Source of the DNA: an uncultured Bacteroidia bacterium
GTDB lineage: Bacteria > Bacteroidota > Bacteroidia > Bacteroidales > UBA932
Length of the DNA: 64,000 nucleotides
Assembly (NCBI GenBank): GCA_902768985.1
Contig: CACXNA010000008.1
Span: 1-64,000 of the forward strand
Reading direction: 5' to 3'
The stretch's first letter is position 1. Each line of letters opens with the position of its first letter. Shown in pieces: positions 1 through 64,000 of this stretch. A program made the position numbers and the translations under genes. The notes below the pieces were generated by a model. It did no database searches and had not been told where the DNA came from. It worked only from the letters and a program-made list of their open reading frames with translations.

Positions 1-51
1 CAGCCCTAGCATTTGCAGGATCTGTGTGTTCGAATACTTCTTCAAGTCCAT
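1..51 (-). CDS. Partial N-terminus of a small protein, possibly an XRE-type HTH regulator
   Basis: Only the first 17 codons lie in the window: an ATG at 51 reads MDLKKYSNTQILQMLGL and runs off the left edge with no stop. A well-formed Bacteroidota promoter (74-104) sits just upstream, so the start is probably real. The N-terminus resembles that of small XRE/HipB-like helix-turn-helix proteins of Bacteroidales, but this is recalled similarity over 17 residues, so the family call is a guess. What lies beyond the edge cannot be seen. Confidence 0.45.
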   Translation of the reverse strand, partial: MDLKKYSNTQILQMLGL

Positions 52-73
52 ATTGCATCAGTCTTTTCCGATG

Positions 74-104
74 CAAATGTAATTAATTATAGTTAAAATC
101 CAAA
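74..104 (-). promoter_or_regulatory. Promoter for the partial gene at the left edge
   Basis: Read on the minus strand there is TTTG (101-104), a 19-nt spacer and TACATTTG (74-81). This matches the Bacteroidota primary sigma consensus TTTG-N19..21-TAnnTTTG exactly. The ATG at 51 follows after a short leader. Confidence 0.7.
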
Positions 105-231
105 TAATGCGGTTAATCTTTATTTTATTATAGCTTATAGTTGTCGGCCGTAGTAGCATACGAAGTATAGTGTTCAATAAGACCCGATGCCAAACATTTC
201 CGCTGGCTATACGGGAAAAAGTCTTTATACT

Positions 232-280
232 CAGCGGGAATTATCATATAAACGGGTGTTTCCGCTGAATATAGCGCAAA
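232..280. repeat. 49-bp dyad repeat, copy A
   Basis: This segment matches 3109-3157 in the same orientation at 40 of 49 positions. It contains the inverted half-sites CAGCGGGAA and TTTCCGCTG separated by 18 nt. A further TTTCCGCTG half-site lies at 197-205. No gene start follows on either strand as the ATPase follows copy B, so copy A may be the leftover promoter of a lost gene, or one end of the accessory patch. Nothing else was recognised between 281 and 463. Confidence 0.7.
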
Positions 281-488
281 AAACAGCGTAACCTTATGCG
301 TGATTCAAAGTCTTTCACGGTTTCAACAATTAACGGACTTAAATATAGTTTTTTTTTAATCTCCTCGCACCTGTGCCCTGCCTTCATTCCTGGCGCAGGT
401 ATAGGGTGTTGATGGTGCGGGTATAATCATGATACATGCCGAAAACAGGCGGATGGAGATCACATGATGGATATTTTGAAAATTTTAA

Positions 489-496
489 TAAATTTG
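489..496 (+). promoter_or_regulatory. -7 box TAAATTTG upstream of the lipoprotein
   Basis: TAAATTTG matches the Bacteroidota -7 consensus and lies 30 nt before the ATG at 527. No good -33 TTTG is seen at the right distance. The box falls inside the longer open frame that begins at 464, which favours 527 as the true start. Confidence 0.45.
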
Positions 497-526
497 CGGC
501 CCCAAAACTTTAACAGAGAATTGATT

Positions 527-1492
527 ATGAAGAGAACGATTTTCAATTTGCTTGTATGTGCGCTGAGCGCACTCGTAATAATGTCCTGTGAGAAAGAGAC
601 TCCGGTCCGTCCCCAACGCGCTCTGGACCATTATATTGAGTTGGATTTCTTTTCCCGTTACCCGGGTGTCTCCCTTACCGATTTTTCGGAATACGAAGAT
701 TCGAAAGATGGGAAGACCGTTACAGACATCCATTTCGTTGACGGGAACGGCATACAGGGTTTTTCCGTCTACAAAAACGGAATGTGGATGATTACCGAGA
801 AGAACTATGATGTCGAGGATTTCCTCTATGCCATTCCGAGGAAGGTTGCCAGGACCTATATCGGTACGGGCATCGAGAACGAGGTCTACCACCGGGGCAG
901 CGATTGGTATTATGTCCATGAAATTGCGCGGCGCGGGATTGCCAAGAAACAGTATGAGTTCCTTTGCACCGCTCCGTTCGATGACGGATATGATACGGCG
1001 GAGAACTTGGTTTACGATATCATCATTGACGAGGACGGTACCTTGCTGACTTGTGCCCATGATGTCTTCAACCCTTCCATCTGGTGGTATGATATCACGA
1101 CTTCCATGGATGCCGTACGGAACAAGTATCCGGGCGCTACCATTCTAGGTGCAGTGAACGATGCCGGCAACAATGTCCTTTTCGTCCGGGATGAAGGGAT
1201 CGTGAAGACCGTGACGACCAAAAACTGTGGAGATGGCTTCGTGTGGACCTCGACGAGCTATCCGCTCGATATCAATACGCCGCTTCCGGAATCCGTCATG
1301 GCCGATAAGGAAAGATATGCTGAAAAGCATCCTGACAAGCCGTTCTATGCCCTCTCTGCCGTCGATCTTCCGGAAGGACATTTCTATGGACTAACCTTCG
1401 GCTCGGAACTGAACTGGACCATGTTCTATTCGAAAGCGGAACAAATGCCTGACAAATGCGCCTTAAGCTCCTGTGGTCCCTTTCTCAAATAG
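527..1492 (+). CDS. Lipoprotein, possible PepSY-like/BLIP-like repeats
   Basis: The predicted protein has 321 residues. It opens with a lipoprotein signal (MKRTIFNLLVCALSALVIMSC, cut before the Cys), so it is likely anchored in the outer or inner membrane. Segments with the pattern RYPGVSL...GFSVYKNGMWMITE and KYPGATI...VLFVRDEGIVKTV resemble the repeated unit of Bacteroidota PepSY-like (putative beta-lactamase-inhibitor-like) proteins. That is inference from pattern, not a firm assignment. An upstream ATG at 464 in the same frame would destroy the signal peptide and precedes a -7 box, so 527 was preferred. Base composition is AT-richer than the rest of the window. No function is proposed. 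Confidence 0.75.
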   Translation: MKRTIFNLLVCALSALVIMSCEKETPVRPQRALDHYIELDFFSRYPGVSLTDFSEYEDSKDGKTVTDIHFVDGNGIQGFSVYKNGMWMITEKNYDVEDFLYAIPRKVARTYIGTGIENEVYHRGSDWYYVHEIARRGIAKKQYEFLCTAPFDDGYDTAENLVYDIIIDEDGTLLTCAHDVFNPSIWWYDITTSMDAVRNKYPGATILGAVNDAGNNVLFVRDEGIVKTVTTKNCGDGFVWTSTSYPLDINTPLPESVMADKERYAEKHPDKPFYALSAVDLPEGHFYGLTFGSELNWTMFYSKAEQMPDKCALSSCGPFLK

Positions 1493-1522
1493 AATGATGG
1501 AGGATTTTTTCTTTACTATTTA

Positions 1523-1567
1523 CAAAGTATCAATATGAGACTTTGAAATCTCCGGAGTGATACTTTG
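1523..1567. repeat. Cluster of three CAAAGTATCA-type half-sites
   Basis: CAAAGTATCA (1523-1532) is an exact inverted partner of TGATACTTTG (1558-1567). Between them lies TGAGACTTTG (1536-1545), which differs at one base and has the same orientation as the last. The gap between two convergent genes is only about 140 bp. The arrangement looks like an operator or relic promoter rather than a U-tailed terminator. Confidence 0.5.
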
Positions 1568-1631
1568 AAAAGAGGTGAGATCTTCCCTGATAATGTGTGA
1601 TTTGCAATTTTCGCCCGCCATCACGACAAAT

Positions 1632-3056
1632 CTATACTGCAAACAGGTCATCCAGCGTAATCTCGTTCTGGATCATGTTCATATAACTGTTGCGGGCGAT
1701 TCCGTTCGTTGTGACCATGACCATGTGAACCGTACGTTTGTCCTTAGACAAATGACGATAAGTGTTAACCTTGTTCTCCAGATCCTGCGCATAATCCCTG
1801 TCGATTGTAAAGGCAGTCGTTGAGTGCTTCATTTCACAAAGGTCGGTGAATCCGTCGGCACGCTGTATGACAAGGTCTATCTGCGCCCCACGCCTGTTCT
1901 CCGTCCCCTTAGTGAACCACGAACAGACGTTTGTCTGGACGCCGGAGATGCCGAGGGCGGCCTTAATCTGCCGGATATGCTGGAGGCATACGCGCTCAAA
2001 GGCGTATCCCTTCCAGGTGTTGTGCGACGACGACGTGAAAGTATTCGACCAATAGTGCTCATCGCTGAAGGCGTTCTTCCTGATGCATAGATAATAGAAG
2101 AGCGTGTAGTTGTCCACCAGTTGGTATAGGGCGTTAGTCTCAGCAGTATCGGCAGATGCGAAACGGCGAACGAAACCGCACTCTTCCAACTCTTCCAGTA
2201 TGGTAGTGAACGTTCCACCGTCCGAGAGCTTGCTCTCTCGCAGAATATCGTCTCTGGTCATGCCAGACTTCCTCCCGTCGCTAAGGCATTCGATGACCTT
2301 GAGGTGATTCTTCGGGCTTTTAAACAGGACGGAATACAACGCGTCAAACTCGTCACGCAACTGGGCCGTCTCCGAGAAAAACATCTGGTCGATGTTCTGC
2401 GCGGCACTCAACCCCCTCTTCAGAAAACTCCAATAGTAGGGGATGCCACCAAGAATCATGTAGAGTTCCAAGATATCTTTCCTTGCAAGAACCAGATTGG
2501 CGCCCTGAGCAAAGAGTTCGCACTCATGAAGCGTGAAGGGAACAACCTTGATGCGGCTCGTTAGTCTCCCTCTGAGGCCTCCCTTGTCCTTCAGCAGTTT
2601 CTTGCTGATCCACGAGGTAGCGCTGCCGCAGACGATGAGCACGATGTCTTTCTCCTTGCGTGCCGTTGCCCATCCGTTCCAGAAACTCTCCAAGGCTCCG
2701 ATCAGGTTTCCTTTTGGCGTATCCATCCAGGGCAATTCATCGATGAACAGGACTTTCTTTCCGGCCGGAGCATCGTTTATGAGCTGTTTCAGCAGTTCGA
2801 ACGCATCAATCCAGGTTTTGGGAATGGCGCACTTCATTCCAGCAGCTGTCAGAGAGTTTCGAAATGCCGTCAACTGTTGCCGCAATGTCCCTTTTGCGAC
2901 CCCCGTATGCTGGAAGCAGAATTGGTAATTGAAGGTTTCCCGGACGAGGTATGTCTTGCCAACACGTCTCCTTCCATATACTGCACAAAACTGAGACTCT
3001 TCCTTGTCCAGAAGGCCAAGTAGCTCTATTTGTTCCTTTTCGCGTCCTATAATCAT
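1632..3056 (-). CDS. AAA-family ATPase with C-terminal DUF234/PD-(D/E)XK-like domain
   Basis: The 474-residue protein has a Walker A motif GRRRVGKT (residues 28-35) and a Walker B motif VLFIDELPW (D106, E107). It belongs to the archaeal-type ATPase plus DUF234 family common as multicopy accessory genes in Bacteroidales. The C-terminal part contains IDLVIQ...LCEMKHS, the D-x(n)-ExK pattern of PD-(D/E)XK nuclease folds. The cellular role of the family is not established; a role in mobile or defence-related functions is often suspected. Composition is AT-richer than neighbouring genes. Dyad repeat B and a -7 box lie immediately upstream. Confidence 0.9.
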   Translation of the reverse strand: MIIGREKEQIELLGLLDKEESQFCAVYGRRRVGKTYLVRETFNYQFCFQHTGVAKGTLRQQLTAFRNSLTAAGMKCAIPKTWIDAFELLKQLINDAPAGKKVLFIDELPWMDTPKGNLIGALESFWNGWATARKEKDIVLIVCGSATSWISKKLLKDKGGLRGRLTSRIKVVPFTLHECELFAQGANLVLARKDILELYMILGGIPYYWSFLKRGLSAAQNIDQMFFSETAQLRDEFDALYSVLFKSPKNHLKVIECLSDGRKSGMTRDDILRESKLSDGGTFTTILEELEECGFVRRFASADTAETNALYQLVDNYTLFYYLCIRKNAFSDEHYWSNTFTSSSHNTWKGYAFERVCLQHIRQIKAALGISGVQTNVCSWFTKGTENRRGAQIDLVIQRADGFTDLCEMKHSTTAFTIDRDYAQDLENKVNTYRHLSKDKRTVHMVMVTTNGIARNSYMNMIQNEITLDDLFAV

Positions 3057-3081
3057 GGCTAATATTTTGTGTTTTCCGCCG

Positions 3082-3089
3082 CAAATATA
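3082..3089 (-). promoter_or_regulatory. -7 box TATATTTG of the ATPase gene
   Basis: On the minus strand TATATTTG lies 26 nt before the ATG at 3056. No TTTG is found at the usual 19-21 nt distance. The dyad repeat at 3109-3157 occupies the -33 region and beyond, so it is well placed to control this promoter. Confidence 0.5.
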
Positions 3090-3108
3090 ATAAAAATGTC
3101 TCTATATC

Positions 3109-3157
3109 CAGCGGAAATTATCAAATATGCGAGCGTTTCCGCTGAGAATAGAGCAAA
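3109..3157. repeat. 49-bp dyad repeat, copy B, upstream of the ATPase
   Basis: It contains perfect 9-bp inverted arms CAGCGGAAA and TTTCCGCTG with an 18-nt spacer. It matches copy A (232-280) at 40 of 49 positions, including the flanking ATAG-x-GCAAA tail. Its position over the ATPase promoter suggests an operator, possibly conserved upstream of this gene family. Confidence 0.7.
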
Positions 3158-3186
3158 TTTTCGCGCTTTAAGTTATTAGTCAAACA

Positions 3187-3483
3187 TCAAATCAACCCAT
3201 CAAATTTCGTCATCGAACTCGCCTTGATGGAGTCCACGATGTCGATATAGGGCTTCATGGCCCTGTAGTCGGAGTGGCCGGTCCATTTCATCACGATGTT
3301 CGGGGTGATGCCCAGGGAGAGGGCATTGACGATGAAGGTGCGGCGGCCGGTGTGAGTGCCGACGAGTTCCCACTTGGGCTGGATCTTATCGGTGCGGACA
3401 TTGCCCTTGTAGGTGGTGACGCGGATCTCCTCATTGATACCGGCGAGTTTGCACAGCTCCTTGATGTCGCGATTCCCGCTTGT
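3187..3483 (-). pseudogene. Tyrosine recombinase (integrase), C-terminal remnant
   Basis: Minus-strand translation gives 98 residues ending at a TGA at 3187-3189. It contains the HxxR box GTHTGRRTF, the box TGHSDY, and PYIDIV with the catalytic tyrosine. These are the last three of the conserved tyrosine-recombinase motifs. The N-terminal two thirds, including the first catalytic Arg, are missing: reading upstream hits the TAA stop of the neighbouring gene at 3484-3486. The relic therefore joins that gene directly and marks a past excision or rearrangement at the edge of the accessory patch. It cannot be active. Confidence 0.85.
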
Positions 3484-4125
3484 TTACTGCATGATGCTGC
3501 GCTCGGTGGCGTTCATGTAGACGCGCGGGAGGGGTGCGTTGTTGAACGACGCCGAGGTGCCGCGGGAGAGGTCCAGCTGGACTTCGCTCCAGGGGCGCGC
3601 CACCATTTTATACGTTCCCGTAGCGAAATCGTACTCCGTCCGCACGGTCTGCGGAATCTTGTCCGGGGAATAGGGATTCTCATACGGCGCCCAGCCGGGC
3701 GTCTTGGCGAAGACGAAGGGATTGGAGGTGCTCATCATCGGAACCGTACCTTCCGCGAAACCGAAGGGGTTCGAGAGGAACAGCCGCAGGATCTTCAGCG
3801 CCAGTATCTCCTCGCGGGAAAGGTGCGGCGGCCGGTACAAATCCAAGTTCTTGCCCATGGAGCGGAGAACATTCGCGCTCGTGGCCGCGTTGATGCGCGC
3901 GGCGCGCTCCTCCCGGCTCTCGAAGCCGATGGGCGCGAGCACACCCTGCATCCGGATGCGGGAGTAGATGGAATAGCCCATCAGCGGGGAGAATTCCGGC
4001 TTCTGCCGGAGCGAATCGGCCTTCACGGCCGGCCCGTCAATCGGGGTCGCGGGATAGTCCTGCGCCCGCAGGACAAGCGTCCCGGCGGCAAGCAGCAGGA
4101 AAATAAGGAGGACAGGTCTCAGCAT
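3484..4125 (-). CDS. Exported protein of unknown function
   Basis: The 213-residue protein starts with a signal peptide (MLRPVLLIFLLLAAGTLVLRA, cleavage probably near AQD). The rest is soluble, with charged and proline-rich stretches and no motif I recognise. It may belong to one of the Bacteroidales DUF families near DUF4858, but this is uncertain. It lies 48 bp downstream of the LolA-like gene on the same strand and may be co-transcribed with it. Its stop codon abuts the integrase remnant, yet the reading frame itself looks intact. Confidence 0.75.
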   Translation of the reverse strand: MLRPVLLIFLLLAAGTLVLRAQDYPATPIDGPAVKADSLRQKPEFSPLMGYSIYSRIRMQGVLAPIGFESREERAARINAATSANVLRSMGKNLDLYRPPHLSREEILALKILRLFLSNPFGFAEGTVPMMSTSNPFVFAKTPGWAPYENPYSPDKIPQTVRTEYDFATGTYKMVARPWSEVQLDLSRGTSASFNNAPLPRVYMNATERSIMQ

Positions 4126-4173
4126 ACGCGGACCCGTAAAATCAAAGACTATACCAAGCCGCGCGGCTTCGCT

Positions 4174-4788
4174 TTACCGGAGGTCCTTGATGGTGGCGTT
4201 GGGGTAATCGGAGGGGCGGAAGGTGACCTGCGCCTCGGTGACGCCGCCGAAGCGGATGTCGCGCATGATCATCGTGACGCCGGAGGCCTTGGCGGTGATG
4301 CTCACGGGCATGTAGGTCCCTTTTTCGATCTCCATTTCAATGCTCTTGGGGGCGTCCTTGTCCGTGTTCTTGCTGTTCTTCTTGCAGCGGATTGTCCAGG
4401 TCTTGTCGGTCTGCTTGGCGAGCGAGATGTCGTAGCCGTCCAGGTCGTCGATCACCGAGAGGTCGCTGTCGTTGTCGGAAGGATCGTCGGGCTTGATTTC
4501 GATTTCGTTGGTTTTCTCGGTGTAGGTCCAGGAGGTCACGCCGTCGGACCAGGTGATGACCGTGACGCCCATCATTGTGGCCTCCAGGCGGGTTTTGTCA
4601 CCCAGGGTCCAGGCCTTGGAGGGCATCGTGCCGAGAATCGGCATCTTGATGTCTATCTGCATGCTGTAGCCTTCGGCTTCACGGGCGGTGGTCTCAGCAT
4701 CCATCCGGGCCACGATTTCTTTGGGGGTCTGCGCGAAGGCGGCCATGCCGGCCACGACCGCAACGATCAGGCAAATCAGTTTCTTCAT
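4174..4788 (-). CDS. LolA-like outer-membrane lipoprotein carrier family protein
   Basis: The 204-residue protein has a signal peptide (MKKLICLIVAVVAGMAAFAQ). It then follows the pattern of Bacteroidota LolA-like periplasmic proteins: an early MDAET helix, repeated beta strands, and the loop around SDGVTSWTY where the family has DG-x-x-x-W/Y. LolA-type proteins carry lipoproteins through the periplasm, but many Bacteroidota paralogues are untested, so specific function is inferred. The central acidic stretch DDPSDNDSDLSVIDD is typical of this subgroup. It is divergently transcribed from the esterase gene across a 77-bp AT-rich gap. Confidence 0.8.
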   Translation of the reverse strand: MKKLICLIVAVVAGMAAFAQTPKEIVARMDAETTAREAEGYSMQIDIKMPILGTMPSKAWTLGDKTRLEATMMGVTVITWSDGVTSWTYTEKTNEIEIKPDDPSDNDSDLSVIDDLDGYDISLAKQTDKTWTIRCKKNSKNTDKDAPKSIEMEIEKGTYMPVSITAKASGVTMIMRDIRFGGVTEAQVTFRPSDYPNATIKDLR

Positions 4789-4834
4789 TTCAGGTTATCC
4801 TTATATTTACGGCGTAAAGATAGCAATTATTACG

Positions 4835-4842
4835 TATCTTTG
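4835..4842 (+). promoter_or_regulatory. -7 box TATCTTTG of the esterase gene
   Basis: TATCTTTG lies 23 nt before the ATG at 4866 in the short AT-rich divergent region. No clear -33 TTTG is seen. A partial TATCTTTA on the other strand (around 4813-4820) may serve the LolA-like gene. Confidence 0.5.
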
Positions 4843-4865
4843 CTTTTACGAAAACTTTAGCCGAT

Positions 4866-5756
4866 ATGAAAAAGATCTCGCTTTCCCTGCTGGCGGCCCT
4901 CGTGCTGGGCGCGACAGCCCTGGCCCAGCCCGCGCGGCCTGTGTTCCATTTCCCGCAGCCGGACCTGATGTTCAACCTCTGGCCGGACGGCGCCCCGAGC
5001 AGCAACGGCCTCAGCGGCGACGAGATCGACTACGGCAACCACGTCTCCAACGTAACGAAGCCCACCCTCGCCGTCTTCCTGCCCGAGAAGCCCAACGGGC
5101 TGGCCATCCTCATCTGCCCGGGCGGCGCCTACGTGGACGTCTGGGACAAGACGGAAGGCTACGTGAATTCGAAATATTTCACCGACCAGGGGATCGTGTT
5201 CGCGGTGCTGAAGTACCGCCTGCCGAACGGCCACTATGAAGTGCCGCTCGACGACGTGCACGAGGCGATGCGCATCCTGCAGGCCCACAAGGCCGAATTC
5301 GGCTTCACCAAACTCGGCATTGCCGGCTGTTCGGCCGGCGGGCACCTCGCCGCCACGGCGGCCACCCATTTCGCGAAGCCGGAGGAGCGTCCCGATTTCC
5401 AGATCCTCTTCTACCCGGTCCTCTCCATGGACCCGGCCATCACGCACGCCGGCTCGTCCTTCTACCTGCTGGGGGAGAACCCGTCGCAGGAGCTGATCGA
5501 CCGCTACTCCAACGAGAAGCAGGTCAGCGCGGACACGCCGACCGCCTTCATCATGGCCAACTACGATGACACCGCCGTGCCCTGCGAGAACAGCCTCCGC
5601 TACTTCGAGGCGCTGCGCGCACACGGCGTGCCGGCCGCCCTGCACATCTACCCGCGCGGCGGGCACGGCTGGGCCGACCACCTGGACTTCCCGTACCGGG
5701 AGGCCTGGATGTGCGACCTCAAGCTCTGGCTGGCGGATATCGCAGCCGGAAATTAA
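4866..5756 (+). CDS. Secreted alpha/beta-hydrolase esterase (acetyl-xylan/feruloyl esterase-like)
   Basis: The 296-residue protein has a signal peptide ending at ALAQ. It carries an oxyanion motif CPGGAY, the nucleophile elbow GCSAGG with Ser156, an acidic residue in ANYDDTAVP and the His in RGGHGW. This is the layout of BD-FAE and acetyl-xylan-esterase-like hydrolases common in Bacteroidota. The likely role is removal of acyl groups from plant polysaccharide or a related periplasmic esterase activity. The exact substrate cannot be read from sequence. No polysaccharide gene adjoins it directly. Confidence 0.85.
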   Translation: MKKISLSLLAALVLGATALAQPARPVFHFPQPDLMFNLWPDGAPSSNGLSGDEIDYGNHVSNVTKPTLAVFLPEKPNGLAILICPGGAYVDVWDKTEGYVNSKYFTDQGIVFAVLKYRLPNGHYEVPLDDVHEAMRILQAHKAEFGFTKLGIAGCSAGGHLAATAATHFAKPEERPDFQILFYPVLSMDPAITHAGSSFYLLGENPSQELIDRYSNEKQVSADTPTAFIMANYDDTAVPCENSLRYFEALRAHGVPAALHIYPRGGHGWADHLDFPYREAWMCDLKLWLADIAAGN

Positions 5757-5778
5757 CGCTTTATTTTAGGAAGATTCC

Positions 5779-6291
5779 CTACTCCAGGACCAGATGGCCG
5801 CGATAGTTGATGGCATCGCGGTTCTTGCAGCGTACCTGGACGTCGGCCTTGCCGTTGTCGAAGACCGTCACGCGGTATTCGACGACGTCCTCGTCGTTGT
5901 CGGTGGAGAACTCCACGACCCGGCGGTCGGACTTATCGGGCACTTCGGTGTAGGTGTCGATCTTGTCCTCGAAATCAAGCACTTTGCCGCCGCCGTAGGG
6001 CACCGAATAGGCCGTGCCCTGGTAGGGCAGGTGGGAATTGACAGTATCTCCGTCCACGGTCAGGGAGTAGCCGCTGCCAACGACAGAGCGTCCCGGACCG
6101 CGGAGGGGATTCATGGATTCTATCTCGACTTCGAACTTGCGCGCGTCCAGCTGCTGCCGGACAAGGGCAGCGACGCGGGAGGCTTCCGCCTTGCGCGACG
6201 CGGCGTTCTGGTGCAGCACGCCACACCCCACCGCCAGGACGACGAGGATCAGCAGCGAGCCAAGCCATTTGGCTGTATTGTGTCGCATCAT
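5779..6291 (-). CDS. DUF4251 lipoprotein
   Basis: The 170-residue protein has a lipoprotein-type signal (LLILVVLAVGC). The mature part contains the DUF4251 hallmarks IESMNPLRGPGRSVVGSGYS, SHLPYQGTAYSVPYGGGK and a closing NRDAINYRGHLV. The family is exported and restricted largely to Bacteroidota; its function is unknown. ATG codons occur at 6291 and 6288 and either could be used. A -7 box lies 19 nt upstream, so it is transcribed separately from the metalloprotease gene. Confidence 0.9.
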   Translation of the reverse strand: MMRHNTAKWLGSLLILVVLAVGCGVLHQNAASRKAEASRVAALVRQQLDARKFEVEIESMNPLRGPGRSVVGSGYSLTVDGDTVNSHLPYQGTAYSVPYGGGKVLDFEDKIDTYTEVPDKSDRRVVEFSTDNDEDVVEYRVTVFDNGKADVQVRCKNRDAINYRGHLVLE

Positions 6292-6309
6292 ACTTCGCTA
6301 AGTTTTCGG

Positions 6310-6317
6310 CAAAGATA
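6310..6317 (-). promoter_or_regulatory. -7 box TATCTTTG of the DUF4251 gene
   Basis: On the minus strand TATCTTTG lies in the 36-bp gap after the metalloprotease stop and 19 nt before the start at 6291. No clear -33 element is visible, since that area is the end of the upstream coding region. Confidence 0.55.
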
Positions 6318-6327
6318 GTAATTATTT

Positions 6328-8778
6328 TTATTTCAGCTCTTTCAGCCCGGTTTCGATCTGGCTGGCAAGCGTCTTCCAGTGGGCCTGGGTGAGGGCGTCG
6401 GCGCTCTTGGCGCGAAGCGCGCGCTTGCGGATGTCGTCCAGCTGGGCGACCAGCAGGGCGCGGACGTCGGTGTTGCGCGCGGGCGCCGTGGCGGCCACTT
6501 CGAGGGCCACGGTGACGTAGCGGCGCTGCAGGAAGCGGCGGTAGCCGTCCACCTTGCCCACCTTATAAAGTTCGGAGAACACCAGGCCCTCGAGGTCGGC
6601 GAGGTACTCCTCGGGCTTGTAGTTGGACGCGTCATACTGGGCGAACTGGCCCAGGCGCGCGATTTTCGACACGCTGAGCAGGCTACTGGAGCTGATCACG
6701 TTGTTCACCAGGCGGGAGACGTAGGTGTCCGGGCGGTCGGTGAGCTCCCAGATGTAGGGGACTTTCACGAGCCAGGTCGGCTCGTGGAAGAGGTTCTCGT
6801 CCAGCCACTTCAGGGCCTCTTTCTGCCGCTCCTTCGGGACGGGGGCGTACTTGACCATGTCCGGCTGCTCGATGCTGTGGTTCGTGATGAAACGGCCGCC
6901 GATGTTGGCGGACACGTGGCCGAGATAGCGGCCGAACTGGGACACGACGGCGTCGTACATGCGGGAGACGTTCGCGTACATGTCGGCCTCCTCCTTGTTC
7001 CACTCGGGAATTTGCTGGAGGACGCGCTTGAGGTTCGCTATGCCGTAGGTGCTGGCCACCATGGCGTTGTCGCCGAGGTCCTCGGTAAGGGCGCGCGGGT
7101 CGTCGTCACGGCCTTCGCCGCCGAACCACAGGCGCGGATTCTCCGCCAGGCGGTCGATGATCACCTTGTTCCAGTAGAGCTGGTCCTCCTTCGGGGTCTT
7201 GAAATAGGTGGGCTTGTAGCCGAACTCGATGGCCCACTTGTCATAGTCGTTGATGCGGGGGTAGAGGCCGGCCTTGCCGATGTTGTCCTGGGGCTGCGCG
7301 ACGTAGTTGAAGCGGGCGTAGTCCATGATGGAGACGGTGTGGCCGTGCTCCTCCACCCAGGCCTTGTCGCGGAGTTTCTCCACGGGGGTCTGGGAGCTGG
7401 AGCCCATGTTGTGGCGCAAGCCGAGGGTGTGGCCCACCTCATGGGAGGAGACGAAGCGGATCAGGTCGCCCATCAACTCCTCGTCGAACTTGATCTTGCG
7501 GGCGCGCGGATCCACGGCGCCGGCCTGGACCTGGTACCAGTCATGGACCAGGGTCATCACGTTGTGGTACCAGCCGATGTGGCTCTCCAGGATTTCCCCG
7601 GAACGGGGATCGTGCACGTTGGGGCCGTAGGCGTTCGCGATCGGGGAGGCAAGGTAGCGGATCACGGAGAAGCGCGCATCCTCGAGGCTCATGCCCAGCT
7701 CCTCGGCATTCTCCGGCCATTCCTCGGCATGGATGGCGTTCTTCCAGCCGGCCTGCTCGAAGGCGACCTGCCAGTCGTTCACGCCGGCGATGAGGTACTT
7801 GCGCCACTGCTTCGGCGTTGCGGGGTCGATGTAGTAGATGATCGGCTTGACAGGCTCCACGAGCTCGCCGCGCTTCTGCTTCTCGACGTCCTCCGGACGG
7901 GCTTCCAGGCGCCAGCGGGTGATGAAGCGGATGTTCTTGACGGCTTGCTGGTCGTCGGAGAATTCGCTGTAGCCGCCGGCGAAATAGCCCACGCGCGGGT
8001 CGAACCAGCGCTGCTGCATCGGAGTCTCCGGGAGCAGCAGGATGGAGGTGTTCAGCACCATGGTCACCGTGCCGGCCTGGCGGCCGGCGGGCAGGTTCGT
8101 CGCGCGCTGCTGATTGTTTCCGCCGCCCTGGGGCGCGTTATAATTAAAGGTCTTCGTGACGGTGACCTCGGTATTGATCGGGTAGGTGCGGATGCTGCCG
8201 ATGAAGGAGGCGTCGCCCTTGACGCCGCCCAGGTTGTAGCCGCGCTTGTCGCCGGGGGTGAGGGAGAAAACCTGCGTGTCGCCCTCGAAGAGGCTGTTCA
8301 CCTTGATGCGCGTGGTGCCTTCGGAGCTCTTCTTTTCGGGCTTGAAGGAGGCCACGATGGGGTTCTCGGAGCTGACCTTCACGGCCTTGAAGATCTCCTG
8401 GTCCTCTGCAGCCTGGATGGACAGGACGTCGGTGCGGAGCAGGAGGTTGCCGTTGGAAGCCTTCTCCCAGTAAATCATCTGCTCATTCACTTCCTCGCCG
8501 CCGTAGTTGCCGGCGTCGACCGTATTGCTGACGAAGCGCGTCACGGCGAGCATGCGGCGCCCGAGCAGCGAGTCGGGGACTTCGAAGTACCAGTCGTTCT
8601 CATGCTGGGCCACGCCGAGCATGCCGGCGGTGAAGTTCAACTCGACGGTTTCTTCCTTCTTTTCCGTGTCCTTGGCCGCGTCTGCGGCCGGTTTATCTGC
8701 GGGCTTGCGGCCCTGGGCGCCGGCGCCCAACGAGAGGGCGAACAGGGCGACGGCGATAAGTGCGAATCTTTTCGACAT
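6328..8778 (-). CDS. Secreted zinc-dependent metalloprotease (DUF5117/DUF5118 type)
   Basis: The 816-residue protein has a signal peptide ending near GAGAQG and an Ala/Lys/Asp-rich spacer. It contains the metzincin-type zinc site HEVGHTLGLRH (H446, E447, H450, H456) followed by the methionine-turn-like SIMDYARFNY. The region before it matches the large beta-rich DUF5117-type N-terminal part and the C-terminal third the DUF4953-like part. This family is widespread in Bacteroidota as periplasmic or surface proteases of unknown substrate. Length is normal for the family (about 800-850). It is transcribed alone, divergently from the carboxylesterase. Confidence 0.92.
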   Translation of the reverse strand: MSKRFALIAVALFALSLGAGAQGRKPADKPAADAAKDTEKKEETVELNFTAGMLGVAQHENDWYFEVPDSLLGRRMLAVTRFVSNTVDAGNYGGEEVNEQMIYWEKASNGNLLLRTDVLSIQAAEDQEIFKAVKVSSENPIVASFKPEKKSSEGTTRIKVNSLFEGDTQVFSLTPGDKRGYNLGGVKGDASFIGSIRTYPINTEVTVTKTFNYNAPQGGGNNQQRATNLPAGRQAGTVTMVLNTSILLLPETPMQQRWFDPRVGYFAGGYSEFSDDQQAVKNIRFITRWRLEARPEDVEKQKRGELVEPVKPIIYYIDPATPKQWRKYLIAGVNDWQVAFEQAGWKNAIHAEEWPENAEELGMSLEDARFSVIRYLASPIANAYGPNVHDPRSGEILESHIGWYHNVMTLVHDWYQVQAGAVDPRARKIKFDEELMGDLIRFVSSHEVGHTLGLRHNMGSSSQTPVEKLRDKAWVEEHGHTVSIMDYARFNYVAQPQDNIGKAGLYPRINDYDKWAIEFGYKPTYFKTPKEDQLYWNKVIIDRLAENPRLWFGGEGRDDDPRALTEDLGDNAMVASTYGIANLKRVLQQIPEWNKEEADMYANVSRMYDAVVSQFGRYLGHVSANIGGRFITNHSIEQPDMVKYAPVPKERQKEALKWLDENLFHEPTWLVKVPYIWELTDRPDTYVSRLVNNVISSSSLLSVSKIARLGQFAQYDASNYKPEEYLADLEGLVFSELYKVGKVDGYRRFLQRRYVTVALEVAATAPARNTDVRALLVAQLDDIRKRALRAKSADALTQAHWKTLASQIETGLKELK

Positions 8779-8932
8779 AAAATTGAAAATTTGTTGTTTC
8801 AGGCCCCAAGATACTCAATTTTCGCCGTTTTACGTCATTTTGTTTTGTTTTTTGGTCATCGCATAAGTGGGCTATTGCGCGTGTGGGAACTTGTTTTTAC
8901 CTTAGGCACAGACTAAAGCTAATCCGATCGTT

Positions 8933-10453
8933 ATGAAAAAGATACTCATCCTCCTTGGCGCGCTGGCGCTGGCCGCCTGCACCGCCACTCCCGAGAACCC
9001 CGTCCTCACTGTCGAAGGCGGTCAAATTCAAGGTGTTATTCTGGATGACGCCCCCGGCGTCACCGTCTACCGCGGCATCCCGTACGCCGCGCCGCCCATC
9101 GGCGAGAACCGCTGGCGTGCGCCACAGCCGGTCGTGCCCTGGGAGGGCGTCCGCGTGTGCGACAAATTCGGCCATCCGGCCTTCCAGGCGGCCCACTACC
9201 CCGGTGGCTACACCACCGAGTGGGGCTACGGCGACGAGGCACCCTACAGCGAGGACTGCCTCTATCTGAACGTCTGGACCAAGGCCCCCGGGCAGGTGGA
9301 CAAGAAGCTGCCCGTGGCCGTATGGATCTTCGGCGGCGGCCTTCGCGAAGGCTGGGGCTCCGAACCGGAATTCGACGGTAAGAACTGGGCTGGCAAGGAT
9401 GTCGTCCTGGTGTCGTTCAACTACCGTGTGGGCCCGTTCGGCTTCTTCGCCCATCCCGAGATTTCGGCCGAGGATCCCGAGCACGCCACCGGCAACTGGG
9501 GCACGCTCGACCAGATCGCGGTCCTCAAGTGGGTCAAGAACAACATCGCCCAATTCGGCGGCGATCCCGATAACGTGATGATCTTCGGCCAGAGCGCCGG
9601 CTCGCGCAGCGTGAAGTTCCTGAGCGCCTCGCCGCTGACCAAGGGTCTCTTCAACAAGGCCGTCATCATGAGCGGCAGCGGCCTCGTGGATCCGCGCAAA
9701 CCGGCCCAGCCGATGTTCCCCGGCGCCCCGGCTCTTCCTGCGCAGCAGCAGCCGACCCTCGCCGAGGCCGAGAAGTCCGTCAAGGACGTGATGGACTGGG
9801 CGGGCCTGACCGACCTCAAGAAGATGCGCGCCGCCTCCACCGAGACGATCTACGCCGTCGGCGGTATCTACACCTCCGTCACCGGCAAGCGCAGCGTCCT
9901 CTCTGCGATGCCCATCAGCCCGTACATCGACGGCTACGTGCTGAACGAGACCTTCGACGAGGCCTGCATCGACGGCACGCTCGCGCAGGTTCCTTATATG
10001 ATCGGCTACACGCTGAACGATTCCGGCAACATGGGCGACCAGATCCGCACCTTCTGCCTCAACCGCGAGGAGATGGGCGGCAAGGCCTACGCCTACCAGT
10101 TCGCCCGGCCGCTGCCGACCGACGGCCGCCCGAACGTGCTGCAGGGCGCCTTCCACTCTTCCGACCTGTGGTTCGTCTTCAAGTCGCTGGAGCACTGCTG
10201 GCGTCCCTGGACGCAGGGCGACTGGGATCTCTCCGAGAAAATGCTGACCGCATGGTCCAATTTCGCGAAGTTCGGCGATCCGAACGGCGCGGCCGGTGCG
10301 GCTCCGCTCGGCGTTGACGGCAGCACCTGGCAGCCGTACACCGCCGCCACGCCGCAGTTCATGGTCTGGAAGCTCGACGACGCCGAGGCCGAGGCCTCCG
10401 CGATGGGCGAGCCGCTCGTAGCGCCGCGCCCGGCCTTCGGCGCCCGCCCGTAG
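8933..10453 (+). CDS. Type-B carboxylesterase family lipoprotein
   Basis: The 506-residue protein has a lipobox (LALAACTA). It shows the carboxylesterase/cholinesterase fold signatures: YRGIPYAAPPIGENRW, EDCLYLNVW, an oxyanion segment WIFGGGLREGW, the nucleophile motif FGQSAGS (Ser221) and GAFHSSDLWFVF around the catalytic His. It probably hydrolyses ester bonds on aryl or acyl substrates in the periplasm or at the surface. The usual HGGG motif reads FGGG here. A weak -7-like box (TACCTTAG) precedes it in a 154-bp AT-rich divergent region. Confidence 0.9.
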   Translation: MKKILILLGALALAACTATPENPVLTVEGGQIQGVILDDAPGVTVYRGIPYAAPPIGENRWRAPQPVVPWEGVRVCDKFGHPAFQAAHYPGGYTTEWGYGDEAPYSEDCLYLNVWTKAPGQVDKKLPVAVWIFGGGLREGWGSEPEFDGKNWAGKDVVLVSFNYRVGPFGFFAHPEISAEDPEHATGNWGTLDQIAVLKWVKNNIAQFGGDPDNVMIFGQSAGSRSVKFLSASPLTKGLFNKAVIMSGSGLVDPRKPAQPMFPGAPALPAQQQPTLAEAEKSVKDVMDWAGLTDLKKMRAASTETIYAVGGIYTSVTGKRSVLSAMPISPYIDGYVLNETFDEACIDGTLAQVPYMIGYTLNDSGNMGDQIRTFCLNREEMGGKAYAYQFARPLPTDGRPNVLQGAFHSSDLWFVFKSLEHCWRPWTQGDWDLSEKMLTAWSNFAKFGDPNGAAGAAPLGVDGSTWQPYTAATPQFMVWKLDDAEAEASAMGEPLVAPRPAFGARP

Positions 10454-10465
10454 CCCCGCTCTCCC

Positions 10466-10572
10466 GTTTGTCGCAACTTATTGATACATTGCAACTTCCA
10501 AAAGCAACTGGGCTCCCTGGGACCCAGTTACTTTTGCATCTTGCTGATAGAAAGTCTTTTATAAAAAACAGC
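10466..10572. repeat. 104-bp structured repeat, copy R1
   Basis: This is the first of three copies with identical geometry (10466-10569, 10592-10695, 12857-12960; each 104 bp). Each has a GTTTnTC start, 32 nt, a long inverted repeat, then 35 nt ending AAAAAC. In R1 the stem arms are CAAAAGCAACTGGG and CCCAGTTACTTTTG with one mismatch. The stem bases differ from R2 and R3 in a compensating way, which points to selection for the hairpin. No coding potential is seen. Confidence 0.85.
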
Positions 10573-10591
10573 TCTCTTCTATTTTAGTACT

Positions 10592-10700
10592 GTTTTTCAT
10601 AAACTACTGATTTCTTGATTGTTCTGAAAGTAACCGGGTTCCAGAGGACCCGGTTACTTTGGTAAGTTTTTGTGTTACAGAACGTTATCAAAAACAGCCC
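10592..10700. repeat. 104-bp structured repeat, copy R2
   Basis: The second copy lies 22 bp after R1 in the same orientation. The stem is a perfect 13-bp inverted repeat, AAAGTAACCGGGT (10627-10639) and ACCCGGTTACTTT (10648-10660), with an 8-nt loop. The 3' end TTATCAAAAAC is shared with R3. It ends about 30 bp before the first BlaI operator. Confidence 0.85.
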
Positions 10701-10730
10701 GAGCGCATGGCTAGGAGGGAAATGGGCGTC

Positions 10731-10746
10731 AACTAATATTTTAGTT
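10731..10746. promoter_or_regulatory. Putative BlaI-family operator 1
   Basis: AACTAATATTTTAGTT is a dyad with perfect 6-bp arms. It shares the form AACTA-N6-TAGTT with the site at 10771-10786. The two centres are exactly 40 bp apart, about four helical turns, so repressor dimers could sit on the same face. Confidence 0.65.
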
Positions 10747-10765
10747 AAGTTTTTTGCGAATTTGT

Positions 10766-10795
10766 TTTGAAACTAAAAAAATAGTTATACCTTTG
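10766..10795 (+). promoter_or_regulatory. Promoter of the BlaI/M56 operon
   Basis: TTTG (10766-10769), an 18-nt spacer and TACCTTTG (10788-10795) form a near-consensus Bacteroidota promoter. The ATG at 10821 follows after 25 nt. Operator 2 fills the spacer almost completely. Confidence 0.75.
10771..10786. promoter_or_regulatory. Putative BlaI-family operator 2, within the promoter spacer
   Basis: AACTAAAAAAATAGTT has perfect 5-bp arms and the same AACTA-N6-TAGTT form as operator 1. It lies between the -33 and -7 boxes, so bound repressor would exclude RNA polymerase. The sequence differs from the TACA/TGTA operators of Gram-positive BlaI/MecI. Confidence 0.7.
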
Positions 10796-10820
10796 TATCG
10801 AACACTAGAATCAAAACGTT

Positions 10821-11204
10821 ATGGTCAGAAAGAAAATGAACGTCGAGACGCCGCAGGAGCTGACGAAGGCGGAACTGGAGTTGATGCAGGTGATCTGGGA
10901 TAAGGAGAAGGTCCTGGTCCATGATATCCTGGAGGTGCTCCCGGAGCCGAAGCCGGCGTACAACACTGTGTCGACGATAGTCCGCATCCTGGAACAGAAG
11001 GGCTTCGTGGGCCACAAGGCGTATGGCCGAACCTATGAGTACTTCCCCCTCGTGTCCAAGGAGGCTTACACGCAGCGGTACATGACCACCGTGCTGGACA
11101 ACTTCTTTGACGGCTCGCTGAGCCGCCTGGTGAGCTTCTTCTCCGAGCAGGAGTCCATTCCGGCCGGCGAGGTGAACGAGATCCTCAACATGCTGAAAAA
11201 ATGA
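10821..11204 (+). CDS. BlaI/MecI/CopY-family transcriptional repressor
   Basis: The 127-residue protein has the winged-helix pattern of the family: LTKAELELMQVIWDKEKVLVHDILEVL followed by AYNTVSTIVRILEQKGFVGHKAYGRTYEYFPLVS, which covers the recognition helix and wing. The C-terminal part is the dimer helix region. BlaI proteins bind dyads and are inactivated when their partner M56 protease senses a signal. The stop overlaps the next ATG by 4 nt (ATGA at 11201-11204), so the two are co-translated. Two matching dyads in its own promoter suggest autorepression. Confidence 0.95.
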   Translation: MVRKKMNVETPQELTKAELELMQVIWDKEKVLVHDILEVLPEPKPAYNTVSTIVRILEQKGFVGHKAYGRTYEYFPLVSKEAYTQRYMTTVLDNFFDGSLSRLVSFFSEQESIPAGEVNEILNMLKK

Positions 11205-12808
11205 AACCCGCAGGCATATATATGTTGGAAGTGATCGTCTGCAGCGGCCTGCTGCTGGCGTTCTATCAGTTCCTTCTGGCGCGGAAGGTCCCGTACCGGG
11301 CCGCCCGCCGCTTCCTGCTGGCGTCGGCGCTGCTGTCGTTGCTGATCCCGGCGCTGCGCCTGCCCATCCTGCCGGCGGAAACGGTGTACCTGACGATCCC
11401 CGTGGGCGCGGAGCCGGCAGGCCCGAGCGCCCCGGCGGCGGAGGCCGCGGCGCCGGTCGAGGTCGCGGCGGCGGAGGCGTTCCCCTGGAACGCGGTCCTC
11501 GCCGCACTGTACGGCGCCGTGGTCGTGCTGCTGCTCGCGGTGCTCGTCCGCAACCTGGTCCGCATTCGCCGCTTGCGGCAAGCCTCCCGGCTCACGCCGC
11601 TGCGCGACTACACGCTCGCGGAGCACCCGCGCGTCCAGTCCCCGTTCTCCTTCTGGCGCACCATCTTCCTCCTGCGGGAGGAGCGCCCCGACGCAAATCA
11701 GCGGGCGATGATCGTCGCGCACGAAGCCGCGCACATCCGCCACCGCCACTCGCGCGACAAGGTCGCACTGGGCGTCCTAAAGGCGCTCTGCTGGTTCAAC
11801 CCCTTCTTCTGGATGATGGAGCGGATGCTCTCGGAAGTGCAGGAGTACGAGGCCGACGAGGACGTGTTGCGTGCAGGCTATTCTGTTGACAACTATAGAC
11901 TTGCTATATTCAAACAACTCTTTGGTTATTATCCGGATTTAACCTCTGGGCTTAGTCATTCACTCACTAAAAAACGCTTTACCATGATGAATCAAGCTCC
12001 GAGAGGTTCCCTCTCCTGGCTGCGCTTCGGCGCGGCGCTCCCCCTGTTTGCCGGGCTGCTGATCGCCTTCGGCGCCACCGCCCGACCTGCTTCCCCTGCA
12101 CCGCAGAGCTCTGATCAAGCCCTTGTGGAGCATGACAAAGTTATTCGAATCGAAATTTCCTCTGGCTCCGAAGTTGTCCAGGTCGACGGCGAGACCGTGG
12201 CCCTGAAAGACCTCAAACCCTACCTCGAGAACCTGATTTCCACCGAAGGTCCGGTCCAGTGCATCTCCATCCTCGGCGACGAGAACGCCAAGATGGGTAT
12301 CTTGAACGACGTCAAGGACGTGCTGCGCGCGATCGGGCAGCTGAAGATCATGTACACCGCGCCGAAAGGACCCGCCGTCGAGCGCCGTATGCCGCCGCCT
12401 GTAGGCGTGAACGGCACCGTCACACTGACGGAAGCGCTGCAAGGCGTCGACCGCAACAACATCCTTCCGGTGCGGATTAACTCCTCCGACAAGATCCTGG
12501 CCGGCACGACCGTGATCATAGACGATCAGCATTTGCTGGACCTCAGCAAAGAATTCATTCGGGATCATGCGCCCAAGGCAATCTTAACGCTACAAATGGA
12601 TAGGGGTAGTTCTTATTCGACGTACTACGACGTCCAGCGGCTGCTCAAGCAGGCTTACGACGAGGTCCGCGACGAGCAGGCGCGCAGCCAGTACGGCAAG
12701 CCTCTCGCGGAACTGACGCGGGACGAGTTGGAGACTGTCTGGATGGCCTTTCCTTTGAACATCGCCGAGGCGGAAAGCACCAACCGCCCGCAGTCGAGGG
12801 TTCGCTAG
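11201..12808 (+). CDS. M56-family (BlaR1-like) membrane metallopeptidase with ExbD-like C-terminal region
   Basis: The 535-residue protein has two N-terminal membrane helices (about 8-28 and 37-56), another at 98-118, then the zinc protease motif HEAAH (174-178) with downstream EYEADED (215-221). A further helix lies near 276-294. After it comes a periplasmic part not found in BlaR1: two segments like the ExbD periplasmic domain, about 315-388 (ISILGDENAKMGILNDVKDV) and about 419-527 (LQMDRGSSYSTYYDVQRLLK to FPLNIAEAES). The second closely resembles the C-terminus of Bacteroidota ExbD. M56 proteins fused to TonB-like tails are known in this phylum; an ExbD-like tail suggests coupling to TonB/ExbBD energy or signal transfer. 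No penicillin-binding sensor domain is present. Confidence 0.88.
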   Translation: MKPAGIYMLEVIVCSGLLLAFYQFLLARKVPYRAARRFLLASALLSLLIPALRLPILPAETVYLTIPVGAEPAGPSAPAAEAAAPVEVAAAEAFPWNAVLAALYGAVVVLLLAVLVRNLVRIRRLRQASRLTPLRDYTLAEHPRVQSPFSFWRTIFLLREERPDANQRAMIVAHEAAHIRHRHSRDKVALGVLKALCWFNPFFWMMERMLSEVQEYEADEDVLRAGYSVDNYRLAIFKQLFGYYPDLTSGLSHSLTKKRFTMMNQAPRGSLSWLRFGAALPLFAGLLIAFGATARPASPAPQSSDQALVEHDKVIRIEISSGSEVVQVDGETVALKDLKPYLENLISTEGPVQCISILGDENAKMGILNDVKDVLRAIGQLKIMYTAPKGPAVERRMPPPVGVNGTVTLTEALQGVDRNNILPVRINSSDKILAGTTVIIDDQHLLDLSKEFIRDHAPKAILTLQMDRGSSYSTYYDVQRLLKQAYDEVRDEQARSQYGKPLAELTRDELETVWMAFPLNIAEAESTNRPQSRVR

Positions 12809-12856
12809 CTTTTGGAGGCGACCCCGGCGCTTCCCGCCCCGGGCCCAGCCGGCACC

Positions 12857-12965
12857 GTTTTTCGCAAATCGCTGATATAAAGGTTATTCTGAAAGTAACC
12901 GGGGACCAGAGTCCCCGGTTACTTTCGTATTTTACTGAGCGCCAGATTATTATCAAAAACGTCCC
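12857..12965. repeat. 104-bp structured repeat, copy R3
   Basis: This third copy lies downstream of the M56 gene. Its stem is a perfect 15-bp inverted repeat, AAAGTAACCGGGGAC (12892-12906) and GTCCCCGGTTACTTT (12911-12925), with loop CAGA. Flanks align to R2 without gaps. The rest of the 244-bp gap before hrpB holds only the hrpB promoter. Confidence 0.85.
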
Positions 12966-13017
12966 GCCTACGCAAAACCTCAGGCATCCGGCCTGTGGTG
13001 AACCGGTTCGGGCCATT

Positions 13018-13047
13018 TTTGAGGATGGAGATTATTCCGTACCTTTG
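13018..13047 (+). promoter_or_regulatory. hrpB promoter
   Basis: TTTG (13018-13021), an 18-nt spacer and TACCTTTG (13040-13047) make a near-consensus promoter. The first ATG is at 13053, only 6 nt after the -7 box, so the transcript should be leaderless or nearly so. A GTG at 13047 overlaps the -7 box and is unlikely to be the start. Confidence 0.75.
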
Positions 13048-13052
13048 TGTGT

Positions 13053-15956
13053 ATGATTTCGGTCGACCTGCCTGTGATGGAGATCGCCGGCGCCGTGAAC
13101 GAGGCGCTGGCGGACTCGCCGCGCCTGGTGGTCACGGCGCCCCCGGGGGCCGGCAAGTCGACGGTGCTGCCGCTGACCATTCTGGAGGGGTTCCTCCGCC
13201 AGCCCCTACCTGACATTGCCGCGAGGGACTCGGAACGAAGTGACCGGGGGAGTTTGAAGGGAACGCCCCTCAATAATAAACCAGGCTCCAAAATCGTGAT
13301 TTTGGAGCCGAGGCGGATTGCGGCGCGGCAGATCGCGGAGCGGATGGCCGCGCTGCTGGGCGAGCCGGTCGGCCGGACGGTCGGCTACCGGATCCGCTTC
13401 GAGAGCCGCGTGAGCGCGGCGACGCGGATCGAGGTGCTGACCGAGGGCATCCTGACGCGGATGCTGGTGGACGACCCGGCCCTGGAGGGCGTCGGGGTCG
13501 TCATTTTTGACGAATTTCACGAGCGAAGCCTGCAGAGCGACGTGGCCCTGGCGCTGACCCGCGAGGCGCAGTCGCTGCTGCGGCCGGACCTGCGCATCCT
13601 GCTGATGTCGGCGACCATCGACACGGAGGTGCTGTGCCGGGAGCTGGACGCCCCGCTCATCGAGAGCGCGGGGCGGATGTTCCCGGTGGAGATCAAACAT
13701 ACGCCGGAGGAGGCCACGGCCGAGAACGTAGCGGAGCGCGTGGCGCACTGGGTGCGGGTGGCGCTCCGCGAGCACGACGGCGACGTGCTGGCCTTCCTGC
13801 CCGGCGAGGGGGAGATCCGCCGCTGCGCGGAATTGCTGGGAGATTCGCCGGTCGGGCCGGCGAATGACGACAGCACGCAGAACCGAAATATCACCATTTA
13901 TCCCCTATACGGCCTGCTGCCGCCGGAACAGCAGCGGGCGGCCATCGCCCCGAGCCCGGCCGGAAGCCGGAAGGTGGTGCTGGCGACGCCCATCGCCGAG
14001 ACCTCGCTGACCATCGAGGGCGTGCGGGTAGTCGTGGACGGCGGCTTCTGCCGACGGCTGGTCTTCGACCCGCAGAACGCCCTGAGCCGCCTGGAGACGG
14101 TGCGCATCAGCCGCGACATGGCCGACCAGCGCAGCGGCCGGGCGGGTCGGGTGGCGCCGGGCGTGTGCTACCGGCTCTGGAGCCCGGCCACGCAGGCCCG
14201 GATGGCCGCGACGCGCGTCCCGGAGATCCTCGAAGCGGATCTCGCGGGGACGGCGCTGGACGCCGCGGCGTGGGGCGAAAGCCAGCTGGCGGCGCTCCCG
14301 TGGCTGACCCCGCCGCCGGCCGCGCACGTGGCGCAGGCCACGCAGCTGCTCGGCCTGCTGGGCGCCCTGGACGAGGCCGGGCACATCACGCCGCACGGCC
14401 GGGCCCTCGCCGCCCTGCCCTGCCACCCCCGCATTGCCCAGATGCTCCTCTATGCCACCCGCGAATGGCAGAACAGCGCCTGGCCGTTGAGCGAAGCGAA
14501 GTCGGCACCAGCCGACCGGCCGGCCCCGGGTATTTGGCCGAAGGACAAATACGGAAAGGGGTTTATGGCCGCAGGGGGTTCGGGGGATATGCCCCCGTAT
14601 ATAGAATTAGCAGCGCAGCTTGCTGCGCTGCTGGAGGAAAGGGATCAGCTGGCGGCGCTGGAGGGCGACGCGGCGCTGACGACGCGCCTCGACGCCCTGC
14701 ACCGCAGCGGACGCAGCGGCCGCTGGGGCCGCATCGCCCAGATGGCGGAGCAGTACCGGGCCCTGGCCGAAAAGTCAGCGCCGAAAATGGCCAAAAACGG
14801 CGCCGACCCCACTTTTGAAACCGGCCTCGGCGCCAAAAACAGCCAAAATCGGCACCGATCCTCCGGACTGACCGGGGTTTTTGGGGAAGGTCCCGTTTCA
14901 AAGGCCGGACCTTCCCCGCTGAATCGGCTACAAAACATACCGGAAGGCATTTCTAATGGGGAAGGTGTCGGGGCTGGAAGTAGACCTTCCCCGTACGAGA
15001 TCGGCCGGCTGCTGGCGGCGGCGTACCCGGAGCGGGTGGCGAAGGCGCTGCCCGAAGGGCGGGGCCACTTCCAGCTCGCGACGGGCGAGCGCGCCGCGGT
15101 GGCGCCGGAAGATGCGCTGTCCGCCTGCGAATGGCTCGCCGTGGCGTCGCTGAGCGTCCGCCCCGGCGGCGAAGGCCACATCTTCCTCGCGGCCCCGGTG
15201 GACCCCGAGGACCTGCCGGAGCTGATCCGAACCCGCGACCGCGTGGCTTGGGACGGCAAGGCCGGGGCCGCGACCGCCCGCCGCGAGCGCCGCATCGGCA
15301 GCCTGCTCGTGGACGCCAAACCCCTCTCCGAGGGCGTCCGGGAGCAGCTGACGCAGGCCATCTGCGAAGCGGCGCAGAAGGACGGCCCGGCGATGCTGGA
15401 TTTCTCCGACGAGGTCGGAAACCTCCAGCGGCGCGTGGCCGCCGTGGCCGCCTGGCATCCCGAATTGGGACTTCCCGATCTCTCGACAGAGGCCGTGCTG
15501 CGCACCGCTCCCGACTGGCTGCCGCCCTTCGTGGGCCGCGCCACCACCGTCGCCGAACTCAAAAAGATCGACCTCTGCGCGGCCCTCTGGACCCTGCTGG
15601 ACTACGCCCAGCAGCAGGCCGTGGAGCGGCTCGCGCCCTTGCATATCACCGTGCCGACCGGCAGCCACATCCGCGTGGAATACCGCCAGGGCGCCGAAGC
15701 CCCCATCCTGCGCGTCCGCCTGCAGGAGTGCTTCGGCCTGCTGGACACGCCCCGCGTGGACGACGGCCGGCGCCCCGTCCTGATGGAGCTCCTCTCGCCG
15801 GGTTACAAGCCCGTCCAGCTGACCGCCGACCTACGCAGCTTCTGGAGCGGGACCTACTTCGAGGTCCGCAAAGAGCTGCGCCGCCGCTATCCCAAGCACG
15901 CCTGGCCGGACAACCCCCTCGAAGCCGAGGCCGTCCGAGGGGTGAGACGAAAATAG
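13053..15956 (+). CDS. hrpB: ATP-dependent DExH-box helicase HrpB with in-frame inserts
   Basis: The 967-residue protein has Walker A GAGKST (residues 32-37), the DExH box DEFH (153-156), a SATI-type motif III (LLMSATIDTE) and motif VI QRSGRAGRVAPG, followed by the HA2 and HrpB C-terminal domains. HrpB is a DEAH-type helicase of poorly known role. It is about 150 residues longer than the usual 810-830. The excess is explained by three low-complexity inserts at about residues 50-80, 470-516 and 572-649, whose DNA is packed with inverted repeats. The frame stays open throughout. The start at 13053 is chosen because the promoter leaves no room for an earlier one. Confidence 0.92.
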   Translation: MISVDLPVMEIAGAVNEALADSPRLVVTAPPGAGKSTVLPLTILEGFLRQPLPDIAARDSERSDRGSLKGTPLNNKPGSKIVILEPRRIAARQIAERMAALLGEPVGRTVGYRIRFESRVSAATRIEVLTEGILTRMLVDDPALEGVGVVIFDEFHERSLQSDVALALTREAQSLLRPDLRILLMSATIDTEVLCRELDAPLIESAGRMFPVEIKHTPEEATAENVAERVAHWVRVALREHDGDVLAFLPGEGEIRRCAELLGDSPVGPANDDSTQNRNITIYPLYGLLPPEQQRAAIAPSPAGSRKVVLATPIAETSLTIEGVRVVVDGGFCRRLVFDPQNALSRLETVRISRDMADQRSGRAGRVAPGVCYRLWSPATQARMAATRVPEILEADLAGTALDAAAWGESQLAALPWLTPPPAAHVAQATQLLGLLGALDEAGHITPHGRALAALPCHPRIAQMLLYATREWQNSAWPLSEAKSAPADRPAPGIWPKDKYGKGFMAAGGSGDMPPYIELAAQLAALLEERDQLAALEGDAALTTRLDALHRSGRSGRWGRIAQMAEQYRALAEKSAPKMAKNGADPTFETGLGAKNSQNRHRSSGLTGVFGEGPVSKAGPSPLNRLQNIPEGISNGEGVGAGSRPSPYEIGRLLAAAYPERVAKALPEGRGHFQLATGERAAVAPEDALSACEWLAVASLSVRPGGEGHIFLAAPVDPEDLPELIRTRDRVAWDGKAGAATARRERRIGSLLVDAKPLSEGVREQLTQAICEAAQKDGPAMLDFSDEVGNLQRRVAAVAAWHPELGLPDLSTEAVLRTAPDWLPPFVGRATTVAELKKIDLCAALWTLLDYAQQQAVERLAPLHITVPTGSHIRVEYRQGAEAPILRVRLQECFGLLDTPRVDDGRRPVLMELLSPGYKPVQLTADLRSFWSGTYFEVRKELRRRYPKHAWPDNPLEAEAVRGVRRK
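13286..13311. repeat. Perfect 12-bp inverted repeat inside hrpB
   Basis: GGCTCCAAAATC and GATTTTGGAGCC flank a GT spacer. It lies at the end of the first hrpB insert and runs into the conserved segment encoding IVILEPRRIAAR. It is AT-richer than the flanking coding sequence. Confidence 0.7.
14607..14632. repeat. Perfect 11-bp hairpin inside hrpB
   Basis: AGCAGCGCAGC and GCTGCGCTGCT are separated by TT, within the stretch encoding AAQLAALLEE. Just upstream, around 14582-14598, CGGGGG and CCCCCG form another short hairpin. Both belong to the second insert region. Confidence 0.65.
14792..14998. repeat. Cluster of inverted repeats in the third hrpB insert
   Basis: At least three hairpins follow each other: GGCGCCGA with TCGGCGCC, then GGGGAAGGTC with GACCTTCCCC, then GGGGAAGGT with ACCTTCCCC. 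Short direct repeats of the form CCAAAA-x-CGGC-x-CCGA also occur. The segment is translated as Gly/Pro/Ser/Asn-rich sequence unlike any helicase domain. Confidence 0.7.
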
Positions 15957-15960
15957 CGGA

Positions 15961-16177
15961 TTATGCGACGAAGGGCCTGATCTCCTCTTCGATTTCATCA
16001 ATCCGGCAGTCGTTGCCGAAATACGCTTTCAGGAAAGCGTGCCAGAACCGCAGGGACGTGGGTTTGTCCGTATGGTACATCCGGATTCTCCCGATGGTTG
16101 AAGCTTTCCCCCCAGCGCCCTCCGCCCGTGAGGACATAATCTTCCAGATTGATCACCCTGATTGTATTCATGACCAT
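15961..16177 (-). pseudogene. Remnant of an aminoglycoside-phosphotransferase-like protein
   Basis: On the minus strand an ATG at 16177 starts MVMNTIRVINLEDYVLTGGG and continues RWGESFNH, like the N-terminus of Bacteroidales phosphotransferases related to TIGR02172 (LEDYVLTGGGxNGESY). A shifted frame then gives MYHTDKPTSLRFWHAFLKAY followed by FGNDCRIDEIEEEIRPFVA and a TAA at 15961-15963, which resembles the C-terminal region of the same family. The middle (about 180 residues) and the extreme C-terminus are missing. Family assignment rests on recalled motifs. This fills the 278-bp gap after hrpB. Confidence 0.5.
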
Positions 16178-16219
16178 CTATCTTGTTCGCGCAAGTTACT
16201 CATTTTGCAGCAATTTTTC

Positions 16220-16227
16220 TATCTTTG
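16220..16227 (+). promoter_or_regulatory. -7 box TATCTTTG of the queD-folE cluster
   Basis: TATCTTTG lies 7 nt before the ATG at 16235, giving a very short leader. No TTTG is found at 19-21 nt. No preQ1-riboswitch-like structure was recognised upstream. Confidence 0.55.
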
Positions 16228-16234
16228 CGGCACC

Positions 16235-16564
16235 ATGTTCTATGTCTCCAAGAAAATCCGCATCGCGGCGAGCCACCACCTGGAAGTGGACTACCCCACG
16301 AAATGCGCCCGTCCCCACGGGCACAATTACGAGATTGAGGTCTTCTGCAAGTCGAAGGACCTCGACGTCAACGGCATGGTGGTGGACTTCAAGACCATCA
16401 AGGAGCGCGTGACCGACCGGCTCGACCACCGCAACCTCAACGAGGTCCTGCCCTTCAACCCCACCGCGGAAAACCTGGCCCGCTGGATCTGCGAACAGAT
16501 CCCGGACTGCTACAAAGTCACGGTCAAGGAAACGGAAAACAACACAGCTACTTACGAATTATGA
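16235..16564 (+). CDS. queD: 6-carboxy-5,6,7,8-tetrahydropterin synthase
   Basis: The 109-residue protein has the full active-site set of QueD: zinc ligands H15, H28 and H30, the catalytic Cys in C24-ARP-HGH (CxxxHGH), LDHRNLN with the Asp-His pair, and a C-terminal Glu in VKETEN. QueD converts dihydroneopterin triphosphate to 6-carboxytetrahydropterin for queuosine. Its last bases overlap the folE start (ATGA). A longer open frame extends upstream through hrpB, but the promoter and family alignment fix the start at 16235. Confidence 0.92.
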   Translation: MFYVSKKIRIAASHHLEVDYPTKCARPHGHNYEIEVFCKSKDLDVNGMVVDFKTIKERVTDRLDHRNLNEVLPFNPTAENLARWICEQIPDCYKVTVKETENNTATYEL

Positions 16565-17154
16565 TCAGCGAAGAACAAGCCAAACAGCATATCCGCGAAC
16601 TGCTGGAATTCATCGGAGAAGACCCGACCCGCACGGGCCTGCAGGACACCCCGGACCGGATGATCCGGATGTTCGGCGAGATGTTCCGCGGCTACGACCC
16701 CGCCCAGGCGCCGAAGGTGACGACCTTCCCCAACGGGCAGGACGGCATCATCTATGACGACATGGTCGTGGACTGCGGCCCCTTCTACTCCGTGTGCGAG
16801 CACCACTGCCGCACCTTCTTCGGCGACTACTGGTTCGCCTACCTGCCCAACCCGAAAGGCCGTATCCTGGGGCTGAGCAAGATCGGGCGCGTGGTGGACT
16901 ACTGCGCCGCACGGCTGCAGGTCCAGGAGCGCCTGGTGCATGACGTGGTGGAAATGCTGACCGAGGCCCTCGGGACGGAGAATCCGCCGCTGGGCATGGC
17001 GCTGATGATGCGCGGCCGGCACATGTGCAAGGAGAGCCGCGGCGTGCGCAAGAGCGGCGTGATGACGTCAACCTACCTCACCGGCTCCTTCCGCACCAAC
17101 GCCCAGACCCGCAACGAGTTCCTGAGCTACATCGACAAGAGCGGCAATGTATAG
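16561..17154 (+). CDS. folE: GTP cyclohydrolase I
   Basis: The 197-residue protein has the zinc-binding SVCEHHCRTFFG and the signature GLSKIGRVVDYCAARLQVQERL, plus MCKESRGVRKSGVMTSTYLTG near the C-terminus. It makes 7,8-dihydroneopterin triphosphate from GTP, the common precursor of queuosine and folate. It overlaps queD upstream and the second COG0720 gene downstream (ATG at 17147), so all three look translationally coupled. Confidence 0.96.
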   Translation: MISEEQAKQHIRELLEFIGEDPTRTGLQDTPDRMIRMFGEMFRGYDPAQAPKVTTFPNGQDGIIYDDMVVDCGPFYSVCEHHCRTFFGDYWFAYLPNPKGRILGLSKIGRVVDYCAARLQVQERLVHDVVEMLTEALGTENPPLGMALMMRGRHMCKESRGVRKSGVMTSTYLTGSFRTNAQTRNEFLSYIDKSGNV

Positions 17155-17476
17155 GGTCAAGAAAACCATGGAGGTGGCGGCCAGCCACCATATTTCCTTC
17201 GCCGGCGGCACGCAGACGGAGCCGGACCACGGCCACAACTGGAAGATCACCGTCTACTGCGCGTCCCAAGAGCTCGACGCCGACGGGATGGTGGTCGATT
17301 TCTGCGACATCGAGCACCGCATCTGCGGGGCGCTCGACCACGCCGACCTCAACGACGTCCTGCCCTTCAACCCCACCACCGAGAACCTCGCGCGCTGGAT
17401 CTGCGAGCAGATCCCGCAGTGTTACAAGGTCGAGGTGGAGGAGTCTCCCGGCAACGAAGCTTCCTTCGAAAAATGA
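17147..17476 (+). CDS. PTPS-III-like COG0720 protein lacking the QueD cysteine
   Basis: The 109-residue protein is a clear paralogue of the upstream QueD (shared VLPFNPTxENLARWICEQIP). It keeps the zinc histidines (H15, H28, H30) and the LDHADLN pair. The catalytic Cys is replaced: CARPHGH in QueD aligns with T24-E25-P-D-HGH, so this is an ExxHGH protein. In the COG0720 family ExxHGH marks PTPS-III, which makes 6-hydroxymethyl-dihydropterin and can replace FolB in folate synthesis. The folE neighbour supports that. Activity is inferred. The stop overlaps the next ATG. Confidence 0.85.
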   Translation: MYRVKKTMEVAASHHISFAGGTQTEPDHGHNWKITVYCASQELDADGMVVDFCDIEHRICGALDHADLNDVLPFNPTTENLARWICEQIPQCYKVEVEESPGNEASFEK

Positions 17477-18636
17477 AAATTGCCATCATCGGCGGCGGGG
17501 CGGCCGGGTGCTTTTGCGCCATCGGCCTGAAGCGCCGCCTGCCGGACGCCGAGGTGACGGTCTACGAGGCCGGGCCGAAGCTCCTGGCCAAGGTGGCCGT
17601 GACCGGCGGCGGCCGGTGCAATCTGACGAACTCCTTCCGCGACGTGCGTCGCCTCGGCGAGGTCTACCCGCGCGGCGAGCAGCTGATGCGGCGCGCCCTG
17701 GCGGCCTTCAGCCACGAAGACACGATGCGCTGGTTCGAGGCGGAGGGCGTGCGCCTGACGGTCCAGGAGGACCAGTGCGTTTTCCCCGTCAGCCAGGACG
17801 CGATGCAGATCGTCCGCACGCTGGAGCGCTGCCTGCGGGAAGCGGGCGTGCGCGTCCGGCTGAATGCGCCCGTCGAGCGGGTCGGCGACCTGGACGCCGA
17901 CCGCGTCGTGGTGACGGTGGGCGGGAGCTCCCGCGAGAAATTGGAACGGCTGCTGCCGGCGGGCGTCGAAGTGACGCCCTGCGTGCCGTCGCTCTTCACC
18001 CTGAAGATCCCCGACGCCGGCCTGCGCGCCCTGATGGGCACGGTCGTCGAGCAGGCGTCGCTGGCCCTGGCCGGGACCAAATTCCGCGCAGCGGGCACCT
18101 TCCTGCTGACCGACTGGGGCGTGAGCGGACCTGCCACGCTGCGCCTGTCGTCCTACGCCGCCCGCCACCTGGCGGAAAATGGCTACGCGGGCACGCTGCT
18201 CGTCAACTGGCTGGACGCCCCCGAGGCTGCCGCCCGCGAATGGATGGCCGCCGCGGCTGCGGAGCATCCGCAAAAACAGGCCGCCGGCACGCCCCCGGCG
18301 GGCCTCACCGCCCGGCTGTGGCGGCACCTGCTGAGCCGCGCCGGGCTGCGCGAGGACCTGCGCTGGGCCGAGCTCGGCAGCAAGGGCGCGGCGCGGCTCG
18401 CGTCCACGCTGACCGCCGACGCGTACCCCGTCGCCGGCCGCGCCCGTTTCAAGGAGGAATTCGTCACCTGCGGCGGCGTGGCGCTGTCGGGGGTGAATCT
18501 GAATACGCTGGAATCGAAGGTCTGCCCCGGGCTCTATTTCGCCGGGGAGGCGCTGGACGTCGACGCCGTCACGGGCGGCTTCAACCTCCAGTCCGCCTGG
18601 TCCACCGCCGCGCTCGTGGCCGCTGCGATGGAATAA
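17473..18636 (+). CDS. BaiN/HI0933-family NAD(P)/FAD-dependent oxidoreductase
   Basis: The protein of 387 residues starts MKIAIIGGGAAGCFCAIGLK, the Rossmann FAD-binding motif GxGxxG. It has the family markers KVAVTGGGRCNLTN, a central GTFLLTDWGVSGPATLRLS and the C-terminal FAVEEFVTCGGV-like FKEEFVTCGGVALSGVN and GLYFAGEALDVDAVTGGFNLQSAWSTA. The HI0933 family contains flavoproteins of mostly unknown substrate (BaiN in bile acid reduction is one). The ATG at 17473 overlaps the preceding stop; an earlier in-frame start at 17419 would add unrelated residues. Confidence 0.92.
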   Translation: MKIAIIGGGAAGCFCAIGLKRRLPDAEVTVYEAGPKLLAKVAVTGGGRCNLTNSFRDVRRLGEVYPRGEQLMRRALAAFSHEDTMRWFEAEGVRLTVQEDQCVFPVSQDAMQIVRTLERCLREAGVRVRLNAPVERVGDLDADRVVVTVGGSSREKLERLLPAGVEVTPCVPSLFTLKIPDAGLRALMGTVVEQASLALAGTKFRAAGTFLLTDWGVSGPATLRLSSYAARHLAENGYAGTLLVNWLDAPEAAAREWMAAAAAEHPQKQAAGTPPAGLTARLWRHLLSRAGLREDLRWAELGSKGAARLASTLTADAYPVAGRARFKEEFVTCGGVALSGVNLNTLESKVCPGLYFAGEALDVDAVTGGFNLQSAWSTAALVAAAME

Positions 18637-18652
18637 TTATAGAGAAAATGTG

Positions 18653-18660
18653 TATATTTG
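18653..18660 (+). promoter_or_regulatory. -7 box TATATTTG before the SPT-like gene
   Basis: TATATTTG lies 28 nt before the ATG at 18689 in the short AT-rich gap. No clear -33 box is seen. It separates the sphingolipid pair from the pterin cluster. Confidence 0.55.
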
Positions 18661-18688
18661 CATGTTGTACTAAAATAGAACCGTACGA

Positions 18689-19882
18689 ATGAAAAAAATT
18701 TTGAACGAGCTTTGCGGCAAGGATACGCGCGCAAAAGAGGCAAGGGCTAACGGTATTTATCCTTATTACCGCCCGATTTCCTCCGGTCAGGATCCGCTCG
18801 TCACCATGGCTGACGGAAGCAAAGTCCTGATGTTCGGCTCCAATTCCTATCTCGGACTTTCCGACGACCCCCGCCTCAAGGAGGCCGCCATCAAAGCAAT
18901 AGAAAAATATGGCACCAGTTGCTCCGGCAGCCGCTTCCTCAACGGCACCCTCGACATCCACGAGGAGCTGGAGGCGAAGCTGGCGAAGTTCGTGGGCAAG
19001 GAAGCGGCCGTGACCTACAGTACCGGCTTCCAGGTGAACCTGGGTGTCGTGGGCTGCCTCGGTTTCCGCGGCGGTTTCATCTTCCTGGACGCCCTGGACC
19101 ACGCCTGCATCATTGACGGCAGCCGCCTGAGTTTCAGCGACGTGCGCAAGTTCCGCCACAACGACATGGCCGATCTGGAGCGCAAGCTCTTCCTCACCCC
19201 GCGCAACGCCCCGAAGCTCATCGTGGTGGACGGCGTGTACTCGATGGAAGGCGACATCGCCCCGCTGCCCGAGATCGTGAAGCTGGCCAAGAAATACAAG
19301 GCTTCCGTGATGGTGGACGACGCCCACGGCCTCGGCGTGATCGGTGAGAACGGCTCCGGCACCGCCAGCCACTTCGGCCTGACCAACGAGACCGACCTCA
19401 TCATGGGCACCTTCTCCAAGAGCTTCGGCTCGCTGGGCGGCTTCATCGCCGGCGACTTCGAAGTCATCGACTACCTCAAGCACAACTCCCGCTCGCTGAT
19501 CTTCAGCGCCTCCATGACCCCGGCCGCCGTGGCCGCCGCCAGCAAGGCCCTGGACATCATGATCGAAGAGCCGGAGCGCCGCGAGAACCTCTGGAAGGTC
19601 ACGCGCTACGCGCAGGAGGCCTTCAAGAAGGCCGGCTTCGACACCGGCCATACGCAGAGCCCGATCATCCCGCTCTTCGTGCGCGACACCATCAAGGCGA
19701 TGACCATCGTCCCGATGGCCTACAAGGCCGGCGTGTTCATCACCCCGGTGATCGCCCCGGCCGTGCCGGAGAAGGACGTGCTCATCCGTTTCGCGCTGAT
19801 GGCCACCCACACCACCGAGCAGGTGGACGAGGCCGTCGAGAAGCTCTCCAAGATCTTCCGCGAGCTCGACATCATCAAATAA
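18689..19882 (+). CDS. Serine palmitoyltransferase-like alpha-oxoamine synthase
   Basis: The 397-residue PLP enzyme has SNSYLGLSDDPRLKEAA, GSRFLNGTLDIHEELE, MVDDAHGLGVIGENGSG and the PLP lysine in GTFSKSFGSLGG. These place it in the alpha-oxoamine synthase group (KBL, BioF, SPT). Among Bacteroidota this length and the N-terminal YPYYRPISSGQDP match the serine palmitoyltransferase branch, which condenses serine with a long acyl-CoA to give 3-ketosphinganine. The adjoining SDR supports sphingolipid base synthesis over a biotin or threonine role. No acyl-carrier or bio gene is nearby. Confidence 0.88.
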   Translation: MKKILNELCGKDTRAKEARANGIYPYYRPISSGQDPLVTMADGSKVLMFGSNSYLGLSDDPRLKEAAIKAIEKYGTSCSGSRFLNGTLDIHEELEAKLAKFVGKEAAVTYSTGFQVNLGVVGCLGFRGGFIFLDALDHACIIDGSRLSFSDVRKFRHNDMADLERKLFLTPRNAPKLIVVDGVYSMEGDIAPLPEIVKLAKKYKASVMVDDAHGLGVIGENGSGTASHFGLTNETDLIMGTFSKSFGSLGGFIAGDFEVIDYLKHNSRSLIFSASMTPAAVAAASKALDIMIEEPERRENLWKVTRYAQEAFKKAGFDTGHTQSPIIPLFVRDTIKAMTIVPMAYKAGVFITPVIAPAVPEKDVLIRFALMATHTTEQVDEAVEKLSKIFRELDIIK

Positions 19883-19888
19883 TTTCAT

Positions 19889-20683
19889 ATGGTCATCCTC
19901 ATCACCGGCATCACCTCCGGCTTCGGCAAGGCGATGGCCGCCCGCCTCAGCGCAGACGGCCACAAGGTTTACGGCACGCACCGCAAGGCGACGGACTTCC
20001 TGCCCGGCGTCACCTACATCAAGGCTGACGCCCAGAACGCCACGGACTGTGAGGCGGCGGTGAAGCAGGTCGTCGACGCCGAAGGCCGCATCGACGTGTT
20101 CATCAACAACGCCGGCATGGGCATCGGCGGGCCGCTGGAGTTCTCCTCACTGGAGGATGCGGAGCGCCAGATGGACGTGAACTGGATGGGAATGGTCCGT
20201 TTCCTGCACTACGTGCTGCCCGTGATGCGGCAGCAGGGCGGGGGCAAGATCCTCTGCTTCAGCTCGATCGGCGGCCTGATGGGACTCCCGTTCCAGGGGC
20301 TCTATTCCGCGTCGAAATTCGCCATCGAGGGCTACTGCGAGGCGCTTCGCCTGGAGACGAAGGCCTTCGGCATCCAGGTCGTGGTGATCGAGCCCGGCGA
20401 CTTCGCCACCTCCTTCACGGCGCAGCGCAAGAGCGTGGCCGACCCCAAGGCCTACGAAGTCTACAAGACTTACGAGAAGTCGTTGGCGAGCATTGAAAAA
20501 GATGAAACCACGGGCCTGAAGCCCGAATTCCTGGCGGAGCAGATCGCGAAGATCGTCCGCAAGAAGAACCCGCGCTACCACTACATCATCTCCACGCTGG
20601 AGCAGCGCCTCTCCGTGACGCTCAAGAAGCTCCTGCCGCCGAGCTGGTTCGCGGCGATCCTCGGGAGCTATTACAAATTGTAA
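19889..20683 (+). CDS. Short-chain dehydrogenase/reductase, candidate 3-ketosphinganine reductase
   Basis: The 264-residue protein has the classical SDR features: TGITSGFG (NAD(P) binding), NNAG, the catalytic Ser in FSSIGG and YSASK (Tyr, Lys). The residues HRK after the second strand suggest an NADPH preference. It starts 6 nt after the SPT-like gene, so it is in the same operon. The obvious partner reaction is reduction of the 3-keto product to sphinganine. This is inferred from context; the sequence alone only shows an SDR. Confidence 0.88.
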   Translation: MVILITGITSGFGKAMAARLSADGHKVYGTHRKATDFLPGVTYIKADAQNATDCEAAVKQVVDAEGRIDVFINNAGMGIGGPLEFSSLEDAERQMDVNWMGMVRFLHYVLPVMRQQGGGKILCFSSIGGLMGLPFQGLYSASKFAIEGYCEALRLETKAFGIQVVVIEPGDFATSFTAQRKSVADPKAYEVYKTYEKSLASIEKDETTGLKPEFLAEQIAKIVRKKNPRYHYIISTLEQRLSVTLKKLLPPSWFAAILGSYYKL

Positions 20684-20715
20684 GCGATTTCGGGTCAAGC
20701 CCGGAATGACGATTA

Positions 20716-20749
20716 GAAAGGCTGGTCCGCAAAACGGATCAGCCTTTTT
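20716..20749. terminator. Bidirectional terminator between the SDR and LytTR genes
   Basis: AAAGGCTGGTCCG and CGGATCAGCCTTT pair across a short A-rich loop, with T runs on both strands. The stop codon of the minus-strand LytTR gene (20739-20741) lies inside the right arm, so the hairpin is partly coding. Confidence 0.8.
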
Positions 20750-21482
20750 CCAACCAACGCAGGAATTCGCTCTCGCGGGAGCGCGTGACGACCGTGGATA
20801 CCTCACCCGGCTTGGGTTTTATCTCCACGGTGTAGCGGCCGGCGTCCACCATCGCACTCTCGATGGCCTTCAGTGCCGAAATGCAGCTGCGGTTGATCCG
20901 GAAGAAACGTGCCGGATCCAACGCCTCCAAAATGGCATCCATCGTGGCGTCCACGATGTATCTTTCGCCGTCGAAGGTCATCAGATAATTACTCTTGTCC
21001 TCGGAGAAGAAACAGGCGATCTGGTCCGTCATCACGGGCACGATCCGGTTGCCCAGCCGGACAACCCAACGCACGCGGTAGCGCTCGGCCTTCTTCCCTT
21101 CCTGCGGATTGTTGAAGATGGTACTGGGAGCAAAGCGCCGCAGGGAAACCACGAGTGCAACGCCTAGCACTAAGGTCGTCACGGACGTCGAAATCACGTG
21201 GACCCACATGTTGCCTTCCCCGAACAGCGGGTCCAGCAACGCAGGCAAGGCGTTGCCAATCAGGTAGGCCAGCACGTTCACGAGCACCAGCGCCACCAGG
21301 GTGAAATAGATCTTGAGCCCGCACAGGCTGCAGAGGATGAAAACCATCGCCAGCGTCAGCAGCGTGAGCGCATGCGTGTCCTCTACATCCATCGATCGGC
21401 AGGCGATACAGATCAATGCGTGAAGGACGGTAAAGACCACCACCATCCATACGGACTCCTTGATTCGAAGCTTATCCATCAT
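20739..21482 (-). CDS. Membrane-anchored LytTR DNA-binding regulator
   Basis: The 247-residue protein has four hydrophobic segments in the first 120 residues and then a LytTR domain (about 135-245): VPVMTDQIACFFSEDKSNYL, FFRINRSCISALKAIESA and VVTRSRESEFLRWLEKG. There is no receiver domain or histidine kinase, so signal sensing would be by the membrane part. It is divergent from the MFS-SusC operon and separated by 136 bp. Its own promoter contains a 17-bp direct repeat with 21-bp period, typical spacing for a LytTR dimer. Autoregulation and control of the polysaccharide locus are likely but unproven. ATGs at 21482 and 21479 are both possible. Confidence 0.9.
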   Translation of the reverse strand: MMDKLRIKESVWMVVVFTVLHALICIACRSMDVEDTHALTLLTLAMVFILCSLCGLKIYFTLVALVLVNVLAYLIGNALPALLDPLFGEGNMWVHVISTSVTTLVLGVALVVSLRRFAPSTIFNNPQEGKKAERYRVRWVVRLGNRIVPVMTDQIACFFSEDKSNYLMTFDGERYIVDATMDAILEALDPARFFRINRSCISALKAIESAMVDAGRYTVEIKPKPGEVSTVVTRSRESEFLRWLEKG

Positions 21483-21499
21483 ACCGGTTATTAGTCTCT

Positions 21500-21531
21500 C
21501 AAAGTTAAAAATTCATCCGGAAATACGCAAA
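21500..21531 (-). promoter_or_regulatory. Promoter of the LytTR gene
   Basis: On the minus strand TTTG (21528-21531), a 20-nt spacer and TAACTTTG (21500-21507) form a good Bacteroidota promoter. The start codon lies 18 nt downstream of the -7 box. Confidence 0.75.
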
Positions 21532-21545
21532 ATTCGTCCGGAAAT
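21508..21545 (-). promoter_or_regulatory. Direct repeat of 21-bp period, putative LytTR binding site
   Basis: The minus-strand sequence ATTTCCGGAYGAATTTT occurs at 21508-21524 and 21529-21545, differing at one base in 17. The start-to-start distance is exactly 21 bp, two helical turns. One copy fills the promoter spacer and the other covers the -33 box, so binding should repress this gene. The divergent transporter start is about 75 bp away. Confidence 0.7.
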
Positions 21546-21592
21546 TCCTCGCAGTCCGTCGCACGTGTGTACTAATGAAAGAAAAAGATTTC

Positions 21593-21600
21593 TATCTTGG
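21593..21600 (+). promoter_or_regulatory. Possible -7 box TATCTTGG of the MFS-Sus operon
   Basis: TATCTTGG deviates at one base from TAnnTTTG and lies 18 nt before the ATG at 21619. No -33 TTTG is present at the right distance, so the promoter may need an activator. Confidence 0.4.
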
Positions 21601-21618
21601 CACCACAATAACACTAAA

Positions 21619-22953
21619 ATGCAACCCAAAAAGTCACTCACATTCTGGCAGATGTGGAATCTCAGCTTCGGTTTTTTCGGAGTGCAGATCGCTTACGCCC
21701 TGCAGAGCGCCAATATCAGCCGAATATTCGCAACGCTGGGTGCGGACCCGCACCAGCTCAGCTTTTTCTGGATCCTGCCCCCGCTGATGGGCATGATCGT
21801 CCAACCCCTCATCGGCAAGTATTCCGACCGCACCTGGTGCCGGATGGGCCGCCGCAAGCCGTACCTGCTGGTCGGCGCCGTCGTGGCCGTGCTGGTGATG
21901 ATTCTCCTGCCCAACGCTGGTAATCTCATTTTCAGCAGCCGCCTGCTGCTGGGCCTGAACGGCGCCATGTGGTTCGGGCTCTTCTCGCTGATCTTCCTCG
22001 ACACCTCGATCAATGTGGCCATGCAGCCTTTTAAGATGATGGTCGGCGATATGGTGGACGAGGAGCAGAAGGCGACGGCCTATTCGATCCAGTCGCTGCT
22101 CTGCAACGCCGGCAGCCTGGTGGGCTACCTTTTCCCGATTTTCTTCACCTGGATCGGCATCGCCAACACCGCCCCCAAGGGCGTCATCCCGCATTCCGTG
22201 GTGTGGAGCTTCTACTGCGGCGCCGCCATCCTGATCCTCTGCGTGCTGTACACCTTCGCCAAGGTGAAGGAGATGCCGCCGGCAGAGTACGCCGCCTTCC
22301 ACGGCATCGACCCGCAGAAGCAGGCCGAGGACGAGCAGAACAAGCCGGGGCTCTTCAAGCTCCTGCTGCACGCGCCGAAGACCTTCTGGACCGTGGGACT
22401 GGTGCAGTTCTTCTGCTGGGCGGCCTTTATGTATATGTGGACCTACACCAACGGCGCCGTGGCGGCGAACTGCTGGGGCACCACGGATCCCGCATCCGAG
22501 GGCTACCAGGCCGCCGGCAACTGGGTGGGGGTCGTCTTCGCCGTGCAGGCGGTGGGCTCCATCCTCTGGGCCATCGTGCTGCCGAAATTCAAATCCCTGA
22601 GGCTCGCCTACGTCGTGAGCCTGCTGATCGGCGCGGCCGGATTCATCTCCGTCGCGTTTGTGCACAACCAGTATCTGCTGTTCGTGTCGTACTTCCTGAT
22701 CGGAGCGGCCTGGGCGGCGATGCTGGCGCTTCCTTTTACCTTGCTCACGAACGCGCTGAGCGGCAGCCACATGGGCTCGTACCTCGGACTCTTCAACTGT
22801 ACCATCTGCCTGCCGCAGATCGTGGCTGCGGCCCTGGGCGGCGTGGTACTGAACTGGGTCGGCGGCGTGCAGGCGAACATGCTGGTGGTCGCCGGTGCCC
22901 TGCTCATCTGCGGCTGCTTCGCCGTAGCGCTCGTGAAAGAGAAAAAACACTAA
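21619..22953 (+). CDS. SLC45-like MFS sugar transporter
   Basis: The 444-residue protein has about 12 membrane helices. It carries the family pattern LSFGFFGVQIAYALQSANISRIF, PPLMGMIVQPLIGKYSDRTW and RMGRRKPYLLVGA, the loop 2-3 motif of SLC45/GPH-like sugar carriers. In Bacteroidota such carriers take maltose or maltodextrins across the inner membrane. It begins the locus and ends 30 bp before susC, so it is likely co-transcribed. The start at 21619 is chosen because the first helix follows directly; the open frame extends to 21460 without membrane or signal features. Confidence 0.9.
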   Translation: MQPKKSLTFWQMWNLSFGFFGVQIAYALQSANISRIFATLGADPHQLSFFWILPPLMGMIVQPLIGKYSDRTWCRMGRRKPYLLVGAVVAVLVMILLPNAGNLIFSSRLLLGLNGAMWFGLFSLIFLDTSINVAMQPFKMMVGDMVDEEQKATAYSIQSLLCNAGSLVGYLFPIFFTWIGIANTAPKGVIPHSVVWSFYCGAAILILCVLYTFAKVKEMPPAEYAAFHGIDPQKQAEDEQNKPGLFKLLLHAPKTFWTVGLVQFFCWAAFMYMWTYTNGAVAANCWGTTDPASEGYQAAGNWVGVVFAVQAVGSILWAIVLPKFKSLRLAYVVSLLIGAAGFISVAFVHNQYLLFVSYFLIGAAWAAMLALPFTLLTNALSGSHMGSYLGLFNCTICLPQIVAAALGGVVLNWVGGVQANMLVVAGALLICGCFAVALVKEKKH

Positions 22954-22983
22954 TCCATCTATTAATACTAACTGTTTTCTAGC

Positions 22984-25941
22984 ATGAAAAAGATCCTATC
23001 CCTCCTTGCGGCCATCGCGCTCTCGGGCGTGATGTCCCTTACCGCGAACGCACAAGGCTTCGCGGTCCAGGGTGTGGTTGTCGACCAGATGGGTCCGGTG
23101 ATCGGTGCGGCTGTCCTCGAGGCAGGCACGACCAACGGCGCCGTGACCGACCTGGACGGCACCTTCTCCATCAGGGTGTCTTCTCCCGATGCCACCGTCG
23201 AGGTAAGCTGCATCGGCTACACCTCTCTCAGTTTCAAGGCTTCTGAGATGCCGTCCACGATCACCCTCCACGAGGACAATGAGTTCCTCGACGAGGTCGT
23301 GGTGATCGGTTACGGCACAGTCAAGAAGAGCGATATGACCGGTTCCGTGGTCGCCATCAAGAACGACGAGATGAACCGCGGCGCCATCACATCCCCGAGC
23401 CAGGCCCTCATGGGCAAGGTATCCGGTCTGCACATCGTGCCGGCTTCCGGCCAGCCCGGTGACGGCGCGATGATCCGCATCCGCGGCGCCGCCTCCCTGA
23501 CCGCCAGCAACGACCCGCTCATCGTCATCGACGGCGTGCCCGTGACCGGTGACGGCGGTGCCGGCATGGGCGATCCGCTCGCTTCCGTGAACCCGAACGA
23601 CATCGAGAGTTTCTCCGTGCTGAAGGATGCCTCCGCGACCGCCATCTACGGCTCCCGCGCCTCCAACGGCGTCATCATCATCACCACCAAGAAGGGCAAC
23701 GGCGGCCGGATCAGGGTCACCTACAACGGCAGCGTCAGCGCCAAACAGAACATCGCCACGCTCGATATGATGAACGGCTATCAGTTCCGCGGCGCCGTGA
23801 AGGCCTATCACCCGGAGTATAGCTCCCTGCTCGGCGACGGCAGTACCAACTGGCAGGACCAGATCTACCGCATCGGCGTGTCCACCGACCACAACCTCAG
23901 CGTTTACGGCGGCAACAAACTTCCGTTCCGCGTCAGCGTCGGCTACAACCTCGACCAGGCCACCATCAAGCTCGGCGACAACAACCGCGTCAACGCCGAC
24001 CTGAGCCTCTCGCCGAAATTCCTGGATGACCACCTCTCCGTCAATGTGAACCTGAAGGGTATCTACCAGAAGACCGTCTGGGCCAACAGCGGCGCCGTGG
24101 GCGCGGCCGTTGCTTACGATCCGACCCACCCTGTCTACCGCGCCGACGGCACCCCCTGGAACTGGTATAACGCGGATGGGACGCCCAACACCATGGCTTC
24201 CACCAACCCGCTGTCCGTCCTGTATGACTACTACAACCAGGGCCAGACCCTCCGCAGCATCGGCAACATGCAGGTGGATTACAAGGTCCACGGCCTGGAG
24301 GATCTCCGTTTCAACCTCAACCTCGGCTACGATATCGCAGGCACGGTCGGCAATCAGTACAATGAGATCGGTTCCTACAGCTCCCTGCGCGCCACGCCGG
24401 ACTATGCGGTCATCTACAAGAACTACAACCGCAACCTGTTGCTCGAGGCCTACGCCGACTACAACCATGAGTTCGACTGGTGCACACTCGACGCGATGGC
24501 CGGTTACTCCTGGCAGCGGAACTACGTCCGCTACGACAACACGCAGTACTATAACAAGGAACCGCGCTGGCAGGATGCCGACATCTACGAGGTCAAGCCT
24601 TTCGACGCCCGGGAATATGTGCTGCTTTCCTTCTTCGGGCGCGTCAACTGGGCGATCCGGTCGAAGTACCTCTTCACTTTTACCGTCCGCGAGGATGCCT
24701 CTTCCCGCTTCTCCCCGAAGAACCGCTGGGGATTCTTCCCGTCCGCGGCCTTCGCCTGGAACATCGCCAACGAGGACTTCCTGAAGGGTGTCCGCAACGT
24801 GTCCGCGCTGAAGCTCCGCCTCGGCTGGGGCCGCACCGGCCAGCAGGACATCGGTGGCGACTACTACCCGTACGTCGCCCGCTACTACCAGGCCACGGAC
24901 CAGCGTATGCGCTACAACATGGGCAACGACAACAGTAACGTCCTCGGCCCGGTGGCCTACAATCCCGACATCAAGTGGGAAACCACCGAGACCTGGAACG
25001 CCGGCCTCGACTTCGGCTTCTTCGGCGACCGCCTCACCGGTACCGTGGAGGCCTACTACCGTCGCACCTTCGACCTGTTGAACTCCATCAATTTCCCGAT
25101 GGGTACCAACTTCACCAACATGCTGATCGACAACATCGGCGAGATGGTCAACAAGGGTGTTGAAATCACCCTCAACACCGTCCCGGTCGAGACCAAGGAC
25201 TGGCACTGGTCCATCGGCGGCAACGTCACCTTCCAGGACACCAGGATCACCAAGCTGACGGCGAAGAACATCGCCGGCTACCTCGGCGTGACCACGGGCC
25301 CGAACCTCGGCGGCACCGACGGCTACACCTCCCTGCACCGGGTCGGCTTCGCCCCTTATACCTTCTATCTCTACGAGCAGGCCTACGACACGCTCGGCCG
25401 GCCGATCGAGAACGTGCTCATCGACCGTAACGGCGACGGCACCATCTCCGAGTCCGACCGCTACGTGACCGGCTACAATCCGAATCCCTGGATGTTCTTC
25501 GGCGTCAACACGCACCTGAGCTACAAGAACTGGGACTTCAGCATCAACGGCCACGGTTCCGTCGGCAGCTACGCCCTCAACCGCGTGGCCATGGGCTACA
25601 GCGCCGCCATCTCCGAGGACGCCTCCAAGAACTTCATCCAGAACTGGAGCAACACGTACCTGATCCCGGGCTGGTCGGATCTCCCGCAGACCGTCCAGAA
25701 ATACTCCGACATGTTCGTCGAGAACACCTCGTTCTTCAAGATCGACGACATCAATCTCGGCTACACCTTCCACCTCAAGCGCTTCGCCGAGTCGATCCGC
25801 GTGGCTGCTTCCATCCAGAACGTGGCCACCTTCACCAAGTACCGGGGCCTGGATCCCGAGCTTCAGGGTGTCGACGGCGTGGACAACAACATGTTCCCGC
25901 GCCCGCGCCTCTACACGATCCGTCTCAACATCAACTTCTAA
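22984..25941 (+). CDS. SusC/RagA-family TonB-linked outer-membrane transporter
   Basis: The 985-residue protein has a signal peptide ending ANAQG and a carboxypeptidase-regulatory-like domain (about 28-100: VQGVVVDQMGPVIGAAVLEA). The SusC junction motif LDEVVVIGYGTVKKSDMTGSV follows, then the plug (about 110-230, with IRGAASL and DASATAIYGSRASNGVIIITTKKG) and a beta-barrel ending in RLYTIRLNINF. It forms the TonB-powered pore under the SusD lid and imports oligosaccharides. Placement before SusD, SusE and SusF-like genes supports maltooligosaccharides. Confidence 0.97.
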   Translation: MKKILSLLAAIALSGVMSLTANAQGFAVQGVVVDQMGPVIGAAVLEAGTTNGAVTDLDGTFSIRVSSPDATVEVSCIGYTSLSFKASEMPSTITLHEDNEFLDEVVVIGYGTVKKSDMTGSVVAIKNDEMNRGAITSPSQALMGKVSGLHIVPASGQPGDGAMIRIRGAASLTASNDPLIVIDGVPVTGDGGAGMGDPLASVNPNDIESFSVLKDASATAIYGSRASNGVIIITTKKGNGGRIRVTYNGSVSAKQNIATLDMMNGYQFRGAVKAYHPEYSSLLGDGSTNWQDQIYRIGVSTDHNLSVYGGNKLPFRVSVGYNLDQATIKLGDNNRVNADLSLSPKFLDDHLSVNVNLKGIYQKTVWANSGAVGAAVAYDPTHPVYRADGTPWNWYNADGTPNTMASTNPLSVLYDYYNQGQTLRSIGNMQVDYKVHGLEDLRFNLNLGYDIAGTVGNQYNEIGSYSSLRATPDYAVIYKNYNRNLLLEAYADYNHEFDWCTLDAMAGYSWQRNYVRYDNTQYYNKEPRWQDADIYEVKPFDAREYVLLSFFGRVNWAIRSKYLFTFTVREDASSRFSPKNRWGFFPSAAFAWNIANEDFLKGVRNVSALKLRLGWGRTGQQDIGGDYYPYVARYYQATDQRMRYNMGNDNSNVLGPVAYNPDIKWETTETWNAGLDFGFFGDRLTGTVEAYYRRTFDLLNSINFPMGTNFTNMLIDNIGEMVNKGVEITLNTVPVETKDWHWSIGGNVTFQDTRITKLTAKNIAGYLGVTTGPNLGGTDGYTSLHRVGFAPYTFYLYEQAYDTLGRPIENVLIDRNGDGTISESDRYVTGYNPNPWMFFGVNTHLSYKNWDFSINGHGSVGSYALNRVAMGYSAAISEDASKNFIQNWSNTYLIPGWSDLPQTVQKYSDMFVENTSFFKIDDINLGYTFHLKRFAESIRVAASIQNVATFTKYRGLDPELQGVDGVDNNMFPRPRLYTIRLNINF

Positions 25942-25953
25942 TTGGCAACGGAT

Positions 25954-27612
25954 ATGAAAAAGATACTCAATATCACGCTTGTGGCGCTTGCCGCCCTGGT
26001 TCTCTCTTCCTGCGTCTGGGACCTCAACACCCACCTGCTCAACGAGACCGAAACGACGGCGGACGATGCCTATCAGACCGGGGCGGATTACCTGTCGGCC
26101 CTGACCTACATCAACGCTTTCTACAATTTCGTCAGCTCCAGCGACCCGGGATCCCCTGACATCAGCGTCAAGGATGCCGGCCAGAGCGAACTGGTCCGCC
26201 AGTATATCAACCTCAACGAACTTTCCGTCGACTCCTTCAAGTGCAGCTGGACGGGAGACAGCTACGTCTCCGAGCTTCAGAACAACCGCTGGACGGCCAC
26301 GGAGAACGCCGCTACGATTGCTGTTTATACCCGCTGCCTGAAGGGGATCACCCTCGTCAACGAATTCCTGCTTCAGACCGCACCGGAACAACTCGCCGCC
26401 CGCGGACACGAGAACCTGGCGGGAGACATCGCCGGCTACCGGGCTGAAGCCCGATTCCACCGGGCCCTGTTCTATTATATGCTGATGGACCTCTTCGGCA
26501 ACCCGCCGTTCCCGATGCCTGAAAACATCATGGGTGAGGCTCCCGAGCAGATCCAGCGCGCAGAACTGTTCACCTGGATCGAGACGGAGTGCAACGATCT
26601 CCTGTCCGGCAATGACATGCCGGCCAAGGGCGCCGTTCCCTATCCGCGTCCGACCAAGGGTTCCGTCCAGGCCCTCCTCGCCCGCATGTACCTCAACGCT
26701 GCGGTTTACACCGGCACGGCCCGGTGGCAGGACGCCAAGGATGCGGCCAAGGCCGTCATCGACATGGGCTATGTCCTCCACCCGAAATACCAGGAACTCT
26801 TCATGCAGGACAACACCGAGAGCGGCGCTGCGGCCGACGAATTCATCTTCGCCGTCGAGTACGACCGCGACCATGCCCAGAGCTGGGGCGGCACGACTAC
26901 GATGTGTTCCGCTTTCGTCGGAGGTGCCGCCAATTCCAAGATCAGCTCCCTGCTCGGCTTGAGCGATACGATCATGCCCGAAGGTTGGGACGGCTATCAC
27001 GTGGCTCCCGACTATGTCGCCCGCTTCGAACTCAAGGGTGAGAACTGGGACGGCACCGGATTCGGCTACGACCGCGAGCGTTCCGACAAGCGAGCGTTCT
27101 TCTTCAACGAGGGCGAGCCCGAGTTCATCGCCACGACCACCAAGACCGGCTGGCGCTGCTGGAAATGGAGCAGCCTCAAGTCCGACGGCACGATCCTCGA
27201 CCGTTCCAGCGCGAACTTCAAGTTCTCCTCCTGCGACTTCCCGATCTTCCGCCTCGCGGAAATGTACCTGATCTATGCTGAGGCGGACGCCCGCCTGCAT
27301 GGCGGCGAGACGACCGATCCGACGGCCCTCGGCTACATCAAGGCCCTGCGCGACCGTGCCGGCGTGGAAATGCCGGATGCCGTCACCCTCGACTGGCTGC
27401 TCGACGAGCGCGCCCGCGAACTGATGCTGGAGGGTCACCGCCGCACGGACCTCATCCGCTACGGCTATTTCACCTCCGCTTCGTTCCCGTGGGCCGGCAA
27501 GGGCGGCGTGCCGAACGGCAAGGTTTCCCTGCCCGCCTACCGCACCATCTATCCGCTCCTTGTTTCGGATATCAATGCCAATTCGAACCTCAAGCAGAAT
27601 CCCGGTTATTGA
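25954..27612 (+). CDS. SusD/RagB-family glycan-binding lipoprotein
   Basis: The 552-residue lipoprotein has a lipobox (LVLSSCVWDLN). It contains helical TPR-like segments and the family C-terminal markers YIKALRDRAGVEMPD, DERARELMLEGHRRTDLIRYG and YPLLVSDINANSNLKQNPGY. SusD caps SusC and binds the glycan outside the cell. It starts 12 nt after the susC stop; a TTG at 25942 was not used. Length is normal. Confidence 0.96.
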   Translation: MKKILNITLVALAALVLSSCVWDLNTHLLNETETTADDAYQTGADYLSALTYINAFYNFVSSSDPGSPDISVKDAGQSELVRQYINLNELSVDSFKCSWTGDSYVSELQNNRWTATENAATIAVYTRCLKGITLVNEFLLQTAPEQLAARGHENLAGDIAGYRAEARFHRALFYYMLMDLFGNPPFPMPENIMGEAPEQIQRAELFTWIETECNDLLSGNDMPAKGAVPYPRPTKGSVQALLARMYLNAAVYTGTARWQDAKDAAKAVIDMGYVLHPKYQELFMQDNTESGAAADEFIFAVEYDRDHAQSWGGTTTMCSAFVGGAANSKISSLLGLSDTIMPEGWDGYHVAPDYVARFELKGENWDGTGFGYDRERSDKRAFFFNEGEPEFIATTTKTGWRCWKWSSLKSDGTILDRSSANFKFSSCDFPIFRLAEMYLIYAEADARLHGGETTDPTALGYIKALRDRAGVEMPDAVTLDWLLDERARELMLEGHRRTDLIRYGYFTSASFPWAGKGGVPNGKVSLPAYRTIYPLLVSDINANSNLKQNPGY

Positions 27613-27639
27613 TTGCAGTCACCTTAAATACACAGAAAG

Positions 27640-28761
27640 ATGAAAAAAGCTATCTATATCATCCTGTTGGCCTTCATTGCCGTATTCACTTTCGCTTCCT
27701 GCGAACGGGAATATGCCATGAGCGAAGTCGGCACGGAGTCCATCGCCCCGGTTCTCCAGGGCGTCAGCGACCAGAGTATCGACGCCAACAATGCCAAGGT
27801 TGAATCCGTGATATTCAACTGGTCGCCCGCCTCCTTCGGCGCGCCGGTCCAGATCCAGTACACGCTCTACCTGACCCGTCCGGACCAGGCCGACTACCTG
27901 ATCGGACAGACTTTCTCGACCTCCGTGGCCGTGGAGAAAGCTTCCATCAACTCCGGCGCCGTGGCGCTCGGCATTCCGAAGAACGGCACCGGCACCGTAG
28001 GCGCCAAGGTCGTCGCCGAGGTCTACACCGGCCCGACGCCGTCCAGTTCCTTCGCCATGAAGAACACGTCCAACTCGATCAGCTTCGACGTCACGACCTT
28101 CGAGGCGGCGAAAGACTGGATCTTCCTCCCGGGCGTCTATAACGGCTGGGGCGACAGCAATGAAAAGGAAGAGTGGAAAGTATGGGAGACCGACGGCGGC
28201 AACAAGAAATACCGCACCCTCGTCCAGCTCAAGGAAGCGGACTGGGACGCCGGTAAGGGTTTCTGCCCGTTCAAGATCTTTGCAAACGGTGCCTGGCTTG
28301 GCTACAACGACGGTTATGAACCCGCCTGGGGCCGCATCTTCGTGAACGACGACGGCAACTGGGCTACACCCGCTTCGGAACCGATCAACTTCATCGAGGT
28401 CAACATGACCACCAAGAAGGGTACCCGCCAGCATGTCACCAAGGTCGGCCTCATCGGCTCCTTCTGCAGCTGGTCGGACGACCAGGAAGTCTCCTTCGTC
28501 TATGACAACGTCAACAACGTCTGGGAGACGCCCGTCCTGACCTTCACCGCCGGCGACGAGTTCCTTGTCCGCCTCAACGCCAACTGGGACGGCGAGAACA
28601 AATACGGCACCGCCACCTCGCCCAGCAGCTCGGTCGAAGGCGGCTTCGAGCTTGAGAACGGCGCCACGGCCGCCAACATCAAGTCCCCCGGCGCAGGCAA
28701 CTACATCGTCCGGCTCTATGCCAACCGCACGCCGCTCGTGATTACCTATATCGCGCAGTAA
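27640..28761 (+). CDS. SusE-like starch-binding lipoprotein
   Basis: The 373-residue lipoprotein (lipobox TFASCER) has an N-terminal Ig-like SusE domain (about 24-150: SVIFNWSPASFGAPVQIQYTLYLTRPDQ). Two SusE/F-type carbohydrate-binding modules follow, each starting with a LPGVYNGWGD or LIGSFCSWSDD motif whose Trp contacts sugar in known SusE/SusF. It would sit on the cell surface and hold starch near SusCD. Position directly after susD fits the starch utilisation order. Confidence 0.9.
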   Translation: MKKAIYIILLAFIAVFTFASCEREYAMSEVGTESIAPVLQGVSDQSIDANNAKVESVIFNWSPASFGAPVQIQYTLYLTRPDQADYLIGQTFSTSVAVEKASINSGAVALGIPKNGTGTVGAKVVAEVYTGPTPSSSFAMKNTSNSISFDVTTFEAAKDWIFLPGVYNGWGDSNEKEEWKVWETDGGNKKYRTLVQLKEADWDAGKGFCPFKIFANGAWLGYNDGYEPAWGRIFVNDDGNWATPASEPINFIEVNMTTKKGTRQHVTKVGLIGSFCSWSDDQEVSFVYDNVNNVWETPVLTFTAGDEFLVRLNANWDGENKYGTATSPSSSVEGGFELENGATAANIKSPGAGNYIVRLYANRTPLVITYIAQ

Positions 28762-28780
28762 CCTTTTGACAGTACGCATT

Positions 28781-31441
28781 ATGAAAAAGATCAAACACAT
28801 ACTGGCCCTTGCCGCCCTGCTCGTCGGCGGTGTCTCCTGCACCATCCTCCAGGAAGACGCCTTCTCGACGGATCCCGTCGCTCCCGAGTTCCTGGCCCAC
28901 GGAGATATCCTGATGACCGAGAACACGATGGACGAGGACGTGAACTTCACATGGACGGCCTACCGATTCCTCCCGGAAGGATTGAACTACACCCTCAAGG
29001 CGACGTATATCGAAGACACGAAGGTGCTGCTGACCCTTCCGCAGACTATCTACAAGACCACCAAGACGGATTTCAAGAACCTCCTGTACACCACCTTCCC
29101 GACGCTGCCCGTCAACGACACCTTCGTCCTGTCGTTCCAGGTTTCCGTTACCGACGATAACGGCAAGGAGTATGCGTCCAACGCGATGGGCGTGACCATC
29201 TACGCCTACGGCGACGCCATCGCCCCCGTCATCACGCCGGCCCAGGAAGAACTGGTGCTCGATCCGGCCAGGGCGATGGAAGAGGTGGCACTCCTCTCCT
29301 GGGAGCCCGCCCGTCTCGTCTATGGTGAAAAGGTGAAATACAATGTCTATCTGAGCACCGTGACCGAGGCCATGATGGCCACCAGCGCCCTTGAGCGGGG
29401 AGAGGTCCTGCTGGCCGAAGGCCTTACCGAGACCTCGTTCTCCATGACGGTGGACGCTCTCAACGAGGCCGTCATCGCCGCCGGCGGCGCCGAAGCGGCC
29501 GCCGTGCCCGTCAAATTCCTCGTGGAAGCCTTCTGCGACTCCATGCCGGAAGGCATCAAGGCGGACGCCGGGATGACCGTCACGACCTTTGTCGCCACCT
29601 TCGCGGAGGTCCTGTACCTCCCGGGCAACTATCAGGGTTGGACGCCGTCAACGGCTCCTACGCTGAAGCTCTCCGGCTCGGTCAAGGGCTATTACGAGGG
29701 CATCGTTGACCTGACCAACCAGGACGGCGGCAACACCCAGTTCAAGTTCTGCCCGGAGCCCGACTGGGGCAACGACTTCGGCGGCACCGTGACCATCGGC
29801 GGCAAGGAAGGCGTCTATGTCCTCGCAGACGGCACTGTGGGCGCGAGCACCAACATCGAAGTCCCGTCCGACATCTACCTGATCCAGCTCAACAAGAAGC
29901 TGAACAAGCTCCGGATGATCAGCATCAAGAGCCTGGGTGCCATCGGCACCGCGTTCGGCAGCTGGGATCAGGAAGTCCCGATGGAATGGGACAAGGAAAA
30001 CAATGTATTCACCGTGACCGCGGACATCGTCCCGGGTGAGTACAAGTTCCGCCTCAACAACGACTGGGACTTCTCCATCGACAACTCCAACGGCGTGAAC
30101 GGCGGCGGCAGCAACTACGAGACCTCCCTGTCCGGCAACTACAAAGTGACCGTTGATATGGGCAGCCACCCGTACACGGTGAAATTCGCCAACACGTCCT
30201 TCCCGGAGAAGCTTTACGTCCCCGGCTCCCACAACGGCTGGGACCACACCGCAACGGTCCTCACCGGTGACGGCGAAGGCCACTACGAGGGCTTTGCCAA
30301 GATCGGCGGCGAGTGGGGCTTCAAGCTTACCAGCCGGCCGTGCTGGAAAGACGACGGCGCGACGGTCTGGGGCCGGAACGACGACGTGGCCGTGGTCACG
30401 GATGACGTGACCGGCACGATCATTTTCGGCATCATGGAGGACGGCGGCAATATCGAGGAGGGCACCACGACGGCCTACAGCTACATCCGGGTCGATCTGG
30501 AGAACCTGGAGGTCCGCACGGTCCCCGTGAACACCCTGGGCATCATCGGCGGTTTCAACGGCTGGTCCGAGGATTACGCGACCTTCACCTATGACGAACA
30601 GAACAACGTCTGGACCGCCTCCCGGGTCGAAATTCAGAAGGGCATCGAGTGGAAGATCCGCTCCAACCAGAGTTGGGACAACGACGACTTCTTCCGGGCC
30701 AACCTGGGCTTCGGCGAGGACAAGAGTTTCGACAATCTCGTCGAGCACGGCGGCAACATATCGGTTGCCGAGAGCGGCATCTATGACCTGACTCTCTCCA
30801 TCGCAACCCGCCCGTTCAAGCTGACCCTCACCAAGGTCGGCGAATCCCAGGATCCGGAACTCCCGGAGGAAATGTTCATGGTCGGCGAAGGTATCGTGGA
30901 CTGGAGCACCTTCCTCCCGATGACGCCGTTCCATTCGCAGGCCGGCATGTTCTGGGCCATCCGCTACATCGAGGCGGGCAAGGGCTTCAAGTTCGCGCCG
31001 GAGGCCGGCTGGGGCAAGGATTTCTGCCAGCTGGACACCAACGAGGGCTTCACGGTCGACGGAGGCAACTGCTATGTCTCCGAGACCGGCATCTACTGCA
31101 TCGGCATCGACATGGACGGCAGCAGGCTCATTGTCGAGCCCGCCAAGGTGTACGGCATCGGAACGGCATGGGACGGGGACTGGATCCCGGCCGATGCGGA
31201 CAATCTCTTCACCGTTGATGGAACGACGCTCGTCGGCACCGCATCCAGTGACGGCACTGTCCGCACCTTTGTCCACAGCGCGCTCCTGCCTTCCGTGGAC
31301 AACTGGTGGCATGCCGAGTTCGTTCCGCTGAACGGCGAGATCTCGTATCGCGCCACCGGCGGTGATCCCGCCGACGTCCCTGTCACGGCCGGCCAGAAGA
31401 TCATTTACGACTTCAATGCCGGCACGGGCGTGATCGAATAA
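28781..31441 (+). CDS. SusF-like multi-domain starch-binding lipoprotein
   Basis: The 886-residue lipoprotein (lipobox GGVSCTI) has SusE-type Ig-like domains in its first 270 residues. Six repeats of the SusE/F binding module follow, starting near residues 277 (LYLPGNYQGW), 386 (LGAIGTAFGSWDQ), 479 (LYVPGSHNGWD), 587 (LGIIGGFNGWSE), 699 (MFMVGEGIVDW) and 789 (VYGIGTAWDGDW). SusF of B. thetaiotaomicron has three such modules, so this is an expanded version. The upstream ATG at 28766 was rejected because it would bury the signal peptide. A strong terminator follows. Confidence 0.88.
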   Translation: MKKIKHILALAALLVGGVSCTILQEDAFSTDPVAPEFLAHGDILMTENTMDEDVNFTWTAYRFLPEGLNYTLKATYIEDTKVLLTLPQTIYKTTKTDFKNLLYTTFPTLPVNDTFVLSFQVSVTDDNGKEYASNAMGVTIYAYGDAIAPVITPAQEELVLDPARAMEEVALLSWEPARLVYGEKVKYNVYLSTVTEAMMATSALERGEVLLAEGLTETSFSMTVDALNEAVIAAGGAEAAAVPVKFLVEAFCDSMPEGIKADAGMTVTTFVATFAEVLYLPGNYQGWTPSTAPTLKLSGSVKGYYEGIVDLTNQDGGNTQFKFCPEPDWGNDFGGTVTIGGKEGVYVLADGTVGASTNIEVPSDIYLIQLNKKLNKLRMISIKSLGAIGTAFGSWDQEVPMEWDKENNVFTVTADIVPGEYKFRLNNDWDFSIDNSNGVNGGGSNYETSLSGNYKVTVDMGSHPYTVKFANTSFPEKLYVPGSHNGWDHTATVLTGDGEGHYEGFAKIGGEWGFKLTSRPCWKDDGATVWGRNDDVAVVTDDVTGTIIFGIMEDGGNIEEGTTTAYSYIRVDLENLEVRTVPVNTLGIIGGFNGWSEDYATFTYDEQNNVWTASRVEIQKGIEWKIRSNQSWDNDDFFRANLGFGEDKSFDNLVEHGGNISVAESGIYDLTLSIATRPFKLTLTKVGESQDPELPEEMFMVGEGIVDWSTFLPMTPFHSQAGMFWAIRYIEAGKGFKFAPEAGWGKDFCQLDTNEGFTVDGGNCYVSETGIYCIGIDMDGSRLIVEPAKVYGIGTAWDGDWIPADADNLFTVDGTTLVGTASSDGTVRTFVHSALLPSVDNWWHAEFVPLNGEISYRATGGDPADVPVTAGQKIIYDFNAGTGVIE

Positions 31442-31464
31442 TCGTTCTCCCGGCTCCATGAAAA

Positions 31465-31494
31465 AAAAGCGCCAATCTTCGGGTTGGCGCTTTT
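31465..31494 (+). terminator. Terminator after the SusC-SusF gene set
   Basis: AAAAGCGCCAA and TTGGCGCTTTT form an 11-bp stem around a UUCG-type loop, followed by a T-rich tract. It lies 24 bp after the SusF-like stop. Confidence 0.85.
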
Positions 31495-31504
31495 GTTTTT
31501 TTTG

Positions 31505-31512
31505 TATATTTG
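31505..31512 (+). promoter_or_regulatory. -7 box TATATTTG of the amylase operon
   Basis: TATATTTG lies 32 nt before the ATG at 31545 and right after the terminator. No good -33 box is seen because the terminator stem occupies that area. The box shows that the enzyme genes have their own promoter. Confidence 0.6.
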
Positions 31513-31544
31513 TAAATTTCCCTGCAGAAAACAATCATTTCGCC

Positions 31545-33806
31545 ATGAAAAGATTCCTCATATTTTTGGCAGGGATGGCGCTGCTGGCCGCCTGCGAGAA
31601 GCCGACCGGAGCGGAGCAGCAGAACACGCTCTCCGTCTCCCCCAAATCCCTTTCTTTCCAGACCGCCGGGGAGTCTAAACTCTCCCTGACCGTCTCCAGC
31701 AACATCCGCTGGACCGCCACCGTGGCCAACGGCGGCTCCTGGTGTTCCCTGTCCGCCTATACCGACGAAGGCAACGCCACCTTGGACGTCACCGCCGTCA
31801 CCAACCTGACAGACCAGCCCCGTACGACCGAAATCACGTTTGCGGCGAGCGGCTGCTCTCCTGTCTCCGTCAGCGTCAGCCAGGTGGCGGGCGAGGCCCA
31901 GGACAAAACCGTCACGCAGACGCTCACGGCCGAAGACCTGTCCTGGGACGGGGAGAAACGTGCCAATGTCACTTACCAGCTGAACGTGTACAGCTTTGCC
32001 GACTCCGACGGAGACGGATGGGGCGACCTGCGCGGCGTGACGCAGCACCTCGACTACTTCGACGAGCTCGGCGTAAGCGCCCTCTGGCTGTCTCCGGTGC
32101 AGACTTCCATGTCCTACCACGGATACGATGTCATTGACTACAACGAGATTAATCCCAAGCTCGGCACGGAGGACGATTTCCGGGAATTAATCGACATGGC
32201 CAAAGCCCGGGGTATCAAAATTTATATGGACTATGTGCTGAACCATACCGGCAACGAAAATCCCTGGTTCAAGGCTGCCTGCGTCAATCCAGGCAGCCCG
32301 TATCGCAACTATTATGTGTTTGAAGACAAACCCGGCGAATCCGTCACCGGCGGGATGGGCACCTGGCACACGTCTTCCAGCGGCGAGCTCGGATACCACG
32401 GCCTGTTGCATTTCAAACTGGACGTATCGAATGCTTCCCAGCCCAGACTGACCGTCACGCAAGCGACCGGCGCCGCACAGAGCGGGAACACGGACACCTC
32501 GGTCAAGTGGTTCATCTACGACAACAACGCCATCCGGATGTACAAGACCGGGACCAATCTCTACGAGATTACGCTCGCCATCGACAATGACTGGGGGGTC
32601 CTGGTCAAGGATGACGCCACGCAGTGGGACAATCACAAGTGGGGAGCCCGGGCGGACGACAAACTGGTCGAATTCGGCACGCCCAAAACCCTGGTCAAGG
32701 GAAGCGCCGCCAACGATCTCATCTTCGGGGGCACATCCGTCCAGTATTACGCGAGCTTCGGCGCTTCGATGCCCGACCTGTATTACGGCCCGGCCGCCAG
32801 CGCCGCCACGTCACCGGCCTTCAAGGCCCTTGTGGCTTCCGTCGACAAGTGGATCCAACTGGGCGTGGCGGGCCTGCGCCTCGACGCCGTGATCTGGATC
32901 TACCAGAAAAACACCACGGCCAACGTGGCCTTCCTCAAACAGTGGTATGACAGCTGCAACACCCTCTGGAAGGCCAACGGCGGCCAGGGGGATTTCTATA
33001 TGGTGGGCGAGGCCTGGTGCGACAACGCGGAGGAGATGGCGCCCTACTACGAGGGGCTGCCGTCCAACTTCAATTTCTACTACTGGTACACCCTCAAGGA
33101 CCGCATCGGCAAGGGCAAGGGCGATGATTTCGCGACGACGCTCGTTTCTTTCCAGAAACAGTTCAGGAAATACCGTTCCGACTTCATCGACGCCATCAAA
33201 CTCTCCAACCATGACGAGGACCGCGCCGCCGAGGATCTCGGCCGGAGCCTGGCCAAGGAAAAACTGGCCGCCGCCGTGCTGCTGACCTCACCGGGCAAGC
33301 CCTACATCTATCAGGGCGAAGAACTCGGCTACTGGGGCAGCAAAGGCAAGGGAGACGAGTACGTCCGCACACCCATCAAGTGGACGCGCAGCGGTGCCGT
33401 GCCTTCCGCAGCCCTGAGCGGTAAAGTGGACAACAATATGCTCTCTGCCGAGATCAGCGTGGAGGCGCAAAATGAAAACGAGGCATCGCTGCTGCGTCTC
33501 TATCAATGCTTCTCGCAGCTCCGCAACGAATACAAGGCCCTCGCCGGCGGCGAAATGACGCCCGTAAATACGTCCAGCAGTGCCCTCAGCGCCTGGACCG
33601 TGACTTCGGACGGACAGACGGCGCTCGTGGTCCACAATTTCAGCGGCAGCAAGGCCGCGGCGTCTTTCGACACGCAGGACCTCAGCCGCTGCGTGGCCCT
33701 CACCGGCACCGCCACCTTGAAGACTACCTCCCGGGGCGATGTGGTCTCCGACCGCGTCCTTACCCTGGATCCGTATTCGTCCGCCGTTTTCATCCTGCAC
33801 AATTAA
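31545..33806 (+). CDS. SusG-like GH13 alpha-amylase lipoprotein with N-terminal BACON domain
   Basis: The 753-residue lipoprotein (lipobox LLAACEK) has a BACON domain (about 27-115: LSVSPKSLSFQTAGESKLSL). The GH13 barrel then begins (VTYQLNVYSFADSDGDGWGD). Catalytic residues are D447 (LRLDAV), E489 (VGEAW) and D557 (NHDED). Between GHG-like HTSSSGELGYHG and MPDLYYG lies an inserted beta domain (about 290-405) placed as CBM58 is in SusG. It should cut starch at the cell surface. The ATG at 31458 was rejected because it lies in the terminator and before the promoter. Confidence 0.93.
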   Translation: MKRFLIFLAGMALLAACEKPTGAEQQNTLSVSPKSLSFQTAGESKLSLTVSSNIRWTATVANGGSWCSLSAYTDEGNATLDVTAVTNLTDQPRTTEITFAASGCSPVSVSVSQVAGEAQDKTVTQTLTAEDLSWDGEKRANVTYQLNVYSFADSDGDGWGDLRGVTQHLDYFDELGVSALWLSPVQTSMSYHGYDVIDYNEINPKLGTEDDFRELIDMAKARGIKIYMDYVLNHTGNENPWFKAACVNPGSPYRNYYVFEDKPGESVTGGMGTWHTSSSGELGYHGLLHFKLDVSNASQPRLTVTQATGAAQSGNTDTSVKWFIYDNNAIRMYKTGTNLYEITLAIDNDWGVLVKDDATQWDNHKWGARADDKLVEFGTPKTLVKGSAANDLIFGGTSVQYYASFGASMPDLYYGPAASAATSPAFKALVASVDKWIQLGVAGLRLDAVIWIYQKNTTANVAFLKQWYDSCNTLWKANGGQGDFYMVGEAWCDNAEEMAPYYEGLPSNFNFYYWYTLKDRIGKGKGDDFATTLVSFQKQFRKYRSDFIDAIKLSNHDEDRAAEDLGRSLAKEKLAAAVLLTSPGKPYIYQGEELGYWGSKGKGDEYVRTPIKWTRSGAVPSAALSGKVDNNMLSAEISVEAQNENEASLLRLYQCFSQLRNEYKALAGGEMTPVNTSSSALSAWTVTSDGQTALVVHNFSGSKAAASFDTQDLSRCVALTGTATLKTTSRGDVVSDRVLTLDPYSSAVFILHN

Positions 33807-33817
33807 ACAGAACGCTC

Positions 33818-34873
33818 ATGATTCGGAAACAGCATATTCTCACCCTTCTCGCGGCGGCGGCTTTCTTGTGCGTCTGCTGCGGAAAAGCACCTCAAACCAC
33901 CCCGGAGACCCCGCCTGAGGTGGAGCCGGAAAGCTTCTTCTGCAAGGGCGCCGACATCAGCTGGGTCACGGAGATGGAGGGCAAGGGGTACAAGTTCTAC
34001 AACGCCGCCGGGCAGGAGCGCGAGCTCACCGCCCTGATGAAGGAGATCGGCTGCAACGCCATCCGCCTGCGCGTGTGGGTGAACCCCACGGGCGGCTGGA
34101 ACGGCCAGGCGGACGTGGTCGCGAAAGCGAAACGCGCCCAGGCATTGGGCCTGAAGCTGTTGATCGACTTCCACTACAGCGACTCCTGGGCCGACCCCGG
34201 CAAGCAGACCGTCCCCGCCGCCTGGCAGGGGAAGGACGCCACCGCGATGGCCGCGGCCGTGAAGGCGCACACGCAGGAAGTCCTGCAGGCGCTGAAGGCC
34301 GCTGGCGTGGATGTCGCCTGGGTGCAAGTGGGCAACGAAACCACGAACGGCATGCTCTGGGACAGCGGCAAGGTGGCCGGCTCGTCGGCGGGGCAGTTCG
34401 TCAATTATTTCCACGCCGGGCGGGAGGCCGTCAAGGCCCTCTATCCGCAGGCGCAGGTCATCCTGCACCTGGACAACGCTTGGAACCTCGGCACGCTGAA
34501 CTGGTTCCTCGCCCTGATGAAGGGCCGCTCGCTGGACTACGACATCCTGGGCCTGTCGCTCTATCCTTCTTATTGGGAGAGCGGCGCCTATCCCGACTGG
34601 ACGCCGAAGGTGCAGCAGTTCGTCAGCAACCTGCCGACCCTGTACCAGAACTACGGGAAGCCTGTCATGCTGGTGGAGTTCGGCATGCCGGCCAGCGAGC
34701 CCGCCAAGGCGAAGGCCGCGCTGCAATACCTGATGCAGAACACGCAGAAGCTCGATTACTTCCAGGGCATCTTCTACTGGGAGCCGGAGGCCGAACATGA
34801 CCGCAACGGCTATGACTACGGCGCTTTCTCCGGCGGCAAGCCGACGGCTGCGCTGGATCCGTTTGGACAATAA
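33818..34873 (+). CDS. GH53 endo-beta-1,4-galactanase lipoprotein
   Basis: The 351-residue lipoprotein (AAAFLCVCCGK) has the GH53 sequence FCKGADISWVTEMEGKGYKF and NAIRLRVWVNP. The acid/base is E174 (QVGNETTNGMLWD) and the nucleophile E287 (MLVEFGMP). GH53 enzymes cut beta-1,4-galactan of type I arabinogalactan, not starch. It sits between two amylase genes, 11 nt after the SusG-like stop, so it belongs to the same operon. Its presence suggests the locus also serves galactan or mixed plant cell-wall material. Confidence 0.93.
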   Translation: MIRKQHILTLLAAAAFLCVCCGKAPQTTPETPPEVEPESFFCKGADISWVTEMEGKGYKFYNAAGQERELTALMKEIGCNAIRLRVWVNPTGGWNGQADVVAKAKRAQALGLKLLIDFHYSDSWADPGKQTVPAAWQGKDATAMAAAVKAHTQEVLQALKAAGVDVAWVQVGNETTNGMLWDSGKVAGSSAGQFVNYFHAGREAVKALYPQAQVILHLDNAWNLGTLNWFLALMKGRSLDYDILGLSLYPSYWESGAYPDWTPKVQQFVSNLPTLYQNYGKPVMLVEFGMPASEPAKAKAALQYLMQNTQKLDYFQGIFYWEPEAEHDRNGYDYGAFSGGKPTAALDPFGQ

Positions 34874-34885
34874 TAACCACGTAAT

Positions 34886-36853
34886 ATGAAAAGATTTCTG
34901 GCAATAATAACCTTGGTCGCCCTGGCGGTCTGCTGCCAACCGGCAGCTGACTATTCCAGCGTGCCTGAGGCCTCCGACGCGCAGATCCAGCGCGTAGAAC
35001 CCCTTTGCTGGTGGGCCGGCATGAACACGCCGCTGCAGCTGATGGTGCAGGGCCCCGGCATCAGTACCTTCGACGTGGCCGTCGAAGGCCGCGGCCTGAG
35101 CGTGACGGCCGTCCACCCGGCGGACAACCCCAACTTCCTCTTCCTCGATATGGCGGTGAAGGCCCCGGGCGAATACAACCTCGTCTTTACCAAGGGTTTG
35201 GAACAGTTCAAGTACCCCTACGTCATCCGCGAGCGCGCGGCCGGCAGCCGGGAACGGGAGAGTTTCTCGACTGCGGACATGATTTATCTGATCATGCCCG
35301 ACCGCTTCGCCTCGGCCACGGGCGACAACGATACCGCCTGGCCGGGCGGGGACTATGACGACGGCTCCGCCCGCCCCTGGGCGGTGCCCGTGACGCCGGA
35401 TACGGTGGACCGTACCGACCCCGTAACCCGCCACGGCGGTGACATCCAGGGCATGATCGACCACCTCGACTACATCGCGGACCTCGGAGCGACCGCCATC
35501 TGGTGCACCCCGCTGCTGCTCGACAACCAGCCCCGCGAGTCCTACCACGGCTATGCCTGTGCGGACTACTACCACATCGATCCGCGCTTCGGCGACAATG
35601 CTCTCTACAAACAGTTCGTGGACGCCGCGCACGCGAAGGGCATCAAGGTCATCATGGACATCGTCACCAACCACTGCGGCACCGCCCACTGGTGGATGGA
35701 CAACGCGCCCTTCGCGGACTGGTACCACCCGGCCGAGCCGTATATGCAGATGAACGCCCTCTTCTCCGTCTACATGGACCCGAACGCCTCGGTCCGCGAC
35801 CGGGAGCGCCAGGAGAGCGGCTGGTTCGTCCCTTCCATGCCGGACATGAACCTGGACAACCCCTACGTGCTGAAGTATTTCCAGCAGTGGGCCGTCTGGT
35901 GGATCGAATACGCCGGCTTGGACGGCCTGCGCGTGGATACCTACCCCTACAACGAGCCGGAACCCATGTCGCAGTGGTGCAAGGCCGTGACCGACGAGTA
36001 TCCCAACATGAACATCGTCGGCGAGTGCTGGGACCGGAATATCCCCCAGCTCGCCTACTGGCAGAAGGACAACCCCAACGTGAACGGCTTCAATTCGAAC
36101 CTGCCGTCCATCATGGACTTCCCGCTTGAGAGCGCCATCAAGACCGCCCTCTGCGAGGATTACGTCAACTGGGACGAGGGAATGACGCGCATCTATACCG
36201 TCATCGCCCAGGATTTCGCCTACCGCGACCTGAGCCACATGATGACCTTCTTCGCCAACCACGACCACGCCCGGACGGGCGACGTGCTCCGCGAAGACCC
36301 GGCCCGCATGAAGCTCGCCATCACCCTGCTGGCCACGCTGCGCGGAATCCCCCAGCTCTACTACGGCGACGAAATGATGTTCCTCGAGCGCAAGGATGTT
36401 CCAAGCCATGATGGGGCCAAGCGCATCGACTTCCCGGGCGGCTGGGCAGGCGACCCCGTCAATCTCTTTGACAAGGCCGGCCGCGAGCAGGCGCCCCGCC
36501 AGTACAAATCCGCCGCCGAGCTGTATGACTACACCGCCCGCCTCTTCAACTGGCGCAAGGGCAGCAAGGCCGTGCAGGACGGCAAGACGCTCCATTTCCT
36601 CTCCCGCGCCAACACGGGGGCCACGAACATCACCGACAACACCTACGCCTATTTCCGCTACACGGACACGGACGCGGTATTCGTGTACATCAACAATACC
36701 TTCGAGCCCCGCGCCCTCGACTGGAACCACTACCGTGAATTCGTGGAGGGCCCCGTGGAGGGCCGTGACGTGCTCACCGGAGAGAACATCACCCTCCGGG
36801 ACGGCATCACCATCGCTCCGAAGAGCGCATTCGTAGTAGAATTCAAACGCTGA
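34886..36853 (+). CDS. SusA-like GH13 neopullulanase/cyclomaltodextrinase
   Basis: The 655-residue protein has an exported N-terminus (LALAVCCQPAA, probably lipoprotein). An N-terminal Ig-like cyclomaltodextrinase domain (about 28-125: IQRVEPLCWWAGMNTPLQLM) is followed by the GH13 barrel (DMIYLIMPDRFA). Catalytic residues are D351 (LRVDTY), E380 (VGECW) and D460 (NHDHAR). This is the domain order of SusA and related neopullulanases, which cut maltooligosaccharides in the periplasm. The stop overlaps the start of the GH2 gene (ATGA-type junction at 36851-36855). Confidence 0.93.
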   Translation: MKRFLAIITLVALAVCCQPAADYSSVPEASDAQIQRVEPLCWWAGMNTPLQLMVQGPGISTFDVAVEGRGLSVTAVHPADNPNFLFLDMAVKAPGEYNLVFTKGLEQFKYPYVIRERAAGSRERESFSTADMIYLIMPDRFASATGDNDTAWPGGDYDDGSARPWAVPVTPDTVDRTDPVTRHGGDIQGMIDHLDYIADLGATAIWCTPLLLDNQPRESYHGYACADYYHIDPRFGDNALYKQFVDAAHAKGIKVIMDIVTNHCGTAHWWMDNAPFADWYHPAEPYMQMNALFSVYMDPNASVRDRERQESGWFVPSMPDMNLDNPYVLKYFQQWAVWWIEYAGLDGLRVDTYPYNEPEPMSQWCKAVTDEYPNMNIVGECWDRNIPQLAYWQKDNPNVNGFNSNLPSIMDFPLESAIKTALCEDYVNWDEGMTRIYTVIAQDFAYRDLSHMMTFFANHDHARTGDVLREDPARMKLAITLLATLRGIPQLYYGDEMMFLERKDVPSHDGAKRIDFPGGWAGDPVNLFDKAGREQAPRQYKSAAELYDYTARLFNWRKGSKAVQDGKTLHFLSRANTGATNITDNTYAYFRYTDTDAVFVYINNTFEPRALDWNHYREFVEGPVEGRDVLTGENITLRDGITIAPKSAFVVEFKR

Positions 36854-39234
36854 TGAAAAGAATCTGCACCCTTCTTCTGCTTGCAGCCATTTCTCTGGGC
36901 GCCTACGCCCAGAGGACAGAAACGCTGCTGCGCGACTGGACTTTCAACGGGAAGGAACAGGTGCGCATTCCCCACGACTGGGCGATCACGGGACCGTTTG
37001 ACCGCAGCATCGACCTGCAAGTGGTGGCCATCCTGCAGAACGGCGAGACCGAAGCCAGCGAGAAAACCGCCCGCAGCGGCGGCCTGCCCTGGATCGGGAA
37101 GGGTTTCTATGAGTGCACCGTCGATCTGGACAAAACCCCGGGAACGAAATGTACCCTTCTTTTCGACGGGGCCATGTCCAATGCCAGGGTCTATGTCAAC
37201 GGCGCCTTCGCAGGCGAATGGCCCTACGGGTATAATTCCTTCTACTTCGATGTCACGGAGTTCGTGAAAGCGGGCAGCAACGCCATCCGCGTCGAGTTGG
37301 AGAACCTCCCGGGAAGCTCGCGCTGGTACCCGGGCGCCGGGCTCTACCGCAACGTCCACCTCATCCAGACCGCGGAAACCCGCGTCCCCGTCTGGGGCAC
37401 GCAGATCACAACCCCCGAGGTGTCGCCTGATAAGGCGCTCGTGTCTGTCCGGACCGAAGTCGAAGGCCCGCTGGCGGGCGTGACCGTGCGCACCGAGATC
37501 GTGCGCGACGGCCAGGTGCTGGCCCAATCCGCCGAAATCCCCGCCGCCGCGCTCCTGGAGCAGCAGCTCGAACTGGAGCATCCGGCCCTGTGGAGCCCGG
37601 AGACCCCGAATCTGTACACGGCCGTGACCATCCTGCGCAAGGATCAGCAGGAAATCGACCGGTACGAGACGGTTTTCGGCGTCCGGAGCATTTCCGTGAC
37701 CGCCGAAGGCGGCTTCAAACTGAACGGGCAGCGCCGGCAGATCAAAGGCGTCTGCCTGCACCACGACCTCGGCCCGCTCGGCGCCGCCGTGAACGAATCG
37801 GCCATCCGCCGGCAGCTGGGCATCCTCAAGGACATGGGCTGCGATGCCATCCGCACTTCTCACAACATGCCGGCGCCCGAACTGGTCCGGCTCTGCAACG
37901 AGCTGGGATTCATGATGATGCTGGAGCCTTTCGACGAGTGGGATATCGCCAAGTGTGAGAACGGCTACCACCGGCTCTTCGACGCGTGGGCGGAGCGCGA
38001 CATGGTCAACATGCTCCGCCACTATCGCAACGACCCTTGTGTGGTGATGTGGAGCATCGGCAACGAGGTTCCCTCGCAGGGCATCCCGGGCGGCATCGAG
38101 ACGGCCCGCTTCCTGCAGGACATCTGCCATCGTGAGGATCCGACCCGTCCGGTCACCTGCGGCATGGACCAGGTCTGGACGGTCAACCGCAACGGCTTTG
38201 CCGCGGCCCTCGACGTCCCTGGCTACAACTACCGCACGCATTTCTTCCTGGAGGGCATCCGGATGCTTCCGCAGGGATTCCTGCTCGGCAGCGAGACGGC
38301 CTCCACCGTCAGCTCCCGCGGCGTTTACCATTTCCCGGCAGAGAAAGTCTTCAGCGCCACGACGCCGGACCTCCAGAGCTCTTCCTACGACGAGGACGCC
38401 AGCTCCTGGAGCAACATCCCGGACATCGATTTCGCCTTGGCCGACGACTACCCCTGGTATCTCGGGCAGTTCGTGTGGACCGGCTTCGACTATTTGGGCG
38501 AACCCCACCCCTACGACACGGACGCCTGGCCCAGCCACAGCTCCTATTTCGGCATCGTGGACCTGGCCGGCCTTCCCAAGGACCGCTTCTGGCTCTACCG
38601 CAGCGTGTGGAACACCACCTCGCCCACCCTTCACATCCTCCCGCATTGGACCTGGCCGGGCAGAGAGGGGGAAACAACCCCTGTGTTCGTCTATACCTCC
38701 TGGCCTTCGGCCGAACTCTATATCAACGGCGTCTCCCAGGGCGTGCGGACCAAGCGGACCGACGCTCCCGCGACAGACGGAAGCCAGACGGCCGAAGTGG
38801 AAGACCGCTACCGCCTGATGTGGAAAGACGTCCGCTACGAACCCGGAACGGTCCTGGTGGTCGCATACGACGCCGACGGCCAGGAAGCCGCCCGCGACAG
38901 CGTGGTCACCGCCGGGGCTCCTTCCAAACTGGCCGCCGAGGCTTCTTTCATTTCGGACGACCTTTCCTTCATTACCGTGTCCGTGCTGGACAAGGCGGGC
39001 ATTCCGGTGCCCACCGCGGACAACCCCGTCCGCGTGCGTGTACGCGGCCGCGGACTGCGCTTCAAGGCCATCGCGAACGGCGATGCGACCTGTCTGGAGT
39101 CTTTCCGGCAGCCGCAGATGCACCTGTTCAGCGGAAAGCTCACGGTCATCGTGGAGCGCACCGGCAAACCGGGGAAGGGTGTGGTCGTTCTCCGCAGCAA
39201 AGGACTCAAGAAAACTAAAATCAGAATCATATGA
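36853..39234 (+). CDS. GH2 beta-galactosidase
   Basis: The 793-residue protein has a signal peptide ending AYAQ. GH2 domains follow in order: sugar-binding jelly roll (IPHDWAITGPFD to PGSSRWYPGAGLYRNVHL), Ig-like domain, and barrel with KGVCLHHDLGPLGAAV, acid/base E405 (SIGNEVPS) and nucleophile E481 (GSETAS). The PGAGLYR and GPFD motifs are typical of Bacteroidota beta-galactosidases. It would remove terminal galactose, matching the GH53 galactanase two genes upstream. It overlaps both neighbours by 1-4 nt, which indicates tight translational coupling. Confidence 0.93.
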   Translation: MKRICTLLLLAAISLGAYAQRTETLLRDWTFNGKEQVRIPHDWAITGPFDRSIDLQVVAILQNGETEASEKTARSGGLPWIGKGFYECTVDLDKTPGTKCTLLFDGAMSNARVYVNGAFAGEWPYGYNSFYFDVTEFVKAGSNAIRVELENLPGSSRWYPGAGLYRNVHLIQTAETRVPVWGTQITTPEVSPDKALVSVRTEVEGPLAGVTVRTEIVRDGQVLAQSAEIPAAALLEQQLELEHPALWSPETPNLYTAVTILRKDQQEIDRYETVFGVRSISVTAEGGFKLNGQRRQIKGVCLHHDLGPLGAAVNESAIRRQLGILKDMGCDAIRTSHNMPAPELVRLCNELGFMMMLEPFDEWDIAKCENGYHRLFDAWAERDMVNMLRHYRNDPCVVMWSIGNEVPSQGIPGGIETARFLQDICHREDPTRPVTCGMDQVWTVNRNGFAAALDVPGYNYRTHFFLEGIRMLPQGFLLGSETASTVSSRGVYHFPAEKVFSATTPDLQSSSYDEDASSWSNIPDIDFALADDYPWYLGQFVWTGFDYLGEPHPYDTDAWPSHSSYFGIVDLAGLPKDRFWLYRSVWNTTSPTLHILPHWTWPGREGETTPVFVYTSWPSAELYINGVSQGVRTKRTDAPATDGSQTAEVEDRYRLMWKDVRYEPGTVLVVAYDADGQEAARDSVVTAGAPSKLAAEASFISDDLSFITVSVLDKAGIPVPTADNPVRVRVRGRGLRFKAIANGDATCLESFRQPQMHLFSGKLTVIVERTGKPGKGVVVLRSKGLKKTKIRII

Positions 39235-40496
39235 GACGGATCATCATCGTAGTAGCGCTGGCAGCGCTCGCCCTCATCTCCGTTGCGTGCAAGCAGAATA
39301 CGCCGCACCCGGACTGGACCTACAACACCGTCGTTTACGAAGTCAACATCCGCCAGTTCTCTCCCGAGGGAACCTTCAAGGGCGTCGAAGCCCAGCTTCC
39401 GCGGCTCAAGGAGCTCGGCGTGGACATCCTCTGGCTGATGCCGATGTACGAAATCGGACAAGTGGAGCGCAAGGGCAGCCTCGGTTCCTACTATGCCATT
39501 TCCGACTACACCAAGGTCAATCCGGAATTCGGCACGATGGAGGACTTCGAGTCGCTGCTCGCCGCCGCCCACGAGGCCGGCTTCAAGCTCATCCTCGACT
39601 GGGTCGCCAACCAGACGGCGCCCGACCATGTCTGGATGACCGGCAAGCCCGCAGAATTCTACGAGCGTGATTCCCAGGGCAACGCCATCTGGGAATACGA
39701 CTGGACCGACACGCGCAGCCTCAACTATGAGAACACCGACGTGTGGGCTGCCCAGGACGAGTGCATGCGTTTCTGGCTGGAAAAGGGCGTGGACGGCTTC
39801 CGCTGCGATGCGGCGGCGGAAATGCCCGCCAAATTCTGGAAAAACATTCTGCCCGGCATCCGGCAGGACTATCCGGACATTTACCTGCTGGCCGAGGCCG
39901 AGACGCCCGAGCTGACCGGCTCGTTCGACGCTACTTACGCCTGGAAGCTCCATCACTTGCTCAACGACGTGGCGCAGGGCACCAAAACGGCGCAGGATAT
40001 CCGCGATTACATGGCCGAGGATGATGCCTGGATGGGCACCGACGGGTTCCGCCTGATGTTCACGTCCAACCACGACGAGAACTCCTGGTCGGGCAGCGAA
40101 TTCGAGCGGATGGGCGATGCTGCCAAGGTCATGGAAGTGCTCTGCTTCACCATGCCGAAGGGCCAGCCGCTCGTCTATACGGGCCAGGAAGTGGGCATCA
40201 CGCGCCGGCTCGAATTCTTCGAGAAAGATCCCATCACTGACTGGAGTCCGAACGAGTACACCTCCTTTATACAGGAACTCGTCGCCCTCCGGCACGCCCA
40301 TCCCTGCCTGGCGGCAGGAAAGAAGGGGGCCCCGGCCATCCTGATTCCCGATGTGCCTGACAGCGTGCTCGCCTTCCGCCGCAGCCTGCAGGACGATTCC
40401 GTCACCGTTTACGCCAACCTTTCCTCCGTCCCGGCCGACGTCGTCATCGGAGAAAAAAAACTGACCCTGGAGCCGTGGGGTTGGAAAATTTTATAA
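39231..40496 (+). CDS. Short GH13 alpha-amylase-family lipoprotein
   Basis: The 421-residue lipoprotein (ALISVACKQ) has a compact GH13 barrel with WTYNTVVYEVNIRQFSPEG, D193 (FRCDAAAEMP), E222 (LLAEAE) and D282 (SNHDENSW). The C-terminal beta domain is short (ending LEPWGWKIL). It resembles small periplasmic amylases of Bacteroidota starch loci. Specificity (alpha-1,4 or alpha-1,6) cannot be read. It overlaps the GH2 gene by 4 nt and precedes GH97 by 9 nt. Confidence 0.92.
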   Translation: MRRIIIVVALAALALISVACKQNTPHPDWTYNTVVYEVNIRQFSPEGTFKGVEAQLPRLKELGVDILWLMPMYEIGQVERKGSLGSYYAISDYTKVNPEFGTMEDFESLLAAAHEAGFKLILDWVANQTAPDHVWMTGKPAEFYERDSQGNAIWEYDWTDTRSLNYENTDVWAAQDECMRFWLEKGVDGFRCDAAAEMPAKFWKNILPGIRQDYPDIYLLAEAETPELTGSFDATYAWKLHHLLNDVAQGTKTAQDIRDYMAEDDAWMGTDGFRLMFTSNHDENSWSGSEFERMGDAAKVMEVLCFTMPKGQPLVYTGQEVGITRRLEFFEKDPITDWSPNEYTSFIQELVALRHAHPCLAAGKKGAPAILIPDVPDSVLAFRRSLQDDSVTVYANLSSVPADVVIGEKKLTLEPWGWKIL

Positions 40497-40505
40497 CTTT
40501 ACGCC

Positions 40506-42695
40506 ATGCGTATGAAACATCTGATCCCCTTCCTGGCCGCCGCCCTGCTGGCTGCCTGTGCGCATCCTGCTCCCGCGCCGCAGACGCGGGCGGAACTTGC
40601 CTCTCCGGACGGCGCGCTGCGCTTGGAATTCTCCATGGACGCGGACGGCGTCCCCTATTATTCCCTGTCCCGCGAGGACGTGGATGTCCTGCTGCCCAGC
40701 CGCCTGGGCTTCACGCTGCGCGGCACCGTGAAGGCCGAAAGGCTGGCCGAGGACAAGGCCGGCCACATCTTCAAGAGCGATGCCGTCCCCCCGGTCAACT
40801 TTGACCGCGGCTTCGAGCTCGTCGGCACGGAGACGGACTCCTTCGACGAAGTCTGGGAGCCGGTCTGGGGCGAGGAATCGCAGATCCGCAACCATTATAA
40901 CGAACTGCTGGTCCACCTCCGGCAGCCGGACAGCGAACGTGCGCTGGACGTGCGTTTCCGCCTGTTCGACGACGGCCTGGGCTTCCGCTATGAATTCCCC
41001 GGCGGGCAGAGCCTGGTGCATTTCGTGATCCAGGAAGAGCTCACGGAGTTCGCCTGCGCGGACGACTGGACCGCCTGGTGGATCCCTGGCGACTACGACA
41101 CGCAGGAGTACGAGTACAACTGCTCGAAACTGTCGGAAGTCGCGGAGCGTTTCCACGACAAAATGCGCGACAACAGCAGCCAGACGCCATTTAGCACGTC
41201 CGGCGTGCAGACTTCCCTGCAGATGAAGACCCCCGGCGGACTGTACGTCAACATCCACGAAGCGGCGCTGGTCGACTATCCCTGCATGCACCTGCTCGTG
41301 GACGGGCCGGCGCACACGCTCCGCGCCTGGCTAACCCCCGACGCCGAGGGTTGGAAAGGCAACCTGACCACCCCGGCCAAGTCCCCCTGGCGCACCGTGC
41401 AGGTGGCCGCCTCGGCCACGGATCAGCTCGCCTCCCGCCTGGTGCTCAACCTCAACGAGCCCTGCGCTCTGGAGGACGTGAGCTGGATCCATCCGGTCAA
41501 ATATATGGGCGTGTGGTGGGAGATGATCGCGGGCGCGGGCTCCTGGGCCTACACCGACGCAGTGGGCATCCACCTGCACGACTTCGACTACGCCCAGGCG
41601 ACGCCGAACGGCCGCCACAGCGCCAACAACGCGCATGTGCGCACCTATATCGATTTCGCGGCGGAGCACGGCTTCGACGCGCTGCTGATCGAGGGCTGGA
41701 ACATCGGTTGGGAGGAATGGGCCAACTGCAACAAGGACTATGTCTTTGATTTCCAGACCCCTTATCCCGACTTTGACATTGACGCGCTGAACGCCTACGC
41801 GCACAAGAAGGGCATCCGCCTGGTGATGCACCACGAGACTTCTTCCAGCATCCGAAACTACGAGCGCCACATGGAGGCCGCCTATTCGCTGATGAACCGC
41901 TACGGCTACGACGCCGTGAAGTCCGGCTACGTGGGTGACATCCTCCCGCAGGGCCTGCACCACTACAGCCAGTGGATGATCAACCACTACCTGTATTGCA
42001 TCACCGAGGCTGCGAAGCACCACATCATGGTGAACGCCCACGAAGCGGTGCGTCCGACAGGTCTCTGCCGCACCTACCCCAACCTGATCGGCAACGAGTC
42101 TGCGATGGGCACAGAGTACCAGGCCTTCGGCGGCATCACGCCGGGCCATACGGCCATCCTGCCCTTCACCCGGCTCAACGGCGGTCCGATGGATTACACG
42201 CCGGGCATCTTCGAGCAGAACCTGAAAGACTGGTGCGGCAACGATTCTTACGTCAACTCCACCATCTGCGGGCAGCTGGGCCTGTATCTTACGATGTACT
42301 CCCCGCTGCAGATGGCGGCCGACACGCCGGAGCACTACAGCCGCTTCATGGACGCCTTCCAGTTCATCAAGGATGTGGCGATCGACTGGAGCGAGAGCCG
42401 CTATCTCTACGCCGAGCCGATGGAATACATCGTTGCGGCGCGCAAGGCCAAGGGCACGGGCCAGTGGTTCCTCGGCGGCGTGACGGATGGAAAACTGCGC
42501 CGCTTCGACGTGAAGCTGGACTTCCTGGAGCCGGGCTCCTACGAAGCCACGCTCTACGCCGACGCCGCGGATGCGCACTATCAGACGAATCCCCAGGCCT
42601 ACGTAATCACGAAGATCCAGGTCACGCCGGAGTCCACCCTTCCCGTCACGATGGCCCCCGGCGGCGGTTTTGCCGTCAGTTTCAGAAAAATCTAG
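40506..42695 (+). CDS. SusB-like GH97 alpha-glucosidase
   Basis: The 729-residue protein has a lipoprotein-like signal (LLAACAHPA). The GH97 N-terminal super-sandwich (about 28-270) is followed by the barrel with KYMGVWWEMIAGAGSWAY, EGWNIGWEEWA, VNAHEAVRPTGL and GNESAMGTEYQ. The Glu residues in the last three segments match the inverting SusB type rather than the retaining type, where an Asp acts. It would release glucose from maltooligosaccharides in the periplasm. ATGs at 40506 and 40512 are equally possible. Confidence 0.93.
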   Translation: MRMKHLIPFLAAALLAACAHPAPAPQTRAELASPDGALRLEFSMDADGVPYYSLSREDVDVLLPSRLGFTLRGTVKAERLAEDKAGHIFKSDAVPPVNFDRGFELVGTETDSFDEVWEPVWGEESQIRNHYNELLVHLRQPDSERALDVRFRLFDDGLGFRYEFPGGQSLVHFVIQEELTEFACADDWTAWWIPGDYDTQEYEYNCSKLSEVAERFHDKMRDNSSQTPFSTSGVQTSLQMKTPGGLYVNIHEAALVDYPCMHLLVDGPAHTLRAWLTPDAEGWKGNLTTPAKSPWRTVQVAASATDQLASRLVLNLNEPCALEDVSWIHPVKYMGVWWEMIAGAGSWAYTDAVGIHLHDFDYAQATPNGRHSANNAHVRTYIDFAAEHGFDALLIEGWNIGWEEWANCNKDYVFDFQTPYPDFDIDALNAYAHKKGIRLVMHHETSSSIRNYERHMEAAYSLMNRYGYDAVKSGYVGDILPQGLHHYSQWMINHYLYCITEAAKHHIMVNAHEAVRPTGLCRTYPNLIGNESAMGTEYQAFGGITPGHTAILPFTRLNGGPMDYTPGIFEQNLKDWCGNDSYVNSTICGQLGLYLTMYSPLQMAADTPEHYSRFMDAFQFIKDVAIDWSESRYLYAEPMEYIVAARKAKGTGQWFLGGVTDGKLRRFDVKLDFLEPGSYEATLYADAADAHYQTNPQAYVITKIQVTPESTLPVTMAPGGGFAVSFRKI

Positions 42696-42795
42696 CCAGG
42701 GGCGGCAGGGCCGTTTCGTAGCCGTTCACCCGGACAGGGTCGCGCGATAGCGAAGCGAAGCACGATAGCGGAGAAACGGCCGCTGCCGCCCTGGC
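42695..42795. terminator. Long inverted repeat between GH97 and GH77 genes
   Basis: Two 23-nt arms (42695-42717 and 42773-42795) pair almost perfectly, from GCCAGGG...CCGTTTC to GAAACGG...CCCTGGC, with two single-base bulges. The 55-nt centre contains direct copies of CGATAGCG. There is no U-run, so it may be a processing or stability element rather than a simple terminator. Confidence 0.55.
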
Positions 42796-42815
42796 AGAAC
42801 AAAATACAAACAACT

Positions 42816-44687
42816 ATGACAGTAACATTCAGCATAGAGTACGGGACTGCGTGGGGCGAGAGCCTCGCGCTGGTCCTTCAGGACAAGAAATACCCCATGG
42901 AGTGGGGCGAGGGCGCGATTTGGAGCGTGTCCGTCAAAGACTGCCCCGCCGCGGCGCTCAAGGACTACACCTACGTCGTGATGCGCGACGGCCTGATCGT
43001 CCGCACGGAGTGGAGCCACCACAGCGCCAAGGCGGCGCGGACGATCCAGGACCGCTGGATCGACTGCCCGATCCCGGGCTGCCCCTTCCCGCGCGAGCAC
43101 CAGGCCGCGAAGTTCGACCAGCCCGGTTTCCGCGGAGCGGGCACGGCCATCCCGGTCTTCTCCCTGCGCACCGCCGACGACTTCGGCATCGGCGAATTCC
43201 GCGACCTGCGGCCCCTGGTGAACTGGGCGGCCGCCACGGGGCAGTGCATCCTGCAGCTGCTGCCGGTCAACGACACCACCCGCAAGGGACAGTGGGCGGA
43301 CTCCTACCCGTACAGCCCGGTCTCGACCTTCGCGCTGCATCCGCTCTACATCCACCTGCAGGAGCTCGGCATCAAGGCCGACGCAGCCTTCAAGAAGCAG
43401 CAGGCCGAGCTGAACGCCCTGCCGGAGATCGACTACCCGAAGGTGTTCAAGGCCAAGATGGCCTACATCCGCAAGGCCTTCGAGGCGCGCGGCGCCAAGG
43501 ACATGGCCTCCGCGGCCTATAAGAAGTTCGTGAAGGAGAATGCCGCCTGGCTGCCGGAGTACGCGGAATTCTGCGCCCGGCGCGACAAGCTGGAGCCGGA
43601 ATACTACTGCTGGATGCAGTACCACCTGGACAAGCAGTTCTGCGAAGAAGTGGACTACGCGCGCGCCAAGGGCATCTCCCTGAAGGGCGACCTACCCATC
43701 GGCGTGAGCGCCGACAGCGCCGAGGCCTACTGGCACCCGGAGCTCTTCAACCTCGACTCCTCGACCGGCGCCCCGCCCGACTATTTCAGCACGGACGGCC
43801 AGAACTGGGGCTTCCCGACCTACAACTGGGAGGAGATGGCCAAGGACGACTTCGCCTGGTGGAAGGCGCGCCTGCGCAAGATGAGCTGCTACTTCGACGC
43901 GTTCCGCATCGACCACATCCTCGGCTTCTTCCGCATCTGGGAGATCCCGAAGGAGTTCACCTCCGGCATGATGGGCCACTTCAACCCGGCCCTGCCGTAT
44001 TCGCCGGAGGAAATCTATGCCCTGCAGCTGCCCATCGAGGGGCTCTTCCATCCGGATCCACGCCATCCGGGTATGTACCAGCCGCTGATCGCGCCCGCCT
44101 CCGCGAGCCTGCCGCAGTGGCAGCAGGAGCGCTTCGGCGCCCTCTACAACGACTTCTTCTACCACCGCCACGACGAGTTCTGGCGCCGAAACGCGGAGCG
44201 CAAGCTCCCCGAGTTGCTGGGCGCCACGGGCATGCTCGCCTGCGGCGAGGACCTCGGCATGGTGCCGGACTGCGTCCCGGGCGTGATGGACCACGAGAAG
44301 ATCCTCTCGCTGAAGATGCGCAGCATGGAGCAGGAAGGCGAATGGAAATACCTGTCCGTCTGCGCCACGTCGAGCCACGACATGGAGACCCTGCGCATGC
44401 AGTGCGACCACGATCCGGAGCCGTGGGAGGTGAAGTATATGCTGGGCGAATTCTTGAATTCGCCGTCGATGCTCGCCATCTTCCCGCTGCAGGACTGGCT
44501 GGCCCTGGACAAGGGCCTGCGCCGCGCCGACCGCATGGCCGAGCGCATCAACCAGCCCGCCGACCCGCACCACCACTGGCGCTTCCGCCTGCACTTCGAC
44601 GTGCATGAGCTGCTGCACGCCAGCGAGTTGAACGTCGCCGTCGAGGGGCTCGTCAAGGACGGAGGTCGCTGGGCGTCGAAGCAATAA
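42816..44687 (+). CDS. malQ: 4-alpha-glucanotransferase (GH77) with one N-terminal CBM20-like domain
   Basis: The 623-residue protein has no signal peptide, so it is cytoplasmic. Residues 1-80 (VTFSIEYGTAWGESLALVLQ) look like a single CBM20. The GH77 domain follows with GTAIPVFSLRTADDFGIGEF, D366 (FRIDH), E478 (CGEDLG) and D522 (SSHDME). Bacteroidota and plant DPE2-type enzymes usually have two CBM20 domains and about 900 residues; this one is shorter. It would process imported maltose and maltodextrins. The long inverted repeat upstream sets it slightly apart from the exported enzymes. Confidence 0.93.
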   Translation: MTVTFSIEYGTAWGESLALVLQDKKYPMEWGEGAIWSVSVKDCPAAALKDYTYVVMRDGLIVRTEWSHHSAKAARTIQDRWIDCPIPGCPFPREHQAAKFDQPGFRGAGTAIPVFSLRTADDFGIGEFRDLRPLVNWAAATGQCILQLLPVNDTTRKGQWADSYPYSPVSTFALHPLYIHLQELGIKADAAFKKQQAELNALPEIDYPKVFKAKMAYIRKAFEARGAKDMASAAYKKFVKENAAWLPEYAEFCARRDKLEPEYYCWMQYHLDKQFCEEVDYARAKGISLKGDLPIGVSADSAEAYWHPELFNLDSSTGAPPDYFSTDGQNWGFPTYNWEEMAKDDFAWWKARLRKMSCYFDAFRIDHILGFFRIWEIPKEFTSGMMGHFNPALPYSPEEIYALQLPIEGLFHPDPRHPGMYQPLIAPASASLPQWQQERFGALYNDFFYHRHDEFWRRNAERKLPELLGATGMLACGEDLGMVPDCVPGVMDHEKILSLKMRSMEQEGEWKYLSVCATSSHDMETLRMQCDHDPEPWEVKYMLGEFLNSPSMLAIFPLQDWLALDKGLRRADRMAERINQPADPHHHWRFRLHFDVHELLHASELNVAVEGLVKDGGRWASKQ

Positions 44688-44705
44688 CAATACGGACAGC
44701 ACGTT

Positions 44706-44745
44706 ACACAGGCCGCGTCCTCATTTATGGGGATACGGCCTGTGT
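44706..44745 (+). terminator. Hairpin terminator after malQ
   Basis: ACACAGGCCG and CGGCCTGTGT form a 10-bp stem, with TCC and GGA pairing inside. It lies 18 bp after the malQ stop and is followed by CGCACTTTTC, a short T run. Confidence 0.65.
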
Positions 44746-44769
44746 CGCACTTTTCACCAAATGATGGGA

Positions 44770-44800
44770 TTGACCGGACAGCCGGGGGGCGGTAACTTTG
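44770..44800 (+). promoter_or_regulatory. Promoter before the broken porin gene
   Basis: TTGA (44770-44773), a 19-nt spacer and TAACTTTG (44793-44800) resemble the Bacteroidota promoter. The ATG at 44825 follows. It may now drive ccsBA through the relic. Confidence 0.5.
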
Positions 44801-44824
44801 CACTGCCTTTCGGCTAGTTTGGTT

Positions 44825-45287
44825 ATGAAAAGTTGTGTATTGGTTGTATTGGGAGCCTTGCTCGCGGGTACGTCGCTGTCCGCACAGGTGGCTCCGGAGC
44901 GGGGCTGCCGCCTGACCGTCGGGGGCTACGGCGAAGTGGCCCTGACCCGCAATTTCTACAGCGACAACGTCTATCGCTATTCGCATCCCGCTGATTATAA
45001 GAATGATCCGTCCCACGGCCGCTTTGACATTCCGCACGCCGTGATCTACCTCGGCTACGACTTCGGCAAGGGCTGGACCCTGCAGACCGAGATCGAATTC
45101 GAGCACACCGGCACCGGCTCCGCCGTGGAGAAGGAATATACCGAAGCCGGAGAATGCGGACGTGATCGAGGCCATCATGTGGCATGGTTATAGCAGGAAA
45201 AGTGACGCGTACGGCGCCACGGAGAAGTTCTTCTACCTCTCCAAGGAGGACCGCGACGCAGTAGTGGAATTCATCGATGCAATCTAA
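44825..45287 (+). pseudogene. Deletion scar: porin 5' end joined to di-haem oxidoreductase 3' end
   Basis: The first part encodes a signal peptide and porin start (GGYGEVALTRNFYSDNVYRY, GRFDIPHAVIYLGYDFGKGW, TEIEFEHTGTGSAVEKEYTE), as in Bacteroidota phosphate-selective-porin-like proteins. That frame ends at 45193. From about 45150 another frame reads ENADVIEAIMWHGYSRKSDA and then YGATEKFFYLSKEDRDAVVE to a TAA at 45285-45287, which is the C-terminus of a di-haem thiol-oxidoreductase-like cytochrome. The middle of both genes, and anything between, is deleted. The relic overlaps the ccsBA start. Confidence 0.75.
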
Positions 45288-46473
45288 AACACTCAAGTAC
45301 CTGAGCTACGGCTCGATGGCGGTGCTCATCGCGATGATGATGGCCGCCTCCGTGATCGAGAAGCTGCGCGGCGCCGAGACGGCGCAGGCGCTGATTTACC
45401 ATCACCCCGTTTTCTTCGTTTTCTGGGCCGTGGCGGCCGTCTCCGGCCTGGCGCTGCTCGTCCGCCGGATCGGCTGGAAGCGCCCGGCCACGCTGGCGAT
45501 GCACGCCGCGTTCGTGCTGATCCTGGTCGGCGCGCTCGTGACGCACCTGACCGGCCAAAGCGGCAGCATGCACCTGCGCGCCGGCGAGCCGTCGGCGACG
45601 GTCGAGCTGGAGGACGGCTCTTCGCTCGAACTGCCGTTCGCGCTGGAACTCAAGGAGTTCCGCATCGAGTACGACCCCGGCACCCGCCACGTCGCCGACT
45701 ATATCTCGGAGCTGTCGGACGCCACCATTTCCATGAACCATATCCTCAAGCGCGACGGCTACCGCTTCTACCAGGCGGACTACGACGAGGACCTGCAGGG
45801 CAGCATCCTGGCCGTGAGCCACGACCCCTGGGGCGTGGGTATCACCTACGCCGGCTACCTCCTGCTTGCGCTGTCGATGCTCGGATTCTTCTTTGAACGG
45901 GACTCCGCCTACCAGCAGACGCTCCTTGCGCTGCGCCCGAGCCGGGAGCGCGGCCGCAGCCGGAAAGGCTGGACCGTCGTCCTGTGCGCCGTCGGCGCGG
46001 GTTTTCTCGTCGCCTGGCTGCTGGGCGCTTTCCCGAAAGGGCACCTGATGCCGGTGCTGCGTTCGCCGATGCTCTACATCCACGTGATTCCGATGATGGT
46101 GTGCTACTCCATCTTCAGCCTGCTGGCGCTGACCGGCATCGTTGGCCTCTTCCTGCCCGAAAAGGCGGCGGGGCGCCTGGCGCTCATCGCCCGCTCCGTG
46201 CTGCTGCCGGCCGTGTTCCTGCTGGCGCTCGGAACCTTCCTGGGCGCCGTCTGGGCCAATATTTCCTGGGGCAACTACTGGGTCTGGGATCCGAAGGAGA
46301 CCTGGGCGCTCGTCACGCTGCTGATCTATTCCTTCGCCCTGCACGGCGATGCGCTGCCGGTCATGCGCAAGCCCAGGTTCTTCCACCTGTACTGCATTCT
46401 CGCCTTCGTGGCGGTGCTGGTTACGTATTTCGGGGTCAATTTGTTCCTGGGCGGCGTGCACAGCTACGCATAA
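45277..46473 (+). CDS. Cytochrome c biogenesis protein CcsBA (ResB-like/CcsA fusion, short form)
   Basis: The 398-residue membrane protein has a ResB-like first half: two or three helices and the periplasmic loop MHLRAGEPSATVELEDGSSL to YRFYQADYDEDLQGSILAVS. The CcsA second half contains the haem-binding WWD-type segment WANISWGNYWVWDPKETWAL between histidine-bearing helices. It would deliver haem to apocytochrome c in the periplasm. It overlaps the di-haem oxidoreductase relic by 11 nt, which suggests the original operon was porin - other genes - di-haem protein - ccsBA. Confidence 0.88.
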   Translation: MQSKTLKYLSYGSMAVLIAMMMAASVIEKLRGAETAQALIYHHPVFFVFWAVAAVSGLALLVRRIGWKRPATLAMHAAFVLILVGALVTHLTGQSGSMHLRAGEPSATVELEDGSSLELPFALELKEFRIEYDPGTRHVADYISELSDATISMNHILKRDGYRFYQADYDEDLQGSILAVSHDPWGVGITYAGYLLLALSMLGFFFERDSAYQQTLLALRPSRERGRSRKGWTVVLCAVGAGFLVAWLLGAFPKGHLMPVLRSPMLYIHVIPMMVCYSIFSLLALTGIVGLFLPEKAAGRLALIARSVLLPAVFLLALGTFLGAVWANISWGNYWVWDPKETWALVTLLIYSFALHGDALPVMRKPRFFHLYCILAFVAVLVTYFGVNLFLGGVHSYA

Positions 46474-46506
46474 AATGCTATCAAATATAAAATATAGCGC
46501 TTAAAG

Positions 46507-46537
46507 TTTCTTTGTTTTTGAAAAAATACTAACTTTG
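46507..46537 (+). promoter_or_regulatory. secDF promoter
   Basis: TTTC (46507-46510), a 19-nt spacer and TAACTTTG (46530-46537) fit the Bacteroidota consensus with one -33 mismatch. The ATG at 46576 follows after 38 nt. Confidence 0.6.
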
Positions 46538-46575
46538 CGGACTATTTTGTGAATTATATTTAATTTACCATAATC

Positions 46576-49500
46576 ATGCAAAGCAAAGGTGCTATCAGAT
46601 TCGTCACGATCTGCCTCCTGCTCGCCTGCTTCTGGCAGCTGTCTTTCACCGCGGTGACGGCCCTTCACAACAAGAAGGCCGAGCAGCGCGCTGACCAGAT
46701 TGCCCTGGCAGCCGACGTCAACGCTATCGCCGAGGCGGACCGTGCTTTCTATCTCGATTCCATCCGGAAGATCGAGTCCCGTCGTTACACGGATTCCATT
46801 TCCGGTGAGAAAGTTTATTTGGGTTACACTTTCAAGCAGGTCCAGAACCAGGAGATCAACCTCGGCCTCGACCTCAAGGGTGGTATGAACGTCATGCTGC
46901 AGGTGCAGCTCGAGGACCTCGTCCGCGCGCTGGCCGGCAACAACCAGAGCCCTGAGTTCCTGAAGGCTATCTCCCTGGCCAAGGAGCGCAGCGTCAACTC
47001 CCAGTCCGACTTCATCACCCTCTTCGCCGAGGCGATGAAGGAAACGGCCCCCGGCACGCGTCTCGCCCAGATTTTCGGTACTTACGAAATGCGCGACCGC
47101 ATCAAGCCCGAGTCCACGGACGAGCAGGTTGTTTCGGTCATCAAGGAAGAGGCGGAGAGCGCCGTGGCGAACTCCTTCAACGTCCTGCGTAACCGTATCG
47201 ACCGTTTCGGTGTGACCCAGCCGTCCATCCAGAAACTCGGCAACACCGGCCGCATCCTCGTGGAGCTCCCGGGTGTCAAGGAGCCGGAGCGTGTGCGTAA
47301 GCTGCTCCAGGGCACTGCCTCCCTCGAGTTCTGGCCGACCTTCACTTACGACGAGATGGCTTCCTACCTCGACGAGGCCAACGCCCGCCTGGCAGAGGTT
47401 CTCTCCGCCGACGCCCCGGCCGCCGCTGAGGAGGCTGCTGCCGAAGCTACGGACGCCGTGGCCCAGGAGCTGCAGGCCCAGAACGCCGCTGACGACGCCA
47501 ACCTCGCCGCCGCCCGCAAGGCCAACCCGCTCTACGCGGTGCTGAGCCCGTCCGGCATGCGCGGCAACGCCTGCATCGGCTTCGCCGCCGCTGCGGATAC
47601 CGCCCAGATCAACAAATACCTCCGCATGCCGGAGATCGAGGCCATCTTCCCGCCGGAATTCCGCCCGATGTGGTCCGTCCAGCCTTCCGAGTACATGCAG
47701 AGCGACAATATCTACGAGCTCATCGCCATCAAGTCAACGTCCCGCGACGGCAAGGCCCCGCTGGACGGTGGTTCCGTCACTGACGCGCACGTCGACTACG
47801 ACCAGCACCGCGGCGGCTACCCGGGCGTTTCCATGACGATGAACGCCGAGGGTGCCAACGTTTGGGCCCGCCTGACCAAGGAGAACATCGGCCGCCAGGT
47901 CGCCATCGTGCTCGACGGCACGGTCTATTCCTACCCGACCGTCCAGACCGAGATCACCGGCGGTTCCTCCTCCATCACCGGTCACTTCTCCATCGAAGAG
48001 GCCACCGACCTTACCAACGTCCTCAAGTCCGGTAAGCTTCCCGCCCCGGCTACGATCGTTCAGGAGCAGGTCGTCGGTCCGTCCCTCGGTGCCGAGTCCA
48101 TCCGTTCCGGTCTCCTTTCCTTCCTCATCGCGTTCTGCGCCGTCCTCCTCTACATGATCCTCTTCTACAAGGGTGCAGGTCTGGCCGCTGACGTCGCGCT
48201 GCTGTCCAACGTGGTACTCCTCTTCGGTGTCCTGTCCGCCTTTGGCGCCGTGCTGACGCTGCCGGGTATCGCCGGTCTCGTCCTGACACTGGGTATGGCC
48301 GTGGATGCCAACGTGATCATCTATGAGCGCGTCAAGGAAGAGCTCAAGGCCGGCAAGGGCTTGGGCAAGGCTGTGGCCGACGGTTACAAGAACGCCTACT
48401 CCGCCATCATCGACGGCCAGGTGACCACCCTCCTGACGGGTCTCGTGCTCTTCTTCTTCGGCTCCGGTCCGATCAAGGGCTTCGCGACCACGCTCATCAT
48501 CGGTATCATCACCTCCGTGCTGACGTCCATCTTCATCACCCGCCTGATCTTCGACGACCGCATCGTGAAGGGCAAGAACATCACCTTCGAGAACAAGTGG
48601 TCCGCGAACTTCCTGAAGAACACGCACATCAACTTCCTGGGTGGCCGCAAGTGGTCCTACATCATCTCCGGCGCCCTCATCGTGATCGCGCTCGGTTCCA
48701 TGTTCACCAAGGGCTTCACCTATGGTGTCGATTTCACCGGCGGCCGCACCTACGTGGTCCGCTTCGACAAGCCGGTGACCGCCGAGGATGTCCGTTCCGC
48801 CGTGAACAAGACCTTCAACGACGCCGATCCCGAGTCCTCCGTCGAGGTCAAGCAGTTCGGTGGCGACAGCCAGATGAAGATCACGACCTCCTACAAATTC
48901 AAGGATGAATCCTCCACGGTCGATGCCGAGATCGAAGGCATGCTGTACGAGTCCCTGAAGGGCTTCTACGTGGAGCCTGTGACCTTCGAGAGCTTCACCT
49001 CCACGCTGGAGAACCCGAACGGTATCATCTCCTCCGACAAGGTGGGCGCCTCCATCGCCAACGACATCAAGCGCAACGCCATCATCTCCATCATCCTCGC
49101 CCTCATCGTCATCTTCGCGTACATCGCGCTGCGGTTCAAGGGCTGGAACTGGGGTCTCGGCGGCGTCGTCTCCCTGGCTCACACCGCGATCATCATCATC
49201 GGCTTCTTCTCCCTGTTCAGCGGCATCCTGCCGTTCAACCTGGACGTGGACCAGACCTTCATCGCCGCTATCCTGACGATCATCGGTTACGCCATCAACG
49301 ACAACGTGGTGATCTTCGACCGTATCCGTGAGAACCTCGCGCTCCACCCGAGCGACGACTTCAAGGAGACGGTCAACAAGTCCCTCAACGCGACCCTGAC
49401 CCGTACGGTCAATACCTCGGTCTCGACCCTCCTCCCGATGCTCACCATCGCGATCTTCGGCGGCGAGTCCATCCGCGGTCTGTCCGTCGCGCTCTGCCTC

Positions 49501-49602
49501 GGTGTCCTGATCGGTACCTACGCCTCCATCATGATCGGTACGCCGATCATGTTCGACGCCGAAATGGCCGCCCGCAAGAAGAAGGCTGCTGCCAAGAAGT
49601 AG
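46576..49602 (+). CDS. secDF: Fused protein translocase subunit SecDF
   Basis: The 1008-residue protein has the SecD half (LGLDLKGGMNVMLQVQLEDL, P1 head, then GPSLGAESIRSGLLSFLIAF and the TM4 region LGMAVDANVIIYERVKEEL) and the SecF half (KGFTYGVDFTGGRTYVVRFD, GASIANDIKRNAIISIILAL, ILTIIGYAINDNVVIFDRIREN). It uses the proton motive force to help SecYEG export. The Ala/Glu-rich stretch near residue 275-310 is a typical linker. Codon use is strongly biased, as expected for high expression. Confidence 0.97.
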   Translation: MQSKGAIRFVTICLLLACFWQLSFTAVTALHNKKAEQRADQIALAADVNAIAEADRAFYLDSIRKIESRRYTDSISGEKVYLGYTFKQVQNQEINLGLDLKGGMNVMLQVQLEDLVRALAGNNQSPEFLKAISLAKERSVNSQSDFITLFAEAMKETAPGTRLAQIFGTYEMRDRIKPESTDEQVVSVIKEEAESAVANSFNVLRNRIDRFGVTQPSIQKLGNTGRILVELPGVKEPERVRKLLQGTASLEFWPTFTYDEMASYLDEANARLAEVLSADAPAAAEEAAAEATDAVAQELQAQNAADDANLAAARKANPLYAVLSPSGMRGNACIGFAAAADTAQINKYLRMPEIEAIFPPEFRPMWSVQPSEYMQSDNIYELIAIKSTSRDGKAPLDGGSVTDAHVDYDQHRGGYPGVSMTMNAEGANVWARLTKENIGRQVAIVLDGTVYSYPTVQTEITGGSSSITGHFSIEEATDLTNVLKSGKLPAPATIVQEQVVGPSLGAESIRSGLLSFLIAFCAVLLYMILFYKGAGLAADVALLSNVVLLFGVLSAFGAVLTLPGIAGLVLTLGMAVDANVIIYERVKEELKAGKGLGKAVADGYKNAYSAIIDGQVTTLLTGLVLFFFGSGPIKGFATTLIIGIITSVLTSIFITRLIFDDRIVKGKNITFENKWSANFLKNTHINFLGGRKWSYIISGALIVIALGSMFTKGFTYGVDFTGGRTYVVRFDKPVTAEDVRSAVNKTFNDADPESSVEVKQFGGDSQMKITTSYKFKDESSTVDAEIEGMLYESLKGFYVEPVTFESFTSTLENPNGIISSDKVGASIANDIKRNAIISIILALIVIFAYIALRFKGWNWGLGGVVSLAHTAIIIIGFFSLFSGILPFNLDVDQTFIAAILTIIGYAINDNVVIFDRIRENLALHPSDDFKETVNKSLNATLTRTVNTSVSTLLPMLTIAIFGGESIRGLSVALCLGVLIGTYASIMIGTPIMFDAEMAARKKKAAAKK

Positions 49603-49626
49603 GCTTCGAAAAGTTATCAACAATAG

Positions 49627-49658
49627 ACCCCCGGCCCGCTGAAGGTCGGGGGTTTTTG
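49627..49658 (+). terminator. secDF terminator
   Basis: ACCCCCG and CGGGGGT pair across a 13-nt loop and are followed by TTTTTGTTT. It lies 24 bp after the secDF stop. Confidence 0.8.
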
Positions 49659-49660
49659 TT

Positions 49661-49668
49661 TATCTTTG
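49661..49668 (+). promoter_or_regulatory. -7 box TATCTTTG of dnaE
   Basis: TATCTTTG lies 7 nt before the ATG at 49676, directly after the secDF terminator. This leaves a very short leader. No -33 TTTG is seen in the terminator region. Confidence 0.55.
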
Positions 49669-49675
49669 TAGAGCT

Positions 49676-52600
49676 ATGCCCTTCGTCCACCTGCACGTCC
49701 ACACCCAGTACTCCATCCTCGACGGAATGAGCGATATCGAGAAGCTCTTCCGCCGCGCGGAGGAGCTCGGCATGCCGGGACTCGCCATCACGGACCACGG
49801 CAACATGTACGGTGTCAAGGACTTCAGCGACGTCGCCAAGAAGCACCCGGACGTGAAGCCGATCTTCGGCTGCGAAATCTACGTCACACAGCACTACGAC
49901 CACCACCTCAAGGACAACGACCACAAGAAGTACTACCACCTCATCCTCCTGGCCAAGAACTACGACGGCTACAAGAACCTGATGAAGATCGTGTCCACCG
50001 GACACATCGAGGGTATGTACTACAAGCCGCGCGTGAGCCATGAGGTGCTGGAGAAGTACCACGAGGGGCTGATCTGCTGCTCCGCCTGTATGGCAGGCGA
50101 GGTGCCCCGCGGCATCCTCGCGGGCGACGCCGAGGGCGTTGACAAGGCCATCGAATGGCACAAGCGTATCTTCGGGGAGGATTATTACCTCGAGGTGATG
50201 CTCCACAAGACGGAGGTGCCCGGCATGTCGCTGGACCTCTACGAGCAGCAGAAGGAATACACCGCCCGCATCTTCGAGCTGGCGCAGAAGCACGGCGTCA
50301 AGGTCGTGGCCACCAACGACGTGCACTTCGTGCGCAAGGAGGACGGCCCGGCGCACGACCGCCTTATCTGCCTGACCACCAATGCGATGGTGGACGATCC
50401 GAAGCGCCTGCGCTACACGCAGCAGGAGTACCTCAAGAGCGAGGAGGAGATGGCGACGCTGTTCCCGGAGCATCCGGAAGCGCTGGCGAACACGCTGGAG
50501 GTCCTGGAGAAGGTGGAGCACTACGAGATCGACCGCGGCCACGTGCTGCCGAAATTCGAGCTCCCCGCGGACTTCCTCGCGGACATCGACGCGCAGCTGG
50601 AGAAGTACGCGGATATCATAGAAAACGGCAAATACAGCATCTCCAAGGATAAAGACGACAACGAGATCAAGACCTACCGCGGCGACGAATTCTGCCGCTC
50701 GGTGGCCTATCTCTGCCACCTCGCCTACGAGGGCGCGCACCGGCGCTACGGCGCGGAGCTGACCGCCGAGCAGCAGGAGCGCCTGCATTTCGAGCTCATG
50801 ACCATTTCGTTCATGGGTTTCCCGGACTACTTCCTTATCGTCCAGGATTTCATCAACTGGGGCCGCCGGAACGGCGTTTCCGTGGGCCCGGGGCGTGGCT
50901 CCGCGGCCGGCTCGTGCGTGGCCTATTGCCTCGGTATCACGAACCTCGACCCGATCCGCTACGACCTCCTGTTCGAGCGTTTCCTCAACCCGGAACGTAT
51001 CTCCATGCCGGATATCGACGTAGACTTCGACGACGAAGGTCGCTACCGCGTCATCCAGTACGTACAGGACCGCTACGGCGCCGACCACATCTCGCACGTC
51101 ATCACCTTCGGCACGATGGCCGCGAAGCTGGCCGTCAAGGACGTGGCGCGCATTTCCGGGCTCTCCATCCCGGAATCCAACCGCCTCACGAAGATGATCC
51201 CCGACCGGCCGATCATCGTCAAGGAAAACGGCGAGGACAAGGAATACAAGCCGACGCTGGCGAACAGCGTCAAATATATCAAGGAGCTGAAGCACGAGTA
51301 CGAGGAGGGCGAACCGCTGGTGCGCGAGGTGCTGGACTATTCCCTCAAACTCGAGGGCTGCATCCGTCAGACGGGCATCCACGCCTGCGCCATGATCATC
51401 GGCCGCGGCGACCTCACGGACTACATTCCCATCACCGTGGGCACGGACAAGGCCACGGGCCAGGAGGTCTGGGTGAGCCAGTACGAGGGCACCAAGATCG
51501 AGGACGTGGGCATGCTGAAGATGGATTTCCTGGGCCTCAAGACCCTTTCCATCATCGACCGCGCGCTCGCGATGGTCAAGAAGCGCTTCGGCAAGGACAT
51601 CGACATCGAGAAGATCCCCATCGACGACCCGGAGGTCTTCGCACTCTACGCCCGCGGCGACACCAAGAGCATCTTCCAGTTTGAATCCGGCGGCATGAAG
51701 GAGTGGCTGATCCGCCTGCACCCTGAGCGTTTCGAGGACCTGATCGCTATGAACGCCCTCTACCGCCCGGGCCCGATGGACTACATCCCGGACTTCGTGG
51801 CCGGCAAGAACGACCCGTCCAAGATCCACTACGACCTCCCCGATATGGAGGAGCTGCTGAAGGAGACCTACGGCGTCACGGTGTACCAGGAGCAGGTCAT
51901 GCGCCTTTCGCAGAAACTCGCGGGCTTCTCCAAGGGCAAGGCGGATAAGCTCCGCAAGGCCATGGGTAAGAAGCAGAAAGCGGTGTTGGATTCGCTCAAG
52001 GAGACCTTCATGAAGGGCGCCATCGCCAACGGCCATCCGGAGCCCATCCTGCAGAAGATTTGGTCGGACTGGGAGGCTTTCGCGAAATACGCGTTCAACA
52101 AGTCGCACGCCACCTGCTACGCCTGGGTAAGCTACCAGACCGCCTGGATCAAGGCGCATTATCCGTCCGAATTCCAGGCCTCCAACCTCACGCAGAACAT
52201 CTCGAACATGGACGAGATGAAGGAGATCATGGCGGACTGCCGCAAGGCCGGCATCAAGGTGAACGGAGATATCCGCTACGGCCTGGGCGGTCTGAAAGGC
52301 TTCGGCGAGAACGTCGTGGAGGCCATTATCCGCGAGCGCGGCGAGCACGGCCCCTTCTCGGACCTCTTCGACTTCGTGGAGCGCATGGCCGAGATGCTGA
52401 ACCGCCGCGCCTTCGAGACGCTGGTCTACGCCGGCGCGCTGGATTCCTTCGGCTACAAGCGTTCGCAGTTCTTCCTGCCCTGCAAGAACGGGGAGCTCTG
52501 CATCGACGAGATCGTCAAGTACGCGAACCTCTACCGCAACGACCAGCTCGATTCCGCCAATTCGCTCTTCGGCGAGGTGGAGGAGCTCAAGCCCGTGCGG

Positions 52601-53323
52601 CCGGAAGTGCCGACCTTCTCCGGCGACGAGGACGTCCTCGCGCTGCTGCAGCAGGAGAAGGAGTACGTGGGCATGTACCTTTCCTCGCACCCGCTGGAGC
52701 GCTACCGCTTTGAGATAGAGACCTTTACCGACTGCAAGCTGACCGAGCTGCAAGAGCGCATCGACGAGTGCGAGCTGGCCGACAAGAACGGCAAGGCCGC
52801 CGTCGCGGGCATCGTGTCCGACGTCAAGACGCTCACGACGCGCAGCGGCTCACCGGGCGCGCGCGTCGTCGTGGAGGACTTCGACGGCACGTACGAATTC
52901 GCCCTCTTCGGCAAGGACTACGAAGCCCTGCTGCCCTACATGCAGCTGCACGCGCAGATCTATATCGAAGGAGAGATTTCCGCCCGCTACTTCATCAAGC
53001 CCGAGGAGCGCGCCCAGGGCAAGAAGGCGCCTTACGGCTTTAAAATTAAGAAGATTACGCTGCTGGGCAACCTCAGCGAGACGCTCATCACCGGCTTCAA
53101 CATCCTGCTCGAGTCCGATCGGCTCACGCCGGAATTCCGCGCCGCGCTCGTGAAGGTCCTCAAGGCCAACAAGGGCAAGATTCCGCTCGCCCTCTTCCTG
53201 CACGACAAGGCCACGGGCTACAACCTCGAATTCTTCTCCAAGAAGTTCTCCGTCACCGTCAGCGAGCCCTTCCTCTCCGCCTTGCAGCACCTCGGCGTCA
53301 CGTACACTGTCGCGCACAAATAA
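49676..53323 (+). CDS. dnaE: DNA polymerase III alpha subunit
   Basis: The 1215-residue protein starts with a PHP domain (FVHLHVHTQYSILDG). The C-family polymerase core contains GPGRGSAAGSCVAYCLGITN and the catalytic PDIDVDFDDEGR. KADKLRKAMGKK, helix-hairpin-helix motifs and a C-terminal OB-fold (VAGIVSDVKTLTTRSGSPGA) follow. It is the replicative polymerase. Length and order are normal for Bacteroidota. A convergent hairpin terminator follows 3 bp after the stop. Confidence 0.98.
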   Translation: MPFVHLHVHTQYSILDGMSDIEKLFRRAEELGMPGLAITDHGNMYGVKDFSDVAKKHPDVKPIFGCEIYVTQHYDHHLKDNDHKKYYHLILLAKNYDGYKNLMKIVSTGHIEGMYYKPRVSHEVLEKYHEGLICCSACMAGEVPRGILAGDAEGVDKAIEWHKRIFGEDYYLEVMLHKTEVPGMSLDLYEQQKEYTARIFELAQKHGVKVVATNDVHFVRKEDGPAHDRLICLTTNAMVDDPKRLRYTQQEYLKSEEEMATLFPEHPEALANTLEVLEKVEHYEIDRGHVLPKFELPADFLADIDAQLEKYADIIENGKYSISKDKDDNEIKTYRGDEFCRSVAYLCHLAYEGAHRRYGAELTAEQQERLHFELMTISFMGFPDYFLIVQDFINWGRRNGVSVGPGRGSAAGSCVAYCLGITNLDPIRYDLLFERFLNPERISMPDIDVDFDDEGRYRVIQYVQDRYGADHISHVITFGTMAAKLAVKDVARISGLSIPESNRLTKMIPDRPIIVKENGEDKEYKPTLANSVKYIKELKHEYEEGEPLVREVLDYSLKLEGCIRQTGIHACAMIIGRGDLTDYIPITVGTDKATGQEVWVSQYEGTKIEDVGMLKMDFLGLKTLSIIDRALAMVKKRFGKDIDIEKIPIDDPEVFALYARGDTKSIFQFESGGMKEWLIRLHPERFEDLIAMNALYRPGPMDYIPDFVAGKNDPSKIHYDLPDMEELLKETYGVTVYQEQVMRLSQKLAGFSKGKADKLRKAMGKKQKAVLDSLKETFMKGAIANGHPEPILQKIWSDWEAFAKYAFNKSHATCYAWVSYQTAWIKAHYPSEFQASNLTQNISNMDEMKEIMADCRKAGIKVNGDIRYGLGGLKGFGENVVEAIIRERGEHGPFSDLFDFVERMAEMLNRRAFETLVYAGALDSFGYKRSQFFLPCKNGELCIDEIVKYANLYRNDQLDSANSLFGEVEELKPVRPEVPTFSGDEDVLALLQQEKEYVGMYLSSHPLERYRFEIETFTDCKLTELQERIDECELADKNGKAAVAGIVSDVKTLTTRSGSPGARVVVEDFDGTYEFALFGKDYEALLPYMQLHAQIYIEGEISARYFIKPEERAQGKKAPYGFKIKKITLLGNLSETLITGFNILLESDRLTPEFRAALVKVLKANKGKIPLALFLHDKATGYNLEFFSKKFSVTVSEPFLSALQHLGVTYTVAHK

Positions 53324-53326
53324 AAT

Positions 53327-53357
53327 AAGGCCCCGCAGGGAACTGCGAGGCCTTTTT
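53327..53357. terminator. Bidirectional terminator between dnaE and the DUF4353 gene
   Basis: AAGGCCCCGCAG and CTGCGAGGCCTT pair around GGAA, with A and T runs on the two sides. The stop of the minus-strand gene at 53360 lies just beyond it. Confidence 0.8.
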
Positions 53358-53359
53358 GC

Positions 53360-54256
53360 TTATCTGCCGAAGCCGGGACCGCCACCGGGCCAGCCACCAC
53401 CTCCGGGGCCGCCCATGCCGCCTGCGGCGGTGTAGGCGGAGAGCTTCACGTCGCCGCCGTCGATGCGGACGGTTCCGTCGGAAGTGATAGCCTTTTTACC
53501 CGCTTTGCTGACCGAAATGTCCAGCTTGCCGCCGCCGATCACGACCGCGTCTTTGCCGCGGATGCCGTGGCCTTTGGCAGCGCTGACGGTGATGGTCGGG
53601 GTGTCCAGCACGCGCACATAATCATCGGAAGAGATGCCCGCCTTGCCGCCGGTGGACGTCACGCTGAGCTTGCCGCTGCCGCTGAAAATGAGCTGCGCTT
53701 CGCTGAAGAAGGCGCCTTTCTCGTCCTCGTCCTCGGGCGTGTCTGTGTACTTCTTGCCGTCGGCAAGCGTGTTGGTGCCGTTCACGACCACGAACGTGCG
53801 TTTCTTGTTCTGGTTGTTGATGGCGGCGCCGTTGAGATTCGTCAGGTCCAGTCCGTTCAGGACGATGGCCTGCTTCTTCTCGCCGTAGATCTTGAAGAAA
53901 CCGTCCGCGGCCGAGCCGGAGAGCTCGTAGCGGATCGCTTCCTGGGTGGTGTTGTTCACGGTCACGTCGTTGCCGACGACGGTCACGATGCCGTTTTCGT
54001 CGCCGCTCACCGTCGCGCCCGCAGCCGCAAACACAATGGAGATGGTGCGGTCGAACGTCGTGTTGGCTATGGCGTCGTCTTCATCCTCGAGGACGAAATT
54101 GTCCTCGATCGTGGTATCCGCTGTCATGGGGTCGACCGGGTCATCGGTGTATGAACCATTGTTCCCATTGCCAAAAGGGTCCCCGTATGGATCGAATTTC
54201 TCGCAGCTGCTCAGAAGGAGCAGCGGAAGAACTAAAAAGGAAATAATCTTTTTCAT
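53360..54256 (-). CDS. DUF4353-type carbohydrate-binding-like lipoprotein with Gly-rich tail
   Basis: The 298-residue lipoprotein (LLLLSSCEK) has an acidic spacer and then beta-helix-like repeats (VSGDENGIVTVVGNDVTVNN, VLNGLDLTNLNGAAINNQNK, IRGKDAVVIGGGKLDISVSK). These match the DUF4353/carbohydrate-binding-domain-containing proteins of Bacteroidales. The C-terminus is a flexible GGMGGPGGGGWPGGGPGFGR tail. Function is unknown; a surface or adhesive role is a guess. It is divergent from a membrane LytTR gene with which it shares a 128-bp control region. Confidence 0.82.
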   Translation of the reverse strand: MKKIISFLVLPLLLLSSCEKFDPYGDPFGNGNNGSYTDDPVDPMTADTTIEDNFVLEDEDDAIANTTFDRTISIVFAAAGATVSGDENGIVTVVGNDVTVNNTTQEAIRYELSGSAADGFFKIYGEKKQAIVLNGLDLTNLNGAAINNQNKKRTFVVVNGTNTLADGKKYTDTPEDEDEKGAFFSEAQLIFSGSGKLSVTSTGGKAGISSDDYVRVLDTPTITVSAAKGHGIRGKDAVVIGGGKLDISVSKAGKKAITSDGTVRIDGGDVKLSAYTAAGGMGGPGGGGWPGGGPGFGR

Positions 54257-54315
54257 AACGATTCGGTTTTAGTCACGGCACACTAAATACAAAACGGTTG
54301 CCAGTTTCGGGGCAA

Positions 54316-54345
54316 TTCAGCGAACGGGCCGAATTCTTCAGCGAA
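54316..54345 (+). promoter_or_regulatory. Direct repeat of 21-bp period, putative LytTR binding site
   Basis: TTCAGCGAA occurs at 54316-54324 and again at 54337-54345, exactly 21 bp apart. It ends a few bp before the expected -33 position of the LytTR gene and lies about 60-90 bp from the divergent lipoprotein start. The spacing equals that at 21508-21545, although the base sequence differs. Confidence 0.6.
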
Positions 54346-54371
54346 TCGGCGGGAATGGAACGGAATTTTTC

Positions 54372-54379
54372 TATTTTTG
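54372..54379 (+). promoter_or_regulatory. -7 box TATTTTTG of the second LytTR gene
   Basis: TATTTTTG lies 5 nt before the ATG at 54385, so the leader would be minimal. No TTTG is present 19-21 nt upstream; the 21-bp direct repeat is there instead, hinting at activator dependence. Confidence 0.5.
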
Positions 54380-54384
54380 TGCAT

Positions 54385-55128
54385 ATGATCATCGCTTTCC
54401 TGGCCCTGTTGCTGCTGCACAACTTTCTCGCCGTGCCTTTTCTGGTGCGGAAAAAGAAGCCGTGGGCGTACGCTGCCGTGACGCTGGCCCTGCTGGGCGG
54501 ATTCGTCGCGTACGTGCTGCTCGCGCGCGGCGGTCCCGGTCCTGGGATGCCGCCGCCAATGCCGCCGGAGGGCGGTTTCCCGCCACCTCCGGGCGGGCCG
54601 TGGGAGCCGGGAGGCCCCGGCGGGCCCGAAGGGAAGGGTCCGATGCGGCCGGAGTGGTTCGAAATGATTCTGGGAGTCCTTCTGCTGGCGGCCAATGTCG
54701 GCCTGATCTATTGGGTCCAGGCCCGGCGCTCGACGGCCCGCATCCGCGAGCTGGAGGCCGAGCTGCAGCAGCGGGACGAGCAGCCCGCGCCGGCGACGCC
54801 TGAAACAATGCTGTTCCGCTCCGAGGGGCAAGATGTCCGCGTGGAGGCGGCGCAGATCCGCTATGTCGAAGGCATGAGCGAATACATCAAGATCTGGCTG
54901 GACGGCGCCGCGGAGCCGCTCATCGTGCTGGAGCGCCTCAAGAATCTGGAAAAACAGCTGCCCGCCGGGCAATTCCTGCGCGTGCACCGCTCCTACATCG
55001 TCAACCTCGCGCGCATCCGTGCCACCGCCGCCGGCCAGATCACCCTCGACGACGGCACGCAGATCCCCGTCGGCGACAGCTACCGCGACAAGTTCCGAAA
55101 AATGACTATCTTTGGAAAAACTCAATAA
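54385..55128 (+). CDS. Second membrane-anchored LytTR regulator
   Basis: The 247-residue protein has membrane helices at about 1-17, 28-46 and 92-110. Between the last two is an extracytoplasmic loop extremely rich in Pro and Gly (about 49-82, GGPGPGMPPPMPPEGGFPPP onward). A coiled stretch (RIRELEAELQQRD) links to the LytTR domain (about 140-247: DVRVEAAQIRYVEGMSEYIK, FLRVHRSYIVNLARI). No receiver or kinase domain is present. ATGs at 54298 and 54355 lie before the -7 box and were rejected. It is divergent from the DUF4353 lipoprotein and 2 nt upstream of the nitroreductase frame. Confidence 0.85.
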   Translation: MIIAFLALLLLHNFLAVPFLVRKKKPWAYAAVTLALLGGFVAYVLLARGGPGPGMPPPMPPEGGFPPPPGGPWEPGGPGGPEGKGPMRPEWFEMILGVLLLAANVGLIYWVQARRSTARIRELEAELQQRDEQPAPATPETMLFRSEGQDVRVEAAQIRYVEGMSEYIKIWLDGAAEPLIVLERLKNLEKQLPAGQFLRVHRSYIVNLARIRATAAGQITLDDGTQIPVGDSYRDKFRKMTIFGKTQ

Positions 55129-55130
55129 CC

Positions 55131-55733
55131 ATGGCAAGTCAATTTTTAAAGAAACTGTCCGATGTGACGCACATCCACCACCGGGCCGCCTTCACGGATG
55201 TCCCGAAGCGTGCAGGCATGACTGAGAGTGCTTTCAAGTCGCTTGTGAAAGATCGTTATTCCTGCCGGGCCTTCAAAAATACACCCCTGACGCAGGCCCA
55301 GATTGACAACATCCTGGAAGCCGCCCGCCTGGCCCCGACGGCTGCCAACAAGCAACCCGTCCATGTTTGGGTGGTCAAGAGCGAAGAGGGCCTCGCCAAG
55401 TTGAAAAAAGCGACGGACTACACATACGGCGCGCCCGTCGTATTCATGGTCGGCGCTAAACCGGACGCCGCGTGGGTGCGGAAATACGATGGCAAGAACG
55501 GTGCAGAGATTGACGCCGCCATCGTGGGTACGCACATCATGTTGGAAGCCTCAGCCCAGGGATTGGGCAATGTTTGGGTCGGATCCTTCGACCCCGCACA
55601 GATCAAGGCGGAGTTCCCCGAAACGGAAGGCTATGACGTGGTATGTCTCTTTCCGGTGGGCATAGCAGACGCGGCCCCGGGTCCCAAACACAATGAGCGA
55701 CAGCTTCCCGCGGATTTCTCCAGCGAAATCTAG
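55131..55733 (+). CDS. Nitroreductase-family FMN protein
   Basis: The protein of up to 200 residues has the nitroreductase pattern VKDRYSCRAFKNTPLTQAQI, LEAARLAPTAANKQPVHVWV and AAIVGTHIMLEASAQGLGNV, followed by VCLFPVGIAD. Such enzymes bind FMN and reduce nitro-aromatic or quinone-like compounds. The family usually begins near MTESAFKSLVKDRYS, which corresponds to an ATG at 55218. The earlier ATG at 55131, 2 nt after the LytTR stop, would add 29 residues. The start is therefore uncertain. Composition is slightly less GC-rich than its neighbours. Confidence 0.88.
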   Translation: MASQFLKKLSDVTHIHHRAAFTDVPKRAGMTESAFKSLVKDRYSCRAFKNTPLTQAQIDNILEAARLAPTAANKQPVHVWVVKSEEGLAKLKKATDYTYGAPVVFMVGAKPDAAWVRKYDGKNGAEIDAAIVGTHIMLEASAQGLGNVWVGSFDPAQIKAEFPETEGYDVVCLFPVGIADAAPGPKHNERQLPADFSSEI

Positions 55734-55741
55734 ACGCTTCT

Positions 55742-56371
55742 CTATCTCGTCAGCTTGAAGCCGGCGTCCACGCTCTTGGCGGTGGTCAGGATGTTGCCGA
55801 CGGTGGCGACACCGGCGCTGGTGGTGATCTTCTTGGCGTACTCGATGACGCGCGTGGCGAAGTCCATGAACTTCTCGCCGTTGAAGAGGATCTTGCAGCC
55901 GTTCGATGCGGCGCTCACGGTGCCGTCGAGCTGCAGGAAGGTCAGCTGGCGGCCGAATTTCATCGTGACGTTGTTGCCGTTCTGCACGTAGGTGCCGCTG
56001 ATCGCGGGCAGGCGGCCGGCCTTGAAGGAGAAGGAGCCATCCTGGTTGAAGGTGAACGTGGCGGCGCCCGGCGCGATGCCGGCCTTGGCGAGGATGTTGT
56101 CCACCTTGTTCTCGATGGTGCTCACGGCGGCGTTGCCCGCCAGGTTGCTCAGGATGTTGTCGCTCTTGACGGCAGCGCCCACGCCACCGTAGTTCCAGGT
56201 GCCGGCCAGGTCGACCTGGCCGCCGCCGAGCACGCCCGTGAGGACGTTGCTGATGGTCTCGCCGGCGTTGCCGCCGGACACGGAGTTGAGAATGTTGCCC
56301 AAGATGTTCTGGGCACCGGCTGCGGATGCGAACAGCACCAGGGAGCCGAGAATTGCAGCAAGTTTCTTCAT
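55742..56371 (-). CDS. DUF4923 exported protein
   Basis: The 209-residue protein has a signal peptide ending AAGAQ. It contains the DUF4923 layout: an N-terminal repeat-like helix region (NILGNILNSVSGGNAGETIS), then VDLAGTWNYGGVGAAVKSDN, a beta domain (FTFNQDGSFSFKAGRLPAIS GTY) and a final helix ending in DAGFKLTR. The family is confined to Bacteroidota and has no assigned function; the beta part is lipocalin-like in feel. It lies 4 bp after the ThiL-like stop and is probably co-transcribed. Confidence 0.88.
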   Translation of the reverse strand: MKKLAAILGSLVLFASAAGAQNILGNILNSVSGGNAGETISNVLTGVLGGGQVDLAGTWNYGGVGAAVKSDNILSNLAGNAAVSTIENKVDNILAKAGIAPGAATFTFNQDGSFSFKAGRLPAISGTYVQNGNNVTMKFGRQLTFLQLDGTVSAASNGCKILFNGEKFMDFATRVIEYAKKITTSAGVATVGNILTTAKSVDAGFKLTR

Positions 56372-56375
56372 ATCT

Positions 56376-57386
56376 TTATTGGTTATCTGTGGTCCATCCT
56401 TGTGCGGAAACGGGATGCTCCAGCCCGTCGGGCGACACCAGCACGGCCCCCACTTCGGGCTGCGCCAGGTGGCCGATGATGTCGAAGGTCTGGAATTCCG
56501 TCCGGAAACGCTCGTACTGCGCGAGCGGAATTACGTATAGCAGGTGGTAGTCCTCGCCGCCGTTCATCGCCGCGGACACGGGGTCCAGGTTCAGTTCGCG
56601 GCCCAGGTCGAAGCTGCCACCCTCGAAGGGAATCTTGTCGGCGTAAACCTTCGCGCCCAGCCCGCTGTCGCGGCAAAGGCGCAGCAAGGCGTCTGCGAGG
56701 CCCCTGGTGACGAAGTAACCGTACGCGGGGGAGAACTTACCGTCTTCGAGCTGCGCGGGCAAATTCGGGCTTAATTCGGGCCTTAAATAGGATCCGACGA
56801 GCATCTTGTACTGCTCAAGCGCGGCCTGGTCAGTCGAACCCTTGTCGAACTTGATCCGCTCGCGCTCCAGGACCTGCAGGCCCAGGAAGGCGGCGCCGAG
56901 GGCGCCCGACACGCAGATCAGGTCGCGCGACTGGGCCTTCGGCCGGGCGGCCGAGACGGCGGCGCTGTGCCGGCCGGTGGCCGACAGCGCGACCGTGAGC
57001 CCATTTCGCGACGGCTGCAGATCTAGCGAGAGCTGCTTGTAGCCGTGCTCCTTGGCCGCGGCGACCAGGCCGCTCCAGAGCTCCTGCACCTGCGGGAAAT
57101 CAAGCTTCGCGGACACGCCAAGCTGCACCGAGAGCGACTCGGGCCGCGCCATGACGGCGTACAACTCGCCCGTGACCTTCAGCACAGCCTTACGGCCGAG
57201 GTGCTTGAGCGGGAAATAAACCAGGTCGAAATCAATCCCTTCCAGCAGCAGGCCGGAGGCCGAGGTGATGCATTCCTGCGGCTTCGCCTCGAGCCACAGC
57301 GGCTCGCCGAAGGGAGCGTAGCCCGTCCCCTCGAAGAGCTGCCGGATGGCCTCGATGCGGCCCAACTCGCTGAAACTCTGCGCCAT
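56376..57386 (-). CDS. ThiL/AIR-synthase-related protein with altered active site
   Basis: The 336-residue protein follows Bacteroidota thiamine-monophosphate kinase along its length (ELGRIEAIRQLF, LLEGIDFDLVYFPLKHLGRK, NGGEDYHLLYVIP). Several metal-binding aspartates expected in ThiL are missing. Where the family has STD before MLLEG, this has TSAS. Where it has SDIYAM, this has TGELYAV. Where it has DISDGL, this has FVTRGL. Only the last Asp (GGEDYH) is kept. It may be a catalytically inactive paralogue with a different role. It overlaps the glyS stop by 1 nt, so it is in the glyS operon. Confidence 0.82.
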   Translation of the reverse strand: MAQSFSELGRIEAIRQLFEGTGYAPFGEPLWLEAKPQECITSASGLLLEGIDFDLVYFPLKHLGRKAVLKVTGELYAVMARPESLSVQLGVSAKLDFPQVQELWSGLVAAAKEHGYKQLSLDLQPSRNGLTVALSATGRHSAAVSAARPKAQSRDLICVSGALGAAFLGLQVLERERIKFDKGSTDQAALEQYKMLVGSYLRPELSPNLPAQLEDGKFSPAYGYFVTRGLADALLRLCRDSGLGAKVYADKIPFEGGSFDLGRELNLDPVSAAMNGGEDYHLLYVIPLAQYERFRTEFQTFDIIGHLAQPEVGAVLVSPDGLEHPVSAQGWTTDNQ

Positions 57387-58924
57387 TACAGGTTGCGAAG
57401 AAGGTTATTCAGGTTGACCTTGGCGTCAATCATCGCGCGGAGTTCGGCGATGGGGACGCGCTGCTGGGTCATCGTGTCGCGGTCGCGCACGGTGACGCAG
57501 CGGTCGTTTAGGGAGTCGTGGTCGACGGTGATGCAGAACGGGGTGCCGATGGCATCCTGGCGGCGATAGCGCTTGCCGATGCTGTCCTTCTCCTCGTACT
57601 GGCAGTTGAAATCGTATTTCAGCAGGTCCATCACCTCCTGGGCGAGCTCGGGCAGGCCGTCCTTCTTGACGAGCGGCAGCACGGCGGCCTTGACCGGGGC
57701 GAGCGGAGCGGGAATGCTCAGCACGACGCGGGTCTCGCCGTTCTCCAGCTGTTCCTCATGGAAAGAGTGCGACAGGACGGCCAGCACCATACGGTCGACG
57801 CCGATGGACGTCTCGACCACGTACGGGGTGTAGGAGGCGTTCTCCTCGGGATCGAAGTACTCGATCTTCTTGCCGGAGAACTTCTGGTGGTTGCCCAGGT
57901 CAAAGTTCGTACGGCTGTGGATGCCCTCCAGCTCCTTGAAACCGAAGGGGAAGTTGAACTCGATATCGGTGGCGGCGTTGGCGTAGTGGGCCAGCTTCTC
58001 ATGATCGTGGAAGCGGTAGTTCTCCGCGCCCATGCCGATGTTGACATGCCATTTCATACGGTTCTCCTTCCACTTCTTGAACCAGTCGAGCTCGGTGCCC
58101 GGCTTGATGAAGAACTGCATCTCCATCTGCTCGAATTCGCGCATGCGGAAAATGAACTGGCGGGCGACGATCTCGTTGCGGAAGGCCTTGCCGATCTGGG
58201 CGATGCCGAAAGGAATCTTCATGCGGCCGGTCTTCTGGACGTTCAGGTAGTTCACAAAGATGCCCTGGGCCGTCTCCGGACGCAGGTAAATCGTGTTGGC
58301 GCCGTCGGCGGTGCTGCCCATGGAGGTGCTGAACATCAGGTTGAACTGACGGACGTCGGTCCAGTTGCAGGTGCCGCTGATCGGGCAGACGATGTTGTTG
58401 TCAATGATGATCTGGCGGTACTCCGCGAAATCGGAGGCCTGTTCGGCGGCCACGTAGCGGTTGTGCACCTCGTCCCACTTGGCCTGCTCGCGCAGCACAT
58501 TGGGGTTCGTGGCGCGGAACTGCGCCTCGTCGAAGCTCTCGCCGAACTTCTTGCGGCCCTTCTCGACCTCCTTGTTGATCTTCTCTTCGATCTTGCCGAG
58601 GAAATCCTCGATCAGGACGTCGGCGCGGTAGCGCTTCTTGGAGTCCTTGTTGTCGATGAGCGGGTCGTTGAACGCGCTCACGTGGCCGGAGGCCTCCCAG
58701 ATGCGGGGGTGCATGAAGATGCAGGAATCGATGCCCACGATGTTCTCGTTCAGGCGGGTCATCGCGTTCCACCAATATTGTTTGATGTTGTTTTTCAGCT
58801 CAACGCCCATCTGGCCGTAGTCGTACACGGCGGCCAGGCCGTCATAAATCTCGCTGGACGGGAAAATGAAACCGTACTCCTTGCAGTGCGCCACGAGTAC
58901 CTTGAACAGTTCGTCTTGTGTCAT
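57386..58924 (-). CDS. glyS: Glycyl-tRNA synthetase (dimeric class II type)
   Basis: The 512-residue protein has the eukaryote/Thermus-type GlyRS layout: N-terminal VLVAHCKEYGFIFPSSEIYDGLAAVYDYGQMGVELKNN in two parts, motif 2 region FRNEIVARQFIFRMREFEQMEMQFF, and the motif 3 region VETSIGVDRMVLAVL. The anticodon-binding domain is at the C-terminus (LAPVKAAVLPLVKKDGLPEL). It charges tRNA-Gly. A -7 box TATATTTG (58956-58963) lies 31 nt upstream. Confidence 0.97.
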   Translation of the reverse strand: MTQDELFKVLVAHCKEYGFIFPSSEIYDGLAAVYDYGQMGVELKNNIKQYWWNAMTRLNENIVGIDSCIFMHPRIWEASGHVSAFNDPLIDNKDSKKRYRADVLIEDFLGKIEEKINKEVEKGRKKFGESFDEAQFRATNPNVLREQAKWDEVHNRYVAAEQASDFAEYRQIIIDNNIVCPISGTCNWTDVRQFNLMFSTSMGSTADGANTIYLRPETAQGIFVNYLNVQKTGRMKIPFGIAQIGKAFRNEIVARQFIFRMREFEQMEMQFFIKPGTELDWFKKWKENRMKWHVNIGMGAENYRFHDHEKLAHYANAATDIEFNFPFGFKELEGIHSRTNFDLGNHQKFSGKKIEYFDPEENASYTPYVVETSIGVDRMVLAVLSHSFHEEQLENGETRVVLSIPAPLAPVKAAVLPLVKKDGLPELAQEVMDLLKYDFNCQYEEKDSIGKRYRRQDAIGTPFCITVDHDSLNDRCVTVRDRDTMTQQRVPIAELRAMIDAKVNLNNLLRNL

Positions 58925-58955
58925 ATCTTTTTTACTAACTTATCCTTAAATCGTG

Positions 58956-58963
58956 CAAATATA
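58956..58963 (-). promoter_or_regulatory. -7 box TATATTTG of the glyS operon
   Basis: On the minus strand TATATTTG precedes the glyS ATG by 31 nt in the gap after folK. No TTTG is seen at 19-21 nt. Confidence 0.55.
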
Positions 58964-58964
58964 G

Positions 58965-59399
58965 TCATTTCTGCGGTAAAATCTCCCGCAAAGGGCGCAT
59001 AACGAAGTCCCGCTGCTCCATCAGCGGGTGCGGAATCTTCAAATCGGGGTCGTCCACGCGCTCGTCACCGTAAAGCAGGATGTCAATGTCAATGGGGCGG
59101 TCATGATAGATCCTGCGGCCTTCGGCGTCGTATTCCGGGCCGCCGCGGCGCCCCATGGCGCGCTCAATCCGCTTGCAGATGTCCAGCAGCGTGTGCGGGC
59201 GTTTCGCCGTGCGGTAGCAGACTACGCAATTCAGAAAATCCGGCCCCTCAAAGCCCCAGGACGGGGTTTCGATGATGGAAGAGAGTGCCTCGTAGTGGCG
59301 TCCGATGGCGGCGTCCAGGCGCCGCAACGCTTCGTCGATCTGCGCCGCGCGGTCGCCCTGGTTGGTGCCAAGGGAGAAATATACGGAGACGGTTTTCAT
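58965..59399 (-). CDS. folK: 2-amino-4-hydroxy-6-hydroxymethyldihydropteridine pyrophosphokinase
   Basis: The 144-residue protein has SLGTNQGDRAAQ at the start, the signature RPIDIDILLYGDERVDDPDLKIPHP and the pterin-binding ETPSWGFEGPDFLN. FolK activates 6-hydroxymethyl-dihydropterin for folate synthesis, the product expected from the PTPS-III-like protein at 17147. The start at 59399 is chosen because MKTVSVYFSLGTN begins the fold and overlaps the preceding stop (ATGA); an upstream extension to 59492 runs in the wrong frame through the SufT-like gene. Confidence 0.94.
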   Translation of the reverse strand: MKTVSVYFSLGTNQGDRAAQIDEALRRLDAAIGRHYEALSSIIETPSWGFEGPDFLNCVVCYRTAKRPHTLLDICKRIERAMGRRGGPEYDAEGRRIYHDRPIDIDILLYGDERVDDPDLKIPHPLMEQRDFVMRPLREILPQK

Positions 59400-59755
59400 C
59401 AGAATTCCGGATCCCAGCCGAGCGCCACGCGCGCCTCGTCCGAGAGCATGCTCTGGTCCCAGACCGGGTCGAAGACCAGTTCGATCGAGCAACTTTTGAT
59501 GCCCGGGGTGTCTTCCACCATCTGCTTCACTTCCGCCAGCACCTCGTCCGCCATCGGGCAGTTCGGCGCAGTGAAGGTCATCTTGATGGAGACTTCGTGC
59601 TCCTTGTTGATATGGAGCTCATAGATCAGGCCCAGGTCGTAGATATTGACCGGGATTTCCGGGTCGTACACCTGCTTGAGCGAGAGTACGACATCTTCGT
59701 AGAGTGGCGCCAGCTCCTTGACGTCCTGCGGGGTCAAAACTTCATCCTGTGCCAT
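59399..59755 (-). CDS. SufT/PaaD-like iron-sulphur assembly protein (DUF59)
   Basis: The 118-residue protein has the DUF59/MIP18 pattern: VYDPEIPVNIYDLGLIYELH, MTFTAPNCPMADEVLAEVKQ with the conserved Cys, and VFDPVWDQSMLSDEARVALG. Such proteins help maturation of Fe-S proteins. It lies 1 nt after sufE and overlaps folK, so the four genes sufS-sufE-sufT-folK form one operon. Confidence 0.93.
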   Translation of the reverse strand: MAQDEVLTPQDVKELAPLYEDVVLSLKQVYDPEIPVNIYDLGLIYELHINKEHEVSIKMTFTAPNCPMADEVLAEVKQMVEDTPGIKSCSIELVFDPVWDQSMLSDEARVALGWDPEF

Positions 59756-59756
59756 C

Positions 59757-60170
59757 CTAAAGCTGATTTTGCGCCGTTCGGCGAAGGGTTTCGATCATCG
59801 AGGCGAGGCCGTTGGCGCGCGTCGGGGAAAGATTCTCGCGCAGGCCGAGCTTGTCCACGAAGGAGAAATCGTCTTCCGCGATCTCGCGGGCCGTGCGGCC
59901 CGAGTAGACGCCGATCAGCAGGGAAATGATGCCCTTGGTGATGATGGCGTCGCTGTCGGCGCGGAAAAAGAGTTTGTCCCCTTCCACGGTGGCGTCCAGC
60001 CACACGCGGGACTGGCAGCCCTTGATCAGGCGGTCTTCCGTTTTGAGTTCCTCGGGGAACACGTCCAGGTTGCGCCCCAGATCGATTAGATATTCATACT
60101 TGTCCAGCCACTCGTCGTACATCGAAAAGTCCGCAACGACTTCAGCCTGAGCTTCTTGCAATGATTTCAT
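59757..60170 (-). CDS. sufE: Cysteine desulfuration protein SufE
   Basis: The 137-residue protein has LIDLGRNLDVFPEELKTEDR and IKGCQSRVWLDA, where the Cys accepts sulphur from SufS, and the C-terminal LSPTRANGLASMIETLR. The start at 60170 overlaps the sufS stop (60167-60169). The longer frame to 60302 lies within sufS and lacks family similarity. Confidence 0.95.
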   Translation of the reverse strand: MKSLQEAQAEVVADFSMYDEWLDKYEYLIDLGRNLDVFPEELKTEDRLIKGCQSRVWLDATVEGDKLFFRADSDAIITKGIISLLIGVYSGRTAREIAEDDFSFVDKLGLRENLSPTRANGLASMIETLRRTAQNQL

Positions 60171-61396
60171 CCTTCCAGCATTTTGATCGCCCGGTCGAGC
60201 GATGCGATAAAATATTCCGCTTCCTGCACGGTGTTGTACGGGGCGAACGAAACCCGCAGCATGCCCGTGACGCCGAAGCGGTCCATCAGCGGCTCCGCAC
60301 ACATCTGGCCGGAGCGGACGGCAATCCCCATTTTATCCAAAATCAGCGCCAGGTCCTCGTGGTGGACATGTTCCACGGAGAACGAAAACAGGGGGATCTT
60401 CTCTTCGAGCGTCTCGGGAACGCCGTAAAGATGGATTCTGGGGTCGCTTTGTAATTTATTTAAAATCAGTTCTTTGATTGCTTTTGTCTCGGCCTCGACA
60501 GCCTCGCTGCGCAGCGCCTCCGCCATCTCCAGCGCGGGCCGGAGCGTCGGCGTGCCGGCGATGTTCTGCGTGCCCGCCTCGAATTTTTGCGGGAGCGGCG
60601 CCCAGGTCGAGCCGGACCAACGGACCGTCCCGATCATCTCGCCGCCGCCCATGTACGGCGGCATCTGCTCCAGCAGCGCGCGGCGGCCATACAATACGCC
60701 TGTGCCGGGCGCCGCGTAGACCTTATGGCCGGAGAATGCGTAGAAGTCGCAGCCCAGATCGCGGACGTCCACGCGCTCGTGAACAATCCCCTGCGCACCG
60801 TCGACTAAAACCGCACAATTATTTGAATGACAAATATTTACAATCTCTTTAACGGGATTCAACAAGCCCAGGACATTGGAGATGTGAGCCACGCAGACGA
60901 GCTTGGTTTTGGGGGTAAGCAGTCCGGACAGCAGGTCGACCCGAAGGTGGCCGGAATCGTCAAAAGGGAGCACCTTCAAAATGGCCTTTTTGCGCTCACA
61001 AAGCAACTGCCAAGGAACGATATTGGAGTGGTGCTCCGCTTCGCCCACGATGATCTCGTCGCCCTCTCGGACAAAGGCTTCGCCGAAGCTGAAAGCGACC
61101 AAGTTCAGCGACGCCGTGGCGCCGGAAGTGAAGATGATTTCTTCGCGAAATTCTGCATTCAGGTACTTCTGGACGGCATCCCTGGTCGATTCGTACTCCG
61201 AAGTGGCCAGGTCCGCGATCCGATGTACTGCCCGGTGCAGGTTGGCGTTGTATTTCTCCGACATTTCGGTCCACTTGCTGATCACGGACAGCGGGCGCTG
61301 CGCCGTGGCTGCATTGTCCAGATAGACAAGCGCTTTGCCGTACACCTGCTCCCCGAGTTCCGGGAAATCCTGACGTATTTTTTCTATCTGAGTCAT
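60167..61396 (-). CDS. sufS: Cysteine desulfurase SufS
   Basis: The protein of 409 residues has IRQDFPELGEQVYGKALVYL and DNAATAQRP at the start, the PLP lysine in FYAFSGHKVYAAPGTG, and the active-site loop VRSGQMCAEPLMDRFG with the catalytic Cys. It supplies sulphur for Fe-S clusters with SufE. The usual sufB, sufC and sufD genes are not in the window. An alternative ATG at 61408 adds four residues. Confidence 0.96.
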   Translation of the reverse strand: MTQIEKIRQDFPELGEQVYGKALVYLDNAATAQRPLSVISKWTEMSEKYNANLHRAVHRIADLATSEYESTRDAVQKYLNAEFREEIIFTSGATASLNLVAFSFGEAFVREGDEIIVGEAEHHSNIVPWQLLCERKKAILKVLPFDDSGHLRVDLLSGLLTPKTKLVCVAHISNVLGLLNPVKEIVNICHSNNCAVLVDGAQGIVHERVDVRDLGCDFYAFSGHKVYAAPGTGVLYGRRALLEQMPPYMGGGEMIGTVRWSGSTWAPLPQKFEAGTQNIAGTPTLRPALEMAEALRSEAVEAETKAIKELILNKLQSDPRIHLYGVPETLEEKIPLFSFSVEHVHHEDLALILDKMGIAVRSGQMCAEPLMDRFGVTGMLRVSFAPYNTVQEAEYFIASLDRAIKMLEG

Positions 61397-61405
61397 AAGG
61401 AAATG

Positions 61406-61426
61406 CAAATTTAAATATTATTTTTG
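61406..61426. promoter_or_regulatory. Divergent -7 boxes of sufS and ruvA
   Basis: On the minus strand TAAATTTG (61406-61413) precedes sufS by about 10 nt. On the plus strand TATTTTTG (61419-61426) precedes ruvA by 4 nt. The two boxes lie only 5 bp apart in a 34-bp divergent gap, so the two promoters must interfere with or exclude each other. Confidence 0.5.
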
Positions 61427-61430
61427 TGAT

Positions 61431-62024
61431 ATGATAGATTACGTCTCAGGAAAGCTTGCGACACTGACCCCCACGATGGCAGTGATCGACAACCAGGGAA
61501 TCGGCTACGCCGTTGAGATCTCCCTGCAGACCTACGATGTCCTGCGCGGCAAGGACAGTGCAACCGTCTATATCCAGCGCCAGGTCAACCCGCGCGACGG
61601 TTCAGAAGTCGATTACGGCTTCGCGACCCAGGACGAGCGGGAACTCTTCCGGCAGATCACGAGCGTGTCAGGCATGGGCGCCGCGTCCGCGCGCATGATT
61701 CTCTCCTCCCTGACAGCGGAAGAACTGCGAAGCGCCATCCTCAGCGAGGACGTCAACCGCCTCAAAGGCGTCAAGGGAATCGGCCTCAAAACGGCCCAGC
61801 GCATGGTTTTGGAGCTCAAGGACAAGATCGTCAAGGGCGATGGCGCGAGCAGCGACGTACTCTTCCGGACGGATGTCGGCGCGGCAGCAGAAGAAGCCAC
61901 CACAGCCCTCCAGATGCTGGGTTTTGCCAAACCGAACATCAACAAAGCCATTCAGGCGATCCTCAAGGAGAACCCGTCCGCTTCTGTGGAAGAACTCATC
62001 AAAGCCGCTCTGCAGCGGCTTTGA
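61431..62024 (+). CDS. ruvA: Holliday junction branch migration protein RuvA
   Basis: The 197-residue protein has the OB-fold start MIDYVSGKLATLTPTMAVID, two helix-hairpin-helix motifs (FRQITSVSGMGAASARMILS and LKGVKGIGLKTAQRMVLELK) and the C-terminal RuvB-binding domain (ATTALQMLGFAKPNINKAIQ). It tetramerises on four-way junctions with RuvB. Its stop is 2 bp from the convergent mnmG stop, and no terminator is seen between them. Confidence 0.97.
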   Translation: MIDYVSGKLATLTPTMAVIDNQGIGYAVEISLQTYDVLRGKDSATVYIQRQVNPRDGSEVDYGFATQDERELFRQITSVSGMGAASARMILSSLTAEELRSAILSEDVNRLKGVKGIGLKTAQRMVLELKDKIVKGDGASSDVLFRTDVGAAAEEATTALQMLGFAKPNINKAIQAILKENPSASVEELIKAALQRL

Positions 62025-62026
62025 CA

Positions 62027-63889
62027 TCAGCGGCCGAAATAGACCAGCAAAACGGATATATCCGCTGGCGAAACCCCGGAAATGCGAGCAGCCTGGGCGA
62101 TCGTCAGCGGATGGTATTTTTTAAACTTCTGCCGACACTCAATCGTCAGACCGGCCACGCGGTCGAAATCAAAATTCTCGGGAATTCGGAGATCTTCGAG
62201 CCGTTGAATCTTCTCGGCCATCTGCATTTCCCGATCGATATAACCCCGATATCGGAGCGAAATTTCCACGCTTTCAACAGCCTCCTGTTCAAAAGTTCCA
62301 CGTGGAACAATTCTCAATAGTTCCTCAAGAGAAACCTCCGGGCGCGTGGCCAAATCAGCGATTCGTTTAGACTCTGTAATGGGGCTGGAGCCCACTGATT
62401 GCAGGTAGGGATTCGCCTCTTTCGCGGTCAAATTCTTTCGCTCGCAATATTCTTGTAACTCCTTGACTTGCTCGTATTTGCGCATCGTCGCGGCATAGCG
62501 GTTCTCGTCCGCAAGACCAATTTCGTGACCGACCGGCGTGAGGCGCTGATCGGCATTATCCTGGCGCAGCAAGATGCGATATTCGGCACGCGAGGTAAAC
62601 ATCCGGTACGGTTCATCAACCCCCTTCGTTACCAGGTCGTCAATCAGGACGCCGATATAGGATTGGTCCCGGCGCAGGATAAGCGGATCCTGCTCCAGCA
62701 GCTTCCGATGTGCGTTAATTCCAGCCATAACTCCTTGAGCAGCAGCTTCTTCGTACCCGGTTGTGCCGTTTACCTGGCCTGCCAGGAAGAGATTTTCGAC
62801 AAAACGGGATTCCAAACTCGGCCGCAGGCCGGTCGGATCGAAGAAATCGTACTCGACGGCATAGGCCGGTCGGAAGATCTTCACATTCTCCAGGCCCTCA
62901 ATCGCATGCAGCGCGTCGAGCTGAACCTGCAGCGGCAGCGAAGAGGAGAATCCTTGCAAATAGTATTCGTTCGTGCTTCGACCTTCCGGCTCGAGGAAGA
63001 GTTGGTGGGCCGGATTGTCCGGGAAGACGCGAAGCTTGTCTTCGATGCTCGGACAGTAACGCGGGCCGCGACCATGGATTAGTCCGGTGAAGAGCGGCGA
63101 CTCGCCGAAGCCGCTCCGCAGGATTTCATGCACTCGCTCGTTGGTGTGCAAAATGAAGCAGGGCATCTGCTCCCCTCCCGGACCCTGGACGGCGGACGGC
63201 TCCGGCAGGAAGGAAAAACGCGCCGGGTCCGGGTCGCCGAGTTGGAGTGGAAGCTTGGAGGTATCGAGGGAGGATATGTCGATCCGAGGCGGGGTCCCCG
63301 TCTTCATCCGGTCGGTCGAAAGACCTCGGTCGACCAGTTGTTCGGTCAGACCATAAGACGCCGGCTCGCCGATGCGGCCGCCTTCCATCTGGTGACGACC
63401 GATGAAGAGTTTGCCCGAAAGGAAGGTTCCGGCGGTCAAAACAACCGCCCGAGACTTGAAAATTGCCCCTGTATTTGTCTTGACTCCGCAGATTTTAGAA
63501 TTCTCAAAGAGAAATTCCGTCGCAGAATCCGCGTAAATATCTAAGATACAAGTACTTTCAAGGACTTTGCGCCAGTTGAGCGAAAACTGGATTTTATCGC
63601 ACTGAGCGCGCGGACTCCACATCGCCGGACCCTTTGAGCGGTTGAGCATGCGGAATTGGAGCGTCGACCGGTCGGTCACGATTCCGCTCCATCCGCCGAG
63701 CGCGTCGATCTCCCGGACGATCTGCCCTTTGGCAATTCCACCCACCGCAGGGTTACAGGACATCTTGGCGAAGCCGAGCATGTCCATCGTGACGAGGAGC
63801 ACCGACGAGCCGAGTGTCGCGGCCGCCATCGCGGCCTCGCATCCGGCGTGTCCGCCGCCCACCACTATAATATCATACACCCGCTCCAT
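62027..63889 (-). CDS. mnmG: tRNA uridine-5-carboxymethylaminomethyl modification enzyme MnmG
   Basis: The 620-residue protein starts MERVYDIIVVGGGHAGCEAA with the FAD-binding GxGxxG, and has the signature GPRYCPSIEDKLRVFPDNPA and GQVNGTTGYEEAAAQGVMAG. The C-terminal helical domain for MnmE and tRNA binding follows. It modifies the wobble uridine of several tRNAs with MnmE. The ATG at 63889 shares one base with the ybeY stop; a GTG at 63892 is a less likely start. Composition is less GC-rich than most of the window. Confidence 0.97.
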   Translation of the reverse strand: MERVYDIIVVGGGHAGCEAAMAAATLGSSVLLVTMDMLGFAKMSCNPAVGGIAKGQIVREIDALGGWSGIVTDRSTLQFRMLNRSKGPAMWSPRAQCDKIQFSLNWRKVLESTCILDIYADSATEFLFENSKICGVKTNTGAIFKSRAVVLTAGTFLSGKLFIGRHQMEGGRIGEPASYGLTEQLVDRGLSTDRMKTGTPPRIDISSLDTSKLPLQLGDPDPARFSFLPEPSAVQGPGGEQMPCFILHTNERVHEILRSGFGESPLFTGLIHGRGPRYCPSIEDKLRVFPDNPAHQLFLEPEGRSTNEYYLQGFSSSLPLQVQLDALHAIEGLENVKIFRPAYAVEYDFFDPTGLRPSLESRFVENLFLAGQVNGTTGYEEAAAQGVMAGINAHRKLLEQDPLILRRDQSYIGVLIDDLVTKGVDEPYRMFTSRAEYRILLRQDNADQRLTPVGHEIGLADENRYAATMRKYEQVKELQEYCERKNLTAKEANPYLQSVGSSPITESKRIADLATRPEVSLEELLRIVPRGTFEQEAVESVEISLRYRGYIDREMQMAEKIQRLEDLRIPENFDFDRVAGLTIECRQKFKKYHPLTIAQAARISGVSPADISVLLVYFGR

Positions 63890-64000
63890 CACAAAGACGC
63901 CCGCATCTCCAGGTAATAATTTTCTTTCTGGCGCATCTCGGCGATGTCCGCCTCGCTGTGGTCGTCATAGCCGATCAGGTGCAGCAGGCCGTGTACCATC
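63889..64000 (-). CDS. ybeY: Partial endoribonuclease YbeY, C-terminus
   Basis: The last 36 codons are in the window and end with TGA at 63889-63891. They encode MVHGLLHLIGYDDHSEADIA followed by EMRQKENYYLEMRASL. The HGLLHLIGYDDH segment carries the three zinc-binding histidines of YbeY, the 16S rRNA maturation endoribonuclease. The stop overlaps the mnmG start, so the two genes are coupled. The rest lies beyond the right edge. Confidence 0.9.
   Translation of the reverse strand, partial: MVHGLLHLIGYDDHSEADIAEMRQKENYYLEMRASL

Follow-up and report, generated by a model that had tools for sequence, protein, structure and literature searches.

The PUL regulators that are named in the available part of PMC3878776 are SusR, HTCS and ECF/anti-sigma systems, and the word LytTR is absent from that part. 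Membrane LytTR regulators are, as a kind, already known, and examples are CoxC (PMC11347149) and the LRS-like regulators of Bacteroides (PMC6193735), as presented in the available sections of these papers. In the same sections, LytTR sites are described as direct repeats of 9 bp with a spacing of 10-13 bp (PMC11347149) that are often 12 bp apart and located approximately 10 bp upstream of the -35 box (PMC6193735). In the LRS-like operons of Bacteroides, the repeats are found approximately 10-11 bp before a TGTA / TATCTTTG promoter (PMC6193735). The LytTR domain is also part of LytS/LytTR two-component systems, such as AgrC/AgrA, BtsS/BtsR and YpdA/YpdB, in which head-to-tail sites, spaced by approximately two turns, directly precede the promoter of the target. 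One-component regulators are often regarded as the ancestors of two-component systems. In the open-licence PMC literature, judged by title and the start of the abstract, no Sus-type locus with a LytTR regulator was found, and neither was a LytTR fusion derived from a two-component pair.

Here, a starch locus of an uncultured Bacteroidia bacterium, perhaps of the genus Cryptobacteroides, is described, which is part of the window, the whole stretch of 64,000 nucleotides that was analysed. Sequence comparison makes it quite likely that, at this locus, a two-component pair has collapsed into a one-component membrane regulator, which kept its operator and would activate the adjoining MFS/Sus operon.

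The starch locus and its membrane LytTR gene

The locus is a Sus-type starch utilisation locus, in which SusC, SusD, SusE and SusG proteins and starch-active enzymes are all present (Pfam; Table 1). Their spacing and strand indicate that the glycosidase genes downstream of the amylase probably belong to the same operon as the MFS-Sus genes. Comparison with relatives places the start of the MFS gene at the ATG at 21619; the TTG at 21460 from the mechanical ORF list was therefore not used. As the earlier note had described, the LytTR gene is divergent from the MFS-SusC operon, and on its downstream side it is followed by a convergent ORF that ends at 20683. The genes on the left-hand side, labelled from their sequences, presumably encode a short-chain dehydrogenase, an acyltransferase, a GTP cyclohydrolase, QueD-like proteins and a helicase. 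Two QueD-like genes (56% identical) are located on either side of the GTP cyclohydrolase-like gene (16235-17476, +).

The Pfam scan covered 25 ORFs between 20739 and 63892, and no SusR-, HTCS- or ECF-type genes were found among these, in agreement with the previous claim that no SusR, hybrid two-component regulator or ECF/anti-sigma pair is present beside the locus. The only other regulator in the scanned range is a second LytTR gene (54298-55128, +), which lies approximately 10 kb beyond the last of the amylolytic genes. The protein encoded by this second gene is 276 aa long and has three predicted membrane helices and a proline-rich loop, and a nitroreductase gene adjoins it.

Table 1. Features of the starch locus and its regulatory region, in positions of the window
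Feature	Position	Strand	Basis or remark
One-component membrane LytTR regulator gene (247 aa)	20739..21482	-	ORF; Pfam LytTR E 4e-11
PF04397 match	20751..21047	-	Pfam
Four-helix membrane domain, approximately residues 1-116	21135..21482	-	tblastn, 29-37% identity to kinase N-termini; alignment
Site 0, degenerate (TTATTAGTC; core TTAGTC at 21491)	21487..21495	+	Chain search; 21 bp before site 1
-7 box, regulator's own promoter (TAACTTTG; plus strand CAAAGTTA)	21500..21507	-	4 bp from first TTCRTC
Site 1 (AAAATTCAT)	21508..21516	+	In spacer of regulator's own promoter
-33 box, regulator's own promoter (TTTG; plus strand CAAA)	21528..21531	-	20 bp from -7 box
Site 2 (AAAATTCGT)	21529..21537	+	21 bp from site 1; overlaps regulator's own -33 box
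Site 3, degenerate (GCAGTCCGT; core TCCGTC at 21555)	21551..21559	+	22 bp from site 2; ends 8 bp upstream of MFS -33 box
Weak -33 element, MFS promoter (TGTA)	21568..21571	+	Sequence
-7 box, MFS/starch operon promoter (TATCTTGG)	21593..21600	+	38 bp from start of site-3 core
MFS sugar transporter, starch operon gene 1	21619..22953	+	Pfam MFS_1, MFS_2; orthologues adjoin two-gene and fused regulators
SusC-like TonB-dependent transporter	22984..25941	+	Pfam
SusD-like lipoprotein	25942..27612	+	Pfam
Two genes: SusE protein, then larger SusE/F-like protein	27640..31441	+	Pfam SusE
SusG-like alpha-amylase with CBM58	31458..33806	+	Pfam
GH53, cyclomaltodextrinase-type GH13, GH2, GH13, GH97 and GH77 glycosidase genes	33908..44687	+	Pfam

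In the window gene, the LytTR domain scores 43.4 bits against a cut-off of 22.6. No Pfam match was obtained for a histidine kinase core (PF06580) or an MHYT domain, both up to E 1, or for a receiver domain (PF00072). The AF2 model resolves only four helices, which are membrane helices at 3-29, 35-52, 57-86 and 91-116, and the LytTR part has a pLDDT below 50. A search of the PDB by sequence gave no match with the alignment of the fused proteins and only four unrelated hits (E 0.006-1.1) with one LytTR domain, and a search by fold gave no relative at E<=0.001. The LytTR gene is a single gene, and no separate membrane inhibitor gene is present in the same operon.

The window's genome (G000) contains ten LytTR domains and only one LytS-type kinase, which is located beside one of these domains and away from this locus. 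Membrane helices are predicted for at least five of the nine LytTR proteins besides that of the window gene, and therefore one-component membrane LytTR regulation looks common in this genome. Control by a membrane LytTR protein had been considered unusual for a Sus-type system. This view calls for some caution, given CoxC, the LRS-like proteins and the other membrane LytTR proteins of this genome.

Two-gene relatives and the fused regulator

The window protein was searched in 61 genomes, and matches were obtained in 32. In the same genus, the match typically comes in two pieces, with the C-terminal half (approximately 133-246) in an ORF of approximately 255 aa and the N-terminal half (approximately 9-140) in a neighbouring ORF of approximately 400-510 aa. 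In the 30 two-gene loci that were compared, a LytS-type histidine kinase is followed by a REC-LytTR response regulator on the same strand, beside the orthologous MFS gene of the MFS-SusC starch operon. Of the 35 non-fused regions, 33 have a kinase ORF with an H-box next to the LytTR gene, and the two regions without an H-box call (L074 and L144) have an ORF of 400-462 aa in that place. In L067, the only pair that was scanned, Pfam gives His_kinase (PF06580, E 8e-24) for the kinase and Response_reg (PF00072, E 2e-13) together with LytTR for the regulator. The closest relatives, L067, L070 and L154, have an MFS that is 89-93% identical to that of the window, and the genes on the far side match those of the window as well. 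Alignment with these pairs shows that the window gene corresponds to a fusion of the first four membrane helices of the kinase, a short linker and the LytTR domain, from which the kinase core and the receiver are gone. That the regulator gene appears to be a collapsed histidine kinase-response regulator pair was missed in the earlier note.

The fused form was observed in multiple genomes. Among 400 genomes of the genus, 261 have a match, and the full-length fused form is present in the window and five others, with identities of 53-72%. A scan of contig collections resulted in 12 full-length fused loci, five of which come from genomes already found in the genus search. In total, 13 fused loci are available, all divergent from the MFS gene. 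SusC was seen in 11 of the 12 contig-scan loci, and the twelfth contig (L160) ends inside the MFS gene. This contig is titled as uncultured Clostridia, while its fused gene is 72% and its neighbours are 90-94% identical to those of the window, and it is probably a misbinned contig.

An assembly artefact or a recent deletion, in which the pair would really be intact and the fused gene a product of mis-joining, has been considered, since the titled records are MAGs or uncultured assemblies, bar one distant hit. This explanation has a negligible probability and is rejected on the 12 further full-length fused loci. The fused loci were recovered in several studies, from deer, buffalo, sheep, goat, horse and other hosts; their proteins share 50-79% identity with that of the window, every ORF is open and they form one clade. 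In addition, the window protein has no further match in its own genome, and the only LytS-type kinase of this genome lies elsewhere.

For the two closest fused pairs, dN/dS was calculated, and values of approximately 0.27 (0.21/0.78) for the window and G332 and 0.08 (0.044/0.53) for G305 and G231 were obtained. These ratios show that the fused genes have been under purifying selection.

In the LytTR tree, the six fused rows form one clade with a support of 100/99. When all 13 fused rows are included, the trees of each half also have one fused clade each (SH-aLRT 99), with the caveat that a long kinase branch meets the fused branch in the tree of the N-terminal half. The MFS tree for these loci does not keep the fused ones together (four changes, AU p 0.0001), and the rpoB tree, for which 30 genomes were tried and 18 had the full gene, places the window's genome with the two-gene genomes G008 and G308 and apart from the fused G231 and G305 (AU p 0.006). 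Since the fused loci form one clade in both halves and are scattered in the MFS and rpoB trees, the alleles were probably swapped in place. The simplest reading of these trees is probably a single fusion, followed by later in-place exchange of regulator alleles. The source genes are adjacent, on the same strand and in the right order, and therefore one in-frame deletion of approximately 1.2 kb would suffice.

The scattering in the MFS and rpoB trees could also be explained by a fused form that is ancestral or that arose several times. This is very unlikely, given the single fused clade in the trees of both halves. In addition, among 393 genomes of the order, a set with few genomes of the window's genus, the window's own is the only full-length match among the matches listed, and the separate LytTR domain is widespread.

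The repeat array and the two promoters

Two 17-nt units, AAAATTCATCCGGAAAT (21508-21524) and AAAATTCGTCCGGAAAT (21529-21545), are 94% identical and 21 bp apart. With up to three mismatches allowed, no further copy of the 17-mer is present in the window, and 100 shuffles gave a mean of 0.19. A chance pair is ruled out by these shuffles and by the conservation in relatives. The weaker sites 0 and 3 carry the register on at both sides of the 17-nt pair. Site 0 is located just downstream of the regulator's own -7 box, and at this place a similar TYTGTC was observed by eye in several fused loci. The geometry of the sites matches that of LytTR, with a 9-bp site, a 12-bp spacer and cores at 21/22-bp steps, which supports the earlier comparison with the two-turn spacing of direct half-sites bound by LytTR dimers. 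Sites 1 and 2 each match eight of the nine positions of [TA][AC][CA]GTTN[AG][TG], which we take to be the LytTR consensus. The position assigned earlier to the two units, one in the -33/-7 spacer of the LytTR gene and the other over its -33 box, also agrees with the boxes on the minus strand.

To the 40 regions that were fetched by regulator match, not by motif, the window's own was added, resulting in 41 regions. Sites were counted in the 36 regions with an orthologous MFS (more than 60% identical); L078, L144 and L155, with an MFS that is 39-43% identical, and L080 and L153, with no MFS hit, were left out. In one of these, L144 (G365), the MFS is approximately 40% identical to that of the window, yet TTCRTC is present at -130, -109 and -88 and the kinase-regulator pair is retained. 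A pair of TTCRTC motifs at 21 bp was found within 200 bp upstream of the MFS gene in 33 of the 36 loci, many of which are two-gene loci of close relatives with identical site positions and hence not independent. Each of the other periods from 12 to 39 was found in zero or one locus, except period 22 (three loci), and 1000 Markov shuffles gave a mean of 0.013 loci with a TTCRTC pair and a maximum of one. Seven more fused loci were then added (12 contig-scan records minus five duplicates of genomes in hand), after which TTCRTC sites at 21/22-bp steps were present in 40 of 43 loci. The exact pair is missing in L072, L074 and L079, in which single or degenerate sites are kept.

As a control, 20 genomes of the same genus without a regulator match were used. 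These contain eight MFS orthologues (78-85%), seven of which are readable (L215 was excluded), and a TTCRTC pair was found in none of these seven. The earlier note had proposed to look for the repeat in related genomes in which the divergent gene pair is conserved, and there it is indeed conserved, together with the regulator. The 17-bp units with an exact 21-bp period are present in the window, but the unit that is conserved in relatives is a core of approximately 10 bp, [AG]C[AC][AG]TTC[AG]TC, and the bases between the cores are little conserved. Because these bases vary freely and the pair is absent without the regulator, mere relatedness is less likely as the cause of the conservation, although it is not fully removed because of the many close relatives among the two-gene loci.

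The array has a fixed position relative to the MFS promoter. In 37 of 40 loci, the start of the last core is followed at a distance of 37-39 bp by a -7-like box, defined by a score of at least 4 of 5, and in other 3-bp windows (outside 36-38) such a box is present in only zero to five loci. The box at 37-39 bp is the best-scoring -7 candidate in 33 of the 40 loci; the best candidate lies elsewhere in seven, four of which also score at 37-39 bp. No -7 box at this distance was found in L071, L140 and L142. In L140 and L142, degeneracy keeps the third site below the threshold, and L071 misses outright. The distance between the MFS -7 box and the MFS start varies from approximately 26 to 80 bp across the loci, and the MFS -33 elements are poor matches. 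The last site at a fixed 37-39 bp from the MFS -7 box indicates that the array is anchored to the starch operon promoter. Also, in L076 (G025), the kinase-regulator pair and the MFS gene have the same direction and are not divergent, and the 21-bp array is still upstream of the MFS gene, which speaks for the MFS gene as the target of the array.

The spacing to the regulator's own promoter differs between the two forms. In all 13 fused loci, a distance of exactly 4 bp separates the own -7 box from the first TTCRTC, whereas the box lies 36 bp from the first site in 14 of the 27 two-gene loci and at other distances in the rest. The three closest two-gene relatives do not have the 4-bp offset. The array overlaps the regulator's own promoter in the fused clade (13/13), and the operator layout travels with the gene. 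These differences in own-promoter coverage suggest that autoregulation may have changed along with the fusion.

The repeat had previously been assigned to the promoter of the LytTR gene itself. This holds for the overlap in the fused clade, but the constant spacing is to the MFS promoter. An array that only serves the autoregulation of the LytTR gene would explain sites 1 and 2 on the own -33/-7 region in every fused locus. However, it is the spacing to the MFS -7 box that is held in both forms of the locus, and this makes the explanation extremely unlikely; as an own-promoter element only, the array is ruled out by spacing.

Another explanation is that the fused gene is no more than a remnant in decay, with the array being bound in trans by another LytTR protein or by a SusR/HTCS-like protein. 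The genome encodes nine LytTR domains besides that of the fused gene, the sites of SusR/HTCS-like proteins are direct repeats too and the fused branch in the LytTR tree is long. On the other hand, the 13 fused ORFs are intact, both halves have a dN that is far lower than dS, the array accompanies the regulator and is absent from the readable MFS orthologues without it, and its layout shifts together with the fusion. A remnant is considered quite unlikely on these grounds, and a functional fused regulator that acts on the starch operon is the preferred reading.

In the window's genome, the three-site pattern with up to two mismatches gives 88 matches, compared to 14 for the reversed control, an excess that is probably due to codon bias. 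Eight exact pairs are found outside the locus, at least six of them in open frames of more than 280 codons. With so short a core motif, coding sequence dominates a genome-wide target search, and the regulator could have other targets in the genome.

Proposed control and comparison with known systems

In the proposed mechanism, the fusion probably goes back to a single in-frame deletion within the kinase-regulator operon, after which gene and operator were probably swapped in place between species. The LytTR domains would bind the array as head-to-tail copies, and the membrane helices would pass the signal straight to the DNA-binding domain, with no phosphate transfer. The array, which ends approximately 8-10 bp before a poor -33 box, would allow the protein to activate the MFS/Sus operon. 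Activation is the favoured reading, based on the close fit to the known geometry of LytTR activators. Because the sites of the fused clade coincide with the promoter of the regulator itself, binding there would probably repress the regulator's own gene. From the content of the operon, a maltodextrin-related cue is a natural guess for the signal.

The fused protein could instead be a repressor of the MFS/Sus operon that leaves the array on signal. CoxC, a one-component LytTR protein of the membrane, represses the cox genes in this way and has three direct repeats in the available description (PMC11347149), and the array of the window has three to four sites. However, the operator of CoxC overlaps the -35 box of the target, whereas the array in the window stops short of the MFS -33 box and overlaps the regulator's own promoter instead. 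Also, poor MFS -33 elements suit an activated promoter. Repression of the starch operon is therefore unlikely, and its activation by the fused protein remains preferred.

More broadly, it is moderately probable that the genus uses LytS/LytTR as a further class of starch-locus regulators and that one lineage lost the phosphotransfer core, with the operator sliding onto the regulator's own promoter and the one-gene cassette replacing, or being replaced by, the two-gene version in place. This would be a clear case of the reverse of the direction in which two-component systems are often thought to evolve, in which the promoter sites have survived and both forms still exist at the same locus within a single genus. 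The presence of both forms at one locus allows one to ask which parts of the phosphorelay are dispensable for control, and this herbivore-gut lineage is a natural test of how sensing circuits simplify. The array also provides a precise candidate operator for testing in uncultured gut bacteria. LytTR signalling would join the short list of controllers of Sus-type starch loci, namely SusR, HTCS and ECF/anti-sigma systems in the available part of PMC3878776.

Compared with known systems, the pair in the relatives has the architecture of LytS/LytTR two-component systems. The window form shares with these systems the LytTR domain and the head-to-tail sites upstream of the target promoter, but it is without the histidine kinase core and the receiver. 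As far as described in the available section of PMC11347149, CoxC (MHYT-LytTR) also combines an N-terminal membrane sensor and LytTR in one protein and has its three direct repeats at the target promoter. In contrast to CoxC, the window protein has no MHYT domain and four instead of seven helices, its array is located upstream of the target -33 box and not over it, and its two-component origin is visible in relatives.

The LRS-like regulators of Bacteroides have several membrane segments before the LytTR domain, as in the window, and their promoter and repeat spacing are very like those of the MFS promoter (PMC6193735, in the section available). LRS has a separate membrane inhibitor gene and activates its own operon in the same source, whereas the window has a single gene with a fixed spacing to a divergent starch operon. 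SusR of Bacteroides thetaiotaomicron, in the available part of PMC3878776, is likewise a membrane-spanning one-component regulator beside the starch operon with direct-repeat sites, and its maltose sensor is periplasmic and its DNA-binding domain unrelated to known ones. In contrast to SusR, the window protein has four helices and no large periplasmic domain in the AF2 model, and the only domain found in it is LytTR.
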